Origin: an uncultured Oscillospiraceae bacterium
Lineage (GTDB): Bacteria; Bacillota; Clostridia; Oscillospirales; Oscillospiraceae
Length of the DNA: 34,101 bases
Assembly: GCA_947629955.1 (NCBI GenBank)
Contig: CANRFT010000023.1
Span: 1 to 34,101, forward strand
Direction of reading: 5' to 3'
Shown piece after piece: positions 1 to 34,101 of the stretch. Position 1 is the stretch's first letter. The number at the start of each line of letters is the position of its first letter. Below the pieces are notes generated by a model that saw only the letters and a program-made list of their open reading frames with translations, was not told the DNA's origin and made no database searches. Both the position numbers and the translations under genes were made by a program.

Positions 1-1269
1 AAGAAGCGCAAGGCCGAGGTTGAACACCAGCAGAACACCAAAACCTTTATCGCCCCAACAGCCCTGACGCTCTCCGACCTGCTGGACCAATACGTCACCA
101 TCTATGGCGTCAACACCTGGGCACCCTCCACCTACGAGGGTCACAAGTCGCTGATTGACAACTACATCCGCCCCCTTATCGGGGATATGAAGCTGGATGA
201 CATCAACCCCAGGATGATGGATAACTTCTACAAGCGGCTCAAAACGGTCAAGGCCAAAGACCGGAACTATGGTCCTCCCAAGAATCCCTACATCTCGGCA
301 CGGACAATTCGGGAGATCCACAAACTTCTCCGCAACGCTTTCAATCAGGCAGTCAAGTGGGAGCTGATGGCCCGGAACCCGGTCCAGAACGCTACGCTGC
401 CCAAGTGCGAGGAAAACGTCCGTGAAATATGGGATGCCGAAACGCTTTTCAAGGCCATTGACCTTTGCGAAGATGATATTCTCAAACTCGCCCTCAATCT
501 TTCGTTTGCCTGCTCCCTTCGCATGGGTGAGCTGCTGGGCCTCACCTGGGACTGCATCGAGATTTCCCCGGAGAGCATCAACGAAGGCCGAGCCTATGTC
601 TATGTGGACAAGGAATTGCAACGCGTGAACAGAGAGGCCATGAGCCAGCTTGATGAACAGGGCATCAAGCTGAAATTCCCGGCGATATTCCCCTGCGGTT
701 CGACCGTGCTGGTTCTGAAAGAGCCAAAGACCAAAACAAGTACCCGGAAGGTCTTTCTTCCTCGCGCTGTCGCTGAAATGCTTGTGCAACGCAAAAAGGA
801 TATTGAGGCCCTAAAGGAGCTGTTGGGCGACGAGTACAAAGACTATAACCTTGTGTTTGCATCCAGCTCTGGCAATCCTATCGAGGGGTCCACCATCAAC
901 CGTATGTTCAGCAAGCTGATTGAGGACCACGATCTTCCCAAAGTGGTGTTCCACAGTATCCGTCACACCAGCACCACCTATAAGCTGATGTTGAGCGGAG
1001 GCGACATCAAGGGTGTCCAGGGTGATACCGGCCACGCGCAGGCCACGATGGTCACAGAGCGGTACGCGCACATTCTGGACGACAACCGACGCCTGAACGC
1101 TGAGAGGTTCCAAAAGGAGTTCTATACGCCAGCCGGAGCCGAGGAACCGAAAGTGCCGGACCCCGTGGAGAACCTCGATGCCGCAGGCAAGCAGGCCCTT
1201 CTCATCAAGCTCCTGACGGAAACGCCGGAGATGATGAACATGATTAAGGCTCTCGCACAGGCAGTATAA
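1..1269 (+). CDS. Tyrosine recombinase/integrase, 5'-truncated by the window edge
   Basis: Site-specific DNA recombinase of the phage/ICE integrase family, which cuts and rejoins attachment sites through a covalent phosphotyrosine. The reading frame is open from base 1, so the true start is off the window; 422 residues are visible. Using the first in-window Met (base 187) as residue 1, residues -62 to 75 form the SAM-like core-binding domain and about 80-300 the catalytic domain. The full catalytic set is visible: Arg112 in LRMGELLGL, a Lys in the KTKTSTRK strand (about 184-188), HxxR at His256/Arg259, His283 in the TGH motif and nucleophile Tyr293 in ERYAHI. A basic KKRK stretch is at the visible N-terminus. 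The gene ends with TAA and is followed by a hairpin. It looks intact and active as far as seen. Which attachment site it uses is not established here. Confidence 0.95.
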   Translation, partial: KKRKAEVEHQQNTKTFIAPTALTLSDLLDQYVTIYGVNTWAPSTYEGHKSLIDNYIRPLIGDMKLDDINPRMMDNFYKRLKTVKAKDRNYGPPKNPYISARTIREIHKLLRNAFNQAVKWELMARNPVQNATLPKCEENVREIWDAETLFKAIDLCEDDILKLALNLSFACSLRMGELLGLTWDCIEISPESINEGRAYVYVDKELQRVNREAMSQLDEQGIKLKFPAIFPCGSTVLVLKEPKTKTSTRKVFLPRAVAEMLVQRKKDIEALKELLGDEYKDYNLVFASSSGNPIEGSTINRMFSKLIEDHDLPKVVFHSIRHTSTTYKLMLSGGDIKGVQGDTGHAQATMVTERYAHILDDNRRLNAERFQKEFYTPAGAEEPKVPDPVENLDAAGKQALLIKLLTETPEMMNMIKALAQAV

Positions 1270-1285
1270 TCGCATAGTCTCAAAC

Positions 1286-1323
1286 GCCGGAGGAATCGCA
1301 AAACTGTATGCGGTTCCTCCGGC
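1286..1323 (+). terminator. Hairpin downstream of the integrase, probable terminator
   Basis: A 15-bp inverted repeat (1286-1300 with 1309-1323, one G-T pair) with an 8-nt loop starts 17 bases after the integrase stop. The arms begin GCCGGAGGAA. The downstream T-tract is weak (TACTGTTATTCC), so termination strength is uncertain. Confidence 0.6.
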
Positions 1324-1451
1324 TACTGTTATTCCTCTTGCAATACGGGTTACGGACTGTTAAAATAAAAACAGCTCATTGGAGTTCGCTTAACAACCTT
1401 GAACCGGCGTGAACAACTCTTTCCTTTATATTCAATTTGAGGTGTGCTATT

Positions 1452-1808
1452 ATGGCTTCAGTTGATAGGTTTGGCTTTTCACCAGAAAAGAAAGCAATGA
1501 TCGGGAAGCGAATTCGCAATTTGCGAGAAACGAAGCATGAGTCTGAATCTGAACTTGCAGTAGGTTTAGATGTATCCCGTGCTGCCGTGTGTCAATGGGA
1601 AAGAGGCAAGACAGCGCCGTCACCTCGGAACCTTAGAGCTTTAGCTGAACACTTTGGTGTCTCTTACGAATACCTATTGAAAGGGAATCCAGATGAGCCA
1701 GAATCTCAGCAGAAGCCACAGGAAAGCACCGACGATACGCTTTTTGAGAAATATCCCGGATTGATTGCAGGTCTTAACGCATTTGCCGAAGCTATCGAGA
1801 AATTATAG
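1452..1808 (+). CDS. XRE-family helix-turn-helix regulator, 118 aa
   Basis: Cro/C1-type DNA-binding protein. Residues about 16-72 form the five-helix HTH: IGKRIRNLRETK, then ESELAVGLDVSRAAVCQWERGKT with the recognition helix, then LRALAEHFGVSYEYLLKG. The C-terminal 45 residues are acidic and polar, then a short amphipathic helix (LIAGLNAFAEAIEKL) that may support dimerisation. I choose the ATG at 1452 because GAGG at 1439-1442 sits 9 bases upstream; a TTG at 1437 overlaps that ribosome site. The position beside an integrase fits a regulator of element maintenance or excision, but nothing in the sequence shows the target. The region is visibly more AT-rich than the genes from 3900 onward. Confidence 0.9.
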   Translation: MASVDRFGFSPEKKAMIGKRIRNLRETKHESESELAVGLDVSRAAVCQWERGKTAPSPRNLRALAEHFGVSYEYLLKGNPDEPESQQKPQESTDDTLFEKYPGLIAGLNAFAEAIEKL

Positions 1809-1832
1809 AATAATTCGATAGGAGACATTGCC

Positions 1833-1994
1833 ATGGAAGGAACTCAGGAACAAAAGGCCCTCTGTGTTGTGGAGGAATCCCAGGGTCGAAAAGTACTCAG
1901 CGATGAAGTCCTTATTGAAATCGTACATGGAGTTAAAGAGGTAATCGTCTTGCTGATTGAAAAGTTATGCGAGATGAAACGAGAGGTCAACTAA
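1833..1994 (+). CDS. Small protein, 53 aa, translationally coupled to the GNAT gene
   Basis: An ATG at 1833 with AGGAG at 1820-1824 opens a 53-residue frame ending at a TAA (1992-1994) whose last base is the A of the next gene's ATG (TAATG). The product is charged, with a hydrophobic amphipathic centre (VLIEIVHGVKEVIVLLIEKL) and a basic tail (MKREVN); no Cys/His cluster or signal peptide is seen. I do not recognise the family. The support is the good ribosome site, tight spacing after the XRE gene (24 nt) and the stop/start overlap with the acetyltransferase. Confidence 0.6.
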   Translation: MEGTQEQKALCVVEESQGRKVLSDEVLIEIVHGVKEVIVLLIEKLCEMKREVN

Positions 1995-2809
1995 TGGGAG
2001 ACATCTTCAAAAAAGCCCAACAAGAACAAGCTCAGTCAATATACGAGGGTATCTTGGACAAGCTGGAGGGCTTGTCTGCGGATACTCCGGGCTGGAAGGA
2101 TGTGCTTAAAGACGCCATTGATGATCTGGTGAAATCAGAGACACAGCCATCCACAGGAGGCACACAGGATAATAAAAGCGAGGCATGGGATTTTACTCAA
2201 GAGAAAACACAAGACCTATTTGTGAGCAACGACGAGGTTGTTATACGGCCTGTTACAAAAGCGGATGAGGCGTTCTATCTCAATGTGAGGATGCAGTATT
2301 CTCTCATGTATAGAGCCATATACCACACAACAGAGAAGGATATGGGGAGCCTGTTTTGGAACGAGGTTTCTCAGCCGGAGGTGTTCTACTGCATCATTGA
2401 GAGTGCGAAGAACAAAGACCCTATTGGGTATCTTGGGATAAAAGACACACGGGCAGAAACGTGGGAGATTGCCATTGAACTTGATGAAAAGCATACTCGC
2501 CAAGGGTATGGGCCGCAGAGCATTGTTCTCTTTCTGAATGAAGTCTATCGCATCACAGGAAGGTCAGAGTTCCGGGCGGTCGTGGAGGTCGATAATCTCC
2601 CCTCACAGAAGTGCTTTGAGAAGATCGGTGCCGAGCTGATTGGCCTATGTAATGGTGTAATACTGAAAACCGATGACGAGAAAAAACACTTTGAGGATAA
2701 AAACCTTGACCTCATAAATGAAGATATGATAAGGCTTGCAGAGCGGCTTGGTGTTGAGCCAAGAAAACTGTTGAGCCATTTGCTCGACTATCGGTACATA
2801 GTCAAATAA
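1994..2809 (+). CDS. GNAT-family N-acetyltransferase with extra N- and C-terminal regions, 271 aa
   Basis: Predicted acetyl-CoA-dependent acetyltransferase. Residues 1-80 are a charged helical leader (DIFKKAQQEQAQSIYEGILDKLEGL) not typical of the family. Residues 82-218 are the GNAT fold: VVIRPVTKADE (strand 1), motif A with the acetyl-CoA loop RQGYG at 169-173, then VEVDN with Asn201 and CFEKIGAEL at 207-215 (motif B). About 50 further residues (DLINEDMIRLAERLGVEPRK) follow. The start at 1994 is preferred over 1967 because GAGAGG at 1981-1986 is spaced correctly and the start overlaps the upstream stop. The substrate cannot be read from the sequence. The leader could tether the enzyme to a partner; a linked small protein is encoded directly upstream. 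Confidence 0.88.
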   Translation: MGDIFKKAQQEQAQSIYEGILDKLEGLSADTPGWKDVLKDAIDDLVKSETQPSTGGTQDNKSEAWDFTQEKTQDLFVSNDEVVIRPVTKADEAFYLNVRMQYSLMYRAIYHTTEKDMGSLFWNEVSQPEVFYCIIESAKNKDPIGYLGIKDTRAETWEIAIELDEKHTRQGYGPQSIVLFLNEVYRITGRSEFRAVVEVDNLPSQKCFEKIGAELIGLCNGVILKTDDEKKHFEDKNLDLINEDMIRLAERLGVEPRKLLSHLLDYRYIVK

Positions 2810-2832
2810 AGAGATAAGTAATGGAGGTAGCC

Positions 2833-3120
2833 ATGAAAACATATAAGCTGCTTGGCCCTGATGGGGTTGAGTATAATTCCGAGACGCCGGGAACCTTTGG
2901 CGGTAACAGCAAGCTCAAAGTATACGGGCGGCTTGATTGCCCATCCGCACTCTCTACCATCAGACGTTTTCCGGGAAGCTATGAACAGCACAGAGTTTTC
3001 TTCGCAGATGAAAAAACAGCTCTCGCCGCGGGGTATCGCCCCTGCGGGAACTGCCTTCGGAAACAGTATAGGGAGTTCATGGATGATCCTCAGAAGTATA
3101 AGGCCAAGTTTGGTCTTTAA
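2833..3120 (+). CDS. Ada-like metal-binding-domain protein, 95 aa
   Basis: Small stand-alone protein resembling the N-terminal zinc domain of the Ada methyl-transfer DNA-repair regulator. The match is the C-terminal block RVFFADEKTALAAGYRPCGNC (55-74; Cys71 and Cys74), which follows the Ada pattern of a Phe-Ala stretch, an Ala-Ala-Gly turn, then RPCxxC, together with Cys36 in RLDCPSA. Ada uses four Cys; only three are visible here, so metal ligation or alkyl-acceptor activity is uncertain. The ATG at 2833 has GGAGGT 5 nt upstream; an earlier ATG at 2821 precedes that ribosome site. A decayed copy of this gene's 3' end plus about 90 bases of its downstream sequence reappears at 19996-20137. 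Confidence 0.75.
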   Translation: MKTYKLLGPDGVEYNSETPGTFGGNSKLKVYGRLDCPSALSTIRRFPGSYEQHRVFFADEKTALAAGYRPCGNCLRKQYREFMDDPQKYKAKFGL

Positions 3121-3440
3121 CGGGCAGTAACTAAAATAATTGCTCATTGATCCTCGTTCATGGATGGCACACAGGACATGGATTGCACTCGAACCTAATG
3201 CCGGTTTTTCGCCCCCCTGCTAATCGCCAGCTAATTGGAGCCACAAAAAACGACCGAAATTAGCAAAAACATACGGTGAATAACAAGCAGTGTGACAAGC
3301 GAAAAATCCAGCAATATCAATGACTTTCCGCTACTGATGGTCACTGACAAACAGTGTCCTGGCGCTACTCCTAAGCAGACGGAGAAGCAATCGCCTTTTT
3401 CCCCAAATGCGGATGGTCCGCAGTTCAACTTACCTCATGT
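3121..3440. other. Non-coding stretch between the Ada-like gene and tRNA-Arg
   Basis: No supportable ORF. The first part (to about 3215) is homologous to 20057-20137, downstream of the decayed Ada-like copy; both carry TTGCACTCG near the end. At 3240-3251 the 12-mer GCCACAAAAAAC matches the tRNA 3' end and flank (3514-3525), a possible attachment-site remnant. No convincing promoter was found. Confidence 0.6.
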
Positions 3441-3517
3441 GCCCTCGTAGCTCAGCAGGATAGAGCGTCCGCCTCCTAAGCGGAAGGCCACGCGTTCGAA
3501 TCGCGTCGAGGGTGCCA
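3441..3517 (+). tRNA. tRNA-Arg (anticodon CCT), CCA encoded
   Basis: Full cloverleaf folded by eye. The acceptor stem GCCCTCG (3441-3447) pairs with CGAGGGT (3507-3513), with one G-U at the top. The D-arm lies in AGCTCAGCAGGATAGAGC. The anticodon stem TCCGC/GCGGA encloses the loop CTCCTAA, giving anticodon CCT at 3475-3477. The T-arm is ACGCG TTCGAAT CGCGT. The discriminator is G3514 and CCA is at 3515-3517. It reads the AGG codon. tRNA-Arg genes are common integration targets, and a tyrosine integrase gene lies 2.2 kb upstream. Confidence 0.96.
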
Positions 3518-3518
3518 C

Positions 3519-3579
3519 AAAAAACACCGATTTTTGTCCCTGTTTTCGTCAGAAAGCACACAAAAATCGGCGTTTTTTT
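3519..3579 (+). terminator. Rho-independent-type terminator after tRNA-Arg
   Basis: An inverted repeat of about 15 bp (AAAACACCGATTTTTGT near 3520-3536 against its near-complement at 3558-3575) is followed by a run of seven T at 3573-3579. One internal A-C mismatch. The A-rich 5' arm would also work in the opposite direction. Confidence 0.75.
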
Positions 3580-3802
3580 GTTCAGCATCACAAATTGCAC
3601 CAAACCGAGCTTCGGCAAAATGCCGAAAAAGGTTACAATTTTGATTAGCAAGCCGAACGTGAAAAAGCTATCGCCTATTGCGACCCATGTCATCAGTTCA
3701 ACAATACTCTGTTCGGCCAAAAAAGTCAATAGATGGTTTCCTGCTAATGAAATTAGCAGGAAGGGGATGCACCGCCGGGCTGCGTCAACAGGCGGCGCCC
3801 TA
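3580..3802. other. Non-coding leader region upstream of the lipoprotein promoter
   Basis: No gene supported. The only clear structure is the perfect 11-bp inverted repeat at 3738-3762; the sequence before it is AT-rich and holds scattered GATTAGC/GCTAAT words. Confidence 0.5.
3738..3762. repeat. Perfect 11-bp inverted repeat upstream of the lipoprotein promoter
   Basis: TTCCTGCTAAT (3738-3748), spacer GAA, ATTAGCAGGAA (3752-3762). It lies about 40 bp upstream of the -35 box and has no following T-tract, so a protein-binding site is as likely as a transcript hairpin. It is not repeated in front of the second copy of that promoter near 16069. Confidence 0.7.
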
Positions 3803-3860
3803 TTGACATGGGCAGAAAAATGTGTTATTTTATGCTAAAGTTAATCAAGTTAAACTTGAA
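3803..3860 (+). promoter_or_regulatory. Promoter and putative BlaI-type operator, copy 1 (lipoprotein-ABC operon)
   Basis: TTGACA at 3803-3808, 17-bp spacer, TATTTT at 3826-3831 with an extended TGT. Immediately downstream, AAGTTAA occurs twice (3838-3844 and 3847-3853) separated by TC, and the second lies in the palindrome AAGTTAAACTT (3847-3857). This overlaps the expected start of transcription, a place suited to a repressor. The same 59-bp block recurs at 16068-16126 with five mismatches, in front of the BlaI/MecI-type gene. Operator identity is inferred from that conservation and placement. Confidence 0.82.
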
Positions 3861-3902
3861 TAATGAAGTGCGCAACGCGACGCCACAGAGAGGAGACTAA
3901 AA

Positions 3903-5198
3903 ATGAGATCCTTCAAGCGAGTGTTCTTCGCGGCCGCTATGGCGGCCATATGCGTGTTGACCCTCTCCGCCTGCGGGGGGCCGTCCGGCTCAGATCGTTC
4001 AGATAACTTTGATGAGCTGTTCTCTTACAAAGGAGATTTGTCCATTGCATTCCTGTGCGGCACAGAGGACACGCTTTATTTCCGGACTTTTATTGGTGGG
4101 AATACTCTGTATTATATCGATAAGGACACGGGTTTCGGGGGTCCCCTGTGCGGGAAACCGGAGTGCCCTCATACCGGCAAAAACTGCAATGCCTTTGTCA
4201 GCGGCGTTAATGGTTGCCAGCAGATCTATGACGGCCGGCTCTATTGGGCCGCTACCGCGTACGTTGACGGCGGTACTGGCGGTGCGATCTGCAGCATGGC
4301 GCTGGACGGCACCGACCGGCAGACGGTGCGCGAGATCAGGGAAGAATACTACAGATTAGACTGTTCAACGCTCTTTCACCGTGGGTATGCCTGGAATTAC
4401 GGCGACCATGGCGAGATGGTGGACGGGCAGAAACAGTCGTGTCATTACGTCTGCGCCATCCCGCTGGATCCGGATGAGGAGCCTGTGGTCGTTCTGAACG
4501 AACCGTTTATAGACGATGGGAATGGCAGCACTGTCGTCACCCCCCGGGGAGATGATCTGTATATCCTGACAGTCACCCCGATCCTGCGGGAGGCCGAGGA
4601 GGGCTCCGTGCGCCCTTACGCCGCCACCGGCTACAACACCTACCGCTGTATGCGTTGGGACCGGGAGACCGGCGAACTGGAAACGCTGATGGAGGAGGAC
4701 GTTCAGGCTGACTGGACGAACGATCTGTGCGCCACTGAGGACGGCCTTATCTATACCTGGCAACCGACCGACCTCGTCAGCGATTCCAATGGCTTTCCAT
4801 GGCCCGAGTGGGGCGACCATGAGATGGAGGTCTGCCGGATCCCCTACGAGGGCGGGGAACCGGAGGTGCTGTTTACCATGCGGGGCGCGAATCAATTGGC
4901 CAACAGGGCGATCGCGGGCGGCGTTGTAGGTGGGCACCTGTGGGACAAGGAGAACCAGACCCTGTACGTGCAGCTCAAAGACCTTGAGGGGAACACGCTG
5001 GTAGACGATTCGTTTAAGCTGGACTGGACCTTTCACGGAACGTCCGGGCCATATTTTAATTTCCGCGGTGTGGACGAGGACTACGCCTATTTTGGCGAGA
5101 TAATGTGGGATGATGTGTGCGGGGTCGTGGCGGTGGCCCTGGACGGCAGCGGTGCGAAGATGCTGTGGACAAACGAGGCGTACCTAACAGAGGAATAA
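3903..5198 (+). CDS. Lipoprotein of the tandem array, type A, first copy (431 aa)
   Basis: Predicted surface lipoprotein: n-region MRSFKR, hydrophobic core, lipobox LSAC with lipidated Cys24, then a Gly/Ser-rich linker. This signal peptide differs from the other six copies, which all begin MKKTLALLLAAL, although the sequence after LSAC matches the type A copy at 7841. The body carries the array's invariant C-x4-C-x-H-x4-C block (Cys83, Cys88, His90, Cys95) after a YIDKDTG strand, then repeated strand-turn units such as SMALDGTDR and VAVALDGSG. These resemble beta-propeller repeats (DUF5050-like); the fold is inferred. It is the first gene after the promoter at 3803, with GAGGAG just upstream. 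Ligand unknown; a binding or sensor role for the downstream ABC systems is a guess. Confidence 0.88.
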   Translation: MRSFKRVFFAAAMAAICVLTLSACGGPSGSDRSDNFDELFSYKGDLSIAFLCGTEDTLYFRTFIGGNTLYYIDKDTGFGGPLCGKPECPHTGKNCNAFVSGVNGCQQIYDGRLYWAATAYVDGGTGGAICSMALDGTDRQTVREIREEYYRLDCSTLFHRGYAWNYGDHGEMVDGQKQSCHYVCAIPLDPDEEPVVVLNEPFIDDGNGSTVVTPRGDDLYILTVTPILREAEEGSVRPYAATGYNTYRCMRWDRETGELETLMEEDVQADWTNDLCATEDGLIYTWQPTDLVSDSNGFPWPEWGDHEMEVCRIPYEGGEPEVLFTMRGANQLANRAIAGGVVGGHLWDKENQTLYVQLKDLEGNTLVDDSFKLDWTFHGTSGPYFNFRGVDEDYAYFGEIMWDDVCGVVAVALDGSGAKMLWTNEAYLTEE

Positions 5199-5231
5199 CG
5201 CCCCGCGGGGCAAATAAAGAAGGAGGTCACC

Positions 5232-6509
5232 ATGAAAAAGACGCTTGCGCTGCTGCTGGCGGCGCTGCTGACCCTCTCCGCCTGCGGGGGGCCGGAGCCA
5301 GTTGAGCAGGAGGAACGGACGGTGGACACGGCCCGCTCCTTTGTCCATTATCGTCAGGACGCCTATTACGCGGAGACGGAGGATAACATATATTTTGCCT
5401 TTAGCTTCAACTGGCCTTATCTGCTCTGCGTGGATAAGGCCACCGGTATCTGCGGTCCGGTATGTGGGAAGCCGGAATGCGGGCATGATGATGAGACCTG
5501 CAATGCGTATCTCGGCGGTAATGTCTTATATGTGGGGATCTACCAAGACAGGCTCTACTGGGTAGGTGAGGAATACAATAGCGGATATCACGAATTTATT
5601 GCCAGTGCGGCCCTAGACGGCTCGGACCACAGGCGGGAGAGGGAGTTGGAGGACGGACTGATTCCTGACACTATGTTGAACCGATACATGATGATGTATG
5701 AAGGAGCGATCTATCTCGCCACCATCATGGATGAGATCGAGGAAGGCGTCCAGAAGGAGTATAACTATGTCTGCCGGATCCCGCTGGACCCCGAGGAAGA
5801 GGCGGAGGTGATCCTTCAGGAGGAGACGCCGTGGAGCAATTATCTGCCCATCCAGCCTTATGACGGGAAGCTGTATATCTTTACCATGAATTATGACCGG
5901 ATCGATGACGAGACAACGTCCACCTGCTTCAAGCTGCGGCGCTGGGATATCGAGAGCGGGGAGATGGAGGCCCTGTACGCGGAGGACGACAGCTCCTTTG
6001 GAAAAGTCACGGAACCCTGGGTCATGGAGGACGGCATCCTGTTCAACAGCTTTGAAAGGGATGACAGCGGGACGGCAAGAATGAAGATCTACAAATATGA
6101 GTTCGAGACGGGAGAGGTGCGCTATCTGTTCTACAACGACCTGGTCGAGAACACGGTCCGTCTGGAAATCGCGGACGACATCGTGGCCGGGTATTACCTG
6201 TACCCATCAGAGCAGGAGGAAGGAGTCTACGATATCCCGGTCCGGCTGTGGGACTTTGACGGGAATAGACTGGTGGACGAGACCTACACCTTCGACCTGG
6301 GGAGAGGGTTTTGGATAAACTTTACGTCGCTGTGTGGACGGGACGAGACGAACGCCTATATTGCTCTTTACGCCGAGGGCAGTGACGGGGACACCTTCTA
6401 TGTCACGCTCAAGATCATAGCGGTGGCGCTGGATGGCTCCGGGGCAAAGGTGCTATGTGAGGGGAACCTGGGTAGGGATTCTTCCGGGCGCAAATTTGTA
6501 GTGCAGTAA
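5232..6509 (+). CDS. Lipoprotein of the tandem array, type B, copy 1 (425 aa)
   Basis: Signal peptide MKKTLALLLAALLTLSAC with lipidated Cys18; the mature start GGPEPVEQEERTVDT defines type B. The Cys/His block is at Cys78, Cys83, His85 and Cys90. The middle holds YNYVCRIPLDP, FKLRRWDIESGEME and VTEPWVMEDG segments shared by all type B copies, and the end reads GRKFVVQ. The intergenic gap to the previous gene is 33 nt and contains AAGGAGGTCAC, nearly a full anti-Shine-Dalgarno complement, repeated before most later copies. It is closest by eye to copies 9150 and 10468. No enzyme motif seen. Confidence 0.88.
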   Translation: MKKTLALLLAALLTLSACGGPEPVEQEERTVDTARSFVHYRQDAYYAETEDNIYFAFSFNWPYLLCVDKATGICGPVCGKPECGHDDETCNAYLGGNVLYVGIYQDRLYWVGEEYNSGYHEFIASAALDGSDHRRERELEDGLIPDTMLNRYMMMYEGAIYLATIMDEIEEGVQKEYNYVCRIPLDPEEEAEVILQEETPWSNYLPIQPYDGKLYIFTMNYDRIDDETTSTCFKLRRWDIESGEMEALYAEDDSSFGKVTEPWVMEDGILFNSFERDDSGTARMKIYKYEFETGEVRYLFYNDLVENTVRLEIADDIVAGYYLYPSEQEEGVYDIPVRLWDFDGNRLVDETYTFDLGRGFWINFTSLCGRDETNAYIALYAEGSDGDTFYVTLKIIAVALDGSGAKVLCEGNLGRDSSGRKFVVQ

Positions 6510-6543
6510 GACAGATAGCGGGGCGAAAAAGAAGGAGGTCACT

Positions 6544-7806
6544 ATGAAAAAGACGCTTGCGCTGCTGCTGGCGGCGCTGCTGACGCTCTCCGCCTGCGGA
6601 GGGCCGGAGCCAGTTGAGCAGGAGGAACGGACGGTGGATACGGCCCGCTCCTTTACCCATTTTGATCAGAATGCCTTTTGCGCGGAGACGGAGGACAGCA
6701 TCTATTTTGCTTTTTATTACTTCTGGCCCTATCTGCTCTGCGTGGATAAGGCCACCGGTATCTGCGGCCCGGTATGTGGAAAGCCGGAGTGCGGGCATGA
6801 TGATGAGACCTGCAACGCGTACCTCGGAGATGATGTCCTTTATGTGGGGATATATCGGGACAGGATCTACTGGGTGTGTTCAGGGAGCGGGTATCATGAT
6901 TATGTTTACAGCGCGGCCCTGGATGGCTCGGACCACAGACAGGAGCGGGAGATAGAGGACGGACTGGTCCCGAATGATTTCAACCAATACATGGTGATGT
7001 ACGAGGGGGCGATCTATCTCGCCACCATCACGGATAGTATCAAGGGCGGCGCGCAGAAGGAGTATAACTATATCTGCCGGATCCCGCTGGACCCCCAAGA
7101 AGAGACGGAGGTGATCCTTCAGGAGGAGACGCCGTGGAGCAATTATCTGCCCATCCAGCTCTATGACGGAAAGCTGTATTTCTTTACCATGAATTATGAG
7201 TGGGTCGATGACGAGACGACGGCCACCTGCTTCAAGCTGCGGCGCTGGGATATCGAGAGCGGGGAGATGGAGACCCTGTACGCGGAGGACGACAGCTCCT
7301 TTGGAAACGTCACAGAACCCTGGGTCACGGAGGACGGCGTCCTGTTCAACAGCTATGAAAAGGATGACAGCGGGACGTGGGGGATGAATATCTATAAATA
7401 TGAGTTCGAGACGGGAGACATACGCTATCTGTTCTCCAACGACGTGGGTGATTACGCAAACCACCTGGGGATCGCGGACGGCATCGTGGCCGGGTATTGG
7501 CTGTATTCGTCGGAGGCGGAGGAAGGCGTCTGCGTCTATGACCTCCCGGTCAAGCTGTGGGACTTTGACGGGAATATACTGGTGGACGAGACCTACACCT
7601 TCGAGCTGGAACAGGGGTACAGCTCATATTTCACGTGGCTGTGCGGGCGGGACGAGACGAACGCCTATATCGCCCTCTCCACTTCGGACGTAGGCGCGTA
7701 TGTCGCTCTCACGATCATAGCGGTGGCGCTGGACGGCTCCGGGGCAAGGGCATTGGGGACGGGGGCCCTCGGCAACTCTTCCGGGCGCCAATTTGTGGTG
7801 CAGTGA
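6544..7806 (+). CDS. Lipoprotein of the tandem array, type B, divergent copy (420 aa)
   Basis: Same signal peptide and mature start as the copy at 5232. The first 35 residues are essentially identical, after which this copy is the most divergent type B member. It has shortened loops around CSGSGYHDYVYSAALDG and a different tail region (ELEQGYSSYFTWLCGRDETNA). The Cys/His block CGKPECGHDDETC is unchanged. The contrast between an identical 5' end and a divergent body suggests conversion of the leader segment or strong constraint on it. It sits 34 nt after the previous gene in the same operon. Confidence 0.88.
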   Translation: MKKTLALLLAALLTLSACGGPEPVEQEERTVDTARSFTHFDQNAFCAETEDSIYFAFYYFWPYLLCVDKATGICGPVCGKPECGHDDETCNAYLGDDVLYVGIYRDRIYWVCSGSGYHDYVYSAALDGSDHRQEREIEDGLVPNDFNQYMVMYEGAIYLATITDSIKGGAQKEYNYICRIPLDPQEETEVILQEETPWSNYLPIQLYDGKLYFFTMNYEWVDDETTATCFKLRRWDIESGEMETLYAEDDSSFGNVTEPWVTEDGVLFNSYEKDDSGTWGMNIYKYEFETGDIRYLFSNDVGDYANHLGIADGIVAGYWLYSSEAEEGVCVYDLPVKLWDFDGNILVDETYTFELEQGYSSYFTWLCGRDETNAYIALSTSDVGAYVALTIIAVALDGSGARALGTGALGNSSGRQFVVQ

Positions 7807-7840
7807 GATGCCCCACGGCGCAAAAAAGAAGGAGGTCACT

Positions 7841-9115
7841 ATGAAAAAGACGCTTGCGCTGCTGCTGGCGGCGCTGTTGACGCTCTCCGCCTGCGGGGGG
7901 CCGTCCGGCTCAGATCGTTCAGATAACTTTGATGAGCTGTTCGCTTACGAAGGGGTGATGTCCAATATATTCCTGTGCGGCACAGAGGACACGCTTTATT
8001 TCCGGATTTTTGGTGATAGTTATCTGTATTATATCGATAAGGCCACTGGGTTCGGGGGCCCCCTGTGCGGGAAACCGGAATGCCCTCATACCGGCAAAAA
8101 CTGCAACGCCTTTGCCAACAGTATTGATAGCTGCCCGCAGATCTATGACGGCCGGCTCTATTGGGCCGCTACCGCGTACGTTGACGGCGGTACTGGCGGT
8201 GTGATCTGCAGCATGGCGCTGGACGGCACCGACCGGCAGACGGTGCGCGAGATCAGGGAAGAATACTACAGATATGACTGTTCAACACTTTTTCACCGTG
8301 GGTATGCCTGGAATTACGGCGCGTATAACGAAATGGTGGACGGGCAGAACAAGTCGTGTCACTATGTCTGCGCCATCCCGCTGGATCCGGATGAGGAGCC
8401 TGTGGTCATTCTGAACGAACCGTTTATAGACAACGGGAATGGCAGCACTGTCGTCACCCTCTGGGGCGATGATCTGTATATCCTGACAGTCACCCCGATC
8501 CTGCGGGAGGCCGAGGAGGGCTCCGGGCGCCAATATGACACCACCGGCCGCAACACCTACCGCTGTATGCGGTGGGACCGGGAGACCGGCGAACTGGAAA
8601 CGCTGATGGAGGAGGACGTTCAGGCTAACTGGACGAACGACCTGTGCGCCACGGAAGACGGCCTTATCTATACCAGACAGCCGGTCGACCTCGTAATCGA
8701 TTCCAATGGAAGGCCGGTATCCTCCTGGGGTGACCATGAGATGGAGGTCTGCCGGATCCCCTACGAGGGCGGGGAACCGGAGGTGCTGTTTACCATGCGG
8801 GGCGCGAATCAATTGGCCAACAGGGCGATCGCCGGCGGCGTTGTAGGGGGGCACCTGTGGGACAAGGAGAACCAGACCCTGTACGTACAGCTCAAAGACC
8901 TTGAAGGGAACACGCTGGTAGACGATTCATTTAAGCTGGACTGGACCATTCACGGAACGTTCGGGCCATATTTCAATTTCCGCGGTGTGGACGAGGACTA
9001 CGCCTATTTTGGCGAGTTGATGTGGGATGATGCGTGCGGGGTCGTGGCGGTGGCCCTGGACGGCAGCGGTGCGAAGATGCTGTGGACAAACGAGGCGTAC
9101 ATAACAGAGGAATGA
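7841..9115 (+). CDS. Lipoprotein of the tandem array, type A, second copy (424 aa)
   Basis: The body is nearly the same as the product at 3903 (GGPSGSDRSDNFDELF onward; same CGKPECPHTGKNC block), but the signal peptide is the MKKTLALLLAALLTLSAC version used by types B and C. I start it at 7841, with GGAGG at 7831-7835, rather than at an upstream in-frame Met (7793) that lies inside the end of the preceding gene. The swap of leader relative to the first copy indicates a recombination junction at the lipobox. Variable patches against copy 1 cluster around residues 44-65 and the loop after NGNGSTVVT. Confidence 0.88.
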   Translation: MKKTLALLLAALLTLSACGGPSGSDRSDNFDELFAYEGVMSNIFLCGTEDTLYFRIFGDSYLYYIDKATGFGGPLCGKPECPHTGKNCNAFANSIDSCPQIYDGRLYWAATAYVDGGTGGVICSMALDGTDRQTVREIREEYYRYDCSTLFHRGYAWNYGAYNEMVDGQNKSCHYVCAIPLDPDEEPVVILNEPFIDNGNGSTVVTLWGDDLYILTVTPILREAEEGSGRQYDTTGRNTYRCMRWDRETGELETLMEEDVQANWTNDLCATEDGLIYTRQPVDLVIDSNGRPVSSWGDHEMEVCRIPYEGGEPEVLFTMRGANQLANRAIAGGVVGGHLWDKENQTLYVQLKDLEGNTLVDDSFKLDWTIHGTFGPYFNFRGVDEDYAYFGELMWDDACGVVAVALDGSGAKMLWTNEAYITEE

Positions 9116-9149
9116 AACCCTGCGGCGCGAAAAAGAAGGAGGTCACCAT

Positions 9150-10433
9150 ATGAAAAAGACGCTTGCGCTGCTGCTGGCGGCGCTATTGACCCTCTCCGCC
9201 TGCGGAGGGCCGGAGCCCATTGAGCAGGAGAAACGGACGGTGGACACGGCCCGCTCCTTTGTCCATTACTATCAGGACGCCTGTTACGCGGAGACAGAGG
9301 ATAACATCTATTTTGCCCTTGACTTCGGCTGGCCCTATCTGCTCTGCGTGGATAAGGCCACCGGGATCTGCGGCCCGGTGTGCGGAAAACCGGAGTGCGG
9401 GCATGATGATGAGACCTGCAACGCGTATCTTGGCTGGACTGTCCGATGTGTGGGGATATACCGGGACCGGCTCTACTGGGTGGCTACGGAATACAATGGC
9501 GGATATCACGAGTTCATTGGCAGCGCGGCGCTGGACGGCTCGGACCACAGGCGGGAGCGGGAGATCGAGGACGGGCTGTTTCCAGACCACACCGGGAACC
9601 AAACTATGATGATGTATGAGGGGGCGTTCTATTTCGCCACCATCAAGTATGAGATCAGGGACGGCGTTGAGAAGGAGTATAACTATGTCTGCCGGATCCC
9701 GCTGGACCCCCAGGAAGAGACGGAGGTGATCCTTGAAGAAGAGACGCCGGGGAGCAATAATCTGCCCATCCAGCCATATAACGGAAAGCTATATATTATT
9801 TCTGACAATCATGTCGGCGATGACGAGACGGGTTGCACCTATGACTTCAAGCTGCGGCGCTGGGATATCGAGAGTGGGGAGATGGAGACCCTGTATGCGG
9901 CGGATGGCAGCTCTTTTTACCACACTACGGAACCCTGGGTCACGGAGGACGGCGTCCTGTTCAACAGCCATGAAATAGTCGACAGCGAGACGAGCAGGAC
10001 GAAGATCTACAAATATGAGTTCGAGACGGGAGAGGTGCGCTATCTGTTCTACAACGATCTGGTCGAGAACACGGTCCGTCTGGAGATTGCGGACGGCATC
10101 GTGGCCGGGTATTTCCTGTACCCGTCGGAGGAGGAGGAAGGCGTCTATGACCTCCCGGTCCGGCTGTGGGACTTTGACGGGAATGTGCTGGTGGACGAGA
10201 CCTACACCTTCGACCTGGGGAGAGGGTTCTGGATAAACTATACGTCGCTGTGCGGACGGGACGAGACGAACGCCTATATTGCTCTTTTCGCCGAGGGCAG
10301 TGACCAGGACACCTCCACTTATTATGCCACGCTCAAGATCATAGCGGTGGCCTTGGACGGCTCCGGGGCAAAGGTGCTGTGTACAGGAAGCCTGGGCAGG
10401 GATTCTTCCGGGCGCCAATTTGTGGTGCAGTGA
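9150..10433 (+). CDS. Lipoprotein of the tandem array, type B, third copy (427 aa)
   Basis: Type B lipoprotein with EPIEQEKRT in place of EPVEQEERT. The invariant Cys/His block is retained. It differs from its siblings mainly in the loop FTMNYDRIDDET, which here reads ISDNHVGDDETGCTYD, and in NQTMMMYEGAFYFATIKYEIRDG, so variation is confined to particular loops. The end GRQFVVQ and the 34-nt spacer with AAGGAGGTCAC are as in the rest of the array. Function unknown. Confidence 0.88.
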   Translation: MKKTLALLLAALLTLSACGGPEPIEQEKRTVDTARSFVHYYQDACYAETEDNIYFALDFGWPYLLCVDKATGICGPVCGKPECGHDDETCNAYLGWTVRCVGIYRDRLYWVATEYNGGYHEFIGSAALDGSDHRREREIEDGLFPDHTGNQTMMMYEGAFYFATIKYEIRDGVEKEYNYVCRIPLDPQEETEVILEEETPGSNNLPIQPYNGKLYIISDNHVGDDETGCTYDFKLRRWDIESGEMETLYAADGSSFYHTTEPWVTEDGVLFNSHEIVDSETSRTKIYKYEFETGEVRYLFYNDLVENTVRLEIADGIVAGYFLYPSEEEEGVYDLPVRLWDFDGNVLVDETYTFDLGRGFWINYTSLCGRDETNAYIALFAEGSDQDTSTYYATLKIIAVALDGSGAKVLCTGSLGRDSSGRQFVVQ

Positions 10434-10467
10434 GACGCCCCACATGACAGAAAACAAGGAGGTCACT

Positions 10468-11751
10468 ATGAAAAAGACGCTTGCGCTGCTGCTGGCGGCG
10501 CTGTTGACCCTCTCCGCCTGCGGTGGGCCGGAGCCAGTTGAGCAGGAGGAACGGACGGTGGATACGGCCCGCTCCTTTGTCCATTATCAACAGGACGCCT
10601 ATTACGCGGAGACGGAGGACAACATATATTTTGCTTTTGCCGTTAACCTCGGCTGGCCCTATCTGCTCTGCGTGGATAAGGCCACCGGGATCTGCGGCCC
10701 GGTGTGCGGGAAGCCGGAGTGCGGACATGACGATGAGACCTGCAACGCGTACCTCGGAGATGAAGTTCTATATGTGGGGATATACCGGGACAGGCTTTAT
10801 TGGGTGGCTACGGAATACAATGGCGGATCTCACGAGTTTGTTGGCAGCGCGGCTCTGGACGGCTCGGATCACAGGCGGGAGCGGGAGCTGGAGGACGGAC
10901 TGTTCCCAGACTACGCCGGAAACCGCTACATGATGATGTATGAGGGGGCGATCTATTTCGCCGCCATCAAGGATGAGATCGAGGACGGCGTCCGGAAGGA
11001 GTACAACTATGTCTGCCGGATCCCGCTGGACCCTGAGGAAGAGGTGGAGGTGATCCTGGAGGAGGAGACGCCGTGGAGCAATTATCTGCCCATCCAGCCC
11101 TATGACGGGAAGCTGTATATCTTTACCATGAATTATGACCGGATCGATGAGGAGACGACGTCCTCCCGCTTCAAGCTGCGGCGCTGGGATATCGGGAGCG
11201 GGGAGATGGAGACCCTGTATGAGGAGGATGACAGCTCTTTTGGACACGTCACGGAACCCTGGGTCACGGAGGACGGCATCCTGTTCAACAGCCATGAAAA
11301 AGTCGACAGCGAGACGGACAGGACGAAGATCTACAAATATGAGTTCGAGACGGGAGAGGTGCGCTATCTGTTCTACAACGACCTGGTCGAGAACTGGGTC
11401 CGCCTGGAGATCGCGGACGGCATCGTGGCCGGGTATTTCCTGTACCCGTCGGAGGAGGAGGAAGGCGTCTACGACATTCCGGTCCGGCTGTGGGACTTCG
11501 ACGGGAATGTGCTGGTGGACGAGACCTACACCTTCGACCTGGGGAGAGGGTTCTGGAAAAATTATATGTCGCTGTGCGGACGGGACGAGACGAACGCCTA
11601 TATTGCTCTTTACGCCCAAGGCAGTGACGAGGACACCTTCTATGCCACGCTCAAGATCATAGCGGTGGCTTTGGACGGCTCCGGGGCAAAGGTGATGGGG
11701 ACGGGGAGTCTGGGCAGGGATTCTTCCGGGCGCAAATTTGTGGTGCAGTGA
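10468..11751 (+). CDS. Lipoprotein of the tandem array, type B, fourth copy (427 aa)
   Basis: Type B lipoprotein most like the copies at 5232 and 9150. It has a two-residue insertion before the WPYLLCVDKATG strand (AFAVNLGWPY). I start it at 10468 (AAGGAGG at 10457-10463); an in-frame Met at 10420 lies inside the preceding gene. The segment YFLYPSEEEEGVYD to DLGRGFW is almost identical to the copy at 9150, while other parts match the copy at 5232 better, a mosaic pattern. Confidence 0.88.
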   Translation: MKKTLALLLAALLTLSACGGPEPVEQEERTVDTARSFVHYQQDAYYAETEDNIYFAFAVNLGWPYLLCVDKATGICGPVCGKPECGHDDETCNAYLGDEVLYVGIYRDRLYWVATEYNGGSHEFVGSAALDGSDHRRERELEDGLFPDYAGNRYMMMYEGAIYFAAIKDEIEDGVRKEYNYVCRIPLDPEEEVEVILEEETPWSNYLPIQPYDGKLYIFTMNYDRIDEETTSSRFKLRRWDIGSGEMETLYEEDDSSFGHVTEPWVTEDGILFNSHEKVDSETDRTKIYKYEFETGEVRYLFYNDLVENWVRLEIADGIVAGYFLYPSEEEEGVYDIPVRLWDFDGNVLVDETYTFDLGRGFWKNYMSLCGRDETNAYIALYAQGSDEDTFYATLKIIAVALDGSGAKVMGTGSLGRDSSGRKFVVQ

Positions 11752-11787
11752 GACGGATAGCGGGGCGAAAAAGAAGGAGGTCACCAT

Positions 11788-12957
11788 ATGAAAAAGACGC
11801 TCGCACTGCTGCTGGCGGCGCTGCTGACGCTCTCCGCCTGCGGGGGGCCGTCCGGCGGGCCCGCGGAGGACAGCGTTGACGCTGACCGGTCTTTTTCCCA
11901 TCTGGGCCTGCAATGCTGTGACACGGAGAACACGCTGTATTTCATAGCCGGCCAGACCATCTGTTACGTGGACAAGGACACCGGCATAGGCGGCCCGCTC
12001 TGCGGCAAACCGGAATGTACACACGACGGCCCGGACTGCGACGCCCTCCTCCCGGACGGTCAGGCGATCGGACTGAGCTACTACAGGGGCCGGCTTTACT
12101 GGTGCGACGACGATCCGCTCAACGGCTGCATCTATAGTATGGCGCCGGATGGTACAGACCGCCGCGCCGAGCGGGCGCTGGAGCGGGAACTGCTCCCAAT
12201 GAGTGCCCAGAACGAACGCGTGGTGATCCATCGCGGCTATGTCTATCTCTCCTGCGTGAAGGGCGGCATCGTGGACGGGGCGCGGAGAAACAGCCTCTAT
12301 GTGTGCGCTTTCCCGCTGGAGACAGACGGGGATGGATTTGTGATCCTTGACCGGGAGGTGGCCGGCGGAAGCGACGTCGCCGTACAGCCCTGGGGCGACG
12401 GACTCTACATTGTGGGGACCTCGTGCGTCAATTTCGACAGCGACGCCGGCGGCGAGCCGCCGGAACAGGTCCTGTATGACTTCTCAGTCCTCCGGTGGGA
12501 CGCCAAAGAAAAAACGCTGGAGGAACTGTGCCATAACGGCGGCGTTCCATTTTACTCTGTCAAGGAACTCTGGGTCGCGGAGGACGGCATAACGTTTTGC
12601 GGGATCACGCCGTCGGTGGCGGACATCTGGCATTTTGATTTCTCCACGGGCGAGCTTGAGTCGCGCGGCCCCTTTGAGGAGGAGCCGAACTGCCAGGCGG
12701 CGGTGTGGATCACGGACGGTTTGCTCACGGGCTGCGGGCCCGGCGGCTATATCGTGATCAGGGATCTCCAAGGGGAAACGTTGGTGGAGACCACGTTCCC
12801 GACCGGAGAGGACGCGGGCCGCTGGCGGCTGTGCGGCGCGGACGCCGGGCGGGTATTCTTCTGTTCCGATCATGAGGGGATAAGTATCATCGCTGTGCCG
12901 CTGGGCGGCGGCGAGATAAAAACGCTCTGTACCGTGAAAACGGATAGGGCGGTATAA
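11788..12957 (+). CDS. Lipoprotein of the tandem array, type C, last and shortest (389 aa)
   Basis: Shares the MKKTLALLLAALLTLSAC leader, but the mature part starts GGPSGGPAEDSVD and has diverged strongly from types A and B. The Cys/His block persists (Cys72, Cys77, His79, Cys84 in CGKPECTHDGPDC), as do the VDKDTG, YSMAPDGTDR and IIAVPLGGG strands, so it is a genuine family member. It has higher GC than its siblings, closer to the ABC genes that follow 23 nt downstream, and may be the ancestral member. No lipobox or active-site loss is seen. Confidence 0.87.
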   Translation: MKKTLALLLAALLTLSACGGPSGGPAEDSVDADRSFSHLGLQCCDTENTLYFIAGQTICYVDKDTGIGGPLCGKPECTHDGPDCDALLPDGQAIGLSYYRGRLYWCDDDPLNGCIYSMAPDGTDRRAERALERELLPMSAQNERVVIHRGYVYLSCVKGGIVDGARRNSLYVCAFPLETDGDGFVILDREVAGGSDVAVQPWGDGLYIVGTSCVNFDSDAGGEPPEQVLYDFSVLRWDAKEKTLEELCHNGGVPFYSVKELWVAEDGITFCGITPSVADIWHFDFSTGELESRGPFEEEPNCQAAVWITDGLLTGCGPGGYIVIRDLQGETLVETTFPTGEDAGRWRLCGADAGRVFFCSDHEGISIIAVPLGGGEIKTLCTVKTDRAV

Positions 12958-12980
12958 TTTAATTTTAGGGGGATGAATGT

Positions 12981-13718
12981 ATGCAGCTGGAACTGAAAAA
13001 TCTGACCAAACGATACGGCGAATTGACGGCGCTGGGCGACTTCACCATCACCTTTACCCCAGGCATCTACGGCATCCTGGGGGCCAACGGCGCGGGCAAG
13101 TCCACCCTGCTGAGCCTGATCACCGACAACGTCAAGCGGGACGGCGGCTCCATCCTGTTCGACGGGACCGACATTCTGAAGCTGGGGGACGAGTTTCGGG
13201 CCATCCTGGGCTACATGCCCCAGCAGCAGGGGATCTATGAGCAGATGACGGCGGAGGGTTTTGTGACCTATATGGCCCGGCTCAAAAGGCTGAAGGGGAA
13301 AGAGCTCCGCGCGCAGGTGGACGAGGTGCTGTCGCTGGCCAATCTGGACGACGTCCGCCACAAGAAGGTGGGGAGCTTCTCCGGCGGCATGAAGCAGCGG
13401 GTGCTGCTGGCCCAGGCGCTGCTGGGAGACCCCAGTGTCCTGCTGCTGGACGAGCCCACGGCGGGGCTGGACCCCAAGGAGCGGGTCCGCATCCGCGGCT
13501 TCATCAAGGAGCTGGCAAAGGACCGCATCGTCCTGCTGGCCACCCATATCGTCACGGACATCGAGACCATCGCGGACCAGGTGCTGCTGATGAAGGACGG
13601 CCGCCTGGTGCGGGAGGACACGCCCCAGGCGCTGATCGCCGCCGTGCCGGAGGACTGGGAGCCGGTGACCGGCCGGATGAGCCTGGAAGACGTGTATCTG
13701 TATTTTCTGGGGGAGTGA
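12981..13718 (+). CDS. ABC transporter ATP-binding protein, copy 1 (245 aa)
   Basis: Cytoplasmic ATPase driving the permease encoded next. Walker A is GANGAGKST (residues 34-42), the Q-loop region is MPQQQGIY, the signature is FSGGMKQR, Walker B is VLLLDEPTAGLD with catalytic Glu, and the H-loop is LLATHIV. Length and layout fit ABC-2-type exporters. The C-terminal MSLEDVYLYFLGE is the usual LEDV end of such ATPases. The ribosome site is GGGGGATG and the start lies 23 nt after the last lipoprotein gene, so it is probably the same transcript. Its closest visible relative is the ATPase at 16661. Transported substrate unknown. Confidence 0.95.
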   Translation: MQLELKNLTKRYGELTALGDFTITFTPGIYGILGANGAGKSTLLSLITDNVKRDGGSILFDGTDILKLGDEFRAILGYMPQQQGIYEQMTAEGFVTYMARLKRLKGKELRAQVDEVLSLANLDDVRHKKVGSFSGGMKQRVLLAQALLGDPSVLLLDEPTAGLDPKERVRIRGFIKELAKDRIVLLATHIVTDIETIADQVLLMKDGRLVREDTPQALIAAVPEDWEPVTGRMSLEDVYLYFLGE

Positions 13719-13721
13719 GCC

Positions 13722-16046
13722 ATGGGAGAGTGGAAACGGGTATTGCTCGATCCCAAGCGCCTTTTCCTGCTGGCGCTGATGGCCCTGCTGTGCGCGGGGC
13801 TGTTCGTGCTGTCCCTGCTGGACGAGATCACGCCCACCGAATTGGGGCGGATGGCATCCGCCAACGCCTATGTGGACCGATGCGTGGAGGAATGGCGGGG
13901 CAGGCCGTACGACGAGATGGAGGCTCTGACCGAGGCGGAGCACCAGCGCCTGGGGGATGTGTTTGACTGGTATCTCGGCGCCAGCTATGAGGAGATGAGG
14001 ATCTCCTCTGAGGAGGAGGCCATTGCCGCCGTTGCCGATCTGCCAGAGATGGTCCGATGGATAAAGGCCAGGGACACCAGAGAATTCATAAGGACATACA
14101 CCACCTATTGGGATGCCATGGCCGAACTCAAGAGTGAGATGATTTATCTGTCGGGCTATGAGGACTACCTGGAGTCGGTCCAGTCCCAGGCGGAGCGCCA
14201 GTCCCAGACAAGCCTCTTCGGCAAGGAGGGCAGCTTCACCCGCCGGAATCTGGCCAAAACAGCGGAGGATTTCAAGTCCCTGCTGGGTGTGGAGGTGGAG
14301 TTCGGAAACAGCCGCGGCCTGCTGAACTGGCTCGACTATGAGACCGGGGACTATTTCCATCTCCTTGCCATCATCATCATCGTGCTCGCCTTTCTGGAGG
14401 AGAGGAAGAAGGGGCTGTGGCCCGCTGTCCGGGCCACGCAGGGCGGCCGGCTCAGGATGGGTGTGATCCGGATGGGCATCCTGCTGGCGGGCTCGGTCAT
14501 CGCCACAGTGCTGTTCTCGGTGCTGCCCCTCTTGCTGTCCATGTCCATCCACGGGGGCTGGGGCGACCTGGCCCGCTCTCTCCAGTCGGTGGAGCGCTTT
14601 CGCACCTGCCCTCTGCGGCTCACCGTAATGGAGTGGCTGGTGCGGTTTTTCGCGGTGAAGGTCCTGTCCGGCGTGCTGATCGGGCTGCTGATATGGTTTG
14701 TTCTGGGTGTCATATCCAACCCGCAGTTCTCCATTTCGGTGCTCGGCACGCTTCTGGCGGTGGAATACGGGCTGTACGCCTTTTTGCCGGTACAGAGCGC
14801 CCTGAATATGCTGAAGTATTTCAATATCTTCGCCTATGTCCACACCTCCGCCCTGTATACCGAGTACCTGAACGTGGACCTGTTCGGCTTCCCCATAGGC
14901 ATTCGGATCCTGGCCCTATGCGGGATGGCCGGGTTTGGGCTGCTGTTTGGCGCGTTGGTGCTGAACACCCAGAGGAACCGGAGGCCGGAGGGCAACCGGG
15001 ATGTGCTCAGCAGGATCGCTCTGCCGGTGAACCGGGCGCTGGATCGCGTCCGATCCCGGCTCACTGTCGCCGGATGGGAGGGATATAAGGCGCTGATCTT
15101 CCAATACGGCGTGCTTCTGATGGCTCTGGTGGTGCTGGCCACCGGCGGACTGAATTATCTGTATGCCACCGTCACTTCAGAGGACCGCTGGTACGAGGCG
15201 TATCTGGACGATATGGAAGGGCCTATCAGCGAGGCCACCGACGATTATATCGTCAAAGCCAGAAAAAGCGCGGCGGACAACGATGAACTGCTGTACGCGC
15301 TGGACCGTGTGGAGCGGAGGGTGGAGACCCTTCGCCAGCGGGCGGAGGAAGGGGGCTATTCCCCCTGGATCGTGGATGATTACGACTACCAGATCGGGTT
15401 TGGCGATATGAGTCTGAACACCCAGCGCTTCAATGCGGCGGCAGCGGTGATGCTGACCGCCCTGCTGGTCGCGCCGCTGTGGGCGTTTGAGCGGCAGGCC
15501 GGCGTAACGCCCATGCTCCGCTCCGCGCCCGGGGGCCGGAGGAAGCTCTTCCGGCGCAAGGCGCTCACGGCGGCGCTGCTGTCCGTGTTTGTCTGGGGCT
15601 GCGTCTATGTGCGGGAGATGTTCTTTGTTGCCCAATATGACAGCCGCATCTTCGCCACGTTGACCGCCTCGGTGCGCAATCTGGACGCGCTGGCGTCCTT
15701 CCCGTTGGCGCTGACTTTCGGGCAGTATCTGGCGATCCTCTATGTTCTGCGCCTGGTGATGCTCATCGGCGTGGGAGAGACGGCGCTGGCCGTCAGCCTG
15801 TTCTGCCCCAATGTGCGCGTATCCTATGTGATCGTGGCCGTCCTGCTGGGCCTGCCCGCTCTGCTCACCGCCCTGGGGGTCGGTTTCTTCCGGTGGGTCT
15901 CGCCGCTGGTACCGGTGGCCTCGGCGGAACTGCTGTGGGGGCTGGGAGGCGGAAGTCTCATCTGCCTGCTGCCCTGGCTGGTCTGGCTGGCCGTGGGCGT
16001 GGGGGCGCTTTGGATTGCCCGGCGGATATGGTGCAAGGGGAACTGA
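13722..16046 (+). CDS. Fused two-half ABC permease, 12 predicted TM segments, copy 1 (774 aa)
   Basis: Integral membrane subunit for the adjacent ATPase (3-nt gap). By hydropathy I see TM1 at about 13-32, an external domain at about 33-208, and TM2-6 near 208-226, 250-275, 308-335, 340-357 and 390-410. A cytoplasmic linker follows (411-450), then TM7 near 455-475, a second external domain (476-560) and TM8-12 near 568-588, 612-632, 668-690, 700-725 and 745-768. The halves repeat the same plan: a cytoplasmic W-E/K lead, TM, external domain, TM, then FLEERKKGLWPAV in the first half against FERQAGVTPMLR in the second. One polypeptide could therefore supply both transmembrane domains of an exporter. 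No intact lipobox or peptidase motif is seen. Confidence 0.88.
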   Translation: MGEWKRVLLDPKRLFLLALMALLCAGLFVLSLLDEITPTELGRMASANAYVDRCVEEWRGRPYDEMEALTEAEHQRLGDVFDWYLGASYEEMRISSEEEAIAAVADLPEMVRWIKARDTREFIRTYTTYWDAMAELKSEMIYLSGYEDYLESVQSQAERQSQTSLFGKEGSFTRRNLAKTAEDFKSLLGVEVEFGNSRGLLNWLDYETGDYFHLLAIIIIVLAFLEERKKGLWPAVRATQGGRLRMGVIRMGILLAGSVIATVLFSVLPLLLSMSIHGGWGDLARSLQSVERFRTCPLRLTVMEWLVRFFAVKVLSGVLIGLLIWFVLGVISNPQFSISVLGTLLAVEYGLYAFLPVQSALNMLKYFNIFAYVHTSALYTEYLNVDLFGFPIGIRILALCGMAGFGLLFGALVLNTQRNRRPEGNRDVLSRIALPVNRALDRVRSRLTVAGWEGYKALIFQYGVLLMALVVLATGGLNYLYATVTSEDRWYEAYLDDMEGPISEATDDYIVKARKSAADNDELLYALDRVERRVETLRQRAEEGGYSPWIVDDYDYQIGFGDMSLNTQRFNAAAAVMLTALLVAPLWAFERQAGVTPMLRSAPGGRRKLFRRKALTAALLSVFVWGCVYVREMFFVAQYDSRIFATLTASVRNLDALASFPLALTFGQYLAILYVLRLVMLIGVGETALAVSLFCPNVRVSYVIVAVLLGLPALLTALGVGFFRWVSPLVPVASAELLWGLGGGSLICLLPWLVWLAVGVGALWIARRIWCKGN

Positions 16047-16068
16047 GGAAAAATGGCGCGAAGTCCGA

Positions 16069-16126
16069 TTGACATAGGCAGAAGAATATGCTATTTTATG
16101 CTAAAGTTAATCAAGTTAAACTTAAA
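16069..16126 (+). promoter_or_regulatory. Promoter and putative operator, copy 2 (BlaI-like/ABC operon)
   Basis: TTGACA at 16069-16074, 17-bp spacer, TATTTT at 16092-16097. Downstream are AAGTTAA at 16104-16110 and 16113-16119, and the palindrome AAGTTAAACTT at 16113-16123. Aligned with 3802-3860 it differs at 5 of 59 positions, only one of them in the operator-like part. It lies 62 nt before the start codon of the repressor gene, so autoregulation is the simplest reading. Confidence 0.82.
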
Positions 16127-16158
16127 CTATAAACACATATCTGCCTGGAGGTAGCGAA

Positions 16159-16578
16159 ATGAAACGCAAAATGCTGTCTGACAATGAGCTGGCCGTCATG
16201 AGCGTCCTGTGGGATGCCGGCGAGCCCCTGTCCCGTCCGGAGATCTTAGAGAAGCTCTCGGACAACGACTGGAACCCCAACTCCATCCATATGGTGCTGA
16301 ACAACCTGATCAAAAAGGAGATGGTGTTCATCGACGGCATCGTCCCCTGCGGGCAGAACTATGGCAGAGCGTATTCCGCGCTCAGGAGCCGGGAGGAGTA
16401 CGCGGCGGAGCTGGCTCTCAGCGCTATGCCCGACATGCCTCCGGAGGAGTGCCTGCCGGGGATCATCGGCGCGCTGGTCAAAAACGCCCCGCCGGATGCT
16501 AAGACCCTCGACCTGTTGGAAGGACTGCTGGCTCAACGGCGGAAAGAGCTGTCTGGCCTTTTGCCTCAGCAGGGGTGA
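16159..16578 (+). CDS. BlaI/MecI/CopY-family winged-helix repressor (139 aa)
   Basis: Predicted transcriptional repressor. Residues 6-75 are a winged helix with the family pattern LSDNELAVMSVLWDAGEPL, SRPEILEKL, then the recognition helix NPNSIHMVLNNLIKKEMV and a wing around FIDGIVPCGQNYGRAY. The C-terminal 60 residues are helical and would dimerise. GGAGGT precedes the ATG. Family members bind short palindromes at their own and target promoters; here the shared element at 3838-3857 and 16104-16123 is the obvious candidate. No BlaR1/MecR1-type sensor protease is encoded in the window, so the inducing signal must come some other way, or from elsewhere in the genome. It heads the second ABC cassette (83-nt gap). 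Confidence 0.88.
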   Translation: MKRKMLSDNELAVMSVLWDAGEPLSRPEILEKLSDNDWNPNSIHMVLNNLIKKEMVFIDGIVPCGQNYGRAYSALRSREEYAAELALSAMPDMPPEECLPGIIGALVKNAPPDAKTLDLLEGLLAQRRKELSGLLPQQG

Positions 16579-16660
16579 GCGATCGATCTGCGCCGCGCGG
16601 GATGCGCGGCTGTGATCCTGCGGGACAGCGAAGCAGGCGCAGGCTGAAAGGACATCGGGT

Positions 16661-17398
16661 ATGGAACTGAAACTGACCAATGTGCAAAAACGCTATGGCC
16701 AGCTCCTGGCCCTGCGGAACTTCTCCGTGACCTTTGAGCGGGGCATTTACGGCATCCTGGGGGCCAACGGCGCGGGCAAGACCACCATGATGAACCTCAT
16801 CACCGACAACATTAAACGGGACGGCGGTTCCATCACCTTTGACGGGCGGGAGATCCTGGAGATGGGCAGTGAGTTCCGGGGGCTGCTGGGCTATATGCCC
16901 CAGCAGCAGGGCATCTATGCAAACATGACCACCGAGAGCTTTGTCACCTATATTGGGCGGCTGAAGGGTCTGAAGGGAAAGAAACTGGCCGCCGGGGTGG
17001 ACGAGGTGCTGGAGCTCGCCAACCTCAACGGGATGCGGCACAAGAAGACGGGCCTCCTCTCCGGCGGGATGAAACAGCGGGTGCTGCTGGCCCAGGCGCT
17101 GCTGGGGGATCCCAAGGTACTTATTCTTGACGAGCCCACAGCGGGCCTGGACCCCAAGGAGCGGGTCCGCATCCGGGCCTTTATCAAAGAGCTGGCGGAG
17201 GATCGGATCGTGCTGCTCGCCACCCATATCGTCAGTGATATCGAGTCTATCGCGGATCAGGTGATGCTGATCAAGAACGGAAAACTGCTGCGCATGGCGC
17301 CCCCTGACGAACTCATCGCCGCGCTCCCGAAAGACTGGGAGCCGGTAGCCCACCATCTGAGCCTTGAGGACGTATACCTCTATTATCTGGGTGAATGA
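16661..17398 (+). CDS. ABC transporter ATP-binding protein, copy 2 (245 aa)
   Basis: Paralogue of the ATPase at 12981 with identical length. Walker A is GANGAGKTT, the signature LSGGMKQR, Walker B VLILDEPTAGLD, the switch His is in LLATHIVSDIES. The two align without gaps and are most alike from the signature through Walker B, with differences concentrated in the helical region (FVTYIGRLKGLKGKKLAAGVD). A hairpin-prone GC-rich spacer separates it from the repressor gene; the start is preceded by GAAAGGA. It should pair with the permease starting 1 nt after its stop, though cross-pairing with the first permease cannot be excluded. Confidence 0.95.
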   Translation: MELKLTNVQKRYGQLLALRNFSVTFERGIYGILGANGAGKTTMMNLITDNIKRDGGSITFDGREILEMGSEFRGLLGYMPQQQGIYANMTTESFVTYIGRLKGLKGKKLAAGVDEVLELANLNGMRHKKTGLLSGGMKQRVLLAQALLGDPKVLILDEPTAGLDPKERVRIRAFIKELAEDRIVLLATHIVSDIESIADQVMLIKNGKLLRMAPPDELIAALPKDWEPVAHHLSLEDVYLYYLGE

Positions 17399-17399
17399 T

Positions 17400-19739
17400 A
17401 TGGGCGAATGGAGGCGAGTTTTCGGCAACCCCCGGCGGCTTGCGGCCTTGGGCCTCATCGTTCTGCTGTCGGCGGTGTTCTTTGTTGTGGAGCGGATGGA
17501 TTACTTCGGGCGGGATTCGATATCTGTCCTGTTGGATGGCGAGCGGTATTATGCCGGCCTGACAGCCCGGCTGCGGGGACAGAGCCCGGAGGATATCGGG
17601 CAGTTCCTGGCGGACGAAGAACAGCTTTTGAATGATTACAGCAATTATCTGTTCGCCGCCGCCAACGGCGTGGACCCCACAGAGAGTATGTCCGCATCCC
17701 CTGAAGAAGTGGAGGCGGCTGCCAGGGAGCATGTGTATCTGTCCGCCCTGAAGGATATGGACGACGCCGCGGCCCATCGAAGGATCGATGTCGCGGCCAG
17801 CCGGGTCCAGGAACTCCGGGATGAGGCGAAGCACATCGCCGGGTACGCGGACTATTTGGATAACATCCAGGCCCAGGCCGAGCGGCAGGCCCAAACTGCT
17901 CTGTTCGGCAAAGAGAACAGCTTCACCCGCCGCAATCTTGCCCGCACGGCGGAGGAATTCGCCGCTCTGCGGGGAGTGAAGGTGGAATTCGGGGCCAACC
18001 GCGCCTTTGAGGGCTGGATCGATTATGAACTGGCTGATTACCTTTATCTGCTGGTAATAGTCATTTTCCTGTTTGCCTTTCTGGAGGAACGGGAGGCAGG
18101 ACTTTGGGGCGTGATCCGCACCTGCCGGGGCGGACGTCTGCCTTTAGGGCTCCAGCGGGCGGGCATTCTGTTCTGCGCCGCGGTGCTGGGGACGGTGCTG
18201 ATCTACGGCGTGGACCTGTTGTGTTCTCTGGTGCTGTCCGGCGGCTGGGACGATATGGGGCGCAGCGCCCAATCCCTGCTGGAGCTCCGCACCATGACCC
18301 GGCGGGTCACCATTGGCCAGTGGATCGTGGAATATCTGCTTGTCAAGGCGGCGTCAGGTTTTGCGGTAGGGTTGTTCCTGTGGTGCCTGCTGGACGTCAT
18401 CTTCAACGTGCAGTTCTCCCTGGCGGTGCTGCTGGTCCCGGTAGCGGTGGAGTATTCGCTGTTTACCTTCCTCCCGGTGCAGAGCATCCTGAATCCGTTG
18501 AAATATATCAATTTGTTTTCCTACATCAGGACGTCAGTGCTGTACACCCAATACCTGAACATGGACCTGCTGGGCTGGCCGGTGGGGGTGCGCCAGTTGG
18601 CGCTGACCGGCCTGCCGGTTTTGACCATTCTCTTCTTTGCCTGGGCCATGCTGCTCCAGCACCGGCGGCATCCGGCGGAGGACCGGGATATCCTCTCCGC
18701 CGCGGCCGGGGCATGGGACCGCTGGGCCGACCGTGTGCGGAAGCACTTTACCGCCGGCGGCTGGGAGATCTATAAAACGATGGTCTTCCAGTGGGGACTG
18801 TTGATCCTTATCGTGATCTTCCTGACCAGCGGCAACCAGAATTATATCCGCTACAGCACCGGCGTCGACAGAGATCCGGACTATGAGGAGTATCTGGAAG
18901 ATATCCAGGGCCCGCTGGACGGCTCGCTGGAGGATTACTTCGCCTCGGCCCGGGCCAACGCCGGCGGCGACGGGAAACTGCTCTCCGCCCTTGACCGGGT
19001 GGAGGCCCATGTGGCAGAGGTGCGCGCCAGGGCGGAGGCGGGGGGATATGAGCCCTGGATCGTGGCCTCCCAGTGGTATTATGAGAGCATCTATGGCGAG
19101 AACAGCCGGGACCTCCAGCGGATGAACGCGTCGGCGGCTATCGTGTTTCTGATCCTGTGCTGTTCCGGGTCCTGGGCCTTTGAGCAGCAGTCCGGCGTGG
19201 TGCTTATGGTGCGTTCCCTCCGACGGGGAAGGGGGAGCGTGTTTGCGGGGAAGCTGCTGTCGGCGGGACTGATGACCGCTTTTGTCTGGGCGATGGTGTA
19301 TGTGCGGGAATTTCTTGTGTTCGTCAGGCTTTTCCGCACCGCCGAGCTGGCCGCGCCGGTGGGCAATTTTGACACGATGGCTGGTTTCCCGCTGAATATC
19401 ACCATGGGGCAGTATTTGTTCCTTCTATATTTTCTGCGGTTCATGATGCTGTATCTGCTGGCCATGGTGATCCTGTTTGTGAGTCGGCAGGTCCCCACCG
19501 TTGAGCTGTCGCTGATCTTTAATTTCGTGCTGCTTGGTCTGCCCGGCGTGTTGTTTGCCTTGGGGATCGATATATTCGGCTTTCTCTCCCCGGTGATCCC
19601 CGTGTCCTCGGCAGAACTGCTGTGGGGTCTGCGCGACAGAGACGTTTCCTGCCTGGTGCCGTGGCTGATCTGGCTGGTCATAGGAGCAGCGGCGGGCTGC
19701 CTGACCTGGCGGGATTGGTGCGAAGGCCGCCGTGAGTGA
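17400..19739 (+). CDS. Fused two-half ABC permease, 12 predicted TM segments, copy 2 (779 aa)
   Basis: Paralogue of the permease at 13722: both start MGEW-K/R-RV, both carry QAERQ-S/A-QT and LFGKE..SFTRRNLA before TM2, and both have the FLEER loop after it. I start at 17400, one base after the ATPase stop, since this aligns the N-terminus with the first permease; an in-frame Met 12 codons earlier would overlap the ATPase. The first external domain is the most divergent region and is slightly longer here, consistent with a different ligand or partner lipoprotein. The second half again has TM, external domain, and a WAFEQQSGVVLMVRS loop like WAFERQAGVTPMLRS. Stop TGA at 19737-19739, then a terminator. 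Confidence 0.88.
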   Translation: MGEWRRVFGNPRRLAALGLIVLLSAVFFVVERMDYFGRDSISVLLDGERYYAGLTARLRGQSPEDIGQFLADEEQLLNDYSNYLFAAANGVDPTESMSASPEEVEAAAREHVYLSALKDMDDAAAHRRIDVAASRVQELRDEAKHIAGYADYLDNIQAQAERQAQTALFGKENSFTRRNLARTAEEFAALRGVKVEFGANRAFEGWIDYELADYLYLLVIVIFLFAFLEEREAGLWGVIRTCRGGRLPLGLQRAGILFCAAVLGTVLIYGVDLLCSLVLSGGWDDMGRSAQSLLELRTMTRRVTIGQWIVEYLLVKAASGFAVGLFLWCLLDVIFNVQFSLAVLLVPVAVEYSLFTFLPVQSILNPLKYINLFSYIRTSVLYTQYLNMDLLGWPVGVRQLALTGLPVLTILFFAWAMLLQHRRHPAEDRDILSAAAGAWDRWADRVRKHFTAGGWEIYKTMVFQWGLLILIVIFLTSGNQNYIRYSTGVDRDPDYEEYLEDIQGPLDGSLEDYFASARANAGGDGKLLSALDRVEAHVAEVRARAEAGGYEPWIVASQWYYESIYGENSRDLQRMNASAAIVFLILCCSGSWAFEQQSGVVLMVRSLRRGRGSVFAGKLLSAGLMTAFVWAMVYVREFLVFVRLFRTAELAAPVGNFDTMAGFPLNITMGQYLFLLYFLRFMMLYLLAMVILFVSRQVPTVELSLIFNFVLLGLPGVLFALGIDIFGFLSPVIPVSSAELLWGLRDRDVSCLVPWLIWLVIGAAAGCLTWRDWCEGRRE

Positions 19740-19786
19740 CACGGAGATTAACAACAGGCAAATGTTCTCTCATGTTCCGGATACAG

Positions 19787-19820
19787 GGGGGCCGCGCTTT
19801 GCGCGGCCCCCTGGCGTTTT
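19787..19820 (+). terminator. Terminator of the second ABC cassette
   Basis: Perfect 11-bp stem GGGGGCCGCGC (19787-19797), loop TTT, GCGCGGCCCCC (19801-19811), then TGGCGTTTT. It starts 48 bases after the permease stop. The T-run is short but the stem is very stable. Confidence 0.75.
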
Positions 19821-19936
19821 CCAGTATATCAGCGGGGGGTGAGCTGCTGCCATGATTGTGTATCCGTTCAATTATACGCTTTTAGCGATGAAATCGGATA
19901 AAGGGGATGATGGTACTGAAACCCACATATAAAACA

Positions 19937-19964
19937 CAGCACCACAGTTTAAACTGTGGTGCTG
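19937..19964. repeat. Perfect 28-bp palindrome
   Basis: Arms CAGCACCACAGT (19937-19948) and ACTGTGGTGCTG (19953-19964) around TTAA; the whole 28 bp is self-complementary. It could be a bidirectional terminator between the converging ABC and TIR operons (AAAACA before, GTTATGTG after; no strong U-tract) or a binding/recombination site. Confidence 0.75.
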
Positions 19965-19995
19965 TTATGTGTAAAGACAGATTATCGTCTCTACA

Positions 19996-20056
19996 GGAGT
20001 TGCCTTCGGAAACAGTTTAGAGCGTTCATGGCTATAAAGCCAGATTTGGCCTTTAA
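19996..20056 (+). pseudogene. Remnant of a second Ada-like gene (3' end only)
   Basis: About 60 bases align with 3046-3120 of the intact Ada-like gene. TGCCTTCGGAAACAGT is shared exactly, followed by GTTCATGG, an internal deletion of about 13 bases, TATAA, and the gene end reading TTTGGCCTTTAA against TTTGGTCTTTAA. The intact gene's CGNCLRK region is lost upstream. Homology continues past the stop to about 20137 (GTTGCACTCGGATCTGAG against ATTGCACTCGAACCTAAT). No reading frame is preserved. Confidence 0.75.
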
Positions 20057-20206
20057 ATGGGCAATAAATCAAAGAGTTCATTTGTGAATGACACGCACGG
20101 CCTGGGTTGCACTCGGATCTGAGGCCCGATTTTTACTCCGAAAAACGGCCTACCGCGGCCTCTGTATGGGAGCTGGCTGACGGCAGGATCGCCATCTTTT
20201 TGGTCC

Positions 20207-23098
20207 TTATCGCGGCAGCAGTTCCCGCAGTTCGGCGGCCCGGTCGTGCAAACCGGCCTTCTCACAGGTCTCGATCAGATGCCGCAAGGTCTTCAGCGTG
20301 CTTCGGTGGTCCAGGCCCAGCACCTTGCGGCGCAGCGCGTAGGCGGTTTCAAGGAGCTCCGCCGACCTCCGGCTGTTCCCCAGCTCCCCATACGTGACCC
20401 CCAGATTGTTCAGCGTGGTCAGCGTACCCGGGTGCTCCTCACCCAGCACCTTGCGGCGCAGGGCATACACTTTTTCCTCCAGCTCCGCCTCCTTCCGGTG
20501 GTCCCCCAGTTCGCCGTATATCACCGCCAGGTTGTTCAATGCAGTCAGCGTGTCCGGATGCTCCTCCCCCAGCGTCCTGCACTGCGCGCGGTACAGCGCG
20601 TCCCGCAGCTCCAGCTCCCTCCCGCGGTCGCCCGCCCTGCCGCAGATTTGCGCCAGGGATCTCTGCACCCATAAGGTGAACTCAGTTTCCGCCCCCATCC
20701 ATTGGCGGCTGAGCTGCCAGGCCCGCTCCATGCGCGCAAGCCCCGCCTGGATGTCGCCGGCGGCGCTCAGGGCCCAGGCCAGGTTGACCATCGCCGAGAT
20801 GGTCAGACTGTGTCCCTCTCCCAGCGCCTCACGAAAGACCCGGTAGGCCTGCTCCTCCAGGGCCGCCGTGCGCAGGCTGTCATCCAGATTTCTGTACACG
20901 GACGCCAGGGCGTTCAGCGCCGCGGACGTGTTAGGGTGCTCCGCCCCCCGCGTCCTTCGGAGGAGCTGATACTCCTCTGTCCGCAGCTCCCACACCCGCC
21001 GCTGCTCCCCAAGCTTGTCGCAGACACGGATCAGTCTGCGCAGAACCGCCAGCGTGTCCGGATGCTCCTCCCCCAGCACCCTTCGGCGCAGCGCGTACGC
21101 TTTTTCGACCAGCTCCGCCTCCTTCCGGTGATCCCCCAGTTCGCCATATGTCACCGCCAGATTGCCCAGCACGGTCAGCGTTTGGGGGTGTTCCTCGCCC
21201 AGCGCTTTGCAGTGCAGCGCATACGCTTTTTCGCCCAGCTCCACCGCTTTCCGGCGGTCGCCCAGTCTGCTATACGAAGCCGCCAGACTGCTCAGCGCGG
21301 TCAGCGTATCCGGGTGTTCCTCGCCCAGCACTTTGCGGCGCAGCGCATACACTTTTTCCCACAGATCCGTCGCTTTCCGGTGGTCGTCCAGTCTCCTGTA
21401 GATGGCCGCCAGAATGTTCAGCGAGTTCAGCGTGTCCGGGTGTTCCTCCCCCAGCGTCTTGCGGCGCAGCGCATACACCTTTTCCTCCATCTCCAGCCCT
21501 TTCTGGTGGTCGCCCAGCCTGTCATAGACGACCGCCAGATTGCCCATAATGGTCAGCGTGCTCGGGTGTTCCTCGCCCAGCGATTTGCGGCGCAGCGCAT
21601 ACGCTTTTTTCCCCAGCTCCACCGCTTTCCGGTAGTCGCCCAGCATGATGCAGGCGGCCGTCAGATTGTTCAGTACGGCCAGCGTATTCTGGTGTTCCTC
21701 CCCCAGCTTCTCACAGCAGAGCGCATACGCGCTTTCATTCCGCTCCACCGCCTTCTGGTAATCGCCCACCCGGCAGTAGTCAGCCGCCAGATTGCCCAGC
21801 ACGGCCAATGTGACCGACGGCTCTACCCCCTGGACCTTGCGGCAGAGCGCGATCAGTTCTTCGTTCAACTCCAGCGCCCTTTGGTACTCCCCCACATGGT
21901 CATAGTCAAGCGCCAGCGCCCCCAGCGCGGCGAGCGTCTGGGGGTCCTCCCTGCCCAGATTCCGGACATAGTAATCCGCCAGCCGTTGGCCCCATTTCAG
22001 CGCCTCCCGGAAGTTCAGCGGAACGCCGGTGCCGCCGCGGTACATCATCCTGAGCTTTTCCATGGCCTCGGGCAGCTCCGCCTCCGCCGCGCCGGTGATG
22101 AGCTCCAGCCCCCGCGCCCGGTCCACCTCCACGTCGATGCCGTCCAGGTAGGCCAGGCCGATGAGGTAGTTGTGGGCCGGGTCGCCATCGTTCTCCCGGA
22201 CGGCGATCCGGCTCAGCGCCTCCGCCAGCCGCTCCCGGAAGGCCTCCTCTTCCCGGGCGTCCACGCAGTCGGGCAGACCGGCGTATTGGCGCATCAGCGC
22301 CTCCCGGTCCGTGGCCGCCATCTCCGCCGGGATGACCGGCTTCCCGGCCTCGTGGGCCGCCGGGTACTCCACCGACTGGACATAGTTGGGCTCGTTCACC
22401 AGATTGGGCGTCACCAGCAGGGTGAACAACTCGCTCTTTTCCAGCGCGTCCCGGATGGCGTCATTGAAGCTCTCGCCGGGGGTCAGGAACTCGTCGTACC
22501 AGATGGCGATGTCCCGGCAGACGGGGTTGGCGTGGATGAGGCGCATCAGCTCGTTGGCGTACCTCCGGTCCTTTTTGCGATAGCTCAGGAAGATATAGGC
22601 GTCAAAGGCCGCCCGGACCCGATCTGCCAGCTCGTCGCTGACCAGCACGGATTCCAGGTACCGCTTCAGCTTTTCCTCGTAGCTGATCGCGGTGGCGTCG
22701 TGGCTGCAGGGGGCCAGGTACTGGAGTTCCCCGAATCGGTCCGGCCTGCTGTAGATCTCGTCCAGTCCGGGCTCCAGCATGACGGGCAGCACGGGGATGT
22801 GCTTCTCCTTCGCGAAGGGGAAGTCCCCGTCCATAGCCCGGTTGGGGGTGCTCAGCAGCCGGAGGGTGACCGGGATGAGAAAGAGGTTCATCCGCTCCAG
22901 GTCCACCGTCCGGAGCTCCTCCGGCAGCGGGACGCTCATGTCCTCCGCGTAATAGATTGCGCAGTCATGGGATTTGAAAATATCTTCACAGATCCGGTCA
23001 AAGGATCGGCTAAAATCCTCCGGATGGCAGGTGAAATATACTCTGGGCTTCCCCTGGGGGCTGGCATTGCCTTTGGTCCTGACTTTTAAACTGTCCAT
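20207..23098 (-). CDS. Double-TIR protein with 13 kinesin-light-chain-type TPRs (963 aa)
   Basis: Residues 18-110 form a first, degenerate TIR-like domain (PRVYFTCHPEDFSRSF; AIYYAEDMSVPLP). Residues 166-300 form a canonical one (AYIFLSYRKKDRRYANEL; DIAIWYDEFLTPGESF; NYVQSVEYPAAHE), with Glu244 at the place of the catalytic Glu of NAD-cleaving TIRs. Residues 305-380 contain Sel1-like repeats (YLIGLAYLDGIDVE). Residues 388-933 are thirteen gapless 42-residue TPRs, many with ALRRKVLGEEHPDTL, plus a 30-residue cap. No NTPase domain is present, unlike its two operon partners. GGAGG lies 6 nt upstream of the ATG. It is last in the operon, 200 nt after the second STAND gene. A scaffold/effector role in an NLR-like immune pathway is inference. 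Confidence 0.9.
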   Translation of the reverse strand: MDSLKVRTKGNASPQGKPRVYFTCHPEDFSRSFDRICEDIFKSHDCAIYYAEDMSVPLPEELRTVDLERMNLFLIPVTLRLLSTPNRAMDGDFPFAKEKHIPVLPVMLEPGLDEIYSRPDRFGELQYLAPCSHDATAISYEEKLKRYLESVLVSDELADRVRAAFDAYIFLSYRKKDRRYANELMRLIHANPVCRDIAIWYDEFLTPGESFNDAIRDALEKSELFTLLVTPNLVNEPNYVQSVEYPAAHEAGKPVIPAEMAATDREALMRQYAGLPDCVDAREEEAFRERLAEALSRIAVRENDGDPAHNYLIGLAYLDGIDVEVDRARGLELITGAAEAELPEAMEKLRMMYRGGTGVPLNFREALKWGQRLADYYVRNLGREDPQTLAALGALALDYDHVGEYQRALELNEELIALCRKVQGVEPSVTLAVLGNLAADYCRVGDYQKAVERNESAYALCCEKLGEEHQNTLAVLNNLTAACIMLGDYRKAVELGKKAYALRRKSLGEEHPSTLTIMGNLAVVYDRLGDHQKGLEMEEKVYALRRKTLGEEHPDTLNSLNILAAIYRRLDDHRKATDLWEKVYALRRKVLGEEHPDTLTALSSLAASYSRLGDRRKAVELGEKAYALHCKALGEEHPQTLTVLGNLAVTYGELGDHRKEAELVEKAYALRRRVLGEEHPDTLAVLRRLIRVCDKLGEQRRVWELRTEEYQLLRRTRGAEHPNTSAALNALASVYRNLDDSLRTAALEEQAYRVFREALGEGHSLTISAMVNLAWALSAAGDIQAGLARMERAWQLSRQWMGAETEFTLWVQRSLAQICGRAGDRGRELELRDALYRAQCRTLGEEHPDTLTALNNLAVIYGELGDHRKEAELEEKVYALRRKVLGEEHPGTLTTLNNLGVTYGELGNSRRSAELLETAYALRRKVLGLDHRSTLKTLRHLIETCEKAGLHDRAAELRELLPR
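20300..21937 (-). repeat. Thirteen tandem 126-bp coding repeats (TPR array)
   Basis: Each unit encodes one 42-residue TPR with no indels across 1,638 bp (13 x 126). On the plus strand the recurring words include GGTGTTCCTC and TTGCGGCGCA. Units 8-11 are the most degenerate; units 3-7 and 12-13 are the most alike, implying recent unit duplication or conversion. Confidence 0.85.
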
Positions 23099-23126
23099 AA
23101 CTGCCTCCGGTCGTTTTGATTGCCCC

Positions 23127-23157
23127 GGCCCATCCCTCGGGCCGATCTGCGTCGGCC
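23127..23157 (-). other. Two mutually exclusive hairpins upstream of the TIR/TPR gene
   Basis: In the transcript (minus strand), GGCCGA/TCGGCC (23157-23152 with 23145-23140) and CGGCCC/GGGCCG (23144-23139 with 23131-23126) overlap, so only one can form at a time. They lie about 30 nt before the start of the 963-aa gene. No U-tract follows, so an attenuator is not demonstrated. Confidence 0.4.
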
Positions 23158-23298
23158 TGCGCCCGCCAGCCGGTCACCGTTCGGCGTTCTCCGCCATCCG
23201 GCGGGAGAGGAAGGTGACGGACCGACTGCGGACCCCCTCTCCGTGCGGGGCGTGTCAGCCGATGTTGGCCAGGGTCCGCTGCTCCAGCCGGGTGAAGT

Positions 23299-25656
23299 TC
23301 AGCTTATGTAGATGGCTGCCGCCTGGGTGTAGCTGCCCACGGCGCGCTCCTCGTCGCCCATGGCCCGGTAGATGTTGCCCTGATAAACAAGAGCGGCGGC
23401 AACGCCCTCTCCCTCGCTGCCCCCATTGAGCAGCACAAACTCATATGCCTGCCGGGTGAGCTCCAACGCCTCGTCGAACCTGCCCTGCTTCATCCGGACC
23501 TGCCCCAGGATCTCCTTGCTGAAGCAGGCGCTCCACGCATCCCCGACCTCGGCAAACAGGGCGAGGGCGTGCTGAATGCGGCGGTCGGCCTCGTCGAGTT
23601 CGCCCGCCATGTGCAGCGCCTTTGCCAGGTGGAACTCCGACCAGCCGATGGCGTCCTGAGGCGTGGAGTGATAGAACTTCTCGTCCATCTCCACCGCCAT
23701 GCGCCCGTAGCGGACGGCGGCCTCGTAGTCGCCCAGGCCCCAGCTGGATTCGCTCAGGCGGAGCAGCAGCTCCCGGCAGAGATAGCCCTCCTCCCGGCTG
23801 AGCTGGTCCTGCGGTATGTTCCGGACCAGTTCATACCCCTCGCCGGCGGTCTCCCGGCAGGCGGCTGACTCGCCGCCCAGCACCTGGCAGTGGGACAGGT
23901 GGTTATACAGGTACAACTTCTCCTCCAGCGTCTGGGGCGTGTCCAGCAGTTCCCGGCAGAGGCGGACGCTGGCCGCGAACAGATTCACGTGTTCACAGGA
24001 CAGAGCCCGCATCAGCAGGGCCTTCCGCCGCAAGGGGTGCCCCTCCGGGAGCCGCTGAACGACCGCCCCGGTCATGTCCAGCAGATACATCTTCCGCTGG
24101 TAGCTCTCTTTATAGACGGCGTTCACCGCCTCCTCCAGCGCCTCCAGGAATTTGTTGCAGCTGTCCGGGTCGGCGGCCAGCTGCTCCTGGCACAGATCGG
24201 CCACCAGGGGGTGGAGGTGGACCTCGTCGGTGGCCGGGTTGTGGATGACCCAGCTCTTTTTGATGAGCTCGTCGATCACGTCGAAATCGTCCGCCCCGCA
24301 CCAGTCGAACAGGGTCTCTACCTCGATGCCGCTCAGCGGCACCAGCACCAGATTCTTCAGCAGGTACTGCTCCTCCTCGCTGAGGGTGGACAGCCGAAAC
24401 ACCTCTTTCAGCTGGCCGAAGATCATATCCGCCGCTTTCACGTTCTCCCTCGCCATATTGGCCGCGCCGCTTTTCAGCAGCCCGGCCATCTTCTCCGGCT
24501 GGATGCGCCGATGCTGCATGGCCGACGCCACCAGCCGGATGCTCAGGGTGTGCCCGTTCAGCTGCCGGATGATGCCCTTTACCTGCTCCAAAGCGGCGGC
24601 GTCCAGCGTCCGGGTGTACTCCGCCTGGAACAGGGCCAGCAGTTCGGCTTCGTCGGTCATCTCCGTGACCTCTACCTCCGGCAGGCCCGTCCCCTCCTGG
24701 TGGCAGCGGGTGGTGAACAGCACGGCATATCTCCCGGCGCAGAAGTCCTCCAGATCTGGGTCCTCTGTCACGTCGAAGTTGTCGATGACCAGGAGGACGC
24801 GCTGATCCGAGATCTCCTTGAGCACCCGCAGCTTCCGCTGGAAGTACGCCCGGTCGCCGTCCTCCGGGAAGTCCGCGCGGCTCAGGCCCTGGATGGGGAA
24901 GGTGTAGTCGTTGATGACCGTCTGCTCCAGGCTCCCGGCGAAGGACACCCAGAGGATCACGTCATAGTCGGCCTGGTGCCGTTTGAGGTACATCTTGGCG
25001 ATCTCGCTCTTGCCGATGCCCCCCATGCCCACCAGGAACATCTTGTTCTCCGCCCCGGTGAGGGCTGTATGGATGCCGGTCAGCTCCCGCTCCCGGCCCA
25101 CAAAGTGCCCGTCCGGGTAGACCATGGACCCGGTGAGCCGGTAGCTCTTCCCCTCCGGGGCGGCGGCCCCCTCCTGGGGCGCGGCATTTTCTTCGGGGAT
25201 GGTGACGGTCCGGCCGGCGCTCTTGCCCAGGATCGCCGATATGCGGTCTACCAGCTCCTGGACCCGTTGCACCTCCGGGGGCAGGCTTCCGTTCATGATG
25301 TGGATGCGGCCCAGGTAGTAGTACACGTCGTCGCTCAACTGGCAGTCGTCGATACGGAAGGGGAGAAGGGTGATGTCCTCGTGGTTTTTGAAGCGGTCGA
25401 AGGCGCAGTTGACCTCGTTGAGCACGTGGGCCGACAGGTTGGACTCCTTGTTCAGGATCAGGAGGAACACCCGGCAGGCCCGGATGGCTTCCACGATGGA
25501 CTGGGCGTAGTTGGCCCCCACGTTCCGGGGAGCGTACCAGCAGGCGATGCCCGCGCCCTCCAGGGCGGCGCAGATCTTCCGCACCTCCTCCCCGGCGCTG
25601 TCGGTGTGGTAGCTGATGAATACCTCCCGGGGCTCGCTCTGTGTATGTTCTGTCAT
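23299..25656 (-). CDS. TIR-NB-ARC-TPR STAND protein, second copy, C-terminus clipped (785 aa)
   Basis: NLR-like protein. The TIR domain is residues about 10-140 (REVFISYHTDS; candidate catalytic Glu81 in SAHVLNEVNCAF). Then come VGRERELTGI, a P-loop GMGGIGKS (210-217), Walker B LLVIDNFD, LFTTR, LNGHTLSIRL (the GLPLA-like position) and HLHPLV (the MHD-like position). TPRs follow from about 505 (GDYEAAVRYGRMAV; GRFDEALELTRQAYEF). Such proteins oligomerise on sensing a ligand and activate the TIR. The ATG (25656) overlaps the upstream stop as ATGA with GGAGGG before it; an upstream in-frame Met lies in the previous gene and is rejected. A one-base deletion near 23307 relative to the first copy gives an early stop; restoring it would add KLNFTRLEQRTLANIG and stop at 23255. 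Confidence 0.92.
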   Translation of the reverse strand: MTEHTQSEPREVFISYHTDSAGEEVRKICAALEGAGIACWYAPRNVGANYAQSIVEAIRACRVFLLILNKESNLSAHVLNEVNCAFDRFKNHEDITLLPFRIDDCQLSDDVYYYLGRIHIMNGSLPPEVQRVQELVDRISAILGKSAGRTVTIPEENAAPQEGAAAPEGKSYRLTGSMVYPDGHFVGRERELTGIHTALTGAENKMFLVGMGGIGKSEIAKMYLKRHQADYDVILWVSFAGSLEQTVINDYTFPIQGLSRADFPEDGDRAYFQRKLRVLKEISDQRVLLVIDNFDVTEDPDLEDFCAGRYAVLFTTRCHQEGTGLPEVEVTEMTDEAELLALFQAEYTRTLDAAALEQVKGIIRQLNGHTLSIRLVASAMQHRRIQPEKMAGLLKSGAANMARENVKAADMIFGQLKEVFRLSTLSEEEQYLLKNLVLVPLSGIEVETLFDWCGADDFDVIDELIKKSWVIHNPATDEVHLHPLVADLCQEQLAADPDSCNKFLEALEEAVNAVYKESYQRKMYLLDMTGAVVQRLPEGHPLRRKALLMRALSCEHVNLFAASVRLCRELLDTPQTLEEKLYLYNHLSHCQVLGGESAACRETAGEGYELVRNIPQDQLSREEGYLCRELLLRLSESSWGLGDYEAAVRYGRMAVEMDEKFYHSTPQDAIGWSEFHLAKALHMAGELDEADRRIQHALALFAEVGDAWSACFSKEILGQVRMKQGRFDEALELTRQAYEFVLLNGGSEGEGVAAALVYQGNIYRAMGDEERAVGSYTQAAAIYIS
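24137..25543 (-). repeat. 1.4-kb near-identical block, copy in the second STAND gene
   Basis: Aligns without gaps to 26557-27963 (constant offset 2420). It covers the TIR from CWYAPRNVG through the NB-ARC to the winged-helix/HPLV region. At protein level I count about 22 differences over roughly 465 residues. Similarity drops abruptly at both ends. Confidence 0.88.
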
Positions 25657-28055
25657 ATGGTGTCCCTCCTCAGGATGGCCAGAGTCTGCTGCTCCAGCCG
25701 GGTGAAGTTCAGCTTGTGATAGATGGCCGCCGCCTGGGTGTAACTGCCCTTGGCCCGCTCCTCGTCGCCCATGGCCCGGTAGATGTTGCCCTGCCACACC
25801 AGGTTGGCGGCGATGTCCAAGTGCTCTTTGCCGACGCGGGGGATGAGGATATCGCGGGCCTTCTGATTCAGCTCCAGCGCCTCGGTAAAGTTCCCCTGTT
25901 TCATCAGGATCTGCCCCAGGATATCAAAGCAGAAACTTTGAGAGTACTCGTCGTCGATCTCCTGGAACAGGGAGACCGCATGGCGCATCCAGTGCTCGCT
26001 CTCGTCCAGGTCGCCGCTCATGTAGAGCGCCCGGCCCAGATGGTACTCCGACCACCCCAGGGTCCCGCTGCGGCCAGAGCTGGAGGAGGCATGGAACCGG
26101 CCCCCGAGATCGACCACCTTGCGCCCGTAGTAGATGGCCGTCTCATAGTCGCCCAGGTCCCGGTTGGACTCGATCAGCCGGTGGAGCAGTTCCACATAGA
26201 GGCACCCCTGGTCCATGGTGAGCTGGTCCAGCGGCACATCCTCCACCAGGGCGTAGCCCTCCCGGGCGATATCCCTGCACTCCGCCGGGCGGCCGGACAG
26301 GGCCTTGAGGTGGGCCAGTTCGTTATAGACCCGCAACTTGTCCGCCAGGTCCTCCGCCGTCTCCATCAGCTCCCGGTAAATGGCGGAGCATTTGTCATAG
26401 AGGCACAGCTCGGAACACAGCCACGCCCTGGCCTGGAGCGCCTGTCTGCGCCTGGGGTGCCCCGCGGGCAGCCGCTCACTGGCGGTGTCAGCGACGGCCA
26501 TGACCTGCTGTTTCCACTCGTAGCTGGAGCCGCTGACCCGCTCCGCCGCGTCCAGCAGCGCCTCCAGGAACTGATTGCAGCAGTCCGGGTCGGCGGCCAG
26601 CTGCTCCTGGCACAGGTCGGCCACCAGGGGGTGGAGGTGGACCTCGTCGGTGGCCGGGTTGTGGATGACCCAGCTTTTTTTGATGAGCTCGTCGATGACG
26701 TCGAAGTCGTCCGCCCCGCACCAGTCAAAGAGGGTCTCCACCTCGATGCCGCTGAGGGGCACCAGCACCAGGTTTTTCAGCAGGTACTGCTCCTCCTCGC
26801 TGAGGGTGGACAGCCGGAAAACCTCTCTCAGCTGGCCGAAGATCATGTCGGCCGCTTTTACATTTTCTTTTGCCATGTTGGCCGCGCCGCTTTTCAGCAT
26901 TCCGGCCATCTTCTCCGGCTGGATGCGCCGATGCTGCATGGCCGACGCCACCAACCGGATGCTCAGGGTGTGCCCGTTCAGCTGCCGGATGATGCCCTTT
27001 ACCTGCTCCAAAGCGGCGGCGTCCAGCGTCCGGGTGTACTCCGCCTGGAACAGGGCCAGCAGTTCGGCTTCGTCGGTCATCTCCGTGACCTCTACCTCCG
27101 GCAGGCCCGTCCCCTCCTGGTGGCAGCGGGTGGTGAACAGCACGGCATATCTCCCGGCGCAGAAGTCCTCCAGATCTGGGTCCTCTGTCACGTCGAAGTT
27201 GTCGATGACCAGGAGGACGCGCCGGTCCGAGATCTCCTTGAGCACCCGCAGCTTCCGTTGGAAGTACGCCCGGTCGTCGTCTTCCGGGAAATCCATGCGG
27301 CTCAGGCCCTGGATGGGGAAGGCATAGTCGTTGATGATCGTCTGCTCCAGGCTCCCGGCGAAAGATACCCAGAGGATCACGTCGTAGTCAGTCTGGTGCC
27401 GCTTGAGGTACATCTTGGCAATCTCGCTCTTGCCGATACCGCCCATGCCCACCAGGAACATCTTGTTCTCCGCCCCCGTGAGGGCTGTATGGATGCCGGT
27501 CAGCTCCCGCTCCCGGCCCACAAAGTGCCCGTCCGGGTAGACCATGGAGCCGGTGAGGCGGTAGGTCTTCCCCTCCGGGGCGGCCGTCCCGCCCTGGGGC
27601 GAACTATTTTCCTCAGAGATGGTGACGGTCCGCCCGGCGCTTTTGCCCAGGATGACCGAGACCCGGTCCACCAGCTCCTGCACCCGCTGGATCTCCGGGG
27701 GCAGGGCGCCGTTCATGATGTGGATGCGGCCCAGGTAGTAGTACACGTCGTCGCTCAACTGGCAGTCGTCGATGCGGAAGGGGAGAAGGGTGATGTCCTC
27801 GTGGTTTTTGAAGCGGTCGAAGGCGCAGTTGACCTCGTTGAGCACATGGGCCGACAGGTTGGACTCCTTGTTCAGGATCAGGAGGAACACCCGGCAGGCC
27901 CGGATGGCCTCCACGATGGACTGGGCATAGTTGGCCCCCACGTTCCGGGGGGCGTACCAGCAGCGGACGCCCACGCCCTCCAGACGGTTGACCACCGCCT
28001 CCACCACGGCGCGGGACGAGTTGGTGTGATAGCTGATAAAGACGTCGATCTCCAT
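25653..28055 (-). CDS. TIR-NB-ARC-TPR STAND protein, first copy (800 aa)
   Basis: First gene of the TIR operon. TIR at residues 3-135: DVFISYHTNSS, CWYAPRNVGANY, LLILNKESNLSAHVLNEVN with Glu74 as candidate NADase residue, DVYYYLGRIHIM. The linker at 140-175 is rich in Ser/Pro/Gly. NB-ARC at 178-480: VGRERELTGI, P-loop GMGGIGKS (203-210), Walker B LLVIDNFD (281-288), TTR (308-310), HPLV (475-478). The C-terminal 300 residues carry irregular TPRs (GDYETAIYYGRKVV; LGRALYMSGDLDESEHWM; GNIYRAMGDEERAKGSYTQAA). AGGAGG lies 7 nt upstream of the ATG at 28055; an in-frame Met 14 codons earlier precedes this site. The transcript should start near 28108. The ligand is unknown; anti-phage or other abortive immunity is a hypothesis from architecture. 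Confidence 0.93.
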   Translation of the reverse strand: MEIDVFISYHTNSSRAVVEAVVNRLEGVGVRCWYAPRNVGANYAQSIVEAIRACRVFLLILNKESNLSAHVLNEVNCAFDRFKNHEDITLLPFRIDDCQLSDDVYYYLGRIHIMNGALPPEIQRVQELVDRVSVILGKSAGRTVTISEENSSPQGGTAAPEGKTYRLTGSMVYPDGHFVGRERELTGIHTALTGAENKMFLVGMGGIGKSEIAKMYLKRHQTDYDVILWVSFAGSLEQTIINDYAFPIQGLSRMDFPEDDDRAYFQRKLRVLKEISDRRVLLVIDNFDVTEDPDLEDFCAGRYAVLFTTRCHQEGTGLPEVEVTEMTDEAELLALFQAEYTRTLDAAALEQVKGIIRQLNGHTLSIRLVASAMQHRRIQPEKMAGMLKSGAANMAKENVKAADMIFGQLREVFRLSTLSEEEQYLLKNLVLVPLSGIEVETLFDWCGADDFDVIDELIKKSWVIHNPATDEVHLHPLVADLCQEQLAADPDCCNQFLEALLDAAERVSGSSYEWKQQVMAVADTASERLPAGHPRRRQALQARAWLCSELCLYDKCSAIYRELMETAEDLADKLRVYNELAHLKALSGRPAECRDIAREGYALVEDVPLDQLTMDQGCLYVELLHRLIESNRDLGDYETAIYYGRKVVDLGGRFHASSSSGRSGTLGWSEYHLGRALYMSGDLDESEHWMRHAVSLFQEIDDEYSQSFCFDILGQILMKQGNFTEALELNQKARDILIPRVGKEHLDIAANLVWQGNIYRAMGDEERAKGSYTQAAAIYHKLNFTRLEQQTLAILRRDTI
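26557..27963 (-). repeat. 1.4-kb near-identical block, copy in the first STAND gene
   Basis: Partner of 24137-25543. The segment homogenised is exactly effector plus NTPase. Outside it, the first 32 residues and the TPR half have only moderate similarity, until the last 25 or so residues (GNIYRAMGDEERA.GSYTQAAAIY), which again match closely. Confidence 0.88.
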
Positions 28056-28114
28056 GATGACTCCTCCTGCTCTCAGGCGCCTCCACCGGGCGCGCATTCG
28101 ATGTACCGCATTAA

Positions 28115-28143
28115 ATTATAGCACGTCCCACAGGACCCTTCAA
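28115..28143 (-). promoter_or_regulatory. Promoter of the TIR operon
   Basis: On the minus strand TTGAAG (28143-28138), exactly 17 bp, TATAAT (28120-28115), with TGC before the -10 (extended -10). The spacer holds GTCC-CACA-GGAC (28125-28136), an inverted repeat that could be an operator for the divergent GntR regulator. The expected start near 28108 leaves a leader of about 50 nt. Confidence 0.85.
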
Positions 28144-28217
28144 GAAAATTGTTCCGGTATGTCCGTGCGGGGCCCCGATCCCGGCGCCGTTTTTGATTTT
28201 TCCTCGCGTGTTTTTTC

Positions 28218-28246
28218 TGGACACATGACGGAAACTGTGCTATGAT
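28218..28246 (+). promoter_or_regulatory. Promoter of the GntR-family gene
   Basis: TGGACA (28218-28223), 17-bp spacer, TATGAT (28241-28246) with TGC immediately before the -10. It points away from the TIR operon promoter; the two -35 boxes are about 75 bp apart. Confidence 0.75.
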
Positions 28247-28287
28247 ACCGACATAAAAAGCTCCGTTACGGCAGGAGGCGATCCCAT

Positions 28288-28929
28288 TTGGCAGTGCAGA
28301 CGATACGCAGGCAGGTGTATCAAATGCTGCGCGACGAGATATGCAGCGGCAAATACGCTCCCGGCACCTGGCTCCAGGAGAAGGAGCTGGCTGAGCGCAT
28401 CGGCGTCAGCCGCAGCCCCATCCGGGAGGCATTGAAGACGCTGGTGGGGGATGGGCTGCTGATCGAGGTGCCCAACAAGGGCGTGTTTACCAAGACCTTC
28501 ACGGACCGGGACATCGATGAGATATTTGATATGCGCCTGATGCTGGAGACCTACTCCATCCACCGGTGCAGCAGCCGCCTGACCTCCGCCAGGATCCAGA
28601 AGCTCTTTGATCTGCTGGAGCATCTGGAGCAGACCTATTCGGAGAAGGACCTGGAGTCGTACACCGTCTTTGACGAGGACCTCCACCGCTTCATCGTGGA
28701 GATGAGCGAGAACAGTCTGGTGGGGTCCACCTACGAGCGGGTGCGCTCCATGAATCAGCAGTTCCGGGTCCTGTCGCTGAGCAGCCAGAGGCGGTTTGAG
28801 GAATCCCTGATTGAACACCGGCATATCGTTCACGCCCTGGCCGTTGGCGACTTCAACGGCGCGGAGCGCGTTCTGCGGACCCATTTGGAGCTGGCGTGCA
28901 AGACCATCAAGGACCGGCTCTCCCACTGA
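28288..28929 (+). CDS. GntR/FCD-family transcriptional regulator (213 aa, TTG start)
   Basis: Residues 7-70 are the GntR winged helix (IRRQVYQMLRDEICSGKYAPG; LAERIGVSRSPIREALKTL; VPNKGVFTKTF). Residues 78-210 are an FCD effector-binding domain (DRDIDEIFDMRLMLE; DEDLHRFIVEM; HRHIVHAL; THLEL), with the Asp and His residues that bind metal and carboxylate ligands in this family. AGGAGG at 28273-28278 lies 9 nt before TTG 28288; no ATG is suitably placed. It diverges from the TIR operon across a 232-bp gap, so it may control itself and that operon, though FCD regulators usually serve carbon metabolism and no catabolic genes are adjacent. Ligand unknown. Confidence 0.92.
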   Translation: MAVQTIRRQVYQMLRDEICSGKYAPGTWLQEKELAERIGVSRSPIREALKTLVGDGLLIEVPNKGVFTKTFTDRDIDEIFDMRLMLETYSIHRCSSRLTSARIQKLFDLLEHLEQTYSEKDLESYTVFDEDLHRFIVEMSENSLVGSTYERVRSMNQQFRVLSLSSQRRFEESLIEHRHIVHALAVGDFNGAERVLRTHLELACKTIKDRLSH

Positions 28930-29030
28930 CAAGGCCGTAAAAAAGCTCCGGCGCCCTCTGGTAGCTTCTAATAAGACAGTATCGAAATAATACTGACACA
29001 GGGTAGCTGCCAAACAGGGGTGCAACAAAT

Positions 29031-29080
29031 GAGAACAGCCATATTCGGAAATCCATCCGGGTATGGCTGTTCTCTTTTTT
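29031..29080 (+). terminator. Strong intrinsic terminator
   Basis: Perfect 13-bp stem GAGAACAGCCATA (29031-29043) with TATGGCTGTTCTC (29062-29074), 18-nt loop, followed directly by TTTTTT. It lies about 100 bases after the GntR stop and most likely ends that transcript. Confidence 0.88.
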
Positions 29081-29153
29081 CTCGTTCAACGACAACATCG
29101 CACACGCCATAACAACAGCACCGGCGGTAATCGGAAATCCAAAATATAAGGCC

Positions 29154-29208
29154 AAACGCCCGTTTCCGGTGGCTGGAATGTGTTAGCCATATCGGAGGCG
29201 GGCGCTTT
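29154..29208. other. Long imperfect hairpin
   Basis: Nested complementarity AAACGCCCG/CGGGCGCTTT (one bulge) and TGGCT/AGCCA around a 10-nt loop, followed by ATTTTG. It may be a second, weaker terminator for either direction; nothing else is known. Confidence 0.4.
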
Positions 29209-29318
29209 ATTTTGAGTGGCTTATGCAGGAGCATTTGTTCTTGATATTCTCTCCAAAGATACCAATATAATCACATGAAGGATTCAACAGCAGGATGGAA
29301 ACCTGAAACCATTAAAAC

Positions 29319-30194
29319 TCAGACAAACCTATCCTTCAATCCCGCAAGCAGCCGTTCCGCGATAGGCGTAAAAGCCTGATATTTTCTCCAAATCAAGTAC
29401 ATCATTGCCTCTAATTTCGGTGAAAGCTGGCGGAACGCAAGTCCGCTTCCCGGACTTGTATCAATCAAATGGTCAAAGGTCAACAGGAACCCCAGACCCT
29501 CCTTGACAAACAGAGAAGCGTTATAGGGCAGACGGAAAGAGCCCTCCAGATGCAGCTTGTCCATTTTTTCTCCGGCCCAGCGCGGAATGTCGCGTTTCCA
29601 CCCTTGTTCCGAGCAAAACAGTGGCAGCCCGGCAACGTCATTCACAAGGATGCAGTCCTTTTTCGCTAAAGGGTGATCCACAGGTATGACGAGCCCCCAT
29701 ACGTCCGCCTCCGGGAAGGTGAGATAGTGATACTTCGCTGTATCCGGCTCCTCCGCAAGTACGGCAAAGTCAAGAATGCCCTTGTCCAACTTTTCTGTGA
29801 CCTGTTCCGTATCCCCACTGCTGATGTGATAGCGCAGTCCTGGATAAATCTCTTTGAAACGCTTGATCTCCTGCGCAAGGTAACGAATTTGATAGGATTC
29901 AGCAAGCCCAAAATAAATATCTCCGCCGGTTATATCGTCCAAAGACACAAATTCGCCGATGATTTTATCCGCCATCGAAACTAAATCTTCCGCCCGCTTT
30001 CTGAGAAGGATTCCTTCCTCGGTCAGCGAAATACTGAAGCTGTGCCGTGTAAACAGTTTTTTCCCAAGCTCGTCCTCTAATGCCCGCAGCGTCTTGGAAA
30101 GAGTGGGCTGCGTAACGTGTAGGATCTCTGCAGCTTTGGTCATGTTTTCCTCTCTTGCAATGGCGAGAAAGTATCTTAAAGTACGAATTTCCAT
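29319..30194 (-). CDS. LysR-family transcriptional regulator (291 aa)
   Basis: Residues 1-60 are the LysR winged HTH (MEIRTLRYFLAIAREENMTKAAE; VTQPTLSKTLRALEDELG; LFTRHSFSISLTEEG), followed by the linker helix. Residues 90-290 are the periplasmic-binding-like effector domain (GDIYFGLAESYQIRYLAQEI; LDFAVLAEEPDTA). Full family length. GGAGG lies 8 nt upstream of the ATG. It is transcribed divergently from the 75-aa/hydrolase/flavodoxin operon, with 133 bp between, the standard arrangement for a LysR activator and its target. Twin palindromes in the gap (30212-30249) are its likely sites. Effector unknown. Confidence 0.95.
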   Translation of the reverse strand: MEIRTLRYFLAIAREENMTKAAEILHVTQPTLSKTLRALEDELGKKLFTRHSFSISLTEEGILLRKRAEDLVSMADKIIGEFVSLDDITGGDIYFGLAESYQIRYLAQEIKRFKEIYPGLRYHISSGDTEQVTEKLDKGILDFAVLAEEPDTAKYHYLTFPEADVWGLVIPVDHPLAKKDCILVNDVAGLPLFCSEQGWKRDIPRWAGEKMDKLHLEGSFRLPYNASLFVKEGLGFLLTFDHLIDTSPGSGLAFRQLSPKLEAMMYLIWRKYQAFTPIAERLLAGLKDRFV

Positions 30195-30211
30195 ATTGTT
30201 GTCCTCCGTTC

Positions 30212-30249
30212 AATATCATGATATTCGCCAAGAGAATATCATGATATTC
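30212..30249. promoter_or_regulatory. Twin palindromic operator in the LysR divergent control region
   Basis: AATATCATGATATT occurs twice as a perfect palindrome (30212-30225 and 30236-30247 within the 16-bp palindrome GAATATCATGATATTC at 30234-30249), with centres 23 bp apart. Downstream on the plus strand lies TGC-TACACT (30281-30289), an extended -10 lacking a good -35, as expected for an activator-dependent promoter. Confidence 0.75.
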
Positions 30250-30327
30250 ATTATAAACATTAGCGAGAAATATGTCAACGTGCTACACTGTGATTGTCAA
30301 AAAGCCGGATGCGGAAAGGATGAGATC

Positions 30328-30555
30328 ATGAGCGAACAAACGGAAAATCTGCTCACGGGGATGGCCGACGCGGGATGCAAAGCGGAGGAAATTGTGAAAG
30401 CCGAGCATATCTTACAAACGGGCAACATGAGAGAGCTTACAAAATTCCTCAAGCAATGCCGCTGCGGTCTGCTTGACCGGATGCACGAAAGTCAAAAGCG
30501 TGTAGACCTTATGGATTATCTGATACGGAAGACCGAAAAACAATCAATGAAATAA
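30328..30555 (+). CDS. Small Cys-containing protein, 75 aa, first gene of the LysR-linked operon
   Basis: Starts at the ATG 30328 with GGAAAGGATGAG upstream; longer in-frame extensions run back through the LysR control region and are not credible. Helical and charged, with Cys17 and a CRCGLLD motif (Cys44, Cys46) followed by RVDLMDYLIRK. No signal peptide. I do not assign a function. The CxC pair could be redox-active or bind metal, in keeping with a downstream flavodoxin-like domain, but that is speculation. It ends 19 nt before the hydrolase start. Confidence 0.75.
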   Translation: MSEQTENLLTGMADAGCKAEEIVKAEHILQTGNMRELTKFLKQCRCGLLDRMHESQKRVDLMDYLIRKTEKQSMK

Positions 30556-30574
30556 CGAAAGGATGGCAAACATC

Positions 30575-31576
30575 ATGAAAAAAGAAGAACTGAAACTGAC
30601 GGCGGAATGGGATAAAACCTTTCCAAAGAGCGAGAAGGTGGACCATAGTAAAGTCACCTTCGTGAACCGTTACGGCATCACGTTGGCGGCGGATTTGTAT
30701 GTGCCGAAAAAGGCGGAGGGAAAGCTCCCGGCGATTGCCGTGTGCGGCCCCTTCGGAGCGGTGAAGGAGCAAGCGGCGGGACTGTACGCCCAGGCCATGG
30801 CGGAGCGTGGATTTTTGACGATTGCCTTTGACCCCTCCTTCACCGGCGAGAGTGGCGGCAACGTCCGTTACATGGCGTCTCCCGACATCAACACCGAGGA
30901 CTTTATGGCGGCGGTGGATTTTCTCTCCCTGCACGAGAAGGTCGACCCCGACCGTATCGGCATCATCGGCATCTGCGGCTGGGGCGGCATGGCGCTGAAC
31001 ACGGCGGCGCTGGACACAAGAGTAAAAGCGACCGTCGCCTCCACCATGTACGATATGACGAGGGTAAACGCCAAGGGGTATTTTGACGCGGAGGACAGCG
31101 AGGAAGCCCGCTATCAGAAAAAGGCGGCCATGTGCGCACAGAGGCTTGCGGACTTGAAAGCGGGAGATTACGCCCTCGGCGGCGGTGTAGTTGATCCTCT
31201 GCCGGAAGACGCGCCGTTCTTCGTAAAGGATTATTACGATTACTATAAGACCCAGCGCGGCTACCATCCCCGCAGCCTCAACTCCAACGGCGGCTGGAAT
31301 GTGATCGGCTGTGAATCCTTCCTCAATCAGCCGATTCTCAAATACAGCAATGAAATCAGAAGCGCCGTTTTGATCATGCACGGTGAAAGAGCGCACTCCT
31401 GCTACTTCTCAAAGGACGCCTACGCGGCCATGATAAAGGACAGCAGGTACACGGACAACAAAGAACTGCTCATCATCCCAGACGCCGTCCACACCGATCT
31501 ATATGACGGCGGAGGGAAGGGCGCTATCCCCTTTGACAAGCTGACGGATTTCTTCCGCAAGTATCTCGGGGCATAA
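30575..31576 (+). CDS. Alpha/beta hydrolase, dienelactone-hydrolase-like (333 aa)
   Basis: Cytoplasmic alpha/beta-hydrolase fold: strand LPAIAVCGPFGAVKEQ (oxyanion region), FDPSFTGESGG, nucleophile elbow IGIIGICGWGGMAL with Cys134 in the nucleophile position (as in the GYCLGG elbow of dienelactone hydrolases), LIMHGERAHSCYF, and His306 in PDAVHTDLYDG as catalytic base. Use of Cys rather than Ser is inferred from the elbow pattern. I prefer the ATG at 30575 over 30563 because the AAAGGA ribosome site (30559-30563) would overlap the earlier start. It lies between the 75-aa protein and the surface flavodoxin gene, all probably under LysR control. Substrate unknown. Confidence 0.85.
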   Translation: MKKEELKLTAEWDKTFPKSEKVDHSKVTFVNRYGITLAADLYVPKKAEGKLPAIAVCGPFGAVKEQAAGLYAQAMAERGFLTIAFDPSFTGESGGNVRYMASPDINTEDFMAAVDFLSLHEKVDPDRIGIIGICGWGGMALNTAALDTRVKATVASTMYDMTRVNAKGYFDAEDSEEARYQKKAAMCAQRLADLKAGDYALGGGVVDPLPEDAPFFVKDYYDYYKTQRGYHPRSLNSNGGWNVIGCESFLNQPILKYSNEIRSAVLIMHGERAHSCYFSKDAYAAMIKDSRYTDNKELLIIPDAVHTDLYDGGGKGAIPFDKLTDFFRKYLGA

Positions 31577-31590
31577 GCGGAAGTGAATAG

Positions 31591-33984
31591 ATGAAAAGAA
31601 TAGCGTTTTTACTGGCCTTCTGCTTGGCGCTTTTCTGCGTTGCCTGCGGGACAGCGGCAGGGATCAGCGGAGCGGAAGAACAAACGGCAAATGCTGTCCC
31701 GCTGAGCAACACATCAACACAGGACAGTTTTACGGATGTTCCCACCGACGCCTGGTATGCCGAGGCGGTGATATGGTGTCGGGAGAACGGGATCATGAGC
31801 GGCACATCTGAGAGTAAATTTTCGCCCGATGAGCCTATGTCCCGCGCTATGTTGGCCACAGTTCTCTGGAGAAGAGAAAACAGTCCCCTGGTGGATCATG
31901 CCATGGATTTCTCTGATGTCCAAACCGATACCTGGTATACCGAGGCCGTGCGCTGGGCGTCCTCTGAGGGTGTTATGAGCGGGTATGGCAATGGTTCATT
32001 CGGCGTGGACGACCCGGTGACCCGTGAGCAATTTACAACCGTCCTCTGGCGCTATGCGGATTCCCCAGACGGTGGGGAGGCGGAAACATTTGCGGATGAA
32101 AGTGCGATCTCACCCTGGGCGAAAGACGCAGTAAAATGGGCAAGGGCAAACGGCATTATAGGCGGTAAAGGCGAAAACCGCTTCGATCCCAAAGGCAACG
32201 CCACGAGAGCGGAGGCGGCGATGATTTTGTATAACTTCTTCCGTCGTCAGACTACCAATCCGCAAAACGCGAAAATCCTGGTGGCCTATTTCTCCTGCAC
32301 CAATACCACCGAGGGCGTGGCGGAGCAGATTGCGGACTATCTGGACGCTGACCTTTTTGAGATCGTCCCGGAGATTCCCTATACCGAGGCCGATTTGGAC
32401 TATTACAGCGGCGGCCGGGCGGATCAAGAACAGGCGGACCCAACAGCGCGGCCGACTATCGCAAACAGCGTGGAGGGCGTGGATAATTACGACATCGTGT
32501 TCCTGGGCTACCCCATCTGGCACGGCCAGGCTCCCAAAATTATATATACTTTCCTGGAAAGCTACGATTTTGCCGGGAAAACCATCGTCCCCTTCTGCAC
32601 CTCTCATTCCAGCGGCATCGGCTCCAGCGCAGACAACCTCCACGGCCTTGCCTCGGATGCAGCCGAGTGGCTGGCGGGCAGGCGCTTCGGAAGCGGCGCG
32701 GCGGCGACAGAAATTCAGGGATGGATCGATGAACTTGACCTTCCGCTTACAAAGGAGGTTCCCACATTGCCTTATGACGGAATTTATCCGGAGCATGAGC
32801 CCTACGGCACAGGCATCGGCGCCATGCCGGGGCGCGTGGCCTGGGCCTGGGACCCGGACAGCGTGGAATGGGACGGGAGCGGCTATTGGTGGGAGCTTGA
32901 CCACTTTGACGAGAGCGTCATCTTGAATATGGTCAACGACTCCATTGCAACTCTTGGCGGTAAAGAGAACACCCGTGACGGCTGGAGCACGCTATTTTCT
33001 TATCGCAACGGCGGTAAGGGCTACCAAGCGGGAGAGAAGATCGCCGTCAAGGCCAACATCAACGGCTCCGCCGTCTATGACGACGACACCTCCGGCGAGA
33101 CGAAAATGAGCTACACGAACCCCGTTCTGCTGAAAACCTTGCTCACATCACTGGTAGAGGAAGCCGGTGCCGCGCCGGAGGACATCACCGTCTATGACGT
33201 GTCCCGGCTTTTCCCGGACCACATGGTGGAGATGTGTACCGAAGGAGAATTGAAAGGCGTCCGCTTCGCGGACCGGGACACCGGCGTGGCGGACGAGTCC
33301 GCCCCCATTGTCTGGTCACATTCTTTCAGCGGAAAGGTCAACTACCTCCCCACCTGCGTCACTGAGGCGACGTATGTCATCAATCTGGCCAATCTCAAAG
33401 GACACAGCTACGGGATCACGCTGTGCGGCAAAAACCACTTTGGTTCCTTCATCAACGGCAACACCATGCGTCCGCCGGAGGGCGCAAACCTTCATCAATG
33501 GCTCACCCGAAACGAGATGGGTATTTACAGTCCTCTTGTTGACCTTATGGCAAACGCTGACCTTGGCGGTAAAACGGTGCTGTATATGCTGGACGCCTTG
33601 ATTTGCGCCCCCAGCGAGGGGGCCTCCATCACTGGAGGCAATTCCAGATGGCAGCAGGCACCCTTTAACGGGGATTACACATCAAGCGTGTTTGTCTCTC
33701 AGGACCCGGTGGCCATTGACAGTGTGGGTGCGGATTTCCTGATGAACGAACCGACAGTCACGGATAATAACGGAGCGCTGCGCGGCGATCCCACGGTAGA
33801 AAATTATCTGCATGAGGCTGGACTTGTCGGGAACGCGCCGTCCGGCACAATCTACACGGATAGTCAGGGGCATACAGTCACGAACTTGGGTGTCCATGAG
33901 CATTGGTGCAACTCTACGGAAAAGCTGTATAGCCGTAATCTCGGAAAAAGCGAAGGTATCGAACTGATTCAAATTTCAAAGTAA
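31591..33984 (+). CDS. SLH - flavodoxin - DUF362 fusion, predicted lipoprotein (797 aa)
   Basis: Secretion signal 1-19 with a probable but unusual lipobox (FCVAC, Cys19). Three SLH-type repeats span about 46-97 (FTDVPTDAWYAEAV), 107-157 (FSDVQTDTWYTEAV) and 167-219 (FADESAISPWAKDAV), which would attach the protein to the cell wall. A flavodoxin-like domain spans 227-395 (KILVAYFSCTNTTEGVAEQI with the FMN-phosphate loop; IVFLGYPIWHGQAPK; FCTSHSSGIG). A DUF362-type domain runs from about 418 to the end (MPGRVAWAWDPDSVEWDG; LKGHSYGITLCGKNHFG; FVSQDPVAIDSVGADF), with few Cys and so no obvious Fe-S cluster. It starts 14 nt after the hydrolase stop, last in the operon. An extracytoplasmic electron-transfer role is suggested but unproven. 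Confidence 0.9.
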   Translation: MKRIAFLLAFCLALFCVACGTAAGISGAEEQTANAVPLSNTSTQDSFTDVPTDAWYAEAVIWCRENGIMSGTSESKFSPDEPMSRAMLATVLWRRENSPLVDHAMDFSDVQTDTWYTEAVRWASSEGVMSGYGNGSFGVDDPVTREQFTTVLWRYADSPDGGEAETFADESAISPWAKDAVKWARANGIIGGKGENRFDPKGNATRAEAAMILYNFFRRQTTNPQNAKILVAYFSCTNTTEGVAEQIADYLDADLFEIVPEIPYTEADLDYYSGGRADQEQADPTARPTIANSVEGVDNYDIVFLGYPIWHGQAPKIIYTFLESYDFAGKTIVPFCTSHSSGIGSSADNLHGLASDAAEWLAGRRFGSGAAATEIQGWIDELDLPLTKEVPTLPYDGIYPEHEPYGTGIGAMPGRVAWAWDPDSVEWDGSGYWWELDHFDESVILNMVNDSIATLGGKENTRDGWSTLFSYRNGGKGYQAGEKIAVKANINGSAVYDDDTSGETKMSYTNPVLLKTLLTSLVEEAGAAPEDITVYDVSRLFPDHMVEMCTEGELKGVRFADRDTGVADESAPIVWSHSFSGKVNYLPTCVTEATYVINLANLKGHSYGITLCGKNHFGSFINGNTMRPPEGANLHQWLTRNEMGIYSPLVDLMANADLGGKTVLYMLDALICAPSEGASITGGNSRWQQAPFNGDYTSSVFVSQDPVAIDSVGADFLMNEPTVTDNNGALRGDPTVENYLHEAGLVGNAPSGTIYTDSQGHTVTNLGVHEHWCNSTEKLYSRNLGKSEGIELIQISK

Positions 33985-34036
33985 ATCAATTCTTGCATTT
34001 GCTTTGCGTAAAAGGGTGTGGGATTATCCCACGGAC

Positions 34037-34077
34037 AAAAATGGCCGTTCTCAACAATGTGGAGAGCGGTCATTTTT
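34037..34077 (+). terminator. Terminator after the SLH-flavodoxin-DUF362 gene
   Basis: 16-bp stem (34037-34052 with 34062-34077; two G-U-type pairs), arms AAAAATGGCCGTTCTC and GAGAGCGGTCATTTTT, ending in five T. Symmetric A/T tails allow use in both directions. Confidence 0.85.
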
Positions 34078-34101
34078 CCGCTGTGTACGGACAGCGGATT
34101 T

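Follow-up and report, generated by a model that had tools for sequence, protein, structure and literature searches.

Plant TIR-NLRs such as Roq1 and RPP1 combine TIR and NB-ARC domains with a leucine-rich sensor. In bacterial conflict systems, proteins with the order TIR, AP-ATPase (NB-ARC), and TPR have been described (Kaur et al. 2020, PMC7159879), which according to excerpts of that study sit beside peptide-processing and vWA/MoxR systems. Antiviral STAND sensors, TPRs among them, bind phage proteins, as stated in PMC10907252. Here, a window of 34,101 nucleotides from an uncultured gut Oscillospiraceae bacterium (the whole stretch of DNA analysed) was found to encode two proteins of the TIR, NB-ARC, TPR order and a third one of different build. 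The initial annotation had described three minus-strand TIR genes with one promoter and an ATGA overlap between the first two, and the open reading frames together with a Pfam scan of 22 window ORFs picked from 72 confirm this observation (Table 1). The promoter hexamers are identical in a relative of the same genus (G030), and homology starts just upstream of the −35 hexamer, indicating that the unit is common to both. The 22 ORFs scanned gave no Pfam match to peptide-processing or vWA/MoxR domains at E 1e-5, and no PADLOC model spans the full length of any of the three proteins. The initial annotation had not recognized this combination as a named system, and none was found in the excerpts of the literature searched.

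Table 1. Features of the TIR locus, with positions counted from the first nucleotide of the window
Feature	Position	Strand	Remark
Promoter TTGAAG-17-TATAAT	28115..28143	-	TG before −10; 10/12 matches
Gene 1, TIR - NB-ARC - TPR	25653..28055	-	800 aa; ATG start behind AGGAGG
Gene 1 TIR domain	27750..28043	-	catalytic-type Glu74
Gene 1 NB-ARC NTPase	26889..27467	-	P-loop GGIGKS, Walker B LLVIDNFD
Gene 1 variable C-terminal TPR sensor	25656..26567	-	from about residue 497
Gene 2, TIR - NB-ARC - TPR	23299..25656	-	785 aa; ATGA overlap with gene 1
Gene 2 TIR domain	25327..25623	-	catalytic-type Glu81
Gene 2 NB-ARC NTPase	24472..25047	-	model fits Apaf-1 and plant NLR NRC1
Tail homologous to gene 1 end	23256..23298	-	out of frame, behind early stop of gene 2
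Gene 3, TIR-like - TIR - Sel1 - TPR	20207..23098	-	963 aa; no NTPase
Gene 3 TIR1	22640..23047	-	TIR fold; Asp92 at catalytic position
Gene 3 TIR2	22229..22594	-	Glu244; Glu kept in 86/86 aligned family members
Gene 3 Sel1 repeat	21974..22069	-	
Gene 3 TPR array	20210..21955	-	14 in-phase 42-residue kinesin-light-chain-like units, last shortened
Hairpin, candidate terminator behind gene 3	19936..19965	-	13-pair stem, T-rich tail

Genes 1 and 2 encode TIR/NB-ARC/TPR proteins with NLR architecture. Both have an N-terminal effector domain, a central NB-ARC NTPase with P-loop and Walker B motif, and a C-terminal repeat sensor (TPR_12, E 4.6e-17 and 1.1e-15, Pfam). Gene 3 departs from this architecture, the Pfam scan having given no hit to any NTPase family up to E 1. 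The TIR catalytic glutamate is kept in all 10 TIR-NB-ARC proteins compared, the window genes counted. Among gene 1, gene 2, and the second gene of G030, dS amounted to 0.20–0.36 in the linker and NB-ARC, to 0.76–1.26 in the sensor (residues 497–755), and to 0.25–0.32 in the last 26–28 codons; this step at the sensor border indicates recombination.

In gene 3, Pfam and the modelled folds gave two TIR folds, a Sel1 repeat, and TPR units. Its second TIR and the missing NTPase had been recognized in the initial annotation; the 13 uniform TPRs counted there are the full units of an array that ends with a shortened fourteenth. The best solved matches of the protein were kinesin-light-chain-like repeats, including Podospora 4y6w. 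Gene 3 scored 353.6 with the NCBIfam model FxSxx_TPR (NF040586, cut-off 300), the best of three stretches corresponding to model positions 390–625 of 830, and genes 1 and 2 scored 105.5 and 99.1. An assignment of gene 3 as FxSxx-COOH system TPR protein was rejected because it has no NTPase and the match covers part of the model.

The gene 3 family is large and mainly found in Clostridia: a scan of 84,980 species genomes gave 517 pattern stretches, 378 of which encode relatives. While the TIR2 glutamate is invariant, the catalytic position of TIR1 is Asp in 61, Glu in 19, and another residue in 6 of the 86 aligned members (window gene included). Tandem arrays occur in 5/79 loci. Among pairs with an N module at least 83% identical, 33/40 have TPR arrays less than 50% identical and 7/40 do not; these were 40 of the 58 pairs passing the filter, many come from few related genomes, and the comparison overstates divergence because TPR arrays generally change fast and repeat alignments can slip. 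Five positions of the gene 3 TPR units, which we take to be groove positions, were more variable than the rest (entropy 2.26 versus 1.37, P 0.006), with some non-groove positions varying more than groove ones. In both families, the TIR module is conserved and the TPR sensor changes.

Mobile DNA was searched for relatives of both families. Viral contigs gave one distant locus for the TIR-NB-ARC family and two loci for the gene 3 family, phage records gave three weak partial matches to gene 1, and plasmid DNA gave no match by megablast, which detects near matches only. One gene 3 relative adjoins the integrase of a phage contig (L140; one locus). In the neighbourhood of the TIR-NB-ARC family, one of 10 proteins scanned (73 listed) matched PADLOC, weakly, with the viperin model; for the gene 3 family, mad3 was the commonest among the best 25 of 36 PADLOC families matched, with 2 of the 95 neighbours scanned (123 listed). 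No consistent defence context was apparent among these 10/73 and 95/123 neighbours.

By a modest preference, the locus is probably best explained as a small TIR receptor island whose members come from two separate families and would each be a self-contained sensor and probable NADase. Each would carry a repeat sensor at its C-terminal end and a TIR enzyme at its N-terminal end. In the two NB-ARC proteins, the TPR sensor would bind a foreign protein, most likely from a phage, whereupon the NB-ARC NTPase would open and oligomerise; the clustered TIRs would then cleave NAD and halt the cell before the phage multiplies. In the NTPase-free gene 3 product, the Sel1/TPR superhelix would do the sensing, and TIR1 with its usual Asp in place of Glu may have a structural or an inhibitory role beside TIR2, which would be the enzyme.

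This island would differ from one co-operating unit, in which the NTPase-free double-TIR protein joins TIR assemblies begun by either NB-ARC sensor, a reading that follows the initial annotation and that we consider unlikely. The single promoter, the ATGA overlap, and the single terminal hairpin argue for such a unit, as does the finding that all three TIR_2 genes found in the source genome sit at this locus. Comparable arrangements exist elsewhere: in the distant genome G637, a TIR-Sel1 gene forms an operon with two TIR-NB-ARC-TPR genes, the gaps measuring about 16 and 58 bases, and no further TIR_2 gene was found there; in G099 a TIR-Sel1 gene precedes a gene 3 relative by about 18 bases; and in G674 both families occur at a distance of 17 kb, within 24 kb that contain all four TIR_2 genes found. 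In the class sample, genomes common to both families were in excess (2 versus 0.27 expected, P 0.026, window included), whereas the order sample gave no excess (2 versus 0.69, P 0.15). Against the unit, the TIR-Sel1 partner in G637 belongs to another family than gene 3, and G030 has the promoter and the two TIR-NB-ARC-TPR genes without gene 3. The two families are patchily present (15 and 18 of the 394 genomes sampled from the order), occur independently of each other, are common to 2 of these genomes, and adjoin only in the window; in the class sample, which overlaps with that of the order, the trio is adjacent in 1/391 genomes, which is the window itself. The co-occurrence search proposed in the initial annotation, for the 963-residue architecture beside TIR-NB-ARC-TPR genes, thus returned the window alone, and the exact trio was rejected as a conserved unit. 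Other TIR genes were present at 9 of 79 gene 3 family loci, none clearly TIR-NB-ARC-TPR. L086, a candidate TIR-NB-ARC neighbour by our own profile (76 bits), was discarded, as Pfam gives TIR and SecA-like domains. The trio is therefore no conserved system and the claim of one three-gene system is not supported as worded, but receptor clusters of this kind recur, and the earlier interpretation is overall partly supported. Another TIR gene was located within 5 kb of 3/26 gene 3 relatives outside the window (0.29 expected), and clustering calculated without the window gave, for the gene 3 family, P values of 0.003 within 5 kb, 0.022 within 10 kb, and 0.060 within 15 kb and, for the NB-ARC family, 0.10 within 5 kb and 0.019 within 10 kb. 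These tests are small, rely on approximate expectations derived from genome size and hand-entered gene counts, ignore contig ends, omit a partial gene 3 relative (G435:C20) and an NB-ARC gene split over two contigs (G478), and started from a window that had been picked for being a cluster.

The remaining readings concern the output, the role, and the integrity of the locus. A Thoeris-like output, with the TIRs producing a signal of the cyclic ADP-ribose type that acts on a separate effector instead of plainly depleting NAD, appears quite unlikely. ThsB models matched weakly over the TIR (gene 3, E 2e-6; gene 1, 0.009; gene 2, 0.035), gene 3 weakly matched a TIR-SAVED model over the TIR (E 6.7e-7), and the TIR2 profile aligns to the NAD hydrolase AbTIR; against this, no ThsA-like partner was recognized among the 22 window ORFs scanned, though the effector could lie elsewhere. 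We regard as improbable a role outside defence, in which the proteins would transduce signals or act as scaffolds in the cell's own regulation or development. TPR-STAND relatives do include AfsR and PH0952, and gene 3 passes the FxSxx_TPR cut-off, but the patchy presence, the tandem arrays with changing sensors, the relative on a phage contig, and the lack of a conserved neighbour noticed in the loci looked at speak against such a role. An assembly error of near-identical repeats as the origin of the mosaic of genes 1 and 2 is the least credible: the two have an exact 268-base stretch in common and the genome is in 75 contigs, but the 5′ end of gene 1 tracks the first gene of G030 (97% nucleotide identity, first 23 residues) and then the second, two genes that have no 25-base word in common, and the sensors of gene 1, gene 2, and the G030 copy are all unlike one another.

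TIR-NB-ARC-TPR proteins were already known from bacteria, and genes 1 and 2 are a clear further instance of copies exchanging their sensors. Less charted is the gene 3 family, a widespread double-TIR receptor without NTPase, in which a TIR that has the catalytic glutamate and another that usually lacks it are joined on one chain. The family is a simple system for studying how a TIR enzyme can be activated by a repeat sensor in the absence of a nucleotide switch, and it bears on whether bacteria diversify receptors in clusters like plants and fungi. As a tentative and rather doubtful extension of the island reading, gut Clostridia may keep a repertoire of such NTPase-free receptors, in which a mostly dead TIR restrains a live NADase TIR, with an expandable TPR array for reading the ligand; the TIR module would be kept and the sensor replaced, partly in tandem arrays, and the genes would sit in TIR islands with likewise diversifying NB-ARC receptors, in parallel to plant and fungal NLR clusters.

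Compared with known systems, genes 1 and 2 follow the domain order given in the excerpts of PMC7159879. They also resemble Roq1 and RPP1 in TIR and NB-ARC, a profile (A2) matching Roq1 over both domains with E 3.4e-8, and differ in being bacterial and in having a TPR sensor instead of a leucine-rich one. The best Foldseek match of gene 2 was the STAND ATPase PH0952 with its TPR sensor (PDB 6mfv, 666 columns, E 5.7e-14); it covers residues 174–785 (VIA-align), leaving the TIR of gene 2 without counterpart. PDB 9m0n, a TPR protein that begins with a TIR-like part, aligned over no more than its first 101 or 102 residues and was absent from the 50 best fold matches, though the folds may still be alike. 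Antiviral Avs5 STAND proteins have C-terminal sensors that include TPR and Sel1-like repeats according to PMC12931631, which describes an nSTAND3-type NTPase, in contrast to NB-ARC in genes 1 and 2 and none in gene 3; with the three proteins at E 0.1, no Avs model was among the PADLOC matches, the library containing such models. By description in the excerpts of Toshchakov and Neuwald 2020 (PMC7075850), the actinobacterial proteins of TIR group 6 are large and, as in gene 3, have a TIR at the N-terminal end followed by many TPRs towards the C-terminal end; gene 3 differs by its two TIRs and the Sel1 repeat. Gene 3 further resembles the fungal NLRs that use TPRs as sensors (Dyrka et al. 2014, PMC4986451) in being a repeat receptor with variable concave TPR positions; it differs from them in having no NTPase and in its 13 full units averaging 44% identity, versus the 85% bar for 'high internal conservation' used there.

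The three TIR genes described in the initial annotation are present as stated; the window is the entire contig C23 (34,101 bases) of a 2.2-Mb genome in 75 contigs, and a genome search found genes 1-3 as its only TIR_2 genes. A minus-strand scan revealed one promoter-like site, ahead of gene 1, and no further one from there to the end of gene 3, and a hairpin (13-pair stem, T-rich tail) lies ~240 bases 3' of gene 3; neither promoter-like sites nor hairpins were much more numerous than in shuffled sequence. Gene 2 has an early stop, and homology to the end of gene 1 runs on behind it in another frame. Gene 3 scores above NCBIfam's threshold for the 'FxSxx-COOH system TPR protein' family despite having no NTPase, and automatic annotation may misname it as such.

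Features of the window and of related loci (L numbers, fetched loci)
Stretch	Position	Strand	Feature
Window	187-1269		phage-type integrase, near contig end
Window	3441-3517		tRNA-Arg (cct), near contig end
Window	3903-12957	+	seven tandem paralogues, 389-443 aa
Window	within 3903-12957	+	after the paralogues: two ABC ATPases, 73% identical
Window	within 3903-12957	+	then two large proteins, 774 and 791 aa, 44% identical, no Pfam match
Window	within 3903-12957	+	then BlaI-type repressor
Window	20207-23098	-	gene 3, 963 residues; starts 200 bases past gene 2
Window	23256-23298		continued homology to gene 1 end
Window	23299-25656	-	gene 2, 785 residues; ATGA overlap with gene 1
Window	25653-28055	-	gene 1, 800 residues; start 28055, preceded by AGGAGG
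Window	23267-28145		homology to G030
Window	31591-33984		797-aa protein, S-layer homology, flavodoxin and DUF362 domains
L057	2410-3327		305-aa protein
L086	15577-20793		1738-aa protein
L140	8508-12502		gene 3 relative
L212	353-6909		three-gene TIR operon

G030, a genome of the same genus, has the gene 1 promoter as well as a pair of TIR-NB-ARC-TPR genes. Within the 40 kb compared, gene 3 had no match and the flanking genes none apart from generic ABC ATPases (24-33% identity); in the rest of G030, gene 3 as query gave a Sel1-type match only. Because G030 shares promoter and receptors without gene 3, these look like a single unit, inherited or mobile, and gene 3 looks as if it was acquired separately or has been lost from G030. 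The L057 protein, encoded in a genome of the same genus, is built from two gene 1-type TIR domains.

Genes 1 and 2 are 98-100% identical at the DNA level over parts of TIR and NB-ARC, and identity drops to 56-73% from approximately residue 495, right after the conserved LHPLVADLCQEQLAADPD stretch; gene 2 and its G030 counterpart show this step too. Synonymous divergence climbs from 0.20-0.36 to 0.76-1.26 in the C-terminal TPR part (sensor) and is back at 0.25-0.32 over the final 26-28 codons. Since selection at the protein level alone is not expected to raise synonymous divergence, recombination, either exchanging sensors or homogenising their flanks, would be the simplest cause of this step. 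The start of gene 1 matches the first G030 gene (97% of nucleotides, 23 residues), and its remainder matches the second.

A similar comparison of 89 gene 3 family genes gave 58 pairs with TIR-bearing N modules at least 80% identical. Among the 40 pairs listed, sensors were <50% identical in 33 (L066/L075: sensor 40%, N module 92%) and not in seven, three of which rest on fewer than 75 codons; L069/L072 share 92% in both parts. The 13 full TPR units of gene 3 have a mean identity of 44%. Five positions, which we take from TPR structure to line the groove, were more variable than the remaining positions (2.26 versus 1.37 bits, P 0.006), although a few exposed positions were more variable again. 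For fungal NLRs, Dyrka et al. (2014, PMC4986451) report TPRs with variable concave positions.

A pattern scan of 84,980 species genomes gave 517 stretches, 378 of which encoded gene 3 relatives; the best 80 of these were retained, as 79 loci, many with incomplete flanking DNA. TPR_12 matched the C-terminal part of 75 of the 79 members scanned (window counted). Arrays of their own kind occurred at five of the 79 loci (four consecutive members in L069, runs of three in L097 and of two in L072, L086 and L131), and TIR genes of another kind in the fetched stretch at nine (L086, L089, L100, L111, L119, L120, L130, L135, L137). One genome (RGIG1744) carries an expanded repertoire of five relatives on five contigs (L076, L082, L084, L091, L112). 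The NB-ARC profile matched a single neighbour across the 79 loci, the L086 protein near two gene 3 relatives; it was rejected as a TIR-NB-ARC gene, as Pfam assigns TIR and SecA-like domains to this protein, which also has the NB-ARC-profile stretch (76 bits).

A conserved new three-gene system was not borne out: both families occur together in 2/394 genomes of the order sample and 2/391 of the overlapping class sample, the window's own genome (G000) included each time. In the order sample the TIR-NB-ARC profile matched 15 genomes (six TIR and NB-ARC, nine NB-ARC alone) and the gene 3 profile 18, with both in G000 and, on separate contigs, G148 (0.69 genomes expected, P 0.15). The class sample gave 13 and eight, with both in G000 and G674 (0.27 expected, P 0.026, window counted).

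TIR gene clustering itself is not peculiar to the window. Another kind of TIR gene lay within 5 kb of four of 27 gene 3 family genes (20 genomes); without the window this was 3/26 (0.29 expected, P 0.003), and at 15 kb P was 0.060. For the NB-ARC family, a non-paralogous TIR gene lay within 10 kb in two of ten genomes besides the window (0.21 expected, P 0.019) and within 5 kb in one (P 0.10). The partners of gene 3 relatives differ between genomes: a TIR-Sel1 gene ~18 bases upstream in G099 (L208), and other TIR genes in G178 and G386. In G674 all four TIR_2 genes found lie within 24 kb, with the two families 17 kb apart.

On the L140 phage contig, which carries tail, holin, endolysin and DnaC-loader genes, the gene 3 relative immediately follows an integrase, a layout as expected for prophage cargo, in this single case. 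In the window, integrase and tRNA-Arg may mark a site at which the genes behind them integrated. The tandem paralogues comprise two that are 88% identical, four at 72-87% and one more distant (~30-36% between groups), and gave no Pfam match at 1e-5. Defence-library matches were scattered among the neighbours scanned (10 NB-ARC family, 95 gene 3 family).

The trio is most likely a small receptor island, a real cluster that offers a useful view into the poorly described gene 3 family. In each protein the TPR array would sense a predicted ligand and TIR would act, with NAD cleavage and phage defence as predicted outcomes. The NTPase would serve as switch in genes 1 and 2; gene 3 would switch by a non-NTPase route, for which the TIR1/TIR2 pair on a single chain is the obvious candidate.

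The closest parallel to the trio is the minus-strand operon of G637 (L212), a genome from another taxonomic family of the class. It comprises a TIR-Sel1 gene (547 aa) that lacks an NTPase and a pair of TIR-NB-ARC-TPR genes, with gaps of ~16 and ~58 bases, and these are the three TIR_2 genes found in that genome. Its receptor pair is 92, 75 and 74% identical in TIR windows and 14-48% in later ones. This operon is the best reason for keeping alive the initial annotation's idea that two sensors share a TIR/TPR partner, although its NTPase-free partner comes from another family than gene 3.
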